A stretch of DNA of 64,000 nt from NCBI RefSeq assembly GCF_947489355.1, contig NZ_CANLDD010000001.1:186001-250000 (forward strand). The letters are read 5' to 3'. A program made the translations under genes and the position numbers. The notes under the pieces are model-generated. The model saw nothing but the letters and a program-made list of their open reading frames with translations. It searched no databases and had not been told where the DNA came from. Positions 1-64,000 of the stretch are shown here, in pieces. The DNA is from an uncultured Microbulbifer sp. (lineage in GTDB: Bacteria > Pseudomonadota > Gammaproteobacteria > Pseudomonadales > Cellvibrionaceae). How positions within the stretch are numbered: the stretch's first letter is position 1; every line of letters starts with the position of its first letter.

Positions 1-282
1 CTGCACAATGGCGCAGGAGGGAATCGGGCGCAAATAGTGTGGATAGAGGGTTTCCAGCATAGCATCTGTCAGTTCCGGAAAGTCGTCACTGAGTTTTTGC
101 TGAACCCTCGCATTCATGTAGGCAAAGCCCGATAGCAGACGCCCCACCAAGGGATCATCTACAGTCTCCGTATCCAGTTGTAACCTGGAGGCCGCTGCGG
201 GGTGCATGCGGGCAAATTCAGCGGCTGTCTGCTGGATAAAGGCCAACTCGCGCTCGTAGAGATCGATTAAACGTTCACTCAT
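1..282 (-). CDS. tssF: T6SS baseplate protein TssF (N-terminal part, runs off window)
   Basis: The first 94 codons of a gene that leaves the window at base 1. The ATG at 282 overlaps the TAA stop of tssE by one base (TAATG), so it is translationally coupled to it. The translation begins MSERLIDLYERELAFIQQ and continues with a segment rich in FA.MHP, DP.V.RL..GFAYMNARV and LYPHYLRPIPS. This is the characteristic N-terminus of TssF/VasA/ImpG. TssF is a known baseplate wedge component, together with TssE, TssG and TssK, on which the sheath assembles. TssG and ClpV would be expected further left. Identity is secure from both sequence and position; only the 3' end is unseen. Confidence 0.93.
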   Translation of the reverse strand, partial: MSERLIDLYERELAFIQQTAAEFARMHPAAASRLQLDTETVDDPLVGRLLSGFAYMNARVQQKLSDDFPELTDAMLETLYPHYLRPIPSCAIVQ

Positions 283-755
283 TATATAATCTCGGACACG
301 TCGACCATTTGGGTCACGGGATTCAGGGCGGAATCAAAAACAATGACCTCCGAGGCCGGGTTGACATATAGCACCGCTTCGACACGAAACCGTATACTCG
401 GGTCTTCCATATCTATCTTTTCCTGTGTCGTCACCTTGACAGAGCGAATCCTCGGCTCAAAGTGCACAATGGTTTTCTCAATATCACGACAGAACAGTTT
501 TCTGCTACCCAGAGAAGATAGATTAATCGTGGATAAATCCGGCAGGCCGTAATTAATATTGGAGCCCTGCAGGTGCGTCAGGCTATCTGCTGCAGAAATA
601 CAGCGGTAGCGCGTATTAAATAAATACTCGAGATCCCGCCGCACGCCTTCACGCAACTGCCGCAATATTTGGTGTGACTGGTGCATATCCAGTTTGCTCG
701 AGGATTCCAGCAGTCGATCCAAAATCGGTGCCAGCAGACGCTTTTCTTTTGCCAT
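282..755 (-). CDS. tssE: T6SS baseplate protein TssE (gp25-like)
   Basis: A 157-residue protein of the gp25/TssE family, which forms the baseplate wedge and links it to the contractile sheath. It starts MAKEKRLLAPILDRLLES, a typical TssE opening, and contains REGVRRDLEYLFNTR (the conserved V..DLE.LLNTR core) and the later NYGLPDLSTI segment. The frame is open upstream to 779, inside tssC2. I chose the ATG at 755 because it lies five bases after the tssC2 stop with a GGGAG about 12 bases ahead, whereas the 779 start has no ribosome site. It is coupled to tssF at its 3' end. Function is by family; the sheath partner could be TssC1, TssC2 or both. Confidence 0.92.
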   Translation of the reverse strand: MAKEKRLLAPILDRLLESSSKLDMHQSHQILRQLREGVRRDLEYLFNTRYRCISAADSLTHLQGSNINYGLPDLSTINLSSLGSRKLFCRDIEKTIVHFEPRIRSVKVTTQEKIDMEDPSIRFRVEAVLYVNPASEVIVFDSALNPVTQMVDVSEII

Positions 756-759
756 CGAA

Positions 760-2274
760 CTAGGCAGCTCCCACCCCAATCGTTGCCAGCGCTGTGGTCA
801 GTTTCAACTCTGATACAAGATGATCGACGGTATAGTGGCTCTTCAAGTGAATCACGCTTTGATAGCTACCGGCTTTACCCGGTTCATCGGCCACCCTGAC
901 CCGGGCTTCACGCAGCGGGTAGCGCGCGAGCATTTCCCAGGAAAGGTCGTCCCGCCCAGTTGTATAGCGATCCAGCCAATGCTGCAATTGGCGCTCGCAA
1001 TCCGCCGCATTCATATAAGCGCCCACTTTGTCCCGGATCATTACCTTGATGTAATGGGCAAAACGCGATGCACAGAGTATCTGCTGCAACATTGAACTGA
1101 TCCTGGCATTTGCAGTGGCGGCCTTGGAAGTATACTGCTTGGCTTTTTGCAGCGAGGGAACACTGTTAAAGGCACAATAGGGCGTATCGTAACAATGGCT
1201 CAGACAAACAAAACCCAACTCAGAGAGATCCCGTTCGACAAAATCGGTAACCAGAATGGAGGTGGACATACGCACCGTGCCCGGGCGACTGTCGGGCTTG
1301 TAAGGCACAACCGGTAACTGGGTCATCAGTCCACCGCCCAAGTGGTCTCGGGCAACGCCACGAATATGGGAAAACCAGCCGACCTCACTGAATTCCCGCA
1401 GCAATACCGCACCCAGGGCAAAGCAGGCATTGCCCCACAAGTAGTGCCGGCTATGCAATGCCGCAACCTGCTCTTCAAACCGCAAGCCACGGTATAGTGA
1501 AAAATCAACACTATAGGGTTTCCGCATCAACACCTGTGGCAGAGTCACTGCGATAAAACGGCTGTCTTCCAACTCGCGAAGACTGTTCCAGCGGATATAT
1601 TCACCCTGACGAAAAACTTCAGAAAACCGGATGGGCTTTGCCAGGTCATCAAAGTGATCCACACCGAACAGTTGCGGGCTGGCCGCACAGACAAAAGGGG
1701 CAAATGCGGCGGCCGCTGTATGCGCTATTCCTTGGAGGGTAAAGACATCATCGTACGGATGTTCCGGCAAAGGGCGGTGGGAAATATAGTAATCCCCCAG
1801 TAAAAGGCCAAAAGGTTCTCCGCCCGGAGTACCGAATTCCTCATTATATACAAGGTGGAAAAGACCGGACTGATCAAAATCCGAGGCCCGCTCCACATCC
1901 TTGCTGAGATCCCTCCAGTTCACATCCAGCAACTTTATCTTGATATTGTCCGAATGGGGCGTATTGAAAACCAACATGGATAGGCCGCGCCAACTGGCCT
2001 CCAGTCGCTGAAAGCGGCGATGGTGTATTATCCGGTTAACCTGGTTACAAATCAGCTCGTCCAGCTCCACGATCATACGATTGAGATACTGGCGAACAGA
2101 AAAGCTTTTTTCTTTAGGGCAGGGACAGATCTCGCTCAACCAATATTCAAAAGCAAACAGGGTATCCGGTTCCTGTAAAAAATTCCGAAGTTCAGTCTGT
2201 TCCCCCCTGGCCAATTTTTCCGATAGTATTTCTATGTGATCTTCCGCTATCGGGCGGGCTGTCGTACGAGACAC
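760..2274 (-). CDS. tssC2: second T6SS sheath large-subunit paralog (TssC2, EvpB/VC_A0108 family)
   Basis: About 504 residues, full TssC length, following tssC1. Conserved TssC features are present: FQRLEASWRGL, EEFGTPGGEPFG with the following LLLGDYY, YLWGNACFALG, and near the C-terminus RFAHYIKVMIRDKVGAYM. The protein diverges strongly from TssC1 in the N-terminal helices and surface segments. I chose the GTG at 2274, which has GGGAG six bases upstream; a TTG at 2289 lacks a ribosome site. Tandem TssC paralogs are known in Agrobacterium (TssC40/TssC41) and Rhizobium imp loci. A heterotypic sheath with TssB is the natural inference. An 88-103 bp gap with a stem-loop separates it from tssC1, unlike the overlaps elsewhere in this operon. 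Confidence 0.9.
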   Translation of the reverse strand: MSRTTARPIAEDHIEILSEKLARGEQTELRNFLQEPDTLFAFEYWLSEICPCPKEKSFSVRQYLNRMIVELDELICNQVNRIIHHRRFQRLEASWRGLSMLVFNTPHSDNIKIKLLDVNWRDLSKDVERASDFDQSGLFHLVYNEEFGTPGGEPFGLLLGDYYISHRPLPEHPYDDVFTLQGIAHTAAAAFAPFVCAASPQLFGVDHFDDLAKPIRFSEVFRQGEYIRWNSLRELEDSRFIAVTLPQVLMRKPYSVDFSLYRGLRFEEQVAALHSRHYLWGNACFALGAVLLREFSEVGWFSHIRGVARDHLGGGLMTQLPVVPYKPDSRPGTVRMSTSILVTDFVERDLSELGFVCLSHCYDTPYCAFNSVPSLQKAKQYTSKAATANARISSMLQQILCASRFAHYIKVMIRDKVGAYMNAADCERQLQHWLDRYTTGRDDLSWEMLARYPLREARVRVADEPGKAGSYQSVIHLKSHYTVDHLVSELKLTTALATIGVGAA

Positions 2275-2348
2275 CGGACACTCCCACAAGTAGTATTTTT
2301 GAGAGACTCGATAGAATCCCGGCCCAGGACAAGACCTTTTGATAACAT

Positions 2349-2371
2349 GGCCCGCCTTTGTCCGGCGGACC
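2349..2371 (-). other. intercistronic stem-loop between tssC1 and tssC2
   Basis: On the transcribed strand, GGTCCGCC pairs with GGCGGGCC (8 bp including one G-U) around a 7-base loop, starting about 7 bases after the tssC1 stop. A further GCCCAGG/CCTGGGC pair can enclose it. No U-run follows, so it does not look like an intrinsic terminator. It may protect the tssBC1 message or reduce read-through into tssC2; this is inference. Confidence 0.45.
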
Positions 2372-2377
2372 TGGGCA

Positions 2378-3865
2378 TTATCCGGCAGAAGGGATATTCG
2401 CCACCATGCGCATGGACGTAGTCAACTCTTCCATCTGCAACCAGGGCTTCAGGTAAGCCACGGCACTATAGCAACCCGGTTGTCCCGGAATTTCCTTGAC
2501 CTCTACCCGGGCTTCGGAAAGCGGGTACTTCGCCTTCATTTCCGGGCTCGCATCCGGGTTGGAGTTGGTGTATTGGATAATCCACTTATTCAACCAGCGT
2601 TCGCAGTCACTGGCTTCCATAAATGAACCCACTTTATCCCGCGCCATGACCTTCAGGTAGTGGGCGATACGGGAAGTGGCCATCAGGTAGGGAAGTCGCG
2701 CGGAGATGGCTGCGTTCGATGTTGCATCCGGATCATCATAGGTGTTGGGTTTTTGCGCACTCTGGGAGCCAAAGAAGACAGAGTAGTCGGTATTTTTGTA
2801 GTGACACAGGGGCAGAAAGCCTTGTGCACTCAACTCCGCTTCACGGCGATCAGTGATACCGATTTCGGTGGGGCACTTTTGATCCAGATCGCCATCATCG
2901 CTCTTGAACACATGAGAAGGCAACCCTTCGACCTTACCACCACCCTCGGCACCGCGGATTGCTGTACACCAAGAGTTTTCAGCAAACGCCTTGGTCATGG
3001 TGGTACCCATAACGTAAGAAGCATTCATCCAGCAGTACTGATTGTGCTCTGCCGAGCGAGAAACACCGGACTCGTCTACTTCAAACTCCTCGAAGTTAAA
3101 CGCTTCGATCGGTTTGGTATTGGCTCCGTATGGAGTGCGGGCCAGTGTACGCGGCATTACCAAAGTGACAAATCGGGAGTCGTCACTGTCGCGGAAACTG
3201 CGCCACTTGATATATTCGGCGGATTCGAATATACCACCGAGATCTCGTGGCTTGGACAGTTCGGTATAATCATCAAAGCCAAACATGCCCGCGCCTGCAG
3301 CCGCGATAAATGGGCAAAAGCCCGCTGCGGCAACGTTAGACATTTTGCTCAAAAGCTCGATATCTTCCGGGTGGCTGGTAAACTCAAAATCGCCGATCAT
3401 GCAGCCATAGGGCTCTCCCCCTGCAGTGCCAAACTCTTCTTCGTAAATTTTCTTGAAAGTCTGACTCTGGTCAAATTCAACAGCCTTGTCCAGATCGCGG
3501 AACAATTCGCGCTTACTCAGGTTGAGCATGCGTATTTTCATGGTCGCGCCGGTCTCGCTGTTCATAACAAGGTGGTTGAGCCCTCTCCATGAACCCTCCA
3601 ATTTTTGGAATTTGGAATCGCGCAGAATCGCGGACAGTTGTCTGGACATTGCGGTATCCAGTGCACTGACCGCTTTCTTAATCGTTTGGGTCAGGTTGCG
3701 GTCCCAGGTCACGGTGCCTTTTAACACCTGCTCGGTGAGGTTCGCAATCAGATCCTGGGCCTCCTGCGGCTCTGTTTGCTTGGTTGCCGCGATCGCCTGC
3801 TCCAGCAGGCCAGCCGATTGCTCCTCGGCCTCGCTTTCCGCAATATTTTCTACTTCTGTACTCAT
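2378..3865 (-). CDS. tssC: T6SS contractile sheath large subunit TssC1
   Basis: A canonical 495-residue TssC/VipB protein. It polymerises with TssB into the tubular sheath whose contraction drives the Hcp tube and spike out of the cell. Landmarks in order: an acidic N-terminal region with [23 protein letters not shown] (about residues 88-102); [23 protein letters not shown]; the [13 protein letters not shown]-like segment; the conserved C-terminal [19 protein letters not shown] and the terminal strands that exchange with TssB. The ATG overlaps the tssB stop by four bases (ATGA), giving coupled and roughly equal synthesis of the two sheath subunits. This is the least diverged of the three TssC-family proteins here and is the probable main sheath subunit. 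Confidence 0.96.
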
Positions 3866-4383
3866 TCTGAGTCCTCTCCCTTATCCCCGTTTAAGCCTAG
3901 TTGCTCGGAAATAGCACCGACGTTTTCCGTGCTCTTCAGGATATCCTCCAACACCTTTTCAAGTTCTTCTGAACGATCGGCCTTGCTGAGGAGATCACGC
4001 AATTTGCTGCGCGCTTCGAGAAGCTGCTTCAGTGGTTCAACCTGCTCAACGATTTGCTCAGGAGAAAAGTCATCCATGTGTTTGAAGTCGAGATCAACAG
4101 CCATCTTGCTGCCATCTCCGGATAGCGTGTTTTCCACCTGCAGATTCAACTTCGGATTCACTTTGGTCATTACATCATTGAAGTTATCGCGATCTATTTG
4201 CACAAATTTGCGATCTTTCAATACCCTGCGATTTTCAGCGTTATCCCCCGAATAATCGCCCATGACGCCCGCCACAAAAGGAAGTTCCTTTTTGACTTCA
4301 GCGCCATTGGTCTCTACATCGTAGGTAATATGCACACGGGGTTTGCGCACACGCTTGAGTTTATTGTGGATGCTCTCGGACAT
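3862..4383 (-). CDS. tssB: T6SS contractile sheath small subunit TssB
   Basis: A 173-residue TssB/VipA/ImpB protein, normal family length. It has the conserved [22 protein letters not shown]-terminal strands, [10 protein letters not shown], the [15 protein letters not shown] segment and [22 protein letters not shown], the helical region that contacts TssC and ClpV. The ATG at 4383 is preceded by GGAGA at eight bases. It overlaps tssC1 by four bases and follows tssA by 42 bases, so tssA-tssB-tssC1 is one unit. Function in the cytoplasmic sheath is established for the family. Confidence 0.97.
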
Positions 4384-4425
4384 CTCAGGTCTCCTTTCCT
4401 AGCTTTAGGGACTATTGTCAATTAA

Positions 4426-5709
4426 CTACCAGCCTGTGCTGGTTTCTTCTTGCGGTTGCCCCCAACCATCATCGGAAGCGGACACCGGCCCAGAGGCCGC
4501 TGGCACCGGTTCGGGGGCTGCTGGTGCTGAGGAACGACTGTTACTGGTTAGCGGTGGCGCCACGTAGCGCTGACTATCGGTTCCGTCGAGACGCACACCG
4601 GTTAACTGGGAGTAAAGCACACGTGCCTGCTCATCTGGGAGCAGCTCCGCCATCAATTCAGAAACCGTCATACGTCCCCAGCCAATCAATCTTTCCAGGC
4701 TCGGCGCCAAAGGTGTGTGCGGCTCATAGGTACGGAAGTACTTCGCGGCCTGCTCCAGCAACCCAAGTGCGTCCTCTCGCGAGGACACAGGCCCTGCGGG
4801 CACTGAGAGTCTGTTGTCAGCCACCCCAGTCTCGACGGGCATATCAGACCCAGTTTCACTGGATGGAGCATCATTCTGCGCGACCGCTTCGGACTGTGCG
4901 ATGGATTGCAGCTGGATTTTGTAAATAAAGCGTGCAGTGCGCAATACCTCATCCAACAGAGAGGAAATATTTGTTGACGGTGGTGCCTCGTGCCCACACC
5001 GCGCTCGCAGTGCATTGTTCATATTGCCGAAATGGCTCAGGGCGGTTTCTATTGTTTCAATAAGGTTCTGGGCCCAGTCGTCACTCGCACTGTTCACACA
5101 CAGGTTGACCGCTTCCAGGCTGTAGCCCAGGGTCTCAATGCGTGCCGTTTTCGCATCCTCATCCGCAATTCTGTCTGCATCCCGCGCCTGCTGGTACTGA
5201 AAGAATGAGAATTCACTGCAATCGCCTTCCGGTGTAATAGCGGCGCTGCGAATTGGCATCATCAATGTGCCATCACCACCGTCGCCATTGAGACCGGTCA
5301 GTGGTGCCACTTTGGTTTCAATACCGTCTTCGTCCGGCAGCGGGTACAGACCATCCCAAAAATCTTCAAGCAACCGGTCAATCAGCTGAAAGCCATCGCG
5401 CAGCCCGCTAAATCCGTGCAAACGGATCAGGGCTTCGGTGTACCAACTGGCAACTTCCAGGTCTTTGCTTTTCTCGATGAGGATTTTTTCTGCGAACCTG
5501 GCCACATCGCGCCAGGGCGCCAGCAGATCAGCGTCCGTATCATCGAACATGGCCGAGCGCTCAGCGGCTCTGGCACTATTGCGGGCATCCTTGATGGCAT
5601 AATAATCTGAGGTTGGTGAACGATCTTCTCGAATATCCTCACCGACAGGCTTATCTGAAGAAACCGGAGCAACAAGTGCCTCTATATTTACTGTATTTGG
5701 GAATGCCAT
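4426..5709 (-). CDS. tssA: T6SS cap/assembly protein TssA
   Basis: A 427-residue TssA (ImpA-type) protein. The ImpA N-terminal domain occupies roughly residues 10-190 (PVGEDIRED, the Y.A.KDARN.AR helix, WYTEALIRLHGFSGLRDGF, LLEDFWDGLYPLPDEDG). The C-terminal part has LLEQAAKYFRTYEPHTPLAPSLERLIGWGRM followed by ELMAELL, which is the TssA1-type C-terminal signature. The tail is Ser/Ala/Pro-rich and ends in a Trp-containing segment. In other systems TssA initiates and caps sheath polymerisation. The ATG has AAGGGG seven bases upstream. It is the first gene of tssA-B-C1-C2-E-F and lies downstream of a 526-bp gap that probably carries its promoter. Confidence 0.93.
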   Translation of the reverse strand: MAFPNTVNIEALVAPVSSDKPVGEDIREDRSPTSDYYAIKDARNSARAAERSAMFDDTDADLLAPWRDVARFAEKILIEKSKDLEVASWYTEALIRLHGFSGLRDGFQLIDRLLEDFWDGLYPLPDEDGIETKVAPLTGLNGDGGDGTLMMPIRSAAITPEGDCSEFSFFQYQQARDADRIADEDAKTARIETLGYSLEAVNLCVNSASDDWAQNLIETIETALSHFGNMNNALRARCGHEAPPSTNISSLLDEVLRTARFIYKIQLQSIAQSEAVAQNDAPSSETGSDMPVETGVADNRLSVPAGPVSSREDALGLLEQAAKYFRTYEPHTPLAPSLERLIGWGRMTVSELMAELLPDEQARVLYSQLTGVRLDGTDSQRYVAPPLTSNSRSSAPAAPEPVPAASGPVSASDDGWGQPQEETSTGW

Positions 5710-6235
5710 GGAAAAGCCCCTTCTATCGACTCAACTCCTTCAAGTAAGGATTCTGGGAAGAGTACACGTTGTAGATATCGAATCAAAGCAAATGGCATCT
5801 TCAAACCACGATACTGTAAAAAATGGGCTCAACACAAAAAATTAATCAAAACAATTTTGATATTTTTGCAATAGAAGGTTTTTATAACGTCATCAGCAGG
5901 GCATTTACAGATTTTTTGCCTCTTCTGGCGACTTACCCGCTCCCGTCAATACTTTCTCAGCCAACACTATTTGTATAGATTTGATTTTTCCTTTACACAG
6001 CCATCTCTGCCCCATCTGGGTTAAGGAGGGTCAGCGCCTTGTAAATACACAGTTTAATCACCCGGTGTGGAACGGACTCCGCCGATCTATACCCGTGAGA
6101 AAATCCTGTATCAGCCCACTTTGCTACTGGTAAGCATGGGTATAAAACCCAATACGAGATGACCACCTGCAAATTTTCCAATGCGTTACCACAGCTGACA
6201 AATCCGCTTACTGGCAGGTTAAACATACTATTGCT
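5710..6235 (-). promoter_or_regulatory. 526-bp gap upstream of tssA with AT-rich tract and palindrome; no gene recognised
   Basis: The gap lies between tagF and tssA. Bases 5800-5990 are markedly AT-rich compared with the rest of the locus, as expected of a promoter for tssA-F. I could not assign convincing -35/-10 boxes. A 17-bp inverted repeat sits at 5845-5861 (listed separately). A small hairpin TGGGT-ATAAA-ACCCA at 6137-6151 lies after the tagF stop. A 77-codon open frame at 5993-6226 has no recognisable features and no ribosome site that I trust, so I do not call it a gene. Confidence 0.5.
5845..5861. promoter_or_regulatory. 17-bp palindrome upstream of tssA (candidate operator)
   Basis: The sequence ATCAAAACAATTTTGAT is a perfect 7-bp inverted repeat around CAA. 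It lies 136-152 bases upstream of the tssA ATG in the AT-rich tract. It could be a binding site for a dimeric regulator, or a weak AU-rich hairpin. No specific regulator can be named from the sequence. Confidence 0.35.
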
Positions 6236-6928
6236 TTATTGCTTTGCCGGCAGTCGGCCCCCGGCTCCCAACATGGCGCAATAGGATTCCGGAGTGGGCA
6301 GCGACGGGCACAGCAGGCTGGTGGGCTCCAAGTGTTGAGATCCCTCACACCACCAAAGGCTATAGCAGGAAAAATGCCGGCGGCAGAGTTGCCCGAGCAA
6401 GCCCCCATAGCTACTCTCAACACCACCCACATCGCCGCTGGCAATATAGACATCGGACTGCATACCCGGCCCACTGGCCACACCGATACCTTCCGGGGCA
6501 GAGACAAACGCCGCAAACAACTGGTCGGCGTGCAAGCGGTTTTGCAGGGCACTGATCGCCAGCTCGGAGAGACTCTGATACCACTGTTTGGCGGCCGACA
6601 TAAACGCAAAAGCATCCACTGTTGGCGGCAGCGCCGTGGCAATGGTTAAGGGAAAGTAGCGACCTACACTGTCCACGCTGGGTACCAGGATGCCCGCCCA
6701 GGGACTTTCATCGATCACCCCTTTGCCGTGCGCGAAGTGCCAGATTGGACTCGTCAGGTAATAATCCAGCCACTGCTCCCCCATGATTTCACAGGAACCG
6801 CGTACAGCGCTTTGTAACCATTCATCCCACACCTTGACAAAACTGCCGGGCAACTGGCGCTGGATAAAGTCGCCGTGTCCAGGCAGTTTGCCAAAGAGTC
6901 CGATACCGCTCACAGGGCCTCCGGACAT
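6236..6928 (-). CDS. tagF: T6SS accessory/repressor protein TagF
   Basis: A 230-residue TagF/ImpM family protein. The start GIGLFGKLPGHGDFIQRQLP is the diagnostic N-terminus (GK.P..GDF), followed by WDEWLQ, SPIWHFA, GILVPSVDSVGRYFPLTI and WWCEGSQ. In Pseudomonas and Agrobacterium TagF represses T6SS assembly post-translationally and works alongside the PpkA/PppA/Fha pathway. In Agrobacterium TagF is fused to PppA, while here PppA is a separate gene at 17819. It overlaps the end of tssM by 19 bases, so the two are coupled. It is the last gene of the tagH-to-tagF group. Confidence 0.93.
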   Translation of the reverse strand: MSGGPVSGIGLFGKLPGHGDFIQRQLPGSFVKVWDEWLQSAVRGSCEIMGEQWLDYYLTSPIWHFAHGKGVIDESPWAGILVPSVDSVGRYFPLTIATALPPTVDAFAFMSAAKQWYQSLSELAISALQNRLHADQLFAAFVSAPEGIGVASGPGMQSDVYIASGDVGGVESSYGGLLGQLCRRHFSCYSLWWCEGSQHLEPTSLLCPSLPTPESYCAMLGAGGRLPAKQ

Positions 6929-9900
6929 CGATAACCGCGCAGCAGGTTGCGATCAAACGGGTTGTTGACATTGGAGGCAATCAGCCTGAACTGCGCCTTA
7001 CGACCGTCTTCAGAAAAAGTTACCAGGCGTTCCGCTTTGCTGCGCCCAACCACCAGATCGGAACTGGCCAACAGGCGGTACCACGCCCAATCCCCCTCAA
7101 AGTGTTTTCGATGCACAGTTTCATTCAGGTCTTCAAAAATAATCCTGACCCTGTTGCTTTCCCCGCCGCGCCAGGTGAGCTTCTTACTGGTCTTGGGTCC
7201 GTGGGAGTAGGGAACGCGCTGATCCCCCAGCTCCAGTTCAAACAGGCGCACACTGGAATCCAGCTTGGTGGGCTCGATGCGGAATGCATAGGATGCGGTT
7301 TCACCCCCGGCAAAAAGCGTCCTGCGGATGCGCTCCGCCCGCCGCAGTTGCGACAACGCCTCCCGGGACAGGCCCATACCCTGACCCTCGACAGACTTAA
7401 TCCGCCAGTTTCTGGTATCGACAAACGGCTTCAAATACTCGTTCACAAACGTCTGCTCAATGCCGCCTGGCTTAAAGAACTGGTTAAACTCCATCACCGG
7501 CACTTCCCGGTCGCGATCACCACTCAGTGGGTAGCGTCCGGCCAAGCTGTTGGCATAACTGAGATAGACCCGTTCATTCCACACTTGGTTGAGATGAGCC
7601 TTGGCCTTCGCCATCACCAGTCCCCAGGTGCTGTTGGCGATATCGGTCAGCCACTGGTCGAATGGCGCCGGGGCACTGGCGGCCTTAATTCTGAGCTGCT
7701 TGATGGCATCGCCACCTCCACCAAAGCGCGCCTTGGCCCGTGCAAATGCGGCCTCATCAGCATCGGGTGCGCTGTCAATCTCGGTCAGATATTCCTGAAT
7801 TTGATGAATGGCCAGCAGGTATTCCTGAACCCTGGCCGTCCGCCCCTTCTCACTCTGGGTAATGCGCTGAACTTCCTCAAAGTGCAAATCGACGATATTG
7901 GGTTTGTACTGATCCCGCAAAGCACCCGCCGCACTGTCAAGTGCGGCCCCACCTACCTTGCGGGTGGTACTGGAGACCGGTAGAGCGACCCCGGAGGCGT
8001 CTACGGACAACTCCGGGCGCGGTGTCAGGCGCGTGTTGTCCGAGGTAATTTCCGCAACCGCAAGCAGCGGCGAATAAATCGGGTCGGACAGATTTGACAG
8101 CACTTCCAGTGCCTGGGAAGTACTCTCGAATTGCCGAATGTTGAATCCGCCCAGAAATGCCTGCCAGCGCTGCAGGTATTCCCCCAGATAGATACGCTTT
8201 ACCTCCTCGCCGAGCTTTTCCCGGTCGGCCTCAGTAAAGTCCTCCCCACTGAGATCACCACCGTAAATCCAACGCTCTTTCGCCATATTGGTCATCAGCG
8301 GGGAATCCGCATCGAATTCCAGCTCCTTGTACCCCGCTTTGGTGTAGAGGAAAGGAATACGAAACCGGGAATCGTTTGCATTCATCCCGAAGAGCTGCTG
8401 GGTATCGCCGCCAATTTCCTGGTAAAGATCCACCGAGACCTGCCCCAGGTCAGTATTTTGCAACTGGGCAAACAACCGTTGGGGTACGGGTATGCGTCGC
8501 AGCTGTTGGCGTGCGCGGGCTACGACCCGTGTGTTTTGCTCCACGCTGGTGGGAACAGGCTGCGCCAGCAATTGATCCAGATGGTAGCGCAGATGCTCCT
8601 GTTCCCGGGCCTTCCCCGGCAACAGGTGCTCCCAGCGCGCCGCGTAATAGCTCTCTATGGTGCCAATATCCATCCTGTCGGCATTAAAGAACATCAAGTA
8701 AGTCCTGAGGGTATTCCCCAGCGCTGGGTCATCGCTGCCAAGGCGGCTCAGGTCGCTCTCAATATCCCGCAACAACGCCGGCAAAAAAACACCTTCGAGT
8801 TTGCCCCGGTAGAGATTGTCCACCCCCTTTTCAATCCGCTTGTCATAGAGCCCCAGGTTGCCAATCCAGGGGTGTTCATCTCGATCGTACACCGCGCCGG
8901 CCTGCCGCAATGGCTCCAGCATGTTGAGTGTCTTTACCGATGACGGCCTTGTATCCTTCAGTGCACCTTCTGCCTGCTGGTAAGCGGCAAGGTGATCGCT
9001 CACTTCCCCCATGGACAGTTTGTTCTGGGCGAGACTGCCGCTCCAGAGAAATACGGCTCCGACAAAAACCGTTGCCAAAGAAGCATAGACGCCCCTGCGC
9101 AGCCATTGGGTGGCCGTTTCGATCTTGCGGTTGACGCCGACCAGTTCCGCCTCGGGAAACACAACGTCTTTCAGCAACCGGTGCAAAAAGAAGCTTTTTC
9201 CAACCCCCTGGTGTCTGGGCCCGACATTGCGCTCCAGGCCAAAGTCCGCTGTTACCGAGGCCATCATACGGTCAACCGGGCTGCCTTCCTGGGTGCCGCT
9301 GGTAAAGTATACCCCCCGCACCATAGGCACAGTCTCATAGCGGTTGGACCCGAAAGCCTGTTTAACAAATTCGGTGAGCACGCCGGACAGGTTCTCTATC
9401 CGCGCGGGAAAGCCTTGAAGCAATGCACGCTTCTCAATATTGCGCTCCTGGTGTACCCGCCACAGGACGCGCTGGTTGAGCCGCTCAATCAACCGATCAA
9501 ACTCCGACTTGAAATTATCCAGTGGGGCACCGGCAGCGGCATCGACCTCACGCGGGAAACTGAGGCCCCACACCTGCTCGCGTTCAGCCTGGGAGAGGTT
9601 GTCAAAAAATTCACTGAACCCTGCGACCAGGTCACACTTGGTAAAGGTGAGATAAATGGGAAAGCGGATTCCCAGTTCCCGCTGCAGCTCATTCACCCGC
9701 TGGCGGATGGTTTTCGCCTGGTGCTGCCGCTGCTCTTCAGTTTGCACCATCAGGTCCTGCAGGCTAATTGCGACCAGGGCGCCATTGATCGGGCGGCGGC
9801 GGCGGTAGCGCTTCAGCAACCCCAGGAACGCCTTCCAGGCAGTGTTGTCATACACCCGGTGGCTGTCCTGGCTGGTGTAGCGGCCCGCTGTATCGATCAA

Positions 9901-10449
9901 TACCGCATCATTGGTAAACCACCAGTCACAGTTGCGCGTACCACCGACACCGCCGAGGGCTCCCTTGCCGTGGCTCTGGGCGAGGGGAAATTCCAACCCG
10001 GAATTGACCAGTGCCGTGGTCTTGCCACAACCGGGAGGGCCGAGAATGACATACCAGGGCAGTTGATAAAGGGATACCTTGCCCTTTCCCGACTTGAAGC
10101 GGGCATTGCGCAAGACATCCATAGCCTCGCGAAAGCGCCCGGAAAGCGCATCGAGTTCCTCGCGGGAATGGGCTTCATCGGGATCCTGTGCCGCTTCCTG
10201 GGATGCCTCTATGCCCTGAATCAGCGCCTGGTTCTGGCGCCGCTCCACCAGCCACTGACTCAGGTTCCAGACCAACCAGAGTACAAAAATAAAAACGATG
10301 ATAATGATGCGGATAGTGGGGGGGAGCGTGGCATTGTCACTACCAAATTTGATGTAGTTCGCCCCAAACCAAATCAGCAAGGACAGGGCCAAAAGGCCTA
10401 TCAGCCCGACCACCCATTTGTTGGTAAAAAAGTCGCGCAAGCGTTTCAT
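6910..10449 (-). CDS. tssM: T6SS inner-membrane complex protein TssM (IcmF family)
   Basis: A 1179-residue TssM. Two N-terminal membrane segments lie at about residues 12-30 and 46-66. A cytoplasmic NTPase-like domain carries a Walker A motif GPPGCGKTT (137-145) and the later VLIDTAGRYTSQ. A third membrane segment near residue 460-480 leads into the long periplasmic part that contacts TssJ. TssM, TssL and TssJ form the trans-envelope channel. The Walker A motif is intact; not all TssM proteins keep it. The frame is open to a GTG at 10482, but I chose the ATG at 10449 (MKRLRDFFTN) because GGAG lies six bases ahead and family members start this way. It is 54 bases downstream of tssL. Confidence 0.95.
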   Translation of the reverse strand: MKRLRDFFTNKWVVGLIGLLALSLLIWFGANYIKFGSDNATLPPTIRIIIIVFIFVLWLVWNLSQWLVERRQNQALIQGIEASQEAAQDPDEAHSREELDALSGRFREAMDVLRNARFKSGKGKVSLYQLPWYVILGPPGCGKTTALVNSGLEFPLAQSHGKGALGGVGGTRNCDWWFTNDAVLIDTAGRYTSQDSHRVYDNTAWKAFLGLLKRYRRRRPINGALVAISLQDLMVQTEEQRQHQAKTIRQRVNELQRELGIRFPIYLTFTKCDLVAGFSEFFDNLSQAEREQVWGLSFPREVDAAAGAPLDNFKSEFDRLIERLNQRVLWRVHQERNIEKRALLQGFPARIENLSGVLTEFVKQAFGSNRYETVPMVRGVYFTSGTQEGSPVDRMMASVTADFGLERNVGPRHQGVGKSFFLHRLLKDVVFPEAELVGVNRKIETATQWLRRGVYASLATVFVGAVFLWSGSLAQNKLSMGEVSDHLAAYQQAEGALKDTRPSSVKTLNMLEPLRQAGAVYDRDEHPWIGNLGLYDKRIEKGVDNLYRGKLEGVFLPALLRDIESDLSRLGSDDPALGNTLRTYLMFFNADRMDIGTIESYYAARWEHLLPGKAREQEHLRYHLDQLLAQPVPTSVEQNTRVVARARQQLRRIPVPQRLFAQLQNTDLGQVSVDLYQEIGGDTQQLFGMNANDSRFRIPFLYTKAGYKELEFDADSPLMTNMAKERWIYGGDLSGEDFTEADREKLGEEVKRIYLGEYLQRWQAFLGGFNIRQFESTSQALEVLSNLSDPIYSPLLAVAEITSDNTRLTPRPELSVDASGVALPVSSTTRKVGGAALDSAAGALRDQYKPNIVDLHFEEVQRITQSEKGRTARVQEYLLAIHQIQEYLTEIDSAPDADEAAFARAKARFGGGGDAIKQLRIKAASAPAPFDQWLTDIANSTWGLVMAKAKAHLNQVWNERVYLSYANSLAGRYPLSGDRDREVPVMEFNQFFKPGGIEQTFVNEYLKPFVDTRNWRIKSVEGQGMGLSREALSQLRRAERIRRTLFAGGETASYAFRIEPTKLDSSVRLFELELGDQRVPYSHGPKTSKKLTWRGGESNRVRIIFEDLNETVHRKHFEGDWAWYRLLASSDLVVGRSKAERLVTFSEDGRKAQFRLIASNVNNPFDRNLLRGYRCPEAL

Positions 10450-10503
10450 GAAAAACTCCATCTCCCGGGGCCCTGCCGGCACCGGCTCTGTACGGTCCGA
10501 GTG

Positions 10504-11367
10504 TTACCCTTCCCCTGGCGGGAGCGCTCTCTCACTGTCTGTGAGATCCGCCACGCGATCCACAACCGGTGTTGTCGTTTCGTACAACCACCAGCGATAA
10601 CCACTGTAAGTGGCAACCAAGAGACCGACGGCGACACTCATGATGACCCACAGCGGTACAAAGTGGATCAGGCGTGACTTGCGCTCGACACAGCCCTGCC
10701 AGCGCGGTGACAGGTCGCGCTCCATGGCCGGCCTGTGCTGTTCAATGGTGCGGTAAAGCTCGTCCCTGATCTGTTCAATCTGTTCGTGCCCGCGCTGCAC
10801 CAGGCGATACTTGCCCTGAAAGCCCAGGCTCAGGCACAGATAGAAAAGCTCCAGTAACTCCAGGTGAGAGGCCGGGGTTTCGAGCATGCGCTGCAAAATG
10901 GCGAAGCACTTCTCACCGCCAAAAGTCTCTTTGTGGAACAAGCTCAGCAGCGAGTGCTGGCTCCAGCCGCTGGCCGTTCCCCAGGGGGTGGTCAACACCA
11001 TTTCATCCACCACAGTACAGAGTAAGTAACGCGCAGTGAGAACGCTCTCCGGAGTTAGCGCCAGTTGCTTGGCCTCGCGTTCAAATGCCTGAATTTCCCG
11101 GGTCAGGCGTTTGTGCAGGTCCGGTACATTGGCGTGGTTCATGGTAGTGCGCAGTTTGATAATCACTCCCAGCAGCTTGGAGGCCGCAGACACCAGGGGG
11201 TTCAGGCTGTTGCGCACCTGTCTGTCTGCAGCGCTACCCGGATCGGCAAACAACTGTTGCGGGATCGGGTCCGGCTGCACCGGGGCAGCGGCACCCGGAG
11301 TTGGTATCATCACTGTCCTGTCGCCGCCATCGGGTGCCGGCGGGGGCGTGAAGCTTTCTTTGCTCAT
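10504..11367 (-). CDS. tssL: T6SS inner-membrane complex protein TssL (DotU family), no PG-binding domain
   Basis: A 287-residue TssL. The first ~55 residues are Pro-rich and disordered-looking (PPPAPDGGD, TPGAAAPVQP). The DotU domain follows, with NPLVSAASKLL, ARYLLCTVVDEMVLTTPWG and SLLSLFHKETFGGEKCF. A single membrane segment (LWVIMSVAVGLLVATYSGY) precedes a short periplasmic tail. There is no OmpA-like peptidoglycan-binding extension, so anchoring must come from elsewhere. The ATG at 11367 lies one base after the tssK stop with AGGA nine bases upstream; the frame runs further into tssK but without a ribosome site. Confidence 0.95.
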   Translation of the reverse strand: MSKESFTPPPAPDGGDRTVMIPTPGAAAPVQPDPIPQQLFADPGSAADRQVRNSLNPLVSAASKLLGVIIKLRTTMNHANVPDLHKRLTREIQAFEREAKQLALTPESVLTARYLLCTVVDEMVLTTPWGTASGWSQHSLLSLFHKETFGGEKCFAILQRMLETPASHLELLELFYLCLSLGFQGKYRLVQRGHEQIEQIRDELYRTIEQHRPAMERDLSPRWQGCVERKSRLIHFVPLWVIMSVAVGLLVATYSGYRWWLYETTTPVVDRVADLTDSERALPPGEG

Positions 11368-11368
11368 G

Positions 11369-12706
11369 TCAATGATTCCTGATGGCCCAAAGCTCCATGG
11401 ACAGCCCCGGAAATTCCGCGCCGAGATGTACGGCAAAACCGCCGGATCTCAACATGGCCTGCCACATTTCGCCGCTGCGCTCCATTTCGAAGTAGGTGAA
11501 TCCGGCGTGATAGGGAATTTGGCGGGGCGCCACCGGGAGTGGGCGCAGGGACAGTCCCGGCAGCTGTGCTGAGATCAACTCGCGAATGGCCTCCACTGGG
11601 GCCACCTTGGCCTGGGTGGGGAAGCGGCTGCGCAACAGGTCACCCGGCATATCCGCTTTCGCAGCCATGACAAAGCTGGCCGATTTGAGCATCGAGGGAT
11701 CGGTCACCGGTGCCACATAGATGCCAAACTTCCTCTGCACCAGTTCCATGGGAATAGCGGTCTGTTCCAGGACAGTGGACAGGGATTGGCGCAGGGCGGA
11801 AAACAGCCCGGCAAAACTCAGTTGCAGATTTTCATGGGCATAACCGGGAATCTCCGCTGGGCGTTTGTTTGACGAGGTGAACGTCGACAACTCTCCAGCC
11901 AGTTGCAGCAATTCCAAAAACAGACTGTGGGGGTGCAGGCGCGGCTGTGCGGTAATCTGTTTCAGCATGGGCTCAAAACGATTGATAACCTGCAGCAACA
12001 GGTAGTCGGCAATCTCCGCCGATCCACTTCTGCCGCTGTCACACAAACGGTGCCCCAGCGCGGTACCGCGATGATCCAGCAGCCCCTTGACCTCTTCGAT
12101 ATAGGCTTTGATCACCGGCGAAGTCTCGGCATTCAGCAGTGGTGGAATATAATCTGTATCCAACTCCAGCGGTTTTTCCGGCTGGCACTCACGTATCCGG
12201 GCAATACCGATCGCGGCGTAACCGCTCAGGTCATCGCTCTCCAACTTTAGGCAGACACGTAGCTTGCCCACCTGGATACGGGCGGATTCACCGGAAGCAG
12301 TAGCGCTGTTGCGCACATCAAAATTGGCCGCCTGGTAGCGGGCCTGGGGAAAGTCCTCCTGATCCCTGATGGACTCCTGGCTGCCGGGGCGCTTCAGAGG
12401 TATACATAAATAGGCGACTTCATCGCGGGTATGCACAGGCACATCCAGCACATCCGGCAGGTGCTCATTTTCCGGCGCCAGGATTGGCGTGCCGTCTGGG
12501 AAAATCGCCCGCAGGCGGGATACGGAGACCTTGCCCATGGAAAGCGGTTCGCTGTCAATCGCCAGCTCAACCACACCCCAGGTGTAGGGGCCCAGGGAAG
12601 CGGTGCGCGCTTCGACCAGCTGTTCGAGATAGCGATCCTGCTGCTGGAAGTGCTGGGGGCGTAAAAACATACCCTCACTCCAGATCACCTTGTTGTTTGC
12701 CGACAT
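11369..12706 (-). CDS. tssK: T6SS baseplate-membrane adaptor TssK
   Basis: A 445-residue TssK (VasE/ImpJ), which connects the TssEFG baseplate to the TssJLM membrane complex. The hallmark N-terminus KVIWSEGMFLRPQHFQQQDRY is present, followed by the tail-fibre-like shoulder domain and a C-terminal domain with RIRECQPEKPLELD, FAGLFSALRQ, KADMPGDLLRSRFPTQAKVAP and FTYFEMERSGEMW. The ATG at 12706 has AAGGAAG five bases ahead. An in-frame extension to 12733 has no such site. It sits between tssJ and tssL in the usual order. Confidence 0.96.
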   Translation of the reverse strand: MSANNKVIWSEGMFLRPQHFQQQDRYLEQLVEARTASLGPYTWGVVELAIDSEPLSMGKVSVSRLRAIFPDGTPILAPENEHLPDVLDVPVHTRDEVAYLCIPLKRPGSQESIRDQEDFPQARYQAANFDVRNSATASGESARIQVGKLRVCLKLESDDLSGYAAIGIARIRECQPEKPLELDTDYIPPLLNAETSPVIKAYIEEVKGLLDHRGTALGHRLCDSGRSGSAEIADYLLLQVINRFEPMLKQITAQPRLHPHSLFLELLQLAGELSTFTSSNKRPAEIPGYAHENLQLSFAGLFSALRQSLSTVLEQTAIPMELVQRKFGIYVAPVTDPSMLKSASFVMAAKADMPGDLLRSRFPTQAKVAPVEAIRELISAQLPGLSLRPLPVAPRQIPYHAGFTYFEMERSGEMWQAMLRSGGFAVHLGAEFPGLSMELWAIRNH

Positions 12707-12780
12707 AAGTCTTCCTTGTAACGCCCGAGCCAAATGGACCAGTGCTGGAAATAAAACCTGCCCGTGCTTTGCGCAGCGCG

Positions 12781-13398
12781 CTATTTAGAATTTTCCATTT
12801 CCCGGAGGCGCTTTTTCATCGACTCATAGTCCTCACTGGAAATGGTTATCGTTTTGTCCTGGGCCTCACTAGCGCGCCTTCGCGACAGGGCGGATGCTTT
12901 GTCGCGACGACGTTTGGCAATCTCGTCGGGGGTGCCGATGCGAGTATCGGCCAGGGATATCTGGTACGCATTTTTTTTGTGATCAATGATCGGCAGCACC
13001 ATCAGGGCATCGGCTCTCTGATACTGCACAAACTCGGCCAGAAGGCCGATATATTTCACCTCCGGGTCCAGTGCCAATGCTTCCACGCGCTGTTCACCGG
13101 GAGCGAACTCCTTCAGGATCACGGTATCCAGCAGGTCCTTGCCCAGACGGGATTCAGCATTTTCGTACAGATTCAGGAATTCCTCCCGTGCAAACTGACG
13201 ATCGTCCGCCAACATAAAAATGCGCACTACAACGGGGGACGCGCGCCCATCGCCATCGGGATTGACGTCCTCTCGGACATCCATCGACAGCTCGATACTG
13301 GTGTCCAGGTTCAAGGTACGCCTGGTAGTCTGGCAGGCTGCCAGGGAGACCAGCAAAAAGCCAAGCAGAGTGATACGGAACCAATTATTTTTCGACAC
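12781..13398 (-). CDS. tssJ: T6SS outer-membrane lipoprotein TssJ
   Basis: About 205 residues. A short charged start (VSKNNWFR), a hydrophobic stretch and the lipobox LAAC place the lipidated Cys at residue 22. The mature part has the TssJ beta-sandwich pattern (SIELSMDVREDVNPDGDGRASPVVVRIFMLADDRQF, LDTVILKEFAPGEQR). A charged C-terminal extension rich in Arg/Glu/Lys follows and is longer than in minimal TssJ proteins. I chose GTG 13398 because a perfect AAGGAG lies six bases upstream, within the last codons of tagH; the two genes overlap by 14 bases. TssJ anchors the TssLM complex to the outer membrane. Confidence 0.92.
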   Translation of the reverse strand: MSKNNWFRITLLGFLLVSLAACQTTRRTLNLDTSIELSMDVREDVNPDGDGRASPVVVRIFMLADDRQFAREEFLNLYENAESRLGKDLLDTVILKEFAPGEQRVEALALDPEVKYIGLLAEFVQYQRADALMVLPIIDHKKNAYQISLADTRIGTPDEIAKRRRDKASALSRRRASEAQDKTITISSEDYESMKKRLREMENSK

Positions 13399-15184
13399 GA
13401 CCAACTCCTTTTCCTCGATCAATATATTCATTTTGCAGCTGTCTGGCATTCTTTAACTCTGACAGTTGATTTTCATACGTCACAGCAAATTCATCACCGA
13501 ACAGCTTGCGGTAACAAGCCTCGGGGTCGCCAACCAGTTCGCGGTACAGTGCGTCAAAGCCCTGCCACTTTTTCGCATTTTTATTGCCGAAGACCCCGGA
13601 AATATCACCCAGGCGCCGCTCGATATTTTCAGGGTTGAAGTAGCTGAGCATTGCACTGTAGCCCGCGCGCATGCCGGCGAGCACCGCCACCTGGTGATCG
13701 GAAAGATCTTCAAAACTGTCCCGCACTGCCTCTTTTGGCTGCATAAATGCACTGTTGCCCGCAAACATGGCCTCCAGGGCATCTCGCTCGGTTGCGCTGA
13801 ATTTCAGTGGGTTATTGGCCTCTGTCTGAATCATGGTGCGCTGCACACGCAGCTCATTTTTAATACTGGTGCGCGCGCGCAAGAGGTCTATCAGACGTAC
13901 GACGGTTTCGCGAACGATCTCGGCCGCCTGCTGATCCGCCTGCTGCTGTTGCACAGGGCTCATATTCAGACCCAACGTTGTCGCCAGAACACTGGCCGCT
14001 GATGACTCTGCGGGCGGTGCCTGTAGCGGGTGTGCTGGGGGTTCAACCTGACTCGATTGGCCCGCCATAGGCGGTTGGGTCTGCGATTGCAACGGGGAAG
14101 AGGGGTACCCCGAAGCGACAGAATCCGCAGGGCGGGACGGGGGCGCCTGCCCCATACCGAATCCCGGCGCGCCCGCCATCGGTTGGCCCTGTACAGCGGC
14201 GAAAGAATCCGCAAACGGATTATCCTGAGGTGACTGCGCAGGGTGCGGCGTCAACTGGGGGGGAGGCTCCTGCGCTCGCGCAGGTGCCATCGGTGGCGAC
14301 GATGGCGAAAATCCCCGCGGGGCCTGTGGCTGCGGGGGCGGTGGCTGTGACGACACGGGGGATCTTTGATACTGACTGGGTGGCGCTACCTGCGGCTGGG
14401 CCGCTGTCTGCGCTTCCACGGGCGGCTCCGGGGCGATATGCACTGCGTGCTGATCCGCCGGCACATGGTCCTGCTCGCTGCCATCCTTCCACCACTCCTC
14501 ATCGGACCACTGGCCCGAACCGGCCTGGCTGACCGACCCATCCAACGCCCCCAAACCCGGGGCATCCGACGTAGCAAACGCCTGTGGCTGGTCAAAAGCG
14601 GCGAGGGGATCCAGCGGGCCGGCATCGGCGCCCAACAGACTGTCACCGGACGGTGTTTGCTGGGCCCCTGGGCCGATATAGCCCCACTCCCCGGACTGGG
14701 AGATATCGGCGCCACTACCGGGTTCCAGCCAGTTGTCCAGTTCCCCGGCATCGGTCTGGCTCTGTATCTTCGCTCTGGTGCTGGAACTAAAGGTGGTGCG
14801 GTCTGAGGTGTCGAGAAAATCGGCACTGCCAAGGCCCTTGGGCAGATGGCTTTCCACCTGCGGCTGGCGCAGAGCCACCTTGAGGCGGTATTCCCCCATA
14901 TGGATGATATCCCCCTCTTTCAGGGGCATCTGGTTACCCTTGCCGATCATTTCCTCGGCACCATTGTAAAAGGTACCGTTGGTACTGGTATCCGTCAGGA
15001 AATATTGATTCCCACTAAAGGAAATCTGTGCGTGTCTGGAAGAGACAACGCGGTCGGGATCGGGCAGCACCCAGTCGTTGTCTGCCGAGCGGCCCAAGCT
15101 CCCACCCGCTTTTGTAAACAGCTTGGTGTGTTTGAGCATATTGGCCCCTGGGGGGTCTGCCAATACAGAGAAAATGAGGTCCAT
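13385..15184 (-). CDS. tagH: FHA-domain protein TagH/Fha, T6SS threonine-phosphorylation scaffold
   Basis: About 599 residues in three parts. An N-terminal FHA domain (residues 1-105) has the phosphothreonine-binding motifs GRS (31-33), SSRH (48-51) and TNGT (68-71). A long Pro/Gln/Ser/Ala-rich linker follows (about 190-395). The C-terminal ImpI/TagH domain includes SPVQQQQADQQAAEIVRETVVRLIDLLRAR and FNPENIERRLGD. In Pseudomonas, Fha1 binds after PpkA phosphorylation and is reset by PppA; a pppA gene lies 2.6 kb away, but ppkA is not in the window. I prefer ATG 15184 with AGGA four bases ahead; ATG 15199 lacks a ribosome site. The linker is unusually long and compositionally biased. Confidence 0.93.
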   Translation of the reverse strand: MDLIFSVLADPPGANMLKHTKLFTKAGGSLGRSADNDWVLPDPDRVVSSRHAQISFSGNQYFLTDTSTNGTFYNGAEEMIGKGNQMPLKEGDIIHMGEYRLKVALRQPQVESHLPKGLGSADFLDTSDRTTFSSSTRAKIQSQTDAGELDNWLEPGSGADISQSGEWGYIGPGAQQTPSGDSLLGADAGPLDPLAAFDQPQAFATSDAPGLGALDGSVSQAGSGQWSDEEWWKDGSEQDHVPADQHAVHIAPEPPVEAQTAAQPQVAPPSQYQRSPVSSQPPPPQPQAPRGFSPSSPPMAPARAQEPPPQLTPHPAQSPQDNPFADSFAAVQGQPMAGAPGFGMGQAPPSRPADSVASGYPSSPLQSQTQPPMAGQSSQVEPPAHPLQAPPAESSAASVLATTLGLNMSPVQQQQADQQAAEIVRETVVRLIDLLRARTSIKNELRVQRTMIQTEANNPLKFSATERDALEAMFAGNSAFMQPKEAVRDSFEDLSDHQVAVLAGMRAGYSAMLSYFNPENIERRLGDISGVFGNKNAKKWQGFDALYRELVGDPEACYRKLFGDEFAVTYENQLSELKNARQLQNEYIDRGKGVGRVEK

Positions 15185-15348
15185 GTCTTCCTGACTCATA
15201 CTATTGATTTACTTCATTTGCCCGCAAAGCGTTCTGACCAGCGTACGGCATCGCCAAACACGGGGCAGCTTTGCCGGTCATATCACCAAAACCGGGCCTT
15301 GCGCCTTGCAAAACCCGCCGGTCCTCCAGATCCATCGCACAGACAGTT

Positions 15349-16782
15349 TCAGTCCCAGGGACCCTTCAGGGCCCCGCCGGCGAGGGAGCGCAACCTGGGA
15401 AGAATAATCTGGTCCCGCCCCTGCACAGAACGAAGGGTACTGAGCCCCGCCTGCATAAACTGCGTGGCACCGCTATCGGTCAGCAGTGCTTCGGCACAGG
15501 GAGTCACCCACTGTCCCTGGGGCAGTTTGCGCAGGTGCAACGGCAGGTCCTCATAACTGGCGGATACCGGTACCTGCAATTTTCCGTTCGCGGAAACTGC
15601 CTGGCAAATCGCCAGTGCGAGCAGGTAGGCACTGTTGCCCCACAGATAATACTGGTGCCCCTGCTCTGCTGTCAGTTCTTCAAAGTCGAACTGCTCGGTG
15701 GTGGCCGCCCCACTGCCAAACGGGAGGCGCAGCATAAACCTGGGTGCGGCCAAGGCGACGTATTCGCTCGCTGAATATTCCCGTACGGCCTGCCAGCTCT
15801 CGGCAAAGCGCTCACTCATGGGGTAATACCAATCGTCGGGATCGACAGAACCAGCTAGATTGGGGCAGCCGGCCAGCTTCGTATCACCGCCCAGCAGCAG
15901 GGCGCTGCCCGCCGCCTCCGCAATGGTGGAGAGATCAATCAGCAAATGCAGATCGCGCTCCTCATCGGTGATATAGAAGTCACCGAGGACCAGATTGTAG
16001 GGCCGGTTGCCCGAAACCGTTTCACGCTCCACCAGCAGTTTAAAGATCTGGGATTGCTCCAGATTACTTTCCGCACCGGCAAAATCTGAAAGCAACTCCT
16101 CTTTACTGACATCGATCAAATAGAATTGCAGTTTCCTGTGCTCATCGCAACGCCGCAACAAAAACTGCAGGCTGTACCAGCTCGCTTCCAACTGGCGGAA
16201 GTCACTGTGGTGCATGATCTTACGCATCGCATCGGAGGTCGCCTCGGCAAGAGCGTTCAAATATTCGCCCTGGTGGGGATGGGTATTCTTCTGCACATAA
16301 GGGGCGACAATATCCCGGATCAACCGCTCAACCTGAAACGTACTGCTGCACTCTTTGGCCCGGTGCTTGCGGTCCGCAGCGAGCATTGTATCGAGGATGG
16401 ACCGGTCGGCAGAAGTCGCGGTTTGGGGGGGAGCCTCGCGTAGCTCCGGCTTCCACTGCCGGATGTCCTCGGCGGCCTGCCGGAACTGCTGCGGATCCCG
16501 CAGCCGGCGTTCTAGTTCAATGAATTTTTTAAACAGCGGCAGGCGAGTGAAAAGGTAATCCGGGTGTAAATCGTCAAAACAGGACAGCGGCAGAGGCCCT
16601 TCTGTCACCGGCAGCTGCAGGCGCACCCCAAGGTCGGCAAAAACCCCTTCGAAAGTATCCCGATTTAGCAGATAGACCCTGCGCTGAGCGATACTGCCCG
16701 GCTCACACTGGCGGCGGCTGGCGCGCCCGCTGAAGTCTCCAAGGATCGCAACCTTCAGGATATCAGGGCCTGTCGCTATCAT
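15349..16782 (-). CDS. TssB-TssC fused sheath-like protein (uncharacterised T6SS sheath paralog)
   Basis: A 477-residue protein of mixed sheath character. Residues 1-115 follow the TssB pattern: KVAILGDFSG corresponds to GV.DYSG, RRVYLLNRDTFEGVFADLGVRL to [15 protein letters not shown], and CFDDLHPDYLFTRLPLFKK to [16 protein letters not shown]. Residues 150-400 follow TssC: HSDFRQLEASWYSLQFLL, FYLIDVSKEELLSDF, LVLGDFYITDE, QFDFEELTAEQGHQYYLWGN. The canonical GGEPYG loop is replaced (VSGNRPYN), and the ~120-residue C-terminal TssC part with [14 protein letters not shown] is absent. It heads the tagH-J-K-L-M-tagF group, 164 bases before tagH. It may be a baseplate-proximal or regulatory sheath element; function unknown. 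Assignment to the sheath family is firm, the role is not. Confidence 0.85.
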   Translation of the reverse strand: MIATGPDILKVAILGDFSGRASRRQCEPGSIAQRRVYLLNRDTFEGVFADLGVRLQLPVTEGPLPLSCFDDLHPDYLFTRLPLFKKFIELERRLRDPQQFRQAAEDIRQWKPELREAPPQTATSADRSILDTMLAADRKHRAKECSSTFQVERLIRDIVAPYVQKNTHPHQGEYLNALAEATSDAMRKIMHHSDFRQLEASWYSLQFLLRRCDEHRKLQFYLIDVSKEELLSDFAGAESNLEQSQIFKLLVERETVSGNRPYNLVLGDFYITDEERDLHLLIDLSTIAEAAGSALLLGGDTKLAGCPNLAGSVDPDDWYYPMSERFAESWQAVREYSASEYVALAAPRFMLRLPFGSGAATTEQFDFEELTAEQGHQYYLWGNSAYLLALAICQAVSANGKLQVPVSASYEDLPLHLRKLPQGQWVTPCAEALLTDSGATQFMQAGLSTLRSVQGRDQIILPRLRSLAGGALKGPWD

Positions 16783-16840
16783 TGCTTTTTACCATCGCCT
16801 GAAATAGGAAAGTCTGTTCGGGTAATTTTTCTCACGCTCT

Positions 16841-16862
16841 ACTATCCGTTAGTAAACTATCC
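16841..16862 (-). promoter_or_regulatory. direct repeat pair upstream of the T6SS sheath-fusion gene
   Basis: ACTATCC occurs at 16841-16847 and again at 16856-16862, a 15-bp period, within the 126-bp upstream region of the leftward T6SS group. Between them TAGT-AA-ACTA forms a small palindrome. The area is AT-rich and the obvious place for the promoter of the sheath-fusion-to-tagF group. Whether the repeats bind a regulator is a guess. Confidence 0.3.
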
Positions 16863-16908
16863 ATTGCCGTTTTATCGATAGCTTCCTGAGCACATCATGC
16901 GTTTTTAT

Positions 16909-17628
16909 CTAATGGGTTTCTACTGATTCTTTTTCGATTTTTTTTGACTTTTTCGGTCGTCCTCGCCTGAGTGGACGAACCCGTTGATTGGCAATCTGCT
17001 CGATTTTGTCCTTGAAGGCATCCCCACCCAATACCTGCCCCAGTTTGATGGTTTCGGCAATGTAATCGAGCAGCCTGCGGTCAAAGCTGTAACGAAACAG
17101 TTTTCTGTAAGCCTGCGCGCGTTCCTGGGCGTTTTCTCCCAGGGCGAGGTAGAGGTGATGATCACAAATCAGATTATCGTGCTTTGTGTTTACGTGATAG
17201 TTGAAGCTTGACCACGGGTAACTTGCCAGGGAATCCGCCAGTCCCAGATATAGCGGCCGCAGTTCAACATATCGATAACAGGTGAGCAGGTAGCCCTCCG
17301 AATCGATCAGGCTGGATTTATAGCGGCCTCGCCAGAGGGTGCCGGAGCGCTTGTAGCGATGATTGACAAACTGCACGTAGCGTCGCCCCAGAGACTGCAT
17401 CACAGAGGAAATGCCATCCGGAATCCTCGGCGTGGCAATGATCTGGACCATGTTCGGTAGCAAAACGTATGCGTGCACATCCACACTGTATTGGTCCGCA
17501 GCATTCCGCAAACTAATCAAATAATATTGATAATCTTCCTCATCAAAAAAACAGGGCAGGTTATTGTGTCCCACCTGTACTATATGCTGGGGAATATCTC
17601 TCAGATTGAGTCTGGGCAAACGGGGCAT
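16909..17628 (-). CDS. Y1 (RAYT-like, Transposase_17) protein with altered HUH motif
   Basis: A 239-residue intact frame of the REP-associated/IS200-like Y1 transposase family. Recognisable family segments are PCFFDEEDYQYYL, AYVLLPN, SVMQSLGRRYVQFVN, RSGTLWRGRYKSSLIDSEGYLLTCYRYVEL and YPWSSF. The tail has an AT-hook-like RRGRPKK. Family members carry N-H-V-H for the metal-binding HUH pair; here it reads N59-M60-V61-Q62, so both histidines are gone. The presumed nucleophile Tyr120 in CYRYVEL remains. RGNNR of the family reads VGHNN. Without the HUH pair strand cleavage is unlikely, but DNA binding may persist. It sits alone between the divergent T6SS operons; no flanking REP or terminal repeats were seen. 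Confidence 0.85.
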   Translation of the reverse strand: MPRLPRLNLRDIPQHIVQVGHNNLPCFFDEEDYQYYLISLRNAADQYSVDVHAYVLLPNMVQIIATPRIPDGISSVMQSLGRRYVQFVNHRYKRSGTLWRGRYKSSLIDSEGYLLTCYRYVELRPLYLGLADSLASYPWSSFNYHVNTKHDNLICDHHLYLALGENAQERAQAYRKLFRYSFDRRLLDYIAETIKLGQVLGGDAFKDKIEQIANQRVRPLRRGRPKKSKKIEKESVETH

Positions 17629-17818
17629 TTTGCCAACGTGTCCTTCATTTAACAGGCGCGGTGCCTTTAATAATGATAAATAGGGGTTTTATTATCGCAA
17701 ACTCTGAGAAAAAAATTCAAACTTGAGCTGCGGGCAAGTTAACATTACCGACGGTTATGGGTTGTATCATGTTACGCTGCATTTTATTGCGTTTTAATAG
17801 AGGGGAATTGCACCAGAC

Positions 17819-18682
17819 ATGGATCAGATAAGTCTGGCAGTCAACGGGCGTACCGACATTGGTCAAGTACGCGAGGAAAATGAAGACAGTATTCGCTGGT
17901 ATGCCTGCGCGGATAAACCCTTCGCCTATATCGTGGTGGCCGATGGTATGGGTGGCTATACAGGGGGTGCCACGGCCAGCAAGCTGGCGGCGGAAACCAT
18001 TCAGACCCATCTCGACAACCTGCTCAAAAACACCTTTATTACCTGTAGCCCGGAGCAGCAGCAATTGATTTTGCGCGCAACCCTGATCGATGCCATCAAC
18101 AGTGCCAATACCGCGCTGCTCAATACCAAAACCCGCAGCCCACAACTTGCCAATATGGGTACGACCCTGGTTGTGGCTGTTATGTGGCACGATTTTCTTA
18201 TCGTCGCACACATTGGCGATTCCCGCGCGTACCTTTGGAACAATTACGGCTTACAGCGCCTTACGCGGGATCACAGTGTGGTGCAAGAAATGCTCGACAG
18301 CGGCCAAATCAGCCCTGGGCAGGCCAAACAATCCGGGGTGCGCAATCACATTACCCGGGCACTGGGCGTATCCGCGAGCGTGGAAGCGGAAATTAACAGC
18401 TGGAAACTCACAGAAAATGCGCTCTTGCTGCTGTGCAGTGACGGACTCACAGAATACCTGGACGACCACACGATTGAGCGTGTATTGGCGACGCATCGCC
18501 CCGCGCTGGAGTGCGTTTACCGGTTTATCGACGATGCCAACAAACTCGGGGGCCGGGACAATATCAGCGCCGGCATCCTCGAATACGCCTCCCGGCCCTT
18601 GCCGCAAATGCGTACAGAGGAACAGAGTGTAACCCAAAGGCCCAGGTCACTGGATGTGACTGTGCGTAAATCGCAACGCTAA
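17819..18682 (+). CDS. pppA: PP2C-type serine/threonine phosphatase PppA (T6SS regulation)
   Basis: A 287-residue PP2C phosphatase. Metal and phosphate motifs are complete: R.ENED (18-23), DGMGG (42-46), GTT (114-116), HIGDSRAY (131-138), CSDGLT (206-211) and GGRDN (244-248). In the T6SS threonine-phosphorylation pathway PppA removes the phosphate placed on Fha by PpkA, resetting the apparatus. Fha (tagH) and TagF are encoded on the opposite strand nearby. PppA starts the rightward group pppA-rhs, with 22 bases to rhs. It is divergent from the HUH-less transposase across a 190-bp AT-rich gap that must hold its promoter. Confidence 0.94.
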   Translation: MDQISLAVNGRTDIGQVREENEDSIRWYACADKPFAYIVVADGMGGYTGGATASKLAAETIQTHLDNLLKNTFITCSPEQQQLILRATLIDAINSANTALLNTKTRSPQLANMGTTLVVAVMWHDFLIVAHIGDSRAYLWNNYGLQRLTRDHSVVQEMLDSGQISPGQAKQSGVRNHITRALGVSASVEAEINSWKLTENALLLLCSDGLTEYLDDHTIERVLATHRPALECVYRFIDDANKLGGRDNISAGILEYASRPLPQMRTEEQSVTQRPRSLDVTVRKSQR

Positions 18683-18704
18683 CCTATTTTCCGGAAGCTG
18701 AAGA

Positions 18705-21700
18705 ATGACACCGGAACATCCCGCCCAACTCGTACCCGACCTGCTCAAGACCCTAAACCCACCACCTGTCACTTTTTCACAGCAAGACCCGGCTGCCGCC
18801 TGCCAGTGGTTGAACGCTATCCGGGGTATATCTGCGAGTCCCGGCCCTGTCGATCGAGAACCACCGCTCTGGCCACAAGCGCCATCGGTAGCGACCAATC
18901 AATACACTATTGCGATGGCGCCGGCGGTCGGGCATTTGCCCGGTATTGGTGACGGCCCGGTTCACTTTATCAACACCCCTGGTGTCAACCACCTGGGCAC
19001 CCCCGTTCCGCCTCTGGGCCAATGCCGGCGGATAGGTGACCGGGTCATTGGCAGCAATGGCGAGGTGGCCTTTGAGCGGATCGATATGGCGATACCGGGT
19101 CCGCTGCCCTTTCATTGGAAACGCTACTACCGCACCTCTATTCGTGAGGATTCGGGCATTGGTGCCGGCTGGCGCCATTCCCTGAGCGAACAATTGCTGG
19201 TGCAAGACAACCTTGTTGAACTGCAGACCGCCGAGGGGCGCAGGATCCGCTTCCAACAGCCCGCAGTAGGCCATGGTTGCTACAACCGGTTCGAACGCCT
19301 GCTGCTATCGCGCCAAAGCCTGCACAGCTATTGCCTCACTGCATTTGACCAAGCCCACAAGATTTTTCGTGCAGATGGTGTCAACAAAACACTGCCGCTC
19401 AGCGAGATTCGCGATCTGTGCGGCAACACCCTGACCATTGACTACAGCGCAGGACTGCCCAGAAAGATCGTGAGTTCCTGGGGACGGGTGGTGGAATTTC
19501 AGGTTCATGGCGGCCGGATCGATAAGCTGGTCAATCATCACGCCCCGGAAGACCAGCGGGACCTCTGTCATTATGCCTTTCACGGTGAGCTTCTCACCGA
19601 AGCCACTAGTGCCCAAAGCTCAGAGCAGTATCACTATAAAAACCTTGCCCTTATTGAACTGAGTAGCAACCAGTCTGGTACTTGCCAGTTTGAATACGAC
19701 CACCGCCAGCGCTGTCAAAAAGTGCGCTTCGATACGTCAGAGACCGTATTGCGCTGGCAGCGCAAGCGCAATACTTGTCGGGTGGAGACGCAGGACAGGG
19801 ACCCGCAGCAGCTCTGCTTTAATGGTTTTGGCCAGCTGACCTGCGAGCGCCAGGGACAGCGCCAACGCAGTTGGCTCTACGATACCTACGGCAACCTGTG
19901 CCAGCACATCGACTGTCACGGCCAGCGCACCTTCTTCCGCCACGATGCTTTCGGGCGCTGCACTCGGCGCACCCACAGTGGTATCAGCACCCGCTATCAA
20001 TACGATCAACAGGGCTTTCCCCAGGCCGCACTGATCGCTGGAGAGCAGGCCTGGCGCTACCAGTTCAGTGCTAGCGGCCGGCCGCTGACCGTGATCGATC
20101 CCGAAAAGCAGGCGTGGAAGTTTCTGTATAGCGACCGGGGCCAGCTCTCGCAGATCATCGACCCCGAGAGAGGCAAGGTGGATTTTATCTGGGATGGACA
20201 GGGGCAACTGCAAACCGTGCGCTGCGGGGAACAGCAGTGGGGATTCGAGTACGACCACTGGCAGCGGGTGACCGCAATAGTAACAGGCGGCGAAGCCCGT
20301 TGCGCGTGGCGCTATGGGGCGGCCGGTGAAGTGCGCGAAGCCCGCCTGGGTCTTCACCACTATACCCTCGACTACGCAAGGCGCGGGTTGCCCTGCGCAA
20401 TTCACGCCGGCAACAACCAGCGCCTCCATTGGGAGTTCGACAGTGCCGGGCGGGCGTGTCAGATCCATTTTGCCGATGGCAACAGCTGGGAACTGCTGCG
20501 CACGCCCCACGGCCAGCTGGCGCAGCTACGGACCTCCAATGGCGACTACTGTTGGCGATACGATGCGCTCGGGCAACTGGTCTGCCACCAGGCACCGGGC
20601 GGTCGCCAGTTGCGCTGGCACTACGACGTCGACGGCACTTTGCGCGAGTACTGCGACAACGATTGTCACTGGTATTTTCTCTACAACGAGCGCGGAGCTG
20701 TTACCGGGATTCGCAACAACAACGGCCAGAGCAGTGCGTTTCACTACGACACCCAACTGAGACTGATCCAGGCCAACAATCTGCACGCCTCGGTTCGCTT
20801 CCGGTACGATCAGCGCGGCCGGGTGATCGCCGAAAATCACAACAGCAGCGACGTCCGCGACTTCAGCCTGAAATATCAGTACGATTCCCGTGGCTGGCTA
20901 CGCAGCGCCAGCTCGGATGATCTCGACCTCATCTACACCTTCGCACCCTGCGGATCCCTGTATAGCATCGACGCCAATGGAGCGCCCATACTACGCACCG
21001 AGGCAGAGGGCCGGGATACCCTTTTGGTGCAGGGGGAGGTGCGCAGTATTCACAGGTATCAGTACGGACATTTGTCCGCTCTGGAGAGCGGCGGGACCCC
21101 GGCCTGGAAATTCGAACAACCGCCCCCTTTACCACTCACCGCCTCTGTTCGCCATACGGGGTCTGCCCGGGTGGAAATAGACCGGGACAAACGCGGCAAT
21201 GTCATCGGCGTGCGGGACATGCCCGCGCGCAGGAATTTCCGCTATCACTACGACGGCTGGGGACTGATGGGCACTGCAGAATGCGCTGAGTTCAAAACCT
21301 ACTTCCGTTACGATCCCTTCGGCCGGCGTCTGAGTAAAACCTGTACACATCGCAAATCCACGCACCAGCGACGGGTGATTACCCGTTGGAGTGGCCTGGG
21401 GATCTGGGCGGAAACCCTGCAGATAGATGGAAAATCCCGCAGTCCCGGTCACTGGATACACCACCCTCTGACCCGCACCGTTCTGTGCCACTGGAAATCC
21501 GCTGGCAGCGAGCACTACCTGAACAGTCCCGATGGTAAGCCCCTGGCCATCTGCGATGCAAAAGGGGCAGTGCGTTGGCTTCAGGATCCCGGCAAAAGGG
21601 AAAATACCGGTAGCAGCAATCGACAGCAACCCGACTCCTGGCGCGGTATCAACCTGATTGCCGATACCGAGACCGGCCTGTGGTATCACCCCCTGGGATA

Positions 21701-21806
21701 CTGGCACCCGGGGTTGCGGATCTGGCTTAACGGACCTGGGGTTTTTACACGCTGCACTGCCGACACTGCAGTGGGCGGGCTCCGAGACGGGTCGATCACT
21801 ACTTGA
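18705..21806 (+). CDS. RHS/YD-repeat protein lacking the core-end motif and toxin tip
   Basis: A 1033-residue RHS protein. The N-terminal part has the DUF6531-like entry (GDRVIGSNGEVAFERIDMAIPGPLPFHWKRYYRTS, then GAGWRH). Many YD repeats follow (YDTYGNL, YDQQGFPQ, YDALGQLV, YDSRGWLR, YDPFGRRL). The C-terminus reads ETGLWYHPLGYWHPGLRIWLNGPG, the degraded equivalent of the R[YF]YDP..GRFLSPDP core end. It then stops about 25 residues later without the GG.N.Y.Y..NP...DP.G motif needed for autoproteolysis and without a C-terminal toxin. No PAAR domain was seen. RHS proteins at T6SS loci usually carry polymorphic toxins in a beta-cage. This one may be a truncated effector, a structural shell, or a donor cassette. 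It follows pppA by 22 bases and is probably co-transcribed. Confidence 0.9.
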   Translation: MTPEHPAQLVPDLLKTLNPPPVTFSQQDPAAACQWLNAIRGISASPGPVDREPPLWPQAPSVATNQYTIAMAPAVGHLPGIGDGPVHFINTPGVNHLGTPVPPLGQCRRIGDRVIGSNGEVAFERIDMAIPGPLPFHWKRYYRTSIREDSGIGAGWRHSLSEQLLVQDNLVELQTAEGRRIRFQQPAVGHGCYNRFERLLLSRQSLHSYCLTAFDQAHKIFRADGVNKTLPLSEIRDLCGNTLTIDYSAGLPRKIVSSWGRVVEFQVHGGRIDKLVNHHAPEDQRDLCHYAFHGELLTEATSAQSSEQYHYKNLALIELSSNQSGTCQFEYDHRQRCQKVRFDTSETVLRWQRKRNTCRVETQDRDPQQLCFNGFGQLTCERQGQRQRSWLYDTYGNLCQHIDCHGQRTFFRHDAFGRCTRRTHSGISTRYQYDQQGFPQAALIAGEQAWRYQFSASGRPLTVIDPEKQAWKFLYSDRGQLSQIIDPERGKVDFIWDGQGQLQTVRCGEQQWGFEYDHWQRVTAIVTGGEARCAWRYGAAGEVREARLGLHHYTLDYARRGLPCAIHAGNNQRLHWEFDSAGRACQIHFADGNSWELLRTPHGQLAQLRTSNGDYCWRYDALGQLVCHQAPGGRQLRWHYDVDGTLREYCDNDCHWYFLYNERGAVTGIRNNNGQSSAFHYDTQLRLIQANNLHASVRFRYDQRGRVIAENHNSSDVRDFSLKYQYDSRGWLRSASSDDLDLIYTFAPCGSLYSIDANGAPILRTEAEGRDTLLVQGEVRSIHRYQYGHLSALESGGTPAWKFEQPPPLPLTASVRHTGSARVEIDRDKRGNVIGVRDMPARRNFRYHYDGWGLMGTAECAEFKTYFRYDPFGRRLSKTCTHRKSTHQRRVITRWSGLGIWAETLQIDGKSRSPGHWIHHPLTRTVLCHWKSAGSEHYLNSPDGKPLAICDAKGAVRWLQDPGKRENTGSSNRQQPDSWRGINLIADTETGLWYHPLGYWHPGLRIWLNGPGVFTRCTADTAVGGLRDGSITT

Positions 21807-21896
21807 CGCCGGGTCCAAAGACAACCGGCGGTGCTTACGCCATCCTCCTGCCCAACCTCTACACTCTGATAATCAGGTCAATCGTGCGGCTGAACC

Positions 21897-22919
21897 ATGA
21901 AAGCCACGCCCGATTTTGAAATTGGCGATATTCCGGTGTCCAGAGGGGAGTCCCGCCGCATCGACCTGCCCGTTGTCAGCCTGTATACAAACACCGAGAT
22001 GGCCATTCCCGTCCATGTACAGCGCGGCAAAAGGGACGGCCCGGTCCTCTTTGTCTGCGCTGCGGTGCACGGGGATGAGTTAAACGGCATTGAGGTGATC
22101 AGCCGCCTGATCCGCAGGCGCGCGCTGCAGTCGCTACGCGGTACTTTGATCGCGGTACCGATGGTCAATGTGTATGGCGTACTGCAACACACCCGCTATC
22201 TACCCGATCGGCGCGACCTCAACCGCTCCTTTCCCGGATCGACCAAAGGGTCGCTGGCGGCGCGTATGGCCCATGTGTTCCTCAACGAAGTCGTGACCAA
22301 ATGCGACTATGGCATCGACCTGCACACCGGCGCCGCCCATCGCAGTAACCTGCCACAGATTCGCGCCAACCTGGATGACGTAGCCACCCGCGCTATGGCC
22401 AAAGCCTTCGGTGTGCCGGTGCTGCTAAACACCTCCATCCGGGACGGCTCCCTGCGCCAGGCGGCCGCGGACCTTGGGGTAAGGATCCTGCTCTACGAAG
22501 CAGGGGAGGCCCTGCGTTTTGACGAGCTCTGTATCCGCGCCGGCGTAAAAGGGGTGATCAATGTCCTGCGGCACCTGCATATGCTGCCGAAAGGACGCAG
22601 GAACAACCCCATCGAGCCGTTTGTCGCGCGGCGCAGCGGCTGGCTGAGGGCCGGTGACAGTGGTATTGCCAACTATATGAAGTCCCTGGGAGATCAGGTA
22701 CACGAGGGGGAGCTGCTGGCAACGATTGCCGACCCTTTCGGCAATGCACTCGACCGGGTCTGCTGCAACGGCGTGGGCATTATTATCGGGCAACAGAATA
22801 TCCCCCTGGTGCAGGAGGGCGAGGCGATGTACCACATCGCCTATTTCCGCGAGCCGCAGGAAGTGGTGGAAAACCTCGAGCTGCTGCAGGACAGCCTGCT
22901 GCCGGATGAAAACTTCTGA
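21897..22919 (+). CDS. AstE/AspA-family zinc deacylase (M14-like)
   Basis: A 340-residue member of the succinylglutamate desuccinylase/aspartoacylase family (COG3608-like). Zinc ligands appear in VHGDELNGIEV (H and E) and in the downstream IDLHTGA (H). DRRDLNRSFPG is the family substrate-binding signature. The C-terminal third is a beta-rich domain ending GVGIIIGQQNIPLVQEGEAMYHIA. The true substrate cannot be read from the sequence; such proteins deacylate N-acyl amino acids. It begins 90 bases after rhs on the same strand, without a strong ribosome site. It may be co-transcribed with pppA-rhs or be unrelated. It converges with mltB, seven bases away. Confidence 0.85.
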   Translation: MKATPDFEIGDIPVSRGESRRIDLPVVSLYTNTEMAIPVHVQRGKRDGPVLFVCAAVHGDELNGIEVISRLIRRRALQSLRGTLIAVPMVNVYGVLQHTRYLPDRRDLNRSFPGSTKGSLAARMAHVFLNEVVTKCDYGIDLHTGAAHRSNLPQIRANLDDVATRAMAKAFGVPVLLNTSIRDGSLRQAAADLGVRILLYEAGEALRFDELCIRAGVKGVINVLRHLHMLPKGRRNNPIEPFVARRSGWLRAGDSGIANYMKSLGDQVHEGELLATIADPFGNALDRVCCNGVGIIIGQQNIPLVQEGEAMYHIAYFREPQEVVENLELLQDSLLPDENF

Positions 22920-22926
22920 TCGCACC

Positions 22927-24147
22927 TTACTGCCGCTGCAGTAATTCAAGCACCTCTTTGCTGGGATAGCCCTTGACCGCAACGCCAGCCCGCGCCTCGA
23001 ACGCCCGAATGGCCTTGCGGGTAGCGGGGCCGGCCTTGCCATCGATTTCGCCACTGTAAAAGCCCTGCTGATTTAACAGTTTCTGCAGTTCCTCCACCTG
23101 GCCGCTTTGCAGGGGGGTAAAGGGGCGATTCCAGTCCTTGACCAACGGGGGAGCGCCACCGATGCGATCGGCAAGCAGGCCGATGGCTATTGCGTAGCGA
23201 TCGGAGTTGTTATAGCGCTTCAACACAAAGAAGTTTTTGAATACCAGAAAGACCGGGCCCTGGCGGCCATCCGGCAATTTCAGTTCGGCCACCGCCGCCT
23301 TACTGGGGAAGGGGTCGCCATTGGCGCGCTTGACACCGAGTTTTTCCCACTCCGCCACAGTGAGTTTGCCCGCCGGCAGTCTACGCTGAGGGATAGTCAC
23401 TTCATACCCCCAAGGCTTGCCGCGCTGCCAGCCATTGCTCGACAGCAGATTGGCCGCTGTGGCCAGGGCATCGGGCACGGAGTTCCAGATATCGCGCTTG
23501 CCATCGCCATCGATATCCACTGCGTAAGCCAAGTAGCTGGTGGGAATAAACTGGGTATGGCCCATGGCACCAGCCCAGGAACCGAGCAGATAGCGGTCTT
23601 CGATATCCCCGGCTTGCAGTATCTTCAGGGCAGCGAGCAGCTGCTGGCGACCGAACTTTTTGCGTTTTTGGTCGGCATAGGCGAGGGTCGCTAGGGAGCG
23701 GATCACATTGCGCAAGACCTTGTCATTGCCGAGAATACCGCCAAAGCTCGACTCCACCGACCAGATCGCCAGGAGAATATCCGGGTCCACGCCAAAGCGT
23801 TTCTCGATTTTGTCGAGCCAGGGCGCTATTTTTTCCTTTTCCTGTTTGCCCCGCTCAATCGCCCTGCGCTGCACCCGGTTATCAAAGTACTGCCATACCG
23901 GCGCCTTGAACTCCGGCTGGAAACTGGCCCTGTCCAACACCCACTGGTCCGGCGAGGTAATGCCCTTAAATGCCTGATCGTAAACCTGTGCGGAAATACC
24001 ATTACTAATGGCTGTCTGGCGAAATTCCCGCACCCATTGCTCGAAAGCCGGGTCGGGCTGATCGGCCGCCTGGGCAACAGTGCAGAAAAGTGCCGCAAAG
24101 AGCGCGAGGAGACAGGGCAGCGAAGGGGTTCTGTACGGTTGACGCAT
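22927..24147 (-). CDS. MltB-type lytic murein transglycosylase with peptidoglycan-binding domain
   Basis: A 406-residue exported enzyme. A signal peptide with hydrophobic core (LPCLLALFAALFCTVAQA) ends near AQA-AD; there is no lipobox. The catalytic SLT_2/MltB domain includes DILLAIWSVESSFGGILGN (catalytic Glu in VESSFG), GSWAGAMGHTQFIPTSY and DGDGKRDIWNSVPDALATAANLL. A C-terminal PG_binding_1 domain reads LQSGQVEELQKLLNQQGFYSGEIDGKAGPATRKAI. It cleaves glycan strands in the periplasm to 1,6-anhydro ends. The frame is open upstream to 24375, but the ATG at 24147 begins a proper signal peptide and has AAGGGT upstream. The protein resembles Pseudomonas SltB/MltB paralogs with added PGB. Confidence 0.92.
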   Translation of the reverse strand: MRQPYRTPSLPCLLALFAALFCTVAQAADQPDPAFEQWVREFRQTAISNGISAQVYDQAFKGITSPDQWVLDRASFQPEFKAPVWQYFDNRVQRRAIERGKQEKEKIAPWLDKIEKRFGVDPDILLAIWSVESSFGGILGNDKVLRNVIRSLATLAYADQKRKKFGRQQLLAALKILQAGDIEDRYLLGSWAGAMGHTQFIPTSYLAYAVDIDGDGKRDIWNSVPDALATAANLLSSNGWQRGKPWGYEVTIPQRRLPAGKLTVAEWEKLGVKRANGDPFPSKAAVAELKLPDGRQGPVFLVFKNFFVLKRYNNSDRYAIAIGLLADRIGGAPPLVKDWNRPFTPLQSGQVEELQKLLNQQGFYSGEIDGKAGPATRKAIRAFEARAGVAVKGYPSKEVLELLQRQ

Positions 24148-24275
24148 TGCGGTACCCTTGATACTGGATTCTGCTCGCTCAAGGGTAGACCGAGTCCCCA
24201 TGATCTGAAAGGCGGTTTTTACCGGTGACCGGCCACAGGGGCGGTTTGCCGGCAATCGCCGCGGGCGCACGGCAT

Positions 24276-24929
24276 TCAGGGGATCACATAAAACAGCACG
24301 GCAAAGAAGTGCAGGATCCCACCGGCCAAAACAAACAGATGCCAGATGGCGTGATGGAAGCGCAGGCTGCGCCACAGGTAGAAAACGATGCCGCCGGTAT
24401 AACAGAGGCCACCTATCATCAGCAACCAGAGACCACCGGTTTCAAGGCTGCCCGCCAGCGGCTTGATTGCGGCGATCACCACCCACCCCATCAGCGCGCT
24501 GAGGGTAATGGAAAGGGCACGAATCCTCTTTAGCGGGGTTAGCTGGATAATCAGTCCCAACAGGGCCAGCCCCCAGATAATCCCGAACAGCCACCAGCCC
24601 CAGGGGCCGCGCAGAGTCACCAGGGTAAACGGCGTATAGGTCCCTGCAATCAGCAGGAATATCGAGGAGTGGTCCAGTGTGCGCAATACCGCCTTGGCCC
24701 CGATATGGCTCACGGCATGGTACAGGGTCGAGGCGAGAAAGCACAGGATCAGGGTCGAGGCATAGACACTGGCACTGACAATATGCCAGGCATCACCGCG
24801 CAGGGCGGCAAAACCGCTCAGAACCCCCAGGCCTGCGATGGCGAGCAGCGCTCCGATACCGTGGGTGACGCTATTGGCAATCTCTTCGGCAAAGCTATAG
24901 CGACTGGTAACGGATACGGATCTAGGCAT
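24276..24929 (-). CDS. hemolysin III / PAQR-family integral membrane protein
   Basis: A 217-residue protein of the HlyIII/YqfA family, with about seven hydrophobic segments. Family motifs are SFAEEIANSVTHGIGALLAIAG near the start, STLYHAVSH in the second loop, LDHSSIFLLIAGTYTPF in the middle, and the final FHHAIWHLFVLAGGILHFFAV. The conserved Ser/His/Asp residues of these loops form a metal site in PAQR-type proteins. The bacterial function is poorly defined; the haemolysin name is historical and does not imply virulence. It is monocistronic as far as can be seen, with 128 bases to mltB and 141 bases from purA, and has no clear ribosome site. Confidence 0.93.
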   Translation of the reverse strand: MPRSVSVTSRYSFAEEIANSVTHGIGALLAIAGLGVLSGFAALRGDAWHIVSASVYASTLILCFLASTLYHAVSHIGAKAVLRTLDHSSIFLLIAGTYTPFTLVTLRGPWGWWLFGIIWGLALLGLIIQLTPLKRIRALSITLSALMGWVVIAAIKPLAGSLETGGLWLLMIGGLCYTGGIVFYLWRSLRFHHAIWHLFVLAGGILHFFAVLFYVIP

Positions 24930-25070
24930 GGATTCACCCGGTCAAATTCAGGTTTCGAGCCCCGTAAAACTGCTCGGCCAACGGCATGGATCAAACCCCA
25001 TCATCAGTGGCCCCATGGAAAATAGCAAGAACTGCATCAGACCATTGATTCACTTCCCGCTCGCCAAAGC

Positions 25071-26405
<1,335 letters not shown>

Positions 26406-26460
26406 CTAAACTCAGGTTTTTCTCTAGTTGAAGCTGTAAGCCCCGGCAAAAGTGGCTATC

Positions 26461-26508
26461 AGGGATTTCTGCCGCACAGTGTGCGGCACCGCTGTGGCCG
26501 CTATCCCT
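26461..26508 (-). other. stem-loop between hisZ and purA
   Basis: TGCCGCAC at 26470-26477 pairs perfectly with GTGCGGCA at 26481-26488 around AGT. AGGGAT (26461-26466) pairs with ATCCCT (26503-26508), enclosing it and including the hisZ stop codon. There is no U-run, so termination is doubtful. In the message this lies between the hisZ stop and purA start and may control processing or read-through. Confidence 0.45.
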
Positions 26509-27704
26509 TAATCCCGTGGCTTCACCGCCCAGGAGTCCCTGTCGAGCACCAGCTCGCGGTCGCAGCGCGTATGGAGATCGCTGTCTGTGTCACCGCACAG
26601 CGCGGCAATCACCACCTCTCCCCGCGCGCGCAGTTCGCCAACGGTGCGCCAAAACCCGGCGGCGTCATCCGACCCATGGACTTGCGGCGCAAGAATAGCT
26701 CCGGCGCCCGGTGCCGGGCCATTGCCCAGGGTATTGAGCGCTACCAGGTCGCTACTGAAGCCGGTGGCCGGGCGATTGCGCCCAAAGACCGCACCAATAC
26801 CGTTATAGCGGCCACCATTGGCAAGCGCCTGGCCGTGCCCCGGTGTATAGGCGGCGAACACCAGCCCGGTTTCATAGTCGTAACCGCGCACTTCACTTAA
26901 ATCAAAAAACAGTTCCACCGCCGGGTAGCGTCCGTGCAGGGCATCTGCCACCTTGCGCAGGTCAGTCAGCGCGCCCTGCAACGCTGCCGGCGCACCGGCG
27001 AGCATTGCGTCAGCCCTCTCCAGGCACTCCACGCCCCCCGCCAACCCGGGCAATACCTGCAACCAGGCGGCCGTCTGTGGGTCGGCAACATTTTCCGCCA
27101 CCCAACTGCGCACATCGGCGCTCGCTTTGCTCTGTAGCAGGGCGGACAGCGCCTCGCGCTGTGCTTCGTCCAGCCCCCCCGCCTCGGCCAGACTGCGATA
27201 GATGGCAACGTGGCCGAGATCCAGGTGAATGCGTTCAACCCCGGCAATCTGCAGGCTCTCCAGCATCAGTGAAATGACCTCGATATCCCCATTCAGGTTG
27301 TCGACACCAAACAGTTCTGCACCGACCTGGAACGGGGCGCGGGAACCCATGGCCGTGCGCGGTCGGGTATACAGAACATGGCCGGCGTAACACAGGCGGT
27401 TGGCACCGGCGCGCGGAAAACTGTGCGCATCGATACGAGCGGCTTGCGGGGTGATATCGGCGCGGATACCCAAGGTGCGGCCTGAGATCTGGTCGGTAAC
27501 TTTGAAGGTACTCAGATCCACATCCCGCCCCATCCCAATCAACAGGGACTCGGTGAATTCCAGCATCGGCGGTATCACCAGTTCGTAGCCCCAACAGTGG
27601 TAGAGATCCAACAGTCGGCGGCGCAGGGTTTCAACCTGAACGGCATCTGCAGGCAGAATTTCCGCGATGCCATCGGGCAACATCCAGCGATCAGCTTGGG
27701 TCAT
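26508..27704 (-). CDS. hisZ: ATP phosphoribosyltransferase regulatory subunit HisZ
   Basis: A 398-residue class II histidyl-tRNA synthetase-like protein. Residues near the start (WMLPDGIAEILPADA) and motif 2-like segments (TDQISGRTLGIRADITPQAARIDA, RLCYAGHVLYTRPR, EFFQ-like QVGAELFGV) show the synthetase fold. The C-terminal anticodon-binding domain of HisS is missing, and the histidine-site region is YDYETGLVFAAYTPGHGQALANGGRYNGI. This is the usual make-up of HisZ, which partners the short HisG to make the allosteric first enzyme of histidine synthesis. No hisG is in the window. It starts 48 bases after the intrinsic terminator of the hfl operon, so it probably has its own promoter or relies on read-through. 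Confidence 0.93.
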   Translation of the reverse strand: MTQADRWMLPDGIAEILPADAVQVETLRRRLLDLYHCWGYELVIPPMLEFTESLLIGMGRDVDLSTFKVTDQISGRTLGIRADITPQAARIDAHSFPRAGANRLCYAGHVLYTRPRTAMGSRAPFQVGAELFGVDNLNGDIEVISLMLESLQIAGVERIHLDLGHVAIYRSLAEAGGLDEAQREALSALLQSKASADVRSWVAENVADPQTAAWLQVLPGLAGGVECLERADAMLAGAPAALQGALTDLRKVADALHGRYPAVELFFDLSEVRGYDYETGLVFAAYTPGHGQALANGGRYNGIGAVFGRNRPATGFSSDLVALNTLGNGPAPGAGAILAPQVHGSDDAAGFWRTVGELRARGEVVIAALCGDTDSDLHTRCDRELVLDRDSWAVKPRD

Positions 27705-27751
27705 GGTGAAACGGACTTTTCAAAGTTAACAGGATGGCCGGCAGTTGCCAC

Positions 27752-27776
27752 AAAAAAACCGGGCGAGGCCCGGTTT
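27752..27776 (-). terminator. intrinsic terminator after the hfq-hflXKC block
   Basis: On the minus strand AAACCGGGC pairs with GCCCGGTTT (9 bp, 3-base loop), immediately followed by a run of T. It lies about 125 bases beyond the hflC stop and just before hisZ. This is the clearest leftward intrinsic terminator in the window. Confidence 0.8.
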
Positions 27777-27820
27777 GTGTGATTTTAGCATCAAGTACTG
27801 GCGGGAAGGTAGGGTTTTTG

Positions 27821-27841
27821 GGGCTGTCGGTGCGACAGCCC
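27821..27841. repeat. perfect hairpin in the hflC 3' region
   Basis: GGGCTGTCG and CGACAGCCC form a 9-bp perfect stem with a GTG loop, about 60 bases after hflC and 45 bases before the terminator. No T-run follows on the minus strand. It may stabilise the 3' end of the hfl transcript. Confidence 0.5.
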
Positions 27842-27899
27842 GGGACTCCCGTAAGAGACGCGCAGACCCGTAGGTAAAGCGCCGATTGGTTTTTCCCGC

Positions 27900-28772
27900 T
27901 TACTCCCCTTTAGGGTTCTTCAGGTAGCGGAAAAATTCACTGTCCGGCTCCACCAACAGCATGTCCGACTTGCTCTTGAAGGACTCCTTGTAAGCCTGCA
28001 GGCTGCGGGTAAAGCGGTAGAACTCGGGGTTCTTGTTGTAGGCTGCGGCATAGATAGCGGCCGCTTCCGCATCACCTCCACCGCGCAGCTCCTCGGACTG
28101 GCGGTAAGCCTCGGACACAATCACCACCTCCTGGCGGTCTGCATTGGCGCGGATACGCTCGCTGGCTTCCTCACCTTTGGCACGGTGATCCCGCGCTTCC
28201 AGCTCCCGGCCGGCGCGCATGCGCTGAAACACCGATTCGGACACCTCCGGCGGTAGGTCGATACGCTTGACGCGCACATCGATAACTTCCACGCCCAAAT
28301 TCTTCTGCGCCACTAGGTTCAGGTTCTTGGTGATCTCCGACATTAGCTCGTCGCGCTCACCACTCACCACTTCGTGCAGGTCGCGCACACCGAACTGGTT
28401 ACGCAGGCGGTCATTGATCTGCTCGGACAGCAGGCGCACGGCGTTGCGCTCGTCGCCGCGGGTGGCGATATAGAACTTGCTCACGTCGGAGATACGGTAC
28501 TTGGCGTACGAATCAACCATCATAAACTTGTTTTCGCTGTTGAGCATACGCACCGGGCTGGAGTCCACCGTCTGGATACGCGCGTCAAACTTGCGCAGCT
28601 TCTCCGCAAACGGAAACTTGAAGTAGAGCCCGGGCTCGTAGTAGGAACGCACCAGTTCACCGAAGCGCAGCAGCACCGCCTTTTCCGTTTCCTTCACCAC
28701 GAAGGCGCTGGAGGAAATCAGCAGTATGCCGAGCAGCACGCCCGCGATAATGGCCAGTGTTCTGTTATTCAT
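27900..28772 (-). CDS. hflC: HflC, membrane SPFH/prohibitin protein regulating FtsH
   Basis: A 290-residue SPFH-domain protein. One N-terminal membrane anchor (LAIIAGVLLGILLISSSAFVV) is followed by the SPFH domain (KAVLLRFGELVRSYYEPGLYFKFPF) and a C-terminal helical region rich in Glu/Arg (REMEARDHRAKGEEASERIRANADRQEVVIVSEAYR-like). HflC and HflK form a large periplasm-facing cage around the FtsH protease and modulate its activity. The ATG has GGAGGAG close upstream. It follows hflK by 11 bases and ends the operon before the terminator at 27752. Confidence 0.96.
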   Translation of the reverse strand: MNNRTLAIIAGVLLGILLISSSAFVVKETEKAVLLRFGELVRSYYEPGLYFKFPFAEKLRKFDARIQTVDSSPVRMLNSENKFMMVDSYAKYRISDVSKFYIATRGDERNAVRLLSEQINDRLRNQFGVRDLHEVVSGERDELMSEITKNLNLVAQKNLGVEVIDVRVKRIDLPPEVSESVFQRMRAGRELEARDHRAKGEEASERIRANADRQEVVIVSEAYRQSEELRGGGDAEAAAIYAAAYNKNPEFYRFTRSLQAYKESFKSKSDMLLVEPDSEFFRYLKNPKGE

Positions 28773-28783
28773 TCCATCTCCTC

Positions 28784-29920
28784 CTAACGCACAGTCTGGC
28801 TGCGGCGGCTGTTGGCCGCATCGTTGCGCAACCGCTCAACAACGCGCTGGTAGACCTCCTCGACCACAACCGGCGAGGTGCCTTGGCGTTGCGCCGCCGG
28901 CGTCGCGCTTTCCTGGGCCAGCTTGTCCAGCGGCAGGTACATGATGTTGTTGCCACCTTCGACATCCACCATAACCTTGGAAGTACCGGACATCACCTCC
29001 TGAAGCGCATCCAGATAGAGGCGCTCGCGGGTGACTTCCGGGGCGCGCTCGTATTCGGCCAGCAGCTTTTCGAAGCGCACCGCTTCACCGCGGGCACTCT
29101 CCACCACGCGGGCTTTGTAGCCCTCCGCCTCTTCGATCATACGCTGGGCCTGGCCACGGGCTACCGGGATTACCTGGTTGGCGTAAGCCTGGGCTTCGTT
29201 CTGCAAGCGCACCTCGTCCTCGCGAGCCTTGGTGACGTCGTCAAACGCATCCTGCACTTCACGCGGCGCCTGGGCTTCGGTCAGGTTAACCACATCGATA
29301 AGAATACCGGTCTGGTAGAGATCCAGATATTCCTGCAGGCGCTGCTGGGTATCCGTAGACACCTGGGTTCGGTTCTGGGAAATCACGCCGTTTAGGGTCA
29401 GGGAACCCACCACATGGCGCAGGGCACTGTCGGTGGCCTCCTGCAGGCTCTTGACCGGATCGCGCACACGCAGCACATAGGATTCCGCATCGCCCACCTG
29501 CCACTGTACGGTAAGCACCACTTCAACAATATTGGCGTCTTCCGTGAGCATTTGTCCGGTGGTGCGCTCGGTCCGCACCTCGGTCATATTGACCTTGGTG
29601 ACACTGTCGATCAGCGGCGGGTTCCAGTGCAGACCGGCAGATTCCGTGGTGTGGTATTTGCCCAGGCGCAGCACCACCGCGGCCTCGTTGGCATTGACCT
29701 GATAAATCCCCAGGCCCGCGTAAATCAATGCGCCAAGGACAATGATCAACATCCAGGGGAAATTACCAGTACCGGTACCGGGGCTGCCGCCGCCGAACAG
29801 GCCACCGAGTTTTTGTTGAATTTTACGGAACAATTCGTCCAGGTCCGGCGGGCCATCGTTCTTGCGATTACCACCACCCCAGGGGTCTTTGTTATTACCA
29901 CCCGGCTCATTCCAGGCCAT
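28784..29920 (-). CDS. hflK: HflK, membrane SPFH/prohibitin protein partner of HflC
   Basis: A 378-residue HflK. The typical Gly/Pro/Asn-rich cytoplasmic N-terminus (MAWNEPGGNNKDPWGGG, then PPDLDELFRKIQQKLGGLF) precedes a single membrane segment (FPWMLIIVLGALIYAGLGIY) and the SPFH domain (AAVVLRLGKYHTTESAGLHWNPPLID). A long C-terminal coiled region follows. The frame is open a further 44 codons upstream; ATG 29920 is chosen because GGAG lies nine bases ahead and this is the family N-terminus. It acts with HflC as a regulator of FtsH at the inner membrane. hflX lies 148 bases upstream. Confidence 0.96.
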   Translation of the reverse strand: MAWNEPGGNNKDPWGGGNRKNDGPPDLDELFRKIQQKLGGLFGGGSPGTGTGNFPWMLIIVLGALIYAGLGIYQVNANEAAVVLRLGKYHTTESAGLHWNPPLIDSVTKVNMTEVRTERTTGQMLTEDANIVEVVLTVQWQVGDAESYVLRVRDPVKSLQEATDSALRHVVGSLTLNGVISQNRTQVSTDTQQRLQEYLDLYQTGILIDVVNLTEAQAPREVQDAFDDVTKAREDEVRLQNEAQAYANQVIPVARGQAQRMIEEAEGYKARVVESARGEAVRFEKLLAEYERAPEVTRERLYLDALQEVMSGTSKVMVDVEGGNNIMYLPLDKLAQESATPAAQRQGTSPVVVEEVYQRVVERLRNDAANSRRSQTVR

Positions 29921-30068
29921 CAAGATTACTCCAACTCTGATCATTAACACTTTGACTCCGGCGGATTCTAGCATCACCGCAGGAAAAATATTGCCGCCAG
30001 GACTCAGCTGCAGGCAAGTCTGTCGCAATTGCGGTTGTACAACAATACCCACACCTGCTCAGAGGCCA

Positions 30069-31400
30069 TTAGTGTTCCCTCTGCCCGCTGCCCTCACCCG
30101 TGTCCACCAGGGGCAGCCAAACAGGGCCATCGTCGCCGGCAGTAAATGGCGCCAGTAGGCGCTGGAAGTCCCTGCGCGGCAGCAGTAGCTGCAGCTCGCA
30201 ATCACCATTGTCGCGATAGGCCTCGCCCTGAATGGCGTTGATCTGGTACAACTGGGCGCGCAGGCGGGATTGCTGGGGTCTCACCACCAACCGGCCACGC
30301 ACCATTTGTTCACCCAGGCGCCGGGCGATCGCCTCCACCAACAGTTCGCAACCTTCACCGGTAGCGGCGGATAGCCAAACCGCACGCGGCACACCCCGGT
30401 TATCACAATCCATACGTGGGGCAAAATCGGCGAGTAAATCGATTTTGTTATACACAACCAGCTGCGGCAGGTCTGACGCATCAATTTCTCCGAGAACCGC
30501 CTGCACCTCTTCCATCAGGTGCAAGCGGTCCTCCGCGGCGGCATCCACAACATGCAGCAGCAGGGTTGCATTGGCAGCTTCCTCCAGCGTGGCTCGAAAA
30601 GCTTCTACCAGTTTATGTGGCAAGTGCGAGACAAACCCCACGGTATCTGCCAATACCATGGCGCCGACATTGGGCAATTCAACCCTGCGCATGGTCGGGT
30701 CGAGGGTGGCGAACAGCTGATCGCGCACATACACTTCGGCGTCGGTGAGGCGGTTGAACAGGGTGGACTTGCCGGCGTTGGTGTAGCCGACCAGCGACAC
30801 CGTGGCGACTTCCGCACGGGAACGCGCACGCCGGCCCTGCTCCCGCTGGCGCCGGACTTTTCCAAGACGCTTCTCGATGGCGTCGATACGCGCGCGCAAC
30901 AGACGGCGGTCGGTTTCCAACTGGGTTTCACCCGGCCCGCGCAGGCCGATACCGCCTTTCTGCCGTTCCAGATGGGTCCAGCCGCGCACAAGCCTGGTGG
31001 CCATATGGCGCAGCTGTGCCAGCTCGACTTGTAGCTTGCCCTCATGGGTGCGTGCGCGCTGGGCAAATATGTCCAAAATCAGACCGGTGCGGTCCAGCAC
31101 CCGGCATTTCAGTTCGCGCTCGATATTGCGCTCCTGGCTGGGGGAAAGGATGTGATCGAAGATCACAAGCTCCGCGCCCTGTTCCTGTACCGCCTGAGCA
31201 ATCTCCTCCAGCTTGCCACGCCCGACAAAGGTTTTCGGGTCCGGAGTTGCACGCTGCCCAAAGATGAAGCTGACGGGATCTGCTCCCGCAGAGAGGGCCA
31301 GTTCCTCAAACTCACGCGGGTCATCGGGACTGTCGATAGCGGAGAGTTCTAGGTGCACCAGCACGGCCAGTTCACCGGATTCCGGTCGATCGAAAAACAA
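30069..31400 (-). CDS. hflX: ribosome-associated GTPase HflX
   Basis: About 443 residues. The N-terminal HflX domain has ADPVSFIFGQRATPDPKTFVGRGKLEEIA and FDHILSPSQERNIE. A linker with GPGETQLETDRR leads to the GTPase domain: G1 GYTNAGKS, DTVGFVSHLPH as G3, YNKIDLL as G4. HflX splits stalled ribosomes and is linked to stress recovery. There is no ATG at the expected position. The family N-terminus FFDRP begins right after a TTG at 31400, which I use; a GTG at 31514 would add 38 residues without homology to the family. hfq ends 25 bases before 31514. Confidence 0.94.
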   Translation of the reverse strand: MFFDRPESGELAVLVHLELSAIDSPDDPREFEELALSAGADPVSFIFGQRATPDPKTFVGRGKLEEIAQAVQEQGAELVIFDHILSPSQERNIERELKCRVLDRTGLILDIFAQRARTHEGKLQVELAQLRHMATRLVRGWTHLERQKGGIGLRGPGETQLETDRRLLRARIDAIEKRLGKVRRQREQGRRARSRAEVATVSLVGYTNAGKSTLFNRLTDAEVYVRDQLFATLDPTMRRVELPNVGAMVLADTVGFVSHLPHKLVEAFRATLEEAANATLLLHVVDAAAEDRLHLMEEVQAVLGEIDASDLPQLVVYNKIDLLADFAPRMDCDNRGVPRAVWLSAATGEGCELLVEAIARRLGEQMVRGRLVVRPQQSRLRAQLYQINAIQGEAYRDNGDCELQLLLPRRDFQRLLAPFTAGDDGPVWLPLVDTGEGSGQREH

Positions 31401-31538
31401 TGGGAATTCTCTGTTGCTAAAACGGGTGCCGGCCCGGCTCCCTGACGGGAAGTGGCAGCTGGCGAGGTCGTTGTGCGCTGACTCAACTGCGGGCGCCCCG
31501 CTCAAGCGGAGCACAGGTCAATTTAGCGCGCGGACCAC

Positions 31539-31823
31539 TCAGCTGAAGGATTCGTGCTCACCGCTTTCTGCATGACCTTCACCGCCGTGTTGAGCCGCCG
31601 GGTTCAGCAGCGGTACGCGCACCGCGCGGGATGGAACCACAGTGGAAATTGCATGCTTGTACACCATTTGGCTGACGGTATTTTTCAGTAACACCACAAA
31701 CTGATCGAAAGATTCAATTTGTCCCTGGAGCTTGATGCCGTTGACCAAATAGATAGAAACCGGGATACGCTCTTTGCGCAATACGTTGAGGTAAGGGTCT
31801 TGTAAGCTATGCCCTTTTGACAT
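31539..31823 (-). CDS. hfq: RNA chaperone Hfq
   Basis: A 94-residue Hfq. The Sm core is complete: [43 protein letters not shown] (Sm1), then [13 protein letters not shown] (Sm2 with the YKHA.ST motif). A short tail rich in His/Gly/Glu follows. ATG 31823 has a perfect AAGGAG eight bases upstream; the open frame further upstream to 32003 is spurious. The hexamer pairs small RNAs with mRNAs. It stands between miaA and hflX in the standard gammaproteobacterial order, with 191 bases before it that could contain a dedicated promoter. Confidence 0.98.
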
Positions 31824-32014
31824 CTTTTTTCTCCTTGTCAAAAAGCTGAATTCGGTATGCAGGCCACAATCACACCCGCGAAATGCGCGGATCAAAGAAC
31901 GACTGAGGTTGAATACGCGTGTAAGTAGTGTAGTAGCGATCCGGAAAAGGCCGGACTCTGTGAAAACTGACTGAATGGGCCTGTCGTTTTTTGGCCCAAT
32001 CACGTTATGGTTGC

Positions 32015-33001
32015 TCAGGCGAGAAATTTCAAGGCTTCCGCCACTATTTCCTCCTGCGCGCGCTCCCTGCCCTCGGTATCCTGAGTATACAAAGTCGCCA
32101 GCGCCGGCCAGCGTCGCAGCCAGGTCAACTGGCGCTTGGCCAGTTGGCGGGTGGCGGCGATACCCGCGGCAACCATCTCATCGTAACCGCAGTGCCCCTC
32201 CAGGTATTGCCACACTTGGCGATAGCCCACCGCACGCATCGCCGGCAGATCCCCGTGCAGGTCGCCGCGCGCGCGCAGCCCCCGCACTTCATCAACCAGC
32301 CCTGCCTTGAGCATTCGTTTAAAACGCACTTCGATGCGCTGATGCAACAGCGCCCTGTCCCTCGGCATGATCGCCAACTGGTGCAGCTGGTAGCGCTCCT
32401 GCACCCCGCCACCGGTCCGTTCGCAGCGCAGTCGAGACAACGGCACGCCGGTGAGGCGGTAGACTTCCAATCCCCGCTCAATACGCGCCGAGTGATTGGG
32501 ATGCAATTCTGCCGCCAGTTCCGGGTCGACCCGGACCAGCTCCGCGTGCAGCGCCGGCCAGCCCTCGCGCTCGGCACGCGCCTCGATGTCAGCGCGCACT
32601 TGCGTATCGGCCCTGGGCAATGCTGCCAATCCTTGCAAGAGAGCGCGGAAATACAACATAGTTCCGCCAACCAGTAAAGGAATTTTACCGGCTGCACTGA
32701 TTTCATCCATAGCCAGAAGGGCATCCGCGTAAAAGCGGCCAGCGGAATAGGATTCACTGGGCTCGCAGATATCGATCAGGCAGTGGGGGTAACGGGCCAA
32801 TTCCTGCGTCGTCGGTTTGGCCGAACCCAGATCCAGGCCGCGGTAGACCAGCGCGGAATCAACACTGATCAGGGCCACCGGTAAACGGTCAGCAATGGCC
32901 ATGGCCAGATCCGTCTTGCCCGATGCAGTGGGCCCCATAAGGAATATTGCGCGGGGTTTGTCGCCCGAAGTGCGCTCGGTCAAATCGCCACCTACTTCCA
33001 A
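32015..33001 (-). CDS. miaA: tRNA dimethylallyltransferase MiaA
   Basis: A 328-residue MiaA, which prenylates A37 of UNN-reading tRNAs. The P-loop [12 protein letters not shown], the conserved [58 protein letters not shown] and [15 protein letters not shown] are all present. The start is a TTG at 33001, seven bases after the mutL stop; another TTG at 32983 with AGGTGG just ahead is equally possible. An ATG start would cut into the nucleotide-binding strand. It is part of the mutL-miaA-hfq block. Confidence 0.97.
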
Positions 33002-33008
33002 TTCGCGG

Positions 33009-34889
33009 TTATTGACCGCGCATAAACCACTTGTCCATCTCCGCCAGCTTAACCTGCGTCCAGGTGGGGCGGCCGTGATTGCACTGGCCGCTGCGTTCGG
33101 TGTGCTCCATATCCCGCAGCAAGGCGTTCATTTCCGGTACCGTCAAGCGTCGGTTGGCACGCACCGAGCCATGGCAGGCCATGGTGCCAAGAATCTCGTT
33201 AATACGCTCACCGATACGCTCACTATCCCCCTGTCCCAGCAAGTCAGAGAGCACATCCCGCACCAGTTGCTCCACCTCGGCACCGTGCAGCATCGTGGGC
33301 ACCTGGCGCACCAATAAAGTCTCGGGCCCGGCGCGCTGTAGCAAAAAACCGAGGGAGGTAAAGACTTCACTGCGCTCCTCAAAGCAATCTGCCTCGCCCT
33401 GGCTCACTGCCAGGCTCACCGGCACCAGCAGCGGCTGTGCCTGGATACCTCCGGCAGTGTGAGCCACCTTCATCTGTTCATAAACGATGCGCTCGTGGGC
33501 GGCATGCATATCCACTATGATCATGCCCTGCTCGTTCTGCGCGAGAATATAAATCCCGTGCAATTGGGCAATGGCGAACCCCAACGGCGGTACCCCTTCC
33601 CCGGAGGCCGCTTCACCACCCCTAGGCAGTGGCGCCACCGCATCTACGCCAGCGGAACCTTCTGTTAGGGGCTCCGCAACCCCTGCCCCCCCCTGGTAGG
33701 GCTGGTGCAGGGTACCGTAGGCATGTATCTGCTGCTGCAGGTTCCCCGGAGATGGCCGATTGCTCAGTGGCATCTTCTGTTGCCCGGCAAATTCCCCGCC
33801 CCGGATGCCGGTCGCTTTTCCCATATCCACAGTTTCGGCAACTTCGGCCACCGCGCTCTCTGCAGCTTTTTCCCGCTGTCCTGGGCGCGCATCCGCCAGG
33901 GCCCGGTGCAGACTGCCAAACAGGAAATCATGCACCAGGCGACTGTCGCGAAAGCGCACTTCGTGCTTGGTCGGGTGCACATTGACATCCACCGACGCCG
34001 GGTCCAGCTCCAGGTAGAGCACAAAGGCGGGATGGCGACCGTGGTGGAGCACATCGGCAAAGGCACGGCGCACCGCATGGCTCACGACCTTGTCGCGAAT
34101 GGCGCGGCCATTGACATAGAAAAACTGCAGGTCCGCCTGGGACCGGGAGAAGGCCGGCTCGGCCACCCAGCCCCACAGGCGCAGTCCGCTGCGTTCCACC
34201 TCGATATGTAGGGCGTTGTGCATAAACGCCGAACCGCAGATCTGGGTTACACGACGCTCCATCTCCACGCGATTACTACCGGCACGCAGGCTGAGAACAC
34301 CTTTGCCGTTGTGGCGCAGGCTGATGGAGACATCAAAGCGGGACAGCGCCAGGCGCTTGATCGTCTCGTCAATACGGTTGAATTCAGTCTTCTCGGTGCG
34401 CAGAAACTTGCGCCGCGCCGGCGTATTGAAAAACAGGTCGCGCGCATCCACGGTGGTGCCGCGCGGATGGGCTGCCGGTGTTAACTGGGCCCGCATTTCG
34501 CGACCCTCGGCACTCACCTGCCAGCCCTTGCCATGCTCGTTGCGGCTGCTGGTCAGGGTCAGGCGTGCCACCGAGGAAATACTGGCCAAAGCCTCGCCGC
34601 GAAAGCCCAGGGTTGCCACTGCATCCAGGTCTTCCAGCGCATGGATTTTCGAGGTGGCGTGGCGCGCGAGCGCCAGCGCCAGGTCATCCCGGTCAATCCC
34701 CTTGCCGTTATCACGCACCTTCATTCGCTTGATGCCGCCCTTCTCTATATCCACATCCAGGCGTGTGGCACCGGCATCGAGACTGTTCTCCAGCAGCTCC
34801 TTGATCACCGAAGAAGGCCGCTCCACTACCTCACCAGCGGCGATCTGGTTGGCGAGGCGCGGGGATAGCTGCTGGATGCGATCGTGCAT
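33009..34889 (-). CDS. mutL: DNA mismatch repair protein MutL
   Basis: A 626-residue MutL. The GHKL ATPase domain has [33 protein letters not shown] and [10 protein letters not shown]. The DNA-binding transducer domain includes [16 protein letters not shown] and [15 protein letters not shown] Pro/Gly-rich linker around residues 340-430 leads to the dimerisation domain with [26 protein letters not shown] and CNHGRPTW. These match the endonuclease-type MutL seen in Pseudomonas, as I recall it, suggesting a MutH-independent repair pathway. No mutH was seen here. It sits downstream of amiB, as in most gammaproteobacteria. Confidence 0.97.
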
Positions 34890-34950
34890 GGATTCTGGCC
34901 TGTTGCTGCTGCCTGACCGACCCGGCGAGACATTTAACTCCGGCTGGGCT

Positions 34951-36261
34951 TTATCCGGAGGGGATATTCAGGGTCTGCCCCACACGAATCACCGAGGTAT
35001 CGATACCGTTGGCTTTTTTCAACGCAGCCACGGAGACTTTGTAGCGTGCGGCGATACCCGATAGGGTCTCGCCGCGGACAATCACATGTCGCTGCGCCCC
35101 TCCACCCCGTTGCGCTGCGAGCCAAGTGTCCGCCGGCGGGTGACTGTTGAAGTGGGCCACTATACCGTCACTGAGTTTTTGTGCCAGCTTGCTTTGGAAC
35201 CTGGGGTCACGCAGGCGCTTGGCCTCCTGGGGATTGGTGATAAAGCCGGTCTCCACCAAAATAGAGGGGACATCCGGCGAGCGCAGTACGGCAAAGTTGG
35301 CCTGCTCCACGCGCTCCTTGTGCAGATGGGCCACCTTGCCCAATTGGTTCAGCACACTGGCGCCAATATTCAGGCTGGCATTCATGGTGGCGGTCATGGA
35401 CAGGTCCAGCAATACACCGGCAAGGGTATCGTCCTTGTCGCCAAGGCTCAGGCTGCCTGCGCCACCAATCAGGTCCGATTCATTTTCCCGCTGGGCCAGA
35501 AAGCGCGCGGTTTCACTGGTGGCACCACGGGTCGATACTGCATACACGCCGGCACCCCGGGCATCCTTGCGGGTGAAGGCGTCCGCATGGATGGAGACAA
35601 ACAGGTCTGCTCGCATCCTGCGGCTAATATTCACCCGCTCGCGGTGGGGGATATAGTAATCACCGGTGCGTACCAGTTTGGCGCTAAATCCCGGCCTGCC
35701 GTTCATCTGCTTATTCAGCTGCCTGGCGATTGCCAGCACCACGTCTTTTTCCCGCAGCCTGCCCGGCCCAAGGGCACCGGGATCCTCACCGCCGTGGCCG
35801 GCATCGATGGCGATGACAATATCCCTTTCGCCACCGACCTGCTTCAGGGTCTTCACTGCGTTTTTGACGTTATCGTAAAGGTCGATCACCAGACGGTCGG
35901 GCAGTTTATCATGATGACGCAGGGCAAAACTGCGCGGTTTGACCTGGGTTTGCAGGTCCAGTACCACACGCAGGTCTTTGCCATTGTGGCGGGCGTGGCG
36001 CACCTGGGCGATTGGAGTGCCCTTTAGATCCAGCCCATCCAGTTCTGCTATCAGCTCGGTATCGGCAATATCCACCACTACCCGGTGCGGGGCACCGAGC
36101 GTGAACAGCTTGTGTTCCGCCGGCCCGCTCAAGTCAAAAACCAGGCGTGTGTGATCCGGCGCACGCCACAGGCGCACACCTTTCACTTCCGCCGCCACAG
36201 CCGACAGCGCCATTGCCAGCGCGCACACCGGGGCCATCAGCCATCGCCACCTCAATTCCAT
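34951..36261 (-). CDS. amiB: N-acetylmuramoyl-L-alanine amidase (AmiB/AmiC type) with AMIN and LysM domains
   Basis: A 436-residue periplasmic amidase. A signal peptide covers about residues 1-23 ([11 protein letters not shown]). The AMIN domain (25-130) directs septal localisation. The Amidase_3 domain (148-370) has zinc ligands in [12 protein letters not shown], the Glu of REKDVVLA and SIHADAF, and the catalytic Glu in [11 protein letters not shown]-terminal LysM repeat ([29 protein letters not shown]) binds glycan. It cleaves stem peptides from glycan during cell separation. It lies 62 bases before mutL and 31 bases after tsaE, the conserved order. Confidence 0.95.
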
Positions 36262-36292
36262 TAACTACCAACCCTCACGGCTCATCTGATAT

Positions 36293-36808
36293 CTACTGCC
36301 CTGTATCCAATTCCTTTCCGTGTTCCCGTCGCAATTTTCCCAGCAAACCCATGACCCGCTCACCCTGTTTGGAGTGAGCGGTTAAATACAGCAGACGGCC
36401 GTTATCCCGCACTCCCAGCTCTACCTGCAGGTCCGGCTGCGGCAATACACCGGCACCGCGCTCGGGCCACTCCACCAGAGCCAGGCTGTGTGCGACGAAA
36501 TAATCCCGCACCCCCATAAATTCCAGCTCCTCGGCATCACCGAGCCGGTAGAGGTCGAAATGATAGATACGCTGGGCGCCCAGCTCATAGGGCTCGACCA
36601 GGGTATAGGTGGGGCTTTTCACCGCACCGTTATGGCCAAATGCACGCAGCACACCCCGGCAAAAGGTGGTTTTACCGGCACCCAGCTGGCCGTTCAGGTA
36701 CAGGGTCAACCCCTGCTGCAAACCACTGGCAAGGCAGGCGCGACCCAATACTTCACCGCCGGCCACCGTTGCCGCCTCGTCCGCCAGATGCAATTTCAGT
36801 TCACCCAC
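36293..36808 (-). CDS. tsaE: tRNA t6A biosynthesis ATPase TsaE
   Basis: About 171 residues, a little longer than E. coli TsaE. The P-loop GQLGAGKTTF, the SPTYTLVEPY segment, IYHFDLYRLGDAEELEFMG and the ALVEWPERG motif identify it. TsaE works with TsaB and TsaD to place threonylcarbamoyl on A37 of ANN-decoding tRNAs. The frame has a TTG at 36814 that overlaps the nnr stop and a GTG at 36808; I prefer the GTG because GGTGG lies seven bases ahead. It is translationally coupled to nnr. Confidence 0.95.
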   Translation of the reverse strand: MGELKLHLADEAATVAGGEVLGRACLASGLQQGLTLYLNGQLGAGKTTFCRGVLRAFGHNGAVKSPTYTLVEPYELGAQRIYHFDLYRLGDAEELEFMGVRDYFVAHSLALVEWPERGAGVLPQPDLQVELGVRDNGRLLYLTAHSKQGERVMGLLGKLRREHGKELDTGQ

Positions 36809-36810
36809 AA

Positions 36811-38292
36811 TCAATCCACCAGCCGGCGAATCCAGGGCAACAAATCCGTGGCGAGCAAACCGCGCTGGCCATCCGCGGCGGCGCGATTACCCGCTTCACC
36901 GTGCAGCCACACCGCCAGGCGCGCCGCTTCCACAAGCGGCAGATGCTGACCGATCAGCGCCGCAACAATGCCGGTGAGCAGGTCGCCCATGCCGCCGGAG
37001 GCCATTCCTGGGTTACCGCTGTTGATCAGGTCAACACCACCGTCGTGGGCAATCAGCGTACCAGCCCCTTTCAGTATCACCACGCCACTGAATTTCTGCT
37101 GAACAGCCACTGCCGCCGCACGGGGATCGGCACACACTTCGGCGGTATCGCAGCCGAGCAGACGCGCAGCCTCCCCCACATGGGGGGTCAGCACCCAGTC
37201 GCCCCGCTTGACCCCGGCCAGCACCCGCCCCTGCGCGAGAATATTCAGGGCATCGGCATCCACCACCAGCGGACTGCCTATACGACCAACACGTGCCAGC
37301 AGCTGCTCACTCCAAGGCGAGCGTCCAAGCCCCGGCCCCACCGCTATCACGTCGGGGCCTGTGAGCAGCGGCTCCAGTTCCTGTCCAGAAACCACCGGGT
37401 GCGCCATCACCTCTGGGCAGCGGGTCAGTGCCGCACCCAGGTGCCCGGGGCGCGTTGCAAGGGAGATCAGGCCAGCACCGGCGCGTGCCGAAGACTGTGC
37501 CGCCATTAACGCCGCGCCGCCAAAACCGCTGTCACCACCCACAATCAGAATATGACCGAACTGGTTTTTGAAGCTGTCGGCAGGGCGCGGCGGTAAGCGT
37601 TTGATACTGGCACTCCCATAGCGTTGCACCAGTGGTCGCACTGCGTCGTATGCCGGCTCTGGCACGCCGAGCCCCGCAAAGATCACCTCACCGCAAAGCG
37701 CCGGTCCGCGGCCACAATAAAGACCCAGCTTGCGGCCAATAAAAGTGACCGTCATCTCTGCACACACCGCCTGTTCTGCACTGCCGGTATCGGCGTCGAG
37801 CCCCGAGGGGATATCCACGGCGAGCACCGGCCCCCTGCTCTTGCACATACGCTCTATGGCGTGCGCTACCGGGGGCCGCAGTACACCGCTAAAGCCGGTG
37901 CCGAGCAGGGCGTCCACAATCAGGGTATCGCCATCGGCACTGTCCATCTGGGTGAGAGCGGTCACTATCCGCACGCCCTCGCGACAGGCGTAGTCATGGG
38001 CTTCTCGGGCATCGCCGCCAAGGCGCTCGGGGTTGGTGCAGGCAAAAACGGTGACAGGAATATTCTTCTGCGCGGCCAGTGCCGCAATGACATAGCCATC
38101 GCCACCATTGTTGCCACCACCACAGTAGACCTGTATGCGACCGATATCCGGCCAGCGTGCCAGCAAATGGGTAAACGCAGCGCGTCCGGCGCGCTTCATC
38201 AACTGGATGGAGGGGATCCCCAGTGCAGCCATCGCCTGTCGGTCGAGCTCCCGAACCGATTCGGCACTGTAAAGAGGTTGAGGCGTGTCCAT
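36811..38292 (-). CDS. nnr: bifunctional NAD(P)H-hydrate epimerase / ADP-dependent dehydratase
   Basis: A 493-residue two-domain repair enzyme. The N-terminal YjeF_N epimerase domain has the VYCGGGNNGGDGYVIA loop and VDALLGTGFSG, VDIPSGLDADTG. The C-terminal ribokinase-like dehydratase has GDSGFGGAALMA, DADALNILA, LTPHVGEAARLL, VILKGAGTLI and NSGNPGMASGGMGDLLTGI. Together they convert damaged NAD(P)HX back to NAD(P)H. It starts the leftward nnr-tsaE-amiB-mutL-miaA-hfq-hflX-hflK-hflC run. It is divergent from queG across 135 bp. Confidence 0.97.
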   Translation of the reverse strand: MDTPQPLYSAESVRELDRQAMAALGIPSIQLMKRAGRAAFTHLLARWPDIGRIQVYCGGGNNGGDGYVIAALAAQKNIPVTVFACTNPERLGGDAREAHDYACREGVRIVTALTQMDSADGDTLIVDALLGTGFSGVLRPPVAHAIERMCKSRGPVLAVDIPSGLDADTGSAEQAVCAEMTVTFIGRKLGLYCGRGPALCGEVIFAGLGVPEPAYDAVRPLVQRYGSASIKRLPPRPADSFKNQFGHILIVGGDSGFGGAALMAAQSSARAGAGLISLATRPGHLGAALTRCPEVMAHPVVSGQELEPLLTGPDVIAVGPGLGRSPWSEQLLARVGRIGSPLVVDADALNILAQGRVLAGVKRGDWVLTPHVGEAARLLGCDTAEVCADPRAAAVAVQQKFSGVVILKGAGTLIAHDGGVDLINSGNPGMASGGMGDLLTGIVAALIGQHLPLVEAARLAVWLHGEAGNRAAADGQRGLLATDLLPWIRRLVD

Positions 38293-38427
38293 GCGACTCC
38301 CGCAATGTGGTCAAGATTTAATCTGTGGCAAAATAGGCGATTACATCGCCGTCACTCGCCCTGACAGCAAAGTATACCGTCCCGGCCAGGCGGTGTGCTT
38401 GCACGAGATATCGAGCCACTTTAATTT

Positions 38428-39531
38428 ATGACCGAATCACTGCTCCTTGAACTTGCCAACCTGATCAAACACTGGGGGCGGGAGTTGGGTTTTCAGCAAA
38501 TTGGCATCACCGATTGCCAGCTTGAGGAAGACGGCGAGCGCCTGCGTGCCTGGATAGACGCGGGCTACCATGGGGATATGGCGTGGATGGGTGCCCATGG
38601 TGAAAAGCGCTGGCGTCCGGAGTTATTGGAGGCGGGCACCTTACGCGTCATCTGCGCCCGCCTCGACTACCTGCCTCCGGATACACGGCCGATTGAAGTG
38701 CTCAGGGATTCCAGCAAGGCCTACGTCTCCCGCTACGCCAATGGCCGCGATTACCACAAACTGATTCGCAAGCGCCTGGCCACCCTGGCTAGGAAAATCG
38801 ATTCTTTCTGCGCCGAACAGGGTATCGACTCCAAGGGGCGCGCCTTTACCGACAGTGCCCCGGTGATGGAGCGCGCCCTGGCCAGGAAGGCCGGCCTCGG
38901 CTGGGTGGGCAAGAACTGCCTGATTATCAACCCCAAGGCAGGCTCCTTTTTCTTTCTCGGCGAGATCTATACCAACCTGCCACTGCCGGTGGATACCAGC
39001 GGTGAGGACGACCAGTGCGGAGACTGTGTCGCCTGCCTCAAGGTGTGCCCCACCGATGCCTTTATCGGCCCCCGCACGCTGGATGCGCGCCGCTGCATTT
39101 CTTACCTGACCATTGAGAATGGGGGACCGATACCGGAGGCACTTCGCGAACCGATGGGCAATCGGGTGTTCGGCTGTGACGACTGCCAGACGATCTGCCC
39201 CTGGAACAAGTTCGCCAAGCCCACCGCCGAGCGGGACTTCCACCCGCGCCACGGCCTGGATAACGGCGAACTGCTCAAGCTGTTTGTCTGGACGGAGGCG
39301 GAGTTCCTGCGCAAGACCGAAGGCTCCCCCATTCGTCGTATCGGTTACGAGCGCTGGCAGCGCAACCTGGCAGTGGCCCTAGGCAATGGAGAATCCAGCG
39401 TTGCAGTAGTTGATGTTCTGGAGCAGGCGCGAAAAACCGCCACGCCACTGGTGCTGGAGCATATCGACTGGGCCCTGGCGCGGTTGCGCAGCGGGCGTAG
39501 GCGCAAACGCAAAATCAAGCGCGCACCCTGA
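38428..39531 (+). CDS. queG: epoxyqueuosine reductase QueG
   Basis: A 367-residue QueG. It has two [4Fe-4S] ferredoxin-like clusters: CGDCVACLKVCP and the later C of RRCISYLTIE, with CDDCQTICPW. The N-terminal cobalamin-binding domain includes GYHGDMAWM, SRYANGRDYHKLIRKRL and DSAPVMERALARKAGLGWVGKN. It reduces epoxyqueuosine to queuosine in tRNA, using cobalamin. The Arg/Lys-rich tail (RRRKRKIKR) may help bind tRNA. The gene is rightward and stands alone, converging with orn 24 bases away. Confidence 0.97.
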   Translation: MTESLLLELANLIKHWGRELGFQQIGITDCQLEEDGERLRAWIDAGYHGDMAWMGAHGEKRWRPELLEAGTLRVICARLDYLPPDTRPIEVLRDSSKAYVSRYANGRDYHKLIRKRLATLARKIDSFCAEQGIDSKGRAFTDSAPVMERALARKAGLGWVGKNCLIINPKAGSFFFLGEIYTNLPLPVDTSGEDDQCGDCVACLKVCPTDAFIGPRTLDARRCISYLTIENGGPIPEALREPMGNRVFGCDDCQTICPWNKFAKPTAERDFHPRHGLDNGELLKLFVWTEAEFLRKTEGSPIRRIGYERWQRNLAVALGNGESSVAVVDVLEQARKTATPLVLEHIDWALARLRSGRRRKRKIKRAP

Positions 39532-39555
39532 CAAAACGCGCTGCGGTACACAGGG

Positions 39556-40095
39556 CTAGAGGCGGAAAAAAGTCTCGCGGTAGTGGCGCAGTTCCTCGAT
39601 GGAATCGCGAATATCATCGAGGGCCAGGTGGCTGCTGTGCTTTTTTATGCCCTCGAGCACATCCGGACGCCAGCGCCTGGCCAACTCTTTCACCGAACTG
39701 ACATCCAAATTGCGATAGTGAAAATAGGATTCCAGCTGCGGCATATATTTGACCAGAAAGCGGCGATCCTGGCCGATGGAATTACCGCACATGGGCGAGG
39801 CGCCCTCCGGCACCCAGTGGCGCAGGAATTCTAGGGTTTCCCGCTCCGCCTCCCGCTCGCAAATCGTCGACGCCTTAACCCGCGCCATCAGGCCGGAGCC
39901 GCCGTGCTGCTCGGTATTCCACTCATCCATGGCCTCCAGCAGCGCATCGCTCTGGTGAACCACCAGGGCCGGGCCCTCAGCGAGAATTTTGAGCCGCGCA
40001 TCGGTCACAATGGTCGCGATCTCGATAATACGCTCTCTCTCCGGATCGAGGCCGGTCATCTCCAGATCAATCCAGATCAGGTTGTTCTGATCCAC
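39556..40095 (-). CDS. orn: oligoribonuclease
   Basis: A 179-residue DEDDh exonuclease that degrades 2-5 nt RNAs and pGpG, the end product of c-di-GMP breakdown. Motifs are [10 protein letters not shown] (ExoI), [13 protein letters not shown] (ExoII) and [14 protein letters not shown] (ExoIII with the catalytic His). The GTG at 40095 has GAGGAG six bases upstream and gives the normal length; a TTG at 40122 would add nine residues. It is divergent from rsgA, the usual gammaproteobacterial neighbour. Confidence 0.97.
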
Positions 40096-40180
40096 AGGGG
40101 TCTCCTCAAACTTTCCGCGCAAGTTACCCTACCTACCCGCCAATAGCTATAATCCGCCGCTGATCCCCAGGTACCAGTGC

Positions 40181-41215
40181 ATGAGTAAACGCAAATTGAA
40201 CCGGCGCCAGCAGTGGCGCATTGCCAAGGCCCAACAGGAGCGCGAAGCGCGCGCGCACAAGCGCGGTCAGTCCGCGGAGCAGGCCCTGGAGCACGATCGC
40301 CTGGGCCCGGAGCAAACCGGCCTGGTGATTGTCAATTACGGCACCCAGATCCTGGTGGAGAGCGACAGTAATCCGTCTCTGCGCCAACGCTGCCACCTGC
40401 GCGCCAACATCGACACCCTGGTGACCGGGGACCGAGTCGCCTGGCGCCCGGCCAGTAGCGATAGCGGCTGCGGCGTTATCGGTGCGTGCCTGCCACGCAC
40501 ATCAGAATTGCAGCGCCCGGATCGCTATGGCGACCTGAAAACCATAGCCGCCAATATCGATCGCATTGTCATTGTGATAGCGCCCTATCCCGAGCCCTTC
40601 GCCAATGCCATCGACCGCTACCTGGTCGCTGCGGAAACCACCGGCATTGCGCCCATTCTGCTACTGAACAAGATCGACCTGATCGACGGCAGCAACCGCG
40701 AGACCCTGGAAGCGCTGCTGGCGCCCTACCCCGACCTGGGCTACCCGGTGCTGAGACTCTCCACCAAAACTGGCGAAGGCCTGTCCCGGTTACTGGAGGC
40801 CCTGGCTCAAGGTAGCAGTGTTTTTGTGGGTCAGTCCGGCGTTGGGAAGTCGTCACTGGTGAATGCACTGCTCCCTGGCGCCGGCGCACACACTGGCATG
40901 CTCTCAGAAGCCACCCAGAAGGGCACCCACACCACCACCGCGGCGGAATTGTTTCACCTGCCCAGTGGCGGCAATCTGATAGACTCCCCCGGTATCCGCG
41001 AGTTTGGTCTCTGGCACCTGGAAGAGGCGGCATTGTTGGAGGGATTCGTTGAGTTCCGCCCCTTTATCGGCCACTGCCGCTTTCGCGACTGCCGCCACCA
41101 GGGAGAACCCGACTGCGCTATCCGCGCCGCACTGGCCAATGGGGAGATTAGCGAGCGGCGTATGAACAGTTTTTTGCACCTGCGCAACAGCCTGGCATCG
41201 GAGAATAAGTGTTGA
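40181..41215 (+). CDS. rsgA: small-subunit ribosome biogenesis GTPase RsgA
   Basis: A 344-residue circularly permuted GTPase. It has a basic N-terminus (MSKRKLNRRQQWRIAKAQ), an OB-fold, then G4 LLNKIDLID, G1 GQSGVGKSSLVNALLP and G3 DSPGIREFGL. The C-terminal zinc knuckle is CRFRDCRHQGEPDC. It checks the decoding centre of maturing 30S subunits. The last seven bases overlap the following rhodanese gene, so these two and probably psd are co-transcribed. Confidence 0.97.
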   Translation: MSKRKLNRRQQWRIAKAQQEREARAHKRGQSAEQALEHDRLGPEQTGLVIVNYGTQILVESDSNPSLRQRCHLRANIDTLVTGDRVAWRPASSDSGCGVIGACLPRTSELQRPDRYGDLKTIAANIDRIVIVIAPYPEPFANAIDRYLVAAETTGIAPILLLNKIDLIDGSNRETLEALLAPYPDLGYPVLRLSTKTGEGLSRLLEALAQGSSVFVGQSGVGKSSLVNALLPGAGAHTGMLSEATQKGTHTTTAAELFHLPSGGNLIDSPGIREFGLWHLEEAALLEGFVEFRPFIGHCRFRDCRHQGEPDCAIRAALANGEISERRMNSFLHLRNSLASENKC

Positions 41216-42006
41216 ACCTGATAATGGAGGCGGAAGACCTCGCCGCCGAGCTGGAGCACGAGGCGCTGCTGGTCGTCGATCTCAGTGCCTCCCAGAACTA
41301 CCTGAACGGCCATATTCCCGGTGCCCTGCACCTGTCATTCCAGGCCCTGATGGCCGGCACACCGCCGGCACCGGGCAAACTGCCGGACCTGGATCAACTG
41401 ACCCGTGTATTTCGCGCCATTGGTCTACGCCCCGAAACGCATGTGGTGGCCTGCGATGACGAAGGCGGTGGCTGGGCCGGGCGCTTCCTGTGGACCCTGG
41501 AAGTCATCGGCCATCACAACTACAGCTATTTGAACGGTGGCATGCGCGCCTGGTGCGGCGCCGGCCTGCCCCTTGCCACCGAGAAGCCGCAGGTCACGCC
41601 CAGTGAAATCGATCTCTCGATCAACACCGCCGCGATCATGGATGCCCAACAGATTCAAGCACAACTGGGCAACCCTGACTTCCTCGTGTGGGATGCACGC
41701 TCGCCGCAGGAGTACCGTGGCGAGCGGGTCCTGGCCATGAAAGGCGGGCATATTCCCGGCGCCATCAACTGCGAGTGGACCCAGCTTATGGACTCTCAGC
41801 GCGACCTGCGTATACGTACCGATGCGCGGGCGTTTCTCGCGAAGCTGGGGATCGATAACAAACACACAATTGTCACCCACTGCCAGAGTCACCACCGTTC
41901 CGGCTTTACCTGGCTGGTAGGCACATCCCTGGGCTTGGATATCCGTGCCTATCCCGGTTCCTGGAGCGAATGGGGTAATCTGCCCGATACCCCGGTAGAA
42001 CCCTAA
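41209..42006 (+). CDS. two-domain rhodanese-type sulfurtransferase
   Basis: A 265-residue protein with tandem rhodanese domains. The N-terminal domain (about 1-125) has [19 protein letters not shown] and [25 protein letters not shown]. The C-terminal domain (about 140-260) has [26 protein letters not shown] and the active-site loop [10 protein letters not shown] with the catalytic Cys. This matches thiosulfate/3-mercaptopyruvate sulfurtransferases, but the CQSHHR loop does not let me say which donor it uses. The GTG at 41209 has GGAG five bases ahead and lies inside the rsgA 3' end. It lies 26 bases before psd, as in Pseudomonas relatives. Confidence 0.92.
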
Positions 42007-42032
42007 ACACCACTGAAAACTCTTGTCATTCT

Positions 42033-42905
42033 ATGCATCCAAAACTTTTTGCCGCACTGCAGTACCTGGCCCCGCAGCACGCCCTGTCCCGCGCTGCCGG
42101 CTGGCTGGCAGACACCGAAATCAAATTGATCAAAGACCCTTTTACCCGCTGGTTCGTGGAAAAGTACGGCGTCAATATGCGGGAGGCGAAGGAAACCGAC
42201 TGCACCGCCTATCGCACCTTTAACGATTTCTTCACCCGCGCATTGAAAGAAGACGCACGCCCTATTGTCACTGGCGAACACAGTCTCGCCTGCCCGGCAG
42301 ATGGCGCCATCAGCCAGCTGGGCAGTATTCACGATGACCGCATATTCCAGGCCAAGGGACACGATTACAGCCTGCTGGAACTGGTGGGTGGGGACCCGGA
42401 ACTGGCGGCGCAATTTAACCACGGCCATTTCGCTACGGTTTACCTGTCGCCCAAGGATTACCACCGGGTACATATGCCGATTGCCGGTACCCTGCGCAGC
42501 ATGACCTATGTGCCGGGCCAGCTGTTCTCAGTCAACACAGTGACCGCAGAAAACGTGCCGCGCCTATTTGCCCGCAATGAGCGCCTGGTGTGTCTATTCG
42601 ATACCGCCGCCGGCCCCATGGCCATGATCCTGGTGGGTGCCATGATCGTCGCCGGCATCGAGACCGTGTGGGCGGGCCAGGTAACCCCGCACAGGCGCGA
42701 TGTTCGCATCAGCCACTATCTCAACAATGCACCAATCCACCTGGAAAAAGGCCAGGAGATGGGGCGCTTTAAACTGGGCTCGACAGTCATCATGCTGTTC
42801 GGTGCAGACCGGGTGTGCTGGCTAGACACTCTGGAAGCAGAATCTCTGGTGCATATGGGTGCGCATTTCGGCAACCTTATCACCCACAAGGACCGGGCTT
42901 TGTAA
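42033..42905 (+). CDS. psd: phosphatidylserine decarboxylase
   Basis: A 290-residue pyruvoyl-dependent enzyme that makes phosphatidylethanolamine at the inner membrane. The self-cleavage site LGST lies in [11 protein letters not shown] near residue 250, giving beta and alpha chains. Other family segments are [48 protein letters not shown] and VTPHRRD. It is the last gene of rsgA-rhodanese-psd and converges with the HD-GYP gene 51 bases away; no clear terminator is seen in that short gap. Confidence 0.97.
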
Positions 42906-42956
42906 ACGGGAGGTTGTTCTCGCCAATATGGCCTACACAGGCTGTAAAAAGCCCGG

Positions 42957-44303
42957 CTAGTTTGCCAGGCGCGAGATAAGCCGGGACAGTTGCCCGCCGC
43001 CCCTGAACAGGTAGTGGTCCCGCACAGCAGCGGTATCCACCTGGGGATAAGCACCGGGTTCTATATCCCGCAAAATACGGACTTTTTCCCGGGCACCCAT
43101 TTTGCCCCGCTCAATCAGCTTCTCTGCGCGGTCTTCGGCGGCAGCCAGGTCAAACAGGCGCGGCTTGCTCAGCTGGCGCTTGTGGCCATCCAGAATAATC
43201 ATCACCTTGGGTCTGAGGCGCCGGCCGTAATTTTGCTCCACCACCACGCCAACCTCTCCAGTGGAAAGCTCCACCTGGGTGCCGGTGGGGTATAGCCCGA
43301 TCGCCTGGATAAACTCGACCACCAGCTGTTCCTGATAAGCGATGCCACGCAAATCGTAGAGTTGCGCCACCGCGCGGGACGGCGCTATGGACTGGCCGGC
43401 ACCGCGCGGGTTGGTGGCCTCATCGTAGAAGGTCACGATCCCGCACAGGCGCGACAGTACCGGAATCCTGTCGCCGCGCAAGCCGGCGGGGTAGCCGCTG
43501 CCGTCGTGGCGCTCGCAATGACCCTGCACAACACGGATCACCTCGGGATCTATTTGCGCATCTGTGGCCAGCAATTGCACACTGTGTTGAACAAATTTGC
43601 GGTATTCCAGTTCGCTGCGGGGATTCCGTTGCTGCATTTGCAGTATTTCTCTGGCGATAGACAGCTTACCCACGTCCTTGAGCAGCGTGGCCACACCCAG
43701 CCTTACCAGCGCCCGCCGCGCCAGGCCGATATGGCGGCCAAACACTACCGCCCAGATGCTGGCGCGCACCGAGTGGCTATAGGTGTGTTCATCCCTATGC
43801 CGCACCCGCGCCAGCCAGGTGAAGGCATCCGGGCTGCGCAACACGCTCTCGACCAGGTCTTCCACCACCCGGTTTACCTGCCTCAGCGGTAGTGGGCGAT
43901 TGCTGGCCACCAGTGCCATCACTTCCCCCATACCCTGCAGTATCTGCCCGTACAGCTTGCGCGCATTGCCGGCCTCGCGCCGGGCCGGTTGCGGCGGCGG
44001 GTAGGCCCCGTGCGCAATAGCCACAGGGCGACAGGGGATAACAACACGGGAAGCGGCCCGGTCTTGTCTGCCGCAACTGCCGCCTAGGAGACGACGAAGA
44101 GTGGCACCGGCACTGCCTACGGTCTTGTGCATATCCACATAGACATAGCGGCAGTATTTTTGCAGCTGGCGAATCTCCTCCAAATCGCGAATATAAAAGC
44201 CCTGCAGAGCAAAGGGCGTTCGAGCCCAGGGCCTGTCGAGCCTGGAAACAAACATGCCGCGCTGGAGGTCACCGACGGAAATTTTTGCCTGTTCGATTGC
44301 CAC
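42957..44303 (-). CDS. DUF3391/HD-GYP protein with degenerate metal-binding site
   Basis: A 448-residue protein. An N-terminal DUF3391-like region (ISVGDLQRGMFVSRLDRPW) and a Pro/Arg-rich linker precede an HD-GYP domain (about 150-345). HD-GYP enzymes hydrolyse c-di-GMP at a bi- or trinuclear metal site. Here the HD dyad reads KD (LLKDVGK, K209-D210), the HHE motif reads HCE (residues 262-264 of GHCERHDGSGYP), and the later Asp of VAD.YDA.T is Thr (GIVTFYDEAT). His177 and His240 remain. The GYP loop is intact. Catalysis is probably weak or lost, so it may be a c-di-GMP sensor or a scaffold. A C-terminal ~100-residue domain follows. The start is a GTG. Confidence 0.88.
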   Translation of the reverse strand: MAIEQAKISVGDLQRGMFVSRLDRPWARTPFALQGFYIRDLEEIRQLQKYCRYVYVDMHKTVGSAGATLRRLLGGSCGRQDRAASRVVIPCRPVAIAHGAYPPPQPARREAGNARKLYGQILQGMGEVMALVASNRPLPLRQVNRVVEDLVESVLRSPDAFTWLARVRHRDEHTYSHSVRASIWAVVFGRHIGLARRALVRLGVATLLKDVGKLSIAREILQMQQRNPRSELEYRKFVQHSVQLLATDAQIDPEVIRVVQGHCERHDGSGYPAGLRGDRIPVLSRLCGIVTFYDEATNPRGAGQSIAPSRAVAQLYDLRGIAYQEQLVVEFIQAIGLYPTGTQVELSTGEVGVVVEQNYGRRLRPKVMIILDGHKRQLSKPRLFDLAAAEDRAEKLIERGKMGAREKVRILRDIEPGAYPQVDTAAVRDHYLFRGGGQLSRLISRLAN

Positions 44304-44357
44304 TTGGAGAGGTGCCGACCACTGTGAAAATTGGCTGTAACGCGCCCAGAAGAACCG

Positions 44358-44385
44358 CCAGAGTGCAACAGCCGGAACACTCTGG
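44358..44385. repeat. inverted repeat between hemE and the HD-GYP gene
   Basis: CCAGAGTG at 44358-44365 and CACTCTGG at 44378-44385 form a perfect 8-bp stem with a 12-base loop. It lies about 90 bases after the hemE stop and 55 bases ahead of the HD-GYP start. No T-run follows on either strand, so it is a weak terminator candidate at best and could be an operator. Confidence 0.4.
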
Positions 44386-44475
44386 ACAAGTGTCTCTTTA
44401 TATCATGGAGAGATATTGACGAGCACCCGCCAAAAGTGGGACTGCGCTCACAGACTCAGACACTGGTTGTCACCG

Positions 44476-45555
44476 TTATGCATGGTATTTTGCCGAAAGC
44501 GTCACCACTGCCTCAATCATGGCGCCGGCGTGGACCGGGTCGACTTTCGGGGTAATACCATGACCGAGGTTGAAAACGTGGCCGCTGCCGTGACCGAACG
44601 CCTCCAGGATTAGCGCGACTTCCCGGCGGATGCGCTCGGGTCCGGCAAAGAGGACCGACGGGTCCAGGTTACCCTGCAGAGCCACCCGTCCGCCCACGCG
44701 GGCGCGGGCGTTGCCGATATCGGTGGTCCAATCAAGACCCAGGGCCTCTGCACCGGTTTCCGCCATCGCCTCCAACCACTGGCCACCGCCCTTGGTGAAC
44801 AGGATGGCAGGCACGCGGCGACCCTCGCTCTCCTTGATCAAGCCACGCAGGATACGCGCCATATATTGCAGGGAAAACTCGCGATAGGCCCTGTGGCTCA
44901 AAGTCCCCCCCCAGGTATCAAAAATTTGTACAGCCTGGGCACCTGCACGAATCTGTGCGTTCAGGTAATCAGTGACAGAGTCGGCCAGTACTGACAGCAG
45001 CCGGTGCATCAATTCAGGACGGTTGTAGAGCATTTCCTTACAGCGGGCAAAATCCCTGCTGGAGCCGCCCTCAATCATGTAAGTAGCCAGGGTCCAGGGG
45101 CTGCCGGAGAAGCCAATCAGCGGTACGCGCCCGTTCAGTTCGCGGCGAATGCTGGTCACGGCGTTCATCACATAGTCCAGATCGCGCGCACTGTTCAACA
45201 CTTCCAGGTTCTCGATATCCGCAGCACTGCGCAGGGGCTTGTGGAATTTGGGCCCTTCGCCCTCGGCAAAATAGAGGCCGAGGCCCATGGCATCGGGAAT
45301 GGTGAGGATATCGGAGAACAGGATCGCCGCATCCAGGGGATAACGCTCCAGTGGCTGCAGGGTCACTTCACAGGCCAGCTCGGTATTGCGGCACAGGTCC
45401 ATAAAGCTACCGGCTTCGGCGCGGCTGGCGCGATACTCCGGCAGATAGCGGCCCGCCTGGCGCATCATCCACACCGGCGTTCGATCCACGGGCAGGCGCA
45501 GCAGGGCGCGGAGGAAACGGTCATTTTTTAATTCGGGCAATTTGGTATCAGACAT
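44476..45555 (-). CDS. hemE: uroporphyrinogen decarboxylase
   Basis: A 359-residue HemE, which removes four acetate carboxyls from uroporphyrinogen III in the haem pathway. Diagnostic segments are [26 protein letters not shown]-like [66 protein letters not shown] and [12 protein letters not shown] 45555 ([12 protein letters not shown]) gives the normal N-terminus; the frame continues 64 codons upstream without homology. It lies downstream of gltBD with a 160-base gap, the same order as in Pseudomonas. Confidence 0.97.
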
Positions 45556-45715
45556 AGGCACACTGAATGGGTTAAAAAAGCGCCATTGTACCGGGGGCGG
45601 GGCCACGATAAACAGGGTGGCAAAAATATAGCGGAGTGCAGCCTTGAATGGGTAGGGAAGCGCAATAAAAGGGCGATAGTGGGGGGAGCGGTCCCCTGCG
45701 AACAGCTGGAGCCGA

Positions 45716-51611
<5,896 letters not shown>

Positions 51612-51741
51612 AGAACTCCTCGTCACTATCGATTACGGAACCACAGGCACGGACGACTCCAGACCTGTCATGGGCAAAAAAATGCGCTTGAATCCCGCTG
51701 CGCTCTCCTGCAATCCCCAGCCAGATAGAAGCTCCTGGGAT

Positions 51742-51780
51742 AAAAAAAGCCCTCTGCTGGGGCTTTCTTTTTTTCTTTTT
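51742..51780. terminator. bidirectional intrinsic terminator between aroB and gltB
   Basis: AAAGCCC (51746-51752) pairs with GGGCTTT (51760-51766) around a 7-base loop. It has a run of A on the left and T-rich runs on the right, so it can terminate on both strands. For leftward transcription it would end the pil-aroKB transcript. Because it may lie between the gltB promoter and gltB, it could also attenuate gltB. Confidence 0.7.
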
Positions 51781-51859
51781 TGTGGCGGTTTTTTCACCCA
51801 ACCATTCTTCATAGGGGCGCGCAATAGTACTTCCATGTCACTGTATTTTCAACATTTTA

Positions 51860-51874
51860 CAGATTATTAATCTG
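51860..51874. promoter_or_regulatory. 15-bp perfect palindrome upstream of gltB (candidate operator)
   Basis: CAGATTATTAATCTG is a perfect 7-bp inverted repeat around a central T, in the AT-rich tract about 250 bases ahead of the gltB start. Its size and symmetry suit a dimeric repressor or activator. The regulator cannot be named from sequence. Confidence 0.4.
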
Positions 51875-51961
51875 CCAAGTTAAATCAAGTCAGACTTATC
51901 TTCTATTGAGATCATTTTCTGTTATTCATTTCTCTCGCTATGGGCCATATCGGGGGAATCA

Positions 51962-53047
51962 TCACCTCACCCCGCAGTTTTTTAGCGCATCTATCACTTT
52001 TTCCCTCGGTGTGTCTTCTGCCACACTGGCTTCGCCAAGCGCCTTCAGCACCACCAGGCGCAGCCTCCCATTCACCACTTTCTTGTCTAACGCCATGGCT
52101 TGCAGAAAGTCCGTAACGGTCATCTCCGCGGGGGGCCGCTGTGGGAGCCGGGCCTTGCGCAGAAGGCTCCCCAGCCGCCCGAGCAGGTTGTTATCGACAC
52201 TGCCACACAGTCGCGACAGCTCCAGTGCCAGGACCATACCAACTGCGACCGCTTCACCGTGAAGCCAGGCGCCGTAGCCCTGCACCGTCTCAATCGCGTG
52301 GCCAAAGGTATGGCCAAAATTCAATATGGCACGGCGTCCGGACTCGCGCTCGTCACTGGCGACCACTGCCGCCTTATCCCGGCAGCATCGATCAACGGCA
52401 TAAGCCAGGATGGCTGCATCGCGTTGCAACAGAGCATCCATATTGGTCTCGAGCCAATGAAAAAACGGCGCGTCACAGATCAAACCGTATTTGATGACCT
52501 CCGCAATACCGGCGGAAAACTCCCTGTCGGGCAGGGTGGTCAGAGTATCCGTATCCGCCAGTACCAGGCGAGGCTGGTAAAAGGCGCCGATCATATTCTT
52601 CCCCAACGGGTGATTGACGCCGGTCTTACCGCCAACTGAGGAATCCACGAGCGCGAGCAGAGTCGTGGGTATCTGGATAAAATCCACCCCGCGCTGATAA
52701 CAGGCGGCGGCAAAACCACACATATCTCCGACCACACCGCCGCCAAGGGCAATCAGGGTGGTGGTGCGGTTGTGGCGTTTCTCCAAAAGAATATCGAAGA
52801 TACGGTTAACCGTATTCAGGGTCTTGTAGGACTCGCCATCAGGCAACTCGATAACATCCAACTTATCGAAGCCGGGCAGACCTTTGAGCAGCCGGGCCAG
52901 ATACAGGGGCGCAACCGTCTCATTGGTCACCACACAGACCTGGCGACCGCGAATTGAGGGCAGCAAATACTGTGCATCTCCAAGGAGTTTCGAGCCGATG
53001 ATAATGGGGTAGCTGCGCGCCCCCAGGGCTACATTCAGGCTGTGCAT
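51962..53047 (-). CDS. aroB: 3-dehydroquinate synthase
   Basis: A 361-residue AroB, which cyclises DAHP to 3-dehydroquinate in the shikimate pathway. NAD-binding and catalytic segments are [111 protein letters not shown] and [13 protein letters not shown] 53047 (MHSLNVALG) is the usual start. It follows aroK by 84 bases and ends the pilM-aroB operon. Confidence 0.97.
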
Positions 53048-53131
53048 GGTGCTCTCTTTTCCGTCAGTTCGAATCTGACACCGTAAAGGGGAATTAAACG
53101 AAGCGCACTTTAGCACAGAGTGCCCGCGGCG

Positions 53132-53656
53132 TTATTGGCAGAGAAAGTCCTGTAGGCGTTCGGCCACCAGAACGGAAGCCTGTTTGGGATTGAGGTGGTC
53201 GGTAGTGCAGATCACGTCTGCCACCTCGCGATAGAGGGGCTCGCGCTCCCGCAGTATCTCTTCAATACGCTTGCGTGGATCGGGGACATACAGGAGCGGG
53301 CGATTGGCATTTTTTGAAGTGCGTTCGAGCAGTTGCTCCACACCGGCCTGCAGATAGGCAACATGGCCGCACTTTTTCAGCATCCGCCGGTTTTCTGCCA
53401 GCAGTACTATACCGCCACCAGTGCCAATCACCTGGCAAACTCCGTGACACAGCTCCTTGAGCACGTCACTTTCCCGCCGACGAAATCCCGCCTCTCCTTC
53501 CACATCGAAGATCCAGGGAATATCCGCCCCGGTGCGCTCTTCCAGCACCTTGTCGGTATCGGCAAACGGCAGCCGCAATTGTGCTGCCAGCAATTTACCG
53601 ATAGTGGATTTGCCTGCCCCCATAGGGCCGACTAAAAAAATGGAGCGGTTGATCAC
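53132..53656 (-). CDS. aroK: shikimate kinase
   Basis: A 174-residue AroK, which phosphorylates shikimate. The P-loop GPMGAGKST, the DTDKVLEERTGADIPWIFDVEGEAGFRRRE substrate loop, TGGGIVL and the NRPLL lid segment are present. It starts with GTG, overlapping the pilQ stop (GTGA) by four bases. The placement after pilQ is standard in Pseudomonas-type genomes. Confidence 0.96.
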   Translation of the reverse strand: MINRSIFLVGPMGAGKSTIGKLLAAQLRLPFADTDKVLEERTGADIPWIFDVEGEAGFRRRESDVLKELCHGVCQVIGTGGGIVLLAENRRMLKKCGHVAYLQAGVEQLLERTSKNANRPLLYVPDPRKRIEEILREREPLYREVADVICTTDHLNPKQASVLVAERLQDFLCQ

Positions 53657-55836
53657 TTAGCAAAAAACGTCTCGTCTTCCATAATGCGCGGGGTAATAAA
53701 CATCAGTATCTCGCGTTTGTTATCCTCCCGAATCGTTCTCTTGAACAAATTTCCCAGGTAGGGTATGTCCCCCAAAAAAGGAATCTTGGTCACCCCCTCG
53801 ATCACACTACTATCAAAGACCCCACCTAAGACTATCGTCTCGCCATTGCGGACCAACACCTTTGTCTCCAGAGTATTGACATTGATTGAGGGTACCTGAC
53901 CACCGCCGCTCACGTCGACAAGCTCGCCAACACTGTTTTGTTCAATTCTCAACGCCATAATAATATTGTTGTCCGGCGTGATTTGCGGCACAACTTTCAA
54001 CTGTAGCACCGCCTCGCGAAAGGTGATAGCGGATGCCCCTGAAGAGGTCGCCTCCTGATAGGGAATCTCAACGCCCGATTGAAGAATGGCTTCCTGCTTG
54101 TCTCCCGTCACCACCTTTGGCTGGGAAACGATTTCAACCGCATCGGTTGCTTCCAAGGCAGACAATTCCAAGCCAAGATAAAAGTCTCTTTTTAGGATGG
54201 CGTAAGCGATGCTACCTGCGGCATTACTTACCCCCAAATCCACCAGTAAAGGTTCAAACTCGCCTTCGAGGGCACCAAGGGTGGCGTCGTCCTTCAATTT
54301 CAAGCTGCCAGAGCTAAGCCCCAGAGCATCATCACTGATTTCTTGATCACCTACATAATCCCACTTGACACCTAGTTCGCGGGTAAAATCACTGTTTGCC
54401 GTGACAATACGGGCCTCGATCATTACCTGGCGGATCGGGACATCGATGGCCTCAATCAATTCACGAAATTGTGCGATCTTATCTTCTGTATCCGTGAGAA
54501 TGATCGTGTTTGTACGCTCATCGACAATCGCGCTGCCGCGCGGAGACAATATACTGGCTTTATTGCTATCACCACTGTTGCCACCAGCGAAGCCCCCCTG
54601 TCCCTGACTACCCCCCTGCCCGCCGGAAAACAACTTGAAGAGTTCACCGGCATCGGCATAGCGGACATGAATATACTCTGTGCGTAGTGGTGCCAACTCC
54701 CGTAACTGCCTGCGTGTCTCAAGTTCCTGGCGCTCCCGCTCGGCAATCTCCGCGGCCGGCGCCACCATAATGACACTGCCCTCCTGGCGCTTATCCAGAC
54801 CTTTTGCTTTCAAAATCAGGTCCAGGGCCTGATCCCAGGGGACACCATCCAGGCGCAGAGTGATACGCCCCTGCACGGTGTCGCTCGCCACCAGATTGAG
54901 GTCGGTGAAATCGGCAAAGATCTGCAGAACCGAACGTACTTCTATATCCTGAAAACTCAATGACATTTTCTTGCCGGAAAATTCGAACACCTTTTCTTTT
55001 TCACGAACTTCAGCAGCCGAGAGCGGTTTCACACTGAGCACATACTCAGTATCCGCCTGGTAGGCAAGATAATCATACTCGACATCCGCCGGATCAATGG
55101 CAATGACGGTATTTCGTCCATCGTGATCTACCGTAATTGAATTCACCGGGGTTGCGAAATCCGTTACATCCAGGCGCTGGCGCAAAGAGTCCGGTAACTC
55201 GGCATTGAGAAACGTCAGATATATTTTGCCTTTGGTGCGTTCAACATCAATGTTCACGGCAGGGTCAGACAGGCTGATAATCACTTTCCCCTCGCCGGTC
55301 TCGCCGCGGCGAAAATCGACATTGCTGATAGCCACCCTGCCAGAACTGAGAAACTGCTGATCACCACTCACACTGGCACCGCGATCGTGGGAAACCGGGG
55401 TGGCCGGCGCAGCTACCGTGGCGCCAGTTGTCGAATCGGCGCCGATGTCCAGTACCAGTTGATTGCCCTCGCGTGCACTGGTATACACCGGCAACTGGTC
55501 CAGGTTGACAATCAAGCGCGTGCGGCCCTCACTGGAGACGATCACCGCGCTGCGGGCACTCCCTATCCCCAAGGGGTATTTTTTTCGCGGCAATACACTC
55601 TCAACACCGACGAAGTCCATCACAATGCGCGCTGGTTGCTCGATTGTGTACCCTGTGGGCTCGGGGGGTACGTCGCTAAAAGTCAAGCGCAATTGCACTC
55701 GGCTTCCGGGCAGCTCGGAAAACTGAATATCATTCAGCTGATTCACCTGAGCCTGCGCTGCAGCAGGGAGCATCAGCAATCCGAGTAGTAGTAGCTGATA
55801 GGGGGCCAAAAAATTGGCGAACTGCTTATTGATCAT
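53653..55836 (-). CDS. pilQ: type IV pilus secretin PilQ
   Basis: A 727-residue secretin. The signal peptide (residues 1-29) ends AAAQA-QV. Two AMIN domains follow (about 35-270), with IVMDFVGVE and ITLTFLN-like segments, which tie the secretin to peptidoglycan. The STN/N0 domain is FEFSGKKMSLSFQDIEVRSVLQIFADFTDLNLVASDTVQGRITL, then an N1 domain with a Gly/Ser/Gln-rich insert (GGQGGSQGQGGFAGGNSG), and the secretin core with VEIVSQPKVVTGDKQEA, VPQITPDNNI, NGETIVLGGVF and IPFLGDIPYLGNLFKR. It forms the outer-membrane pore for pili. One-base overlap with pilP. Confidence 0.97.
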   Translation of the reverse strand: MINKQFANFLAPYQLLLLGLLMLPAAAQAQVNQLNDIQFSELPGSRVQLRLTFSDVPPEPTGYTIEQPARIVMDFVGVESVLPRKKYPLGIGSARSAVIVSSEGRTRLIVNLDQLPVYTSAREGNQLVLDIGADSTTGATVAAPATPVSHDRGASVSGDQQFLSSGRVAISNVDFRRGETGEGKVIISLSDPAVNIDVERTKGKIYLTFLNAELPDSLRQRLDVTDFATPVNSITVDHDGRNTVIAIDPADVEYDYLAYQADTEYVLSVKPLSAAEVREKEKVFEFSGKKMSLSFQDIEVRSVLQIFADFTDLNLVASDTVQGRITLRLDGVPWDQALDLILKAKGLDKRQEGSVIMVAPAAEIAERERQELETRRQLRELAPLRTEYIHVRYADAGELFKLFSGGQGGSQGQGGFAGGNSGDSNKASILSPRGSAIVDERTNTIILTDTEDKIAQFRELIEAIDVPIRQVMIEARIVTANSDFTRELGVKWDYVGDQEISDDALGLSSGSLKLKDDATLGALEGEFEPLLVDLGVSNAAGSIAYAILKRDFYLGLELSALEATDAVEIVSQPKVVTGDKQEAILQSGVEIPYQEATSSGASAITFREAVLQLKVVPQITPDNNIIMALRIEQNSVGELVDVSGGGQVPSINVNTLETKVLVRNGETIVLGGVFDSSVIEGVTKIPFLGDIPYLGNLFKRTIREDNKREILMFITPRIMEDETFFAK

Positions 55837-56366
55837 TATCCATTGTCCCTCTCTTTCAACGTCAGTGCCCGCGGCCTCTCGATCCAGCCACCGGTACCAT
55901 CCGGTACAATTTCCAGTACGTCGACTTGTGAAGCGGTGGCATTCACTACGCGCCCATGGTTCTTACCCATGTAATTGCCGACGGTAATCCGGTGAATACC
56001 GCCGGCACCATCATCAATCAAAGCCCAGAGCTGTCCGTCGCCGGACAGGGTGCCCACCATAGACAAGGCATCGAAGTTGACTCTTTCCAACAGCTCCCGC
56101 TGTCGATGCATATCCGGTGCGATATCGAGCTTGCGCCCCACCAGCCGCTGCTCCGACTCCAGCAGCGGGCGAACAAAAGGGCTGCGCCTAGCTGCCGTGC
56201 TGTACACATAGGGACTATAAGGCGTAAAGGTCGGTATTGGCTCCATCCGACCCCGGGGCTTCTGCTCCACTTCAGCCATCCTCTTGCGCAAGTCGCTGTG
56301 GTCCGCATTCAGACTACACCCTGAAACCACCAGGAGGTTAACAGCGAGGACGCTATACCTAATCAC
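55836..56366 (-). CDS. pilP: type IV pilus inner-membrane lipoprotein PilP
   Basis: A 176-residue lipoprotein with lipobox VSGC (Cys17), a long Pro-rich linker, and a C-terminal HR/beta domain (FDALSMVGTLSGDGQLWALIDDGAGGIHRITVGNYMGKNHGRV). PilP links PilNO in the inner membrane to the PilQ secretin. It starts with GTG overlapping the pilO stop (GTGA). The beta-domain is canonical; the linker (PIPTFTPYSPYVYSTAARRSPF) is typical. Confidence 0.95.
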   Translation of the reverse strand: MIRYSVLAVNLLVVSGCSLNADHSDLRKRMAEVEQKPRGRMEPIPTFTPYSPYVYSTAARRSPFVRPLLESEQRLVGRKLDIAPDMHRQRELLERVNFDALSMVGTLSGDGQLWALIDDGAGGIHRITVGNYMGKNHGRVVNATASQVDVLEIVPDGTGGWIERPRALTLKERDNG

Positions 56367-56983
56367 CCCTCTTCCTCCTGATCTTTATAGCGATATGTCT
56401 TGGCGTTGATGACCATATTCAGAAGGCCTGCCCCGTCTCGATTGGTGGTAATTTCATAATCGTGTAGTGTCACGATGCGCGGCATGCCGGCAATACCACT
56501 GACAAAGGCGCCAAATTCATGGTAGCCACCTTGAACCTCTATACGGATTGGGAGTTCCACATAGAACTCACCCACCAATTCGTCTTCCAGTGCCACTTTT
56601 TCAATGGTGAGGCCACTGCCACGGCCGTACTCGTCAATGTCCTCCAGCAGGCCCGGAACCTCGGTATCCTGGGGCAACTGCTTGAGCAGGGCACCGAAAT
56701 TCTGCTTGATTTCGACAAGCTGTGCACGATAGGATTCCAGGTTTTGCGCTTCAAACTGCTTGTGCTCGAATTGAGAAAATAATTCCCGCTCTTTTTTTGC
56801 AGCGATTTCCAGTTTGCTGTACAGGTCGCTAATCCACAAATAGTACCCGAGCCCTACCAGCACCGCCGCAGCCAGGCTCAAAAGCGCAACGCGCCCAGCC
56901 AGCGGCCAGACGCCTACACGACTGAAGTCGATATCGTTGATATCGAGATTTTTCAGTTGGTCTAGGGTATCTCCCAATGCCAT
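56363..56983 (-). CDS. pilO: type IV pilus alignment protein PilO
   Basis: A 206-residue PilO. A cytoplasmic N-terminus (LDQLKNLDINDIDFSRVGVWPL), one membrane segment (VALLSLAAAVLVGLGYYLWI), a periplasmic coiled coil and a ferredoxin-like C-terminal domain (PIRIEVQGGYHEFGAFVSGIAGMPRIVTLHDYEI) are visible. It pairs with PilN. AGGA lies eight bases before the ATG. It is separated from pilN by 12 bases and overlaps pilP by four. Confidence 0.95.
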   Translation of the reverse strand: MALGDTLDQLKNLDINDIDFSRVGVWPLAGRVALLSLAAAVLVGLGYYLWISDLYSKLEIAAKKERELFSQFEHKQFEAQNLESYRAQLVEIKQNFGALLKQLPQDTEVPGLLEDIDEYGRGSGLTIEKVALEDELVGEFYVELPIRIEVQGGYHEFGAFVSGIAGMPRIVTLHDYEITTNRDGAGLLNMVINAKTYRYKDQEEEG

Positions 56984-56995
56984 GATCAGGTTCCT

Positions 56996-57571
56996 TTAAT
57001 TGTCTGCATCGGCATGTTCACTGTCTTTTTTACGTCCACTCATATTGACCCCGAGCTGGAAAGCGCTCGCCTGCTCCCCAAACGCAGGACTCGCCGTGAC
57101 ATCAGTGAGGTTCGGGGAGTCATACCAGTCAGACTGGTCCAGGTTGCGCATAAAAGACGAAACCCGATTGTTGGATTCAGCGACACCGGAAAGGGCCAGA
57201 CTGTTTCCCTTACGCACAAGAGAGGTCAACCATAGCCCCTCTGGTGTGGCCTGCACCAGCTCATCGAAATAGCGCACAGCCAGGGGGCGGTTGCCCTGCA
57301 GCTCCTGGATTACCCGCATGCGATCAATCAGCTCCTGGCGGTGTTTTTTCAGTTCCTTGATTTCCGCGACCTGTTTATCCAGCGCATTGATCCTCACCTG
57401 TAGGATTTGGTTGCGCTCATCCTGACGGTCAACCTGCTGGTCCACGGTTTCCATCCATAGAAATACAGATGCGGCTGCCGCCATTAAAACCAGCAGGGCG
57501 ATCTGTTGAAATTCTTTTTGCTTCTGTGCACGGTATTCCTGGCGCCAGGGCAGCAGGTTAATCTTGGCCAT
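56996..57571 (-). CDS. pilN: type IV pilus alignment protein PilN
   Basis: A 191-residue PilN. The invariant INLLPWRQ.YR motif at the extreme N-terminus, which binds PilM, is present (AKINLLPWRQEYRAQKQ). A membrane segment (IALLVLMAAAASVFLWM), a coiled coil with QVDRQDERNQILQVRINALDKQV and a C-terminal ferredoxin-like domain (LWLTSLVRKGNSLALSGVAESNNRVSSFMRNLD) follow. ATG 57571 lies two bases after the pilM stop with a perfect AAGGAG seven bases upstream. An upstream in-frame extension within pilM is ignored. Confidence 0.96.
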   Translation of the reverse strand: MAKINLLPWRQEYRAQKQKEFQQIALLVLMAAAASVFLWMETVDQQVDRQDERNQILQVRINALDKQVAEIKELKKHRQELIDRMRVIQELQGNRPLAVRYFDELVQATPEGLWLTSLVRKGNSLALSGVAESNNRVSSFMRNLDQSDWYDSPNLTDVTASPAFGEQASAFQLGVNMSGRKKDSEHADADN

Positions 57572-57572
57572 A

Positions 57573-58670
<1,098 letters not shown>

Positions 58671-58685
58671 TTATGAGAGGTTGAT

Positions 58686-58717
58686 GTTATAGCACTTTAA
58701 ATTACCGCTTCAAGCGG
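58686..58717 (-). promoter_or_regulatory. pilM promoter with palindrome over the -35 box
   Basis: Reading leftward, TTGAAG (58713-58708) and TATAAC (58691-58686) are 16 bases apart, a plausible sigma-70 promoter about 37 bases ahead of the pilM ATG. CCGCTT-C-AAGCGG at 58705-58717 is a perfect 6-bp inverted repeat covering the -35 box, so a protein bound there should affect pilMNOPQ transcription. The nearby rightward mrcA signal lies 35-50 bases away. Confidence 0.5.
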
Positions 58718-58748
58718 CATTTGCATAGGTAATAGCGCACAATATTCG

Positions 58749-58754
58749 TATAAT
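58749..58754 (+). promoter_or_regulatory. -10 box of the mrcA promoter
   Basis: TATAAT is a consensus -10 hexamer 43 bases ahead of the mrcA ATG. The -35 position at 17-bp spacing (TAGGTA, 58726-58731) matches poorly. It is the best candidate in the 147-bp divergent region. Confidence 0.45.
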
Positions 58755-58796
58755 TATTCATCGGATCCTACAACTGAAGTACACAGAAGCCATTTC

Positions 58797-61454
58797 ATGA
58801 CTGCAAAAGTCCAAAATCGCCTGCTGGCGCTGTTCTGGTTCTGCCTCGCCGGCCTGGCCGCTACCGCCATGGTGCTCGCCAGCATTTACCTCTACCTGAA
58901 GCCGGGGCTGCCCTCCATTGAAAGTTTGCGGGATATCCGCCTGCAGACACCCCTGCGGGTCTATTCACAGGACATGAAACTGATTGGCGAGTTCGGGGAA
59001 AAACGGCGCAGCCCGATTACCATCGAGCAAACGCCCGAACCCTTTATCCAGGCGATTCTCGCCGCTGAGGATGCAAGCTTTTACTCCCACAATGGCGTCT
59101 CCATCAAGGGGCTGATCCGGGCCGCCTCCCAACTGATACAAACCGGCGCCATCCAGTCCGGTGGCAGCACCCTGACGATGCAGGTGGCGCGCAACTTCTT
59201 CTTGAGCCGCGAACAACGCTTTGTGCGCAAGTTCAATGAAATCCTGCTTTCCCTACAGATAGAGCGTGAGCTTACGAAAGACGAGATCCTGACGCTTTAC
59301 ATCAATAAGATTTTCCTGGGTAACCGCGCCTACGGTTTCCAGGCTGCCGCACAAGTCTACTATGGCCGCAATATCAAAGCGCTCAACCTGGCCCAGTGGG
59401 CCATGATGGCGGGGCTGCCCAAGGCCCCCTCAACCTTCAATCCCATTGCCAATCCAACCCGCGCACTGGTGCGGCGCAACTGGATTCTAAAGCGCATGTT
59501 GGACCTGGACTATATCGACCAGGATGCGTACAAACACTCCATTACCGCCCCGGTCACTGCCCGCTATCACAGCCGCGACCTGGACCTGGATGCCCCTTAC
59601 ATTGCCGAAATGGCTCGAAGGGAGGCCGTGGCGCTGTTTGGCGATAGCGCCTATACCGACGGCTATCAGGTGATTACAACCGTGGATAGCCGCCTTCAGG
59701 ATACGGCGCGCAAGGCCTTGCAACACGGACTCGAAACCTACGATACCCGTCACGGCTACCGCGGTCCCGAGCAGCGATTGCCACCGGAACTATTGCACGA
59801 CAGCGACCAACTGATTGACCTACTCAATGAAATTCCTGTACTGGGGGGCCTTGAGCCCGGTGTGGTCACTGCGGTCGAACCCAGACAACTGCAGGTACAG
59901 CTGCGGGATCGACGGGTGGTGGAAGTTCCCTGGCGCAACGGGCTCAATGCCATTCGTCCCTACATCTCCGAGAGTGCCCGTGGCCCGCGCCTGCAATCTG
60001 CGGAAAAAATGTTTGCACCAGGCGATGTGGTGCGCCTGCGCCGGGTTGTCTTGACCCCTCGCGAAGGCGCCAGCCATACCTCCCCGGCCCCAACCGGCGA
60101 GGAAGTACCCAAACCCGATCCATTTGCCGACCCCGATGAAAGCGACTCAAAACCCTCGCAAGCGCAGGTCATCGAAGAGTGGGCATTGGCCCAGGTACCA
60201 GCAGCGCAGGGAGCACTGGTTTCCATCGATCCCAAAGACGGTGCCATACGCGCTCTGGTTGGCGGCTACGATTTCCGCCAGAGCCACTTCAATCGGGTAA
60301 CCCAGGCAGCGCGACAGCCGGGCTCCAGCTTCAAGCCCTTTATCTACGCCTCTGCCATTGAGCGGGGTTACACGGCGGCTAGTGTGATCAACGATGCGCC
60401 GATTATTTTTGAGGAGACCAACCTGCAGGATGTGTGGCGACCCGAGAATGATGGCGGCACCTTTCTCGGGCCAACCCGCTTGCGTACGGCACTGTATAGG
60501 TCGCGCAACATGGTTTCCATCCGCCTGTTACAGGCCCTCGGGCTCGACTATGCGCTGGGTTTTATCGAAGGCTTCGGTTTCAAGCGCAGCAAGCTCGCGC
60601 GCAACCTGACCATTGCCCTGGGCAGTTCTGCGCTCACCCCCCTGGACATGGTGCGCGGCTATGCCGCCTTTGCCAACGGCGGCTACCGGGTGGAACCCTA
60701 TCTGGTAGACCGGGTGCTAGATGTCAATGGCGAGGCGCTCTACCAGGCACTGCCCCTCACTGTGTGCAATGACTGTCCCGAACCCGGTATCGTTTCCCAG
60801 GGCTTCATTGAGGAGCCGGTTAACCTGGCAGCCTGGCAACAGGCTGAGGAAGTCCCCGACCAGGGCGAGGGGCCCGTTAAGTTAAACGTGTTGCCGGTAG
60901 GGCCGCTGGACCCTGCAAAGAACCAGGCGCGTCCTCTGGCCCCGCGCGCCATGACAGTGGAAACCACCTACATCATGGATTCCATCCTCAAGGACGTGAT
61001 CAAGAAAGGAACCGGGCGCCGCGCTCTCGTGATGAAACGCGGCGATATCGCCGGTAAGACCGGCACGACCAATGGCCCCCGCGATGCCTGGTTCTCCGGT
61101 TACAGTCCATACCTGGCCACCAGTGCCTGGGTGGGCTTCGACTCCTATGGGGAACTCGGCAAGAATGAATACGGTGGTTCCGCCGCGCTGCCTATCTGGA
61201 TCGAATTTATGTCCGCAGCCCTGGAGGGTCTACCGGAGCGCCATCTGCCCCAACCCGACGGTATAATGACCGTGCGTATCAACCCCAAGAATGGCCTGCG
61301 CACCTCCTATGGTGGTATCTTCGAGATCTTCCGCACCAATCGCGTACCCAGGCGGGAGGTTTATAACCCCTACCGATCCAGGTATACCGACGAGGATAGG
61401 GATATGCCCGGACGGGAACGACCGGTTGAATCCCTGCCCGAGGAACTGTTTTAA
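58797..61454 (+). CDS. mrcA: penicillin-binding protein 1A (bifunctional transglycosylase/transpeptidase)
   Basis: An 885-residue class A PBP. One N-terminal membrane anchor (ALFWFCLAGLAATAMVLASIYLYL) precedes the GT51 glycosyltransferase domain with AILAAEDASFYSHNGV (catalytic Glu91), GGSTLTMQVARNFF and a lipid-binding region. An OB/ODD-like domain (about 320-430) follows, then the transpeptidase with GSSFKPF (SxxK), SRN and KTGTT. It polymerises and cross-links peptidoglycan. It is divergent from pilM, the arrangement usual in Pseudomonas relatives (ponA next to pilM). The ribosome site is weak (ACAGAAG). Confidence 0.97.
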   Translation: MTAKVQNRLLALFWFCLAGLAATAMVLASIYLYLKPGLPSIESLRDIRLQTPLRVYSQDMKLIGEFGEKRRSPITIEQTPEPFIQAILAAEDASFYSHNGVSIKGLIRAASQLIQTGAIQSGGSTLTMQVARNFFLSREQRFVRKFNEILLSLQIERELTKDEILTLYINKIFLGNRAYGFQAAAQVYYGRNIKALNLAQWAMMAGLPKAPSTFNPIANPTRALVRRNWILKRMLDLDYIDQDAYKHSITAPVTARYHSRDLDLDAPYIAEMARREAVALFGDSAYTDGYQVITTVDSRLQDTARKALQHGLETYDTRHGYRGPEQRLPPELLHDSDQLIDLLNEIPVLGGLEPGVVTAVEPRQLQVQLRDRRVVEVPWRNGLNAIRPYISESARGPRLQSAEKMFAPGDVVRLRRVVLTPREGASHTSPAPTGEEVPKPDPFADPDESDSKPSQAQVIEEWALAQVPAAQGALVSIDPKDGAIRALVGGYDFRQSHFNRVTQAARQPGSSFKPFIYASAIERGYTAASVINDAPIIFEETNLQDVWRPENDGGTFLGPTRLRTALYRSRNMVSIRLLQALGLDYALGFIEGFGFKRSKLARNLTIALGSSALTPLDMVRGYAAFANGGYRVEPYLVDRVLDVNGEALYQALPLTVCNDCPEPGIVSQGFIEEPVNLAAWQQAEEVPDQGEGPVKLNVLPVGPLDPAKNQARPLAPRAMTVETTYIMDSILKDVIKKGTGRRALVMKRGDIAGKTGTTNGPRDAWFSGYSPYLATSAWVGFDSYGELGKNEYGGSAALPIWIEFMSAALEGLPERHLPQPDGIMTVRINPKNGLRTSYGGIFEIFRTNRVPRREVYNPYRSRYTDEDRDMPGRERPVESLPEELF

Positions 61455-61865
61455 CCCCACCCCAAGGCACCTCCTGGCGGCTGAGCAGTCTCATGAAAAA
61501 GGGGCCCGGCTATCTGTGCTTATTGTTGGATGTTCCCGGGTGGGTTTGCGCAGTCAGGCAGGAGACATGCGGCTTTTAGGTTATTGCCATTGAGGTCGGT
61601 CAGAAAGGCACGGTAATAATCGGCGTGATGCCCAGAGCGCAAGCCGGCGCACCATTGCCTCACCCGCTAGGCCACAAATGCATTCAGCCTGCAAGGATAC
61701 CAAGGGCCTCAAAAACGGTTTGATAGGAAACGTGTGTGGCCGGGGAGGCTGTGCGGTAGGTTCAGGATGACCCGTGTTTGTATCATGTCTGCGGTGCTAA
61801 TTCCTATACATCAAGGACAGCAACTGGCTAGGGCTGGGCCCCGCCCGCCTAAACTGGACATCCCT
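61455..61865. other. 411-bp gap between mrcA and chpC
   Basis: The gap lies between convergent mrcA and chpC. It contains no intact gene, no clear intrinsic terminator on either side, and a decayed VOC/glyoxalase-like gene described separately (61520-61728). The rest is featureless to me. Confidence 0.6.
61520..61728 (-). pseudogene. decayed VOC (glyoxalase-like) family gene
   Basis: Reading leftward, the frame ending at the TAA at 61522-61520 encodes GLRSGHHADYYRAFLTDLNGNN followed by LKAAC. This is the C-terminal signature of VOC/glyoxalase-type proteins (GLRP..H..YYGAF..DPDGNNIEAVC). Immediately upstream, bases 61656-61645 read N-G-A-P in a different frame, exactly the residues expected before GLR; one missing base separates the two frames. 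Further upstream, 61728-61688 reads SYQTVFEALGILAG, resembling the first helix (FY...LAPLGI) before a stop. The middle of the gene seems deleted. This is my reading by eye; the family match is strong for the C-terminal piece and weaker for the N-terminal one. Confidence 0.65.
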
Positions 61866-62348
61866 TCAATCCGTCCTGCGGTATTTCAGACAGGCGCACT
61901 CCAGCCCCTGTAAATCGGGAATGACAGCCTCCTCGCCGGAGAGGGCAACATGCATCAGTTCGCCGGGGTTCAAGCGCTGCTCACGCAGCGCCAGCTCTTC
62001 GGGGGTTACGCGCACTAGGCGTGGCGTCCCCCGTAGTACAAGCGCGAAATATGGCAGGTCGCCATCGGGATTGCCACTGCTCAGAACGGCGATGCGCCCA
62101 TTCTCCGGGATATCGCCAGGGGAATCACCGCGCATCACATCAAAAGACAACAGCGGCAGGCGCTGCTCACGCCAGATCAGGTCCCCCAGATACCATTCGG
62201 GCGCATCGCACACGGCCGCCGGAACCTGCATCGCGATGATTTCAGAGAGACTGTCTACAGGTACCAGCATCTGCCCCCGCTGCAAGGGCAGCAACAGACT
62301 GCTCACCTCTGGGGGGACATCTACCGGTAGGGCTTCAACTTCACGCAT
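61866..62348 (-). CDS. chpC: CheW-like adaptor ChpC of the Pil-Chp system
   Basis: A 160-residue CheW-domain protein (LLLPLQRGQMLVPVDSLSEIIA, the APEWYLGDLIWREQRLPLLSFD segment, and the final IPDLQGLECACLKYRR). CheW proteins couple receptors to the kinase. It follows chpA by 43 bases. In Pseudomonas the order is chpA-chpB-chpC; here no chpB methylesterase gene intervenes. ChpC or a second PilI-type CheW are the alternatives, and position favours ChpC. Confidence 0.85.
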   Translation of the reverse strand: MREVEALPVDVPPEVSSLLLPLQRGQMLVPVDSLSEIIAMQVPAAVCDAPEWYLGDLIWREQRLPLLSFDVMRGDSPGDIPENGRIAVLSSGNPDGDLPYFALVLRGTPRLVRVTPEELALREQRLNPGELMHVALSGEEAVIPDLQGLECACLKYRRTD

Positions 62349-62391
62349 TGCTACCTCTTATGTTTAGGCTCTCTATTGGGTGCCGGCAACC

Positions 62392-64000
62392 TCAACTACC
62401 GACAGCTGAGGTTCCCGCATATTCGCGAATGGTTTCGAGCAGTACGTCTTCCTGGTAGGGCTTGCCCAAATAGTGGTTCACACCCAGTGACATGGCGTGG
62501 TCGCGATGCTTGCTACCGGTACGGGATGTGACCATCACAATGGGGATATCCCGCAGGCGGCTGCTGGAGCGAATGTGCCGCGCCACCTCGAAACCGTCCA
62601 TACGCGGCATTTCGATATCCAGCAGGATGAGATCCGGGATCTTGTCCTGCAACTGGATCACTGCATCCTGGCCATCCTTGGCGGTACTGACAAGGTAGCC
62701 TTCGCGCTCGAGGAAACGGGTCGTCACCTTGCGCACGGTGACTGAATCATCCACCACCATCACCGTTTGCTGGTGCTCTTCCAGCTCTCGCTTCGGTGCC
62801 GTTTGCAACTGTAGTTGTGGCATTGTCGGGCGCGCCAGCTGGGTCGCCTGGCGGCGCAGCAGGGCGTGGGCGTCGAGGATCACTACCACAGCGCCATCGC
62901 CGGTTACTGTCGCCCCGGATACCCCCTGCACACCGGCAAACTGCGGCCCCATACTCTTCACCACGATCTCGCGGCTGCCGCGGATAGCATCCACCTGCAG
63001 CGCCATGGCATGGCCCTCGGAGCGCACCAGCAGAACCGGCAGTTGCATATCATCGACACTGAGTTTTGGCTGGGCACCCGACTTGAGCAGAGTGCCGAAG
63101 TAGCAGACCTCATAGCGTTCACCGGCGTACTCAAAACGGGCATCGCCGGTACGATAGTAATGCTCCAGTTCGAAGGGGCTGAGGCGTACGATGCCCTCAA
63201 TGGTATTTAGAGGCAGGGCAAACAGATCCTCGCCGATTTTAACCATCAGGGCGCGATTGACCGACACGGTAAACGGCAGACGCACGACAAACTCGGTACC
63301 AGCTCCCGCCTGGGAATTGATATGCACGCCGCCACCAATCTGCTTCAGCTCTGCGGAGACCACATCCATACCCACCCCGCGACCGGAAATCTGGGTCACT
63401 TTTTCCGCCGTGGTAAAGCCCGCCTGCAGAATAAACTGCAATATCTCGTTATTGGACAACTCTGCGTCCGGGCGCATCAGGCCATTTTCCACGGCTTTTT
63501 CCCGCACCTTTATCAGGTTGACGCCGGCGCCATCGTCGCGGATGGTCAGCACCACCTCACTGCCCTCGCGCGCCATAGCGACATGGATACGACCGCGCTC
63601 GGGCTTGCCCGCAGCGAGGCGTGCTTTTGGCATTTCGATGCCGTGGTCCACCGCGTTGCGCAGCATATGTTCCAACGGCGCCACCATGCGCTCAAGCATG
63701 GATCTGTCCAGCTCCCCCTCGACGTTGGAGAACACCAGATCCACCTGCTTGCCCAGCTCTGCACTCACCTGTCGCACGATCCTGCGAAGACGGGGCACCA
63801 GGCGGGAGAAGGGCACCATGCGGCTGCGCATCAGCCCCTCCTGCAACTCCGTATGTACCCGCGACTGTTGCAACAGCAGGGTCTCGGTATCCCGCGCTTT
63901 GTTATCGAGGGTGGAGCGAAGCTCCATCAGGTCGGAAGTGGATTCCAGCAGGGAGCGGGACAACTGCTGGATAGACGAGTAGCGGTCCATTTCCAGCGGG
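62392..64000 (-). CDS. chpA: chemosensory histidine kinase ChpA (C-terminal part, runs off window)
   Basis: The last ~536 residues of a very large hybrid CheA. In order: dimerisation region with LEMDRYSSIQQLSRSLLEST; HATPase domain with N box MLRNAVDHGIEMPKAR, G1 IRDDGAGVN and G2 SGRGVGMDVV; CheW-like domain (PFTVSVNRALMVKIGEDLFALPL); and a C-terminal receiver (MVVDDSVTVRKV, phospho-Asp in LLLDIEMPRMDGFEV, MVTSRTGSKH, LGKPYQ). ChpA controls PilG/PilH, twitching and cAMP in Pseudomonas. The ATG at 63990 is internal: the frame is open to base 64000 and family members continue for over 1500 residues upstream with multiple Hpt domains. Confidence 0.95.
   Translation of the reverse strand, partial: PLEMDRYSSIQQLSRSLLESTSDLMELRSTLDNKARDTETLLLQQSRVHTELQEGLMRSRMVPFSRLVPRLRRIVRQVSAELGKQVDLVFSNVEGELDRSMLERMVAPLEHMLRNAVDHGIEMPKARLAAGKPERGRIHVAMAREGSEVVLTIRDDGAGVNLIKVREKAVENGLMRPDAELSNNEILQFILQAGFTTAEKVTQISGRGVGMDVVSAELKQIGGGVHINSQAGAGTEFVVRLPFTVSVNRALMVKIGEDLFALPLNTIEGIVRLSPFELEHYYRTGDARFEYAGERYEVCYFGTLLKSGAQPKLSVDDMQLPVLLVRSEGHAMALQVDAIRGSREIVVKSMGPQFAGVQGVSGATVTGDGAVVVILDAHALLRRQATQLARPTMPQLQLQTAPKRELEEHQQTVMVVDDSVTVRKVTTRFLEREGYLVSTAKDGQDAVIQLQDKIPDLILLDIEMPRMDGFEVARHIRSSSRLRDIPIVMVTSRTGSKHRDHAMSLGVNHYLGKPYQEDVLLETIREYAGTSAVGS

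Follow-up and report, generated by a model that had tools for sequence, protein, structure and literature searches.

Why should a type VI secretion system (T6SS) locus with a complete set of sheath genes also encode a protein in which TssB-like and TssC-like parts are joined? The window analyzed here, a stretch of 64,000 nucleotides from an uncultured Microbulbifer sp., holds such a gene at the head of an operon whose order, fusion-tagH-tssJ-tssK-tssL-tssM-tagF, had been predicted correctly (Table 1). The clpV gene lies 2.7 kb beyond the window on the same contig. In the whole genome, VipB-type genes number three, whereas canonical TssB is encoded once. The fusion had been called a third sheath gene; it is indeed the third TssC-like gene but, since tssB, tssC1 and tssC2 are also present, the fourth sheath-like gene overall. 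It is a dedicated sheath-protomer paralogue, made of a truncated TssB followed by a TssC that lacks the C-terminal handshake domain, standing beside a complete sheath set.

Table 1. Features of the fusion gene and of the surrounding T6SS locus (positions in the window).
Feature	Position	Strand	Remarks
Fused TssB'-TssC' gene	15349..16782	minus, 16782→15349	ATG start, 477 aa
VRKITRTDFPISGDGKKQ*	16779..16835	minus	like short N-terminal extension of Microbulbifer relatives; other frame here
TssB-like half, residues 9-113	16444..16758	minus	Pfam and AlphaFold2; relatives' profiles
Linker, residues 120-152	16327..16425	minus	AlphaFold2 pLDDT <50
SILDTML, residues 128-134	16381..16401	minus	TssC-type N-terminal helix motif (cf. 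LLDEIM of VipB)
TssC-like half, residues 170-461	15400..16275	minus	VipB almost to its end, without VipB_2 after
tagH (FHA)	13385..15199	minus	
tssJ	12781..13449	minus	
tssK	11369..12733	minus	
tssL	10504..11436	minus	
tssM	6910..10482	minus	
tagF	6236..6928	minus	
tssA	4426..5709	minus	
tssB	3862..4383	minus	canonical
tssC1	2378..3865	minus	canonical, N-terminal GLLEQAI
tssC2	760..2289	minus	tandem second TssC with C-terminal domain
tssE	282..779	minus	

Pfam recognizes VipB (the TssC N-terminal domain) at residues 176-461 of the window protein (E 8.8e-49) and places VipA (TssB, PF05591) at residues 9-98 with 20.9 bits, under the cut-off of 24. Both NCBIfam scores fall below their cut-offs, at 22.6 bits against 97.25 for TIGR03358 (TssB) and 165.7 against a curated 271.5 for TIGR03355 (TssC). 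Among diverse relatives scanned, VipA (E 4.7e-6 or better) and VipB each passed the Pfam cut-off in 10/10, and a profile-profile comparison (hhalign) of the N-terminal halves of 28 relatives with 16 canonical TssB proteins gave 99.3% probability (E 4.7e-20, 111 columns); the window fusion alone matched a PDB TssB chain weakly (E 0.51). By these profile comparisons the TssB half is real, the evidence being weaker for the window protein taken alone. An AlphaFold2 model of the window fusion, built on 81 sequences (pLDDT 87.2, pTM 0.84), places both halves in a single confident fold, and all nine PDB chains that Foldseek returned at E<=0.001 were T6SS TssC-type, the next match standing at E 0.16. 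The VipB match, the relatives' VipA and this one model bear out the original prediction of one protein fusing TssB-like and truncated TssC-like domains. Its assignment of residues 1-115 to TssB agrees with the match of residues 9-113 by the relatives' profile and with their VipA hits; the TssC likeness it placed at residues 150-400 holds, but extends to about residue 461, and the GGEPYG loop that it described as replaced is altered rather than wholly lost, G258 and P261-Y262 remaining.

No match to VipB_2, the TssC C-terminal handshake domain, was found by Pfam at E<=0.01 in the window fusion or in 10/10 diverse relatives, and in the sequence alignment the fusion stops where canonical TssC continues, that is, where VipB_2 would start; the C-terminal TssC part had rightly been called missing. 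Among the best 80 of 238 relatives, 65 have at most 11 amino acids beyond the matched core (one of these, L070, ends at a contig edge) and 15 carry a tail of 80-161 amino acids. Since the protein ends early and its relatives mostly have no tail, the fusion corresponds to a protomer's middle and outer portions, the TssC handshake domain being absent. The middle domain of the Pseudomonas aeruginosa sheath is described as TssB b2-b3 together with TssC b1-b4 and b8, and its handshake sheet as TssC b11 and b12 with b13 of a neighboring TssC and b1 of a neighboring TssB (PMC5807055). Because that sheet needs TssC b11-b13 and TssB b1, we infer that the missing domain rules out ordinary lattice membership for the fusion, as had been expected from the absent C-terminus.

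For the N-terminus, our first guess was loss of the whole TssB arm across the family, which we softened in view of N-terminal extensions and of the VipA alignment and structural model of one relative, L069. In many relatives the extension is roughly as long as the TssB arm, and Pfam VipA aligns to L069 from profile position 9; the hhalign match of the relatives' TssB halves, however, begins only after the arm, and in an AlphaFold2 model of L069 the mean pLDDT is 74 for residues 1-10, of which a single one is a bridge residue, and below 50 for residues 13-22. In the window gene the extension is out of frame, which may be genuine or due to an assembly error. At locus L039 the N-terminal part of the fusion likewise lies in another frame.

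The linker between the two halves carries a further feature of TssC. VipB of Vibrio cholerae docks ClpV through 19-LLDEIM-24, and the N-termini of the P. aeruginosa TssC proteins read EFASLL (C1), ILDSII (C2) and LLDEII (C3), according to PMC4239648. An LLDEII-like motif in a free helix, as in a VipB-type ClpV ligand, is found in the window fusion as SILDTML, lying in the low-pLDDT linker in a predicted helix that itself scores below 50 (AlphaFold2). Relatives have LLDEIL, LLDQVL and similar sequences, and LSDFQxLIG characterizes a second group. Pattern matching assigns 59 of 81 sequences to the first (LLD/LLE) type, 15 to the second (DF) type and seven to neither, the helix appearing deleted in one of the seven (L083); the motif count of 74/81 compares with a mean of 1.03/81 and a maximum of 5/81 in within-linker shuffles. 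The ClpV remark in the original prediction had missed this retained TssC-type helix motif. No LLD motif was seen at the N-terminus of the window tssC2.

ClpV grooves fall into two classes, aliphatic or Arg/Asp, and PMC4239648 reports the LLDEII motif as not observed with the Arg/Asp class; the window genome's own ClpV has the aliphatic type. In the loci that could be read, the fusion type agrees with the TssC type in 22/22 (16 LLD/LLE, 6 EF; DF-type fusions pair with EF-type TssC and LLD/LLE-type with LLD/LLE-type) and with the ClpV groove class in 22/22 (13 aliphatic, 9 Arg/Asp), motifs and grooves having been read by eye in both counts. These counts include the fusions of L034 and L035, take L076 as LLE-type though the pattern expression missed it, admit L085 with Val at the second groove position, and rest for L092 and L107 on a TssC motif seen as its first letters SLLD only. 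Because the DF-type fusions, of which the tree described below contains 14, form one clade and the EF-type TssC another, the two agreements are in effect one evolutionary switch. Even so, the pattern shows the fusion retaining the helix class that its own machine uses, although simple descent from the TssC helix might account for this. Groove docking would not be common to both classes, since binding is reported as blocked in the Arg/Asp class (PMC4239648). What is new here is that the TssC N-terminal helix motif is kept in the fusion linker and is matched to both the TssC and the ClpV class.

For the VipB region we inferred a maximum-likelihood tree from 53 of the 81 fusions and 38 TssC-type rows (312 columns, X letters removed from TssC translations); 11 of the 38, those with the label _TssC2, are duplicates in which one TssC gene was read twice, and the true tandem tssC2 rows are those of the window, L059, L061, L064 and L040. 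Fusions separate from TssC at a split with support 100 and a branch length of 1.01, 53/53 sampled fusions lying on one side. The family is thus a clade apart and not an ordinary TssC with a divergent N-terminus. The window tssC2 groups with the tssC2 of L059, L061 and L064 and the second tssC of Phyllobacterium L040 (support 100); a sister relationship of the fusions to tandem tssC2 has a support of only 49. Distances among fusions and among their TssC partners correlate across 18 loci (Mantel r 0.83, 0/5000 permutations), also when the DF-type loci are removed (14 left, r 0.82, 0/5000), and fusions evolve faster, with a mean pairwise identity of 0.41 versus 0.62 for TssC. Within the genus, none of the 27/27 full-length matches, own copy included, has an internal stop, and dN/dS from the window to relatives is 0.041-0.148 in five of seven Microbulbifer pairs (two undefined; dS high), values that indicate purifying selection on the fusion. 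Its anatomy and ancestry are firm: by this phylogeny the fusions are one old family, wider and older than the published view of its roseobacter form would have it (see below).

The breadth of the family is apparent from a contig scan that confirmed 238 related stretches. By NCBI name the best 80 of these, which were kept and seen, divide into Pseudomonadota (38), Acidobacteriota (17), Thermodesulfobacteriota (6), Planctomycetota (6), Myxococcota (4), Nitrospirota (4), Gemmatimonadota (3), Verrucomicrobiota (1) and one remaining, many of the records being MAGs and all four Myxococcota being titled Deltaproteobacteria. A full-length fusion is present in 27/37 sampled Microbulbifer genomes, own included, and in 27/28 of those positive for TssC; nine of the ten fusion-less genomes gave no TssC match, and the tenth (G006, 80% complete) has tssA, B, C1, C2, E, F, G and H with no fusion found, so that the sequence may be missing. 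Of 21 other genomes of the order, seven have a TssC match and one (G056) a fusion. Among 199 Pseudomonadota genomes there were 43 with any match and an unbroken full-length match only in the own genome, while 18 of 119 Acidobacteriota had a match, unbroken and full-length in five including the chosen centre G274 (4/17 without it). A second TssC match accompanies the fusion in 22/23 fusion genomes searched whole, the exception being G257. In 58 plasmid records a single place spans 80% of the query, but we rejected counting them all as fusions, since some are separate, adjacent tssB and tssC genes; of eight that were read, six hold a fusion, H24 has separate adjacent tssB and tssC, and H33 was left out. 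G058 and G116 were likewise rejected as family members on reading, being complete TssB-TssC chains.

Neighboring genes were called by tblastn with Microbulbifer, Phaeobacter and Eleftheria queries, a search that misses divergent genes and in which many contigs were short. A constant linkage to tagH, as raised in the original prediction, is not what we found: tagH was recognized in the flanks of 28 of the best 80 loci (19 Microbulbifer, 9 alphaproteobacteria), a lower bound since the flanks are often short. The nearest recognized downstream gene is tagH in 19/19 Microbulbifer loci and vgrG in 9/9 alphaproteobacterial loci. The nearest recognized upstream gene is clpV (tssH), within 1.5 kb, in 14 of the best 80; in Microbulbifer the fusion does not adjoin clpV. 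No baseplate gene is a constant neighbor among the best 80 loci. The proposed link to tandem tssC also fails as a family rule: two further TssC genes accompany the fusion in 27/27 fusion-bearing Microbulbifer genomes and in L059, L061 and L064, and stand as adjacent matches in 3/23 other fusion genomes (those of L065, L077 and L095), not in the rest.

Three other genes lie on the far side of the fusion in the window. A gene resembling REP-associated tyrosine transposases (16909-17628, minus) lies 126 bp upstream of the fusion and is present in 19/19 fetched Microbulbifer loci, at 78-90% identity versus 56-82% for the fusion. The usual metal motif of such transposases is PNHVH; all 20 rows have PNM[VIA]Q at that place, and by its sequence the gene looks domesticated. 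An orthologue (74%) also occurs in G002, a genome without a TssC match. A PP2C phosphatase gene of the Stp1/IreP type (17819-18682, plus), divergent from the operon, is likewise present in 19/19 fetched Microbulbifer loci, and beside the T6SS lies an RHS-repeat protein (DUF6531; 18705-21806, plus), effector-like by family only. PADLOC gave no match.

Some relatives are more elaborate. An alphaproteobacterial open frame can start with a complete TssB, followed by an acidic stretch and then the fusion (open frames were read with loci L018 and L023 left out). The stop-to-stop frame of L037 is 1386 codons long, and that of L038, which reaches the edge of the fetched stretch, has at least 1567; a complete N-terminal TssB is also present in L113, L115, L118, L119 and L120, and this two-VipA architecture was seen only in alphaproteobacteria, Hyphomicrobiales (L113, L119) included. 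At L034 (17697-21722, plus) the annotated CDS starts at 19815 and the open frame with its full TssB at 17697; the annotation may be cut short. A motif of the acidic stretch occurs 5-9 times in four of five ORFs against shuffle means of 0.6-1.5, and once against 0.2 in the fifth, an enrichment that is suggestive only. The sampled tailed fusions form one clade in the tree. A C-terminal end resembling DPELAALLADL was found in 13 of the 15 tailed relatives by pattern and in a fourteenth (L099) by eye; these are L093, L094, L099, L105, L106, L108, L111-L115 and L118-L120, spanning alphaproteobacteria, Planctomycetota, Verrucomicrobiota and one gammaproteobacterium.

In the literature outside subscription papers and preprints we found natural TssB-TssC fusions of such kind only in PMC9515649; the phrase "fused TssB" occurs in PMC5614524 and PMC10781749. 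PMC9515649 describes roseobacter TssCL, a protein of 1,684 amino acids with two VipA domains and one VipB domain, which it reports from alphaproteobacteria only, calls roseobacter-restricted and suggests to be a recent event. TssCL has a degenerate VipA followed by VipB in one protein, with normal tssB and tssC alongside (PMC9515649), an arrangement that the window fusion shares, its VipA scoring below the cut-off, and roseobacter members such as Ruegeria L118 fall inside the fusion clade (support 100). The differences are an extra full N-terminal TssB, where the window fusion begins at ATG 16782 with TssB' only, and, in the TssCL-type members seen, a long stretch and a tail that are both acidic, the tail being absent from the Microbulbifer form and from 65 of the best 80 relatives. 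As judged from the tree and phyla, the degenerate VipA-VipB core is the wide, old part, which widens the published "recent, roseobacter-only" view. With TssC/VipB (PF05943 plus VipB_2, TIGR03355) the fusion shares the VipB fold, core residues and N-terminal helix motif, but lacks the C-terminal handshake domain and has TssB' fused ahead; with TssB/VipA (PF05591, TIGR03358) the resemblance covers the N-terminal half as far as the TssB C-terminal helices, but the fusion's arm region is absent or unproven and the chain is fused. Agrobacterium TssC40 is likewise a second TssC homologue, described as non-redundant with the first (PMC3702570); the window gene likened to it by description, tssC2, keeps the C-terminal domain and is separate from the fusion. 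Unlike the fusion, the single-chain TssB-TssC proteins L129 (727-3072, plus, 781 aa) and L130 (381-2453, minus, 690 aa) keep both termini. Their genomes gave no other TssC match, and these chains are possibly a one-gene T6SS sheath.

What, then, might the fusion do? We tentatively prefer to regard it as a lattice-incompetent protomer mimic that engages ClpV, a putative adaptor, decoy or pre-loaded substrate; its domain content, predicted one-piece fold, linker motif, type agreements, co-inheritance, purifying selection, the second TssC and, in some loci, the nearby upstream clpV point this way. Against it speak the single switch behind the type agreements, the reported block of groove binding in the Arg/Asp class, the seven linkers that miss the motif pattern, the low pLDDT of the predicted helix and, in Microbulbifer, a clpV that does not adjoin the fusion. 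The fusion would fold as a soluble mimic of a protomer and would neither pass nor accept handshake strands through a TssC C-terminal domain, and for that reason we infer, on sound grounds, that it does not serve as a bulk subunit of the sheath. Less certainly, its linker helix would engage the ClpV ATPase as VipB does in V. cholerae, and ClpV action on the sheath might thereby be regulated in place or time, possibly at a sheath end. The main rival, which is possible but doubtful, makes the fusion a terminal sheath unit that docks on the first or last disc, perhaps through an N-terminal donor strand like TssB b1, and, offering no acceptor sheet, serves as a sheath cap or as a link to the baseplate. 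The missing handshake domain suits this role, as do the arm-length extensions in many relatives and the L069 alignment; the hhalign match starting past the arm, the mixed model confidence at the L069 N-terminus, the out-of-frame extension in the window and the want of a constantly adjacent baseplate gene all speak against it.

A protomer-like protein without a handshake domain, encoded beside full sheath genes, could also act as a titrating regulator, binding up free TssB or TssC or competing during sheath assembly, with no specific ClpV role. This is unlikely: TssB' and TssC' probably fill each other's partner surface, to judge from the pTM of the model, and the conserved linker motif would be left unexplained. 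That the fusion is a minor structural subunit inside the lattice seems improbable; it appears to keep the TssB and TssC parts of domain 2 and some of domain 3, but the single chains L129 and L130 retain both termini and the fusion family is without the C-terminal one. It is hardly credible that the gene is decaying or that it encodes an ordinary TssC whose N-terminus has diverged. The displaced extension of the window copy would fit decay, which is contradicted by stop-free copies and low dN/dS, and we rejected chance likeness or an ordinary TssC on the separate clade, with its full support, and the TssB homology.

Returning to the ClpV-engaging protomer mimic, a wider and rather speculative version, to which we lend little weight, would make it an ancient T6SS part of some eight phyla, in which an armless single-chain protomer is a dedicated ClpV adaptor or decoy; TssCL would be its elaborated form, whose acidic D/E-L-x-x-L-L repeats might present a multivalent ligand on a sheath-anchored TssB. 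In models of the T6SS the sheath consists solely of TssB and TssC, and a lattice-incompetent protomer would be an overlooked part of it. The fusion may also offer a natural handle on how ClpV distinguishes assembled from contracted sheath.
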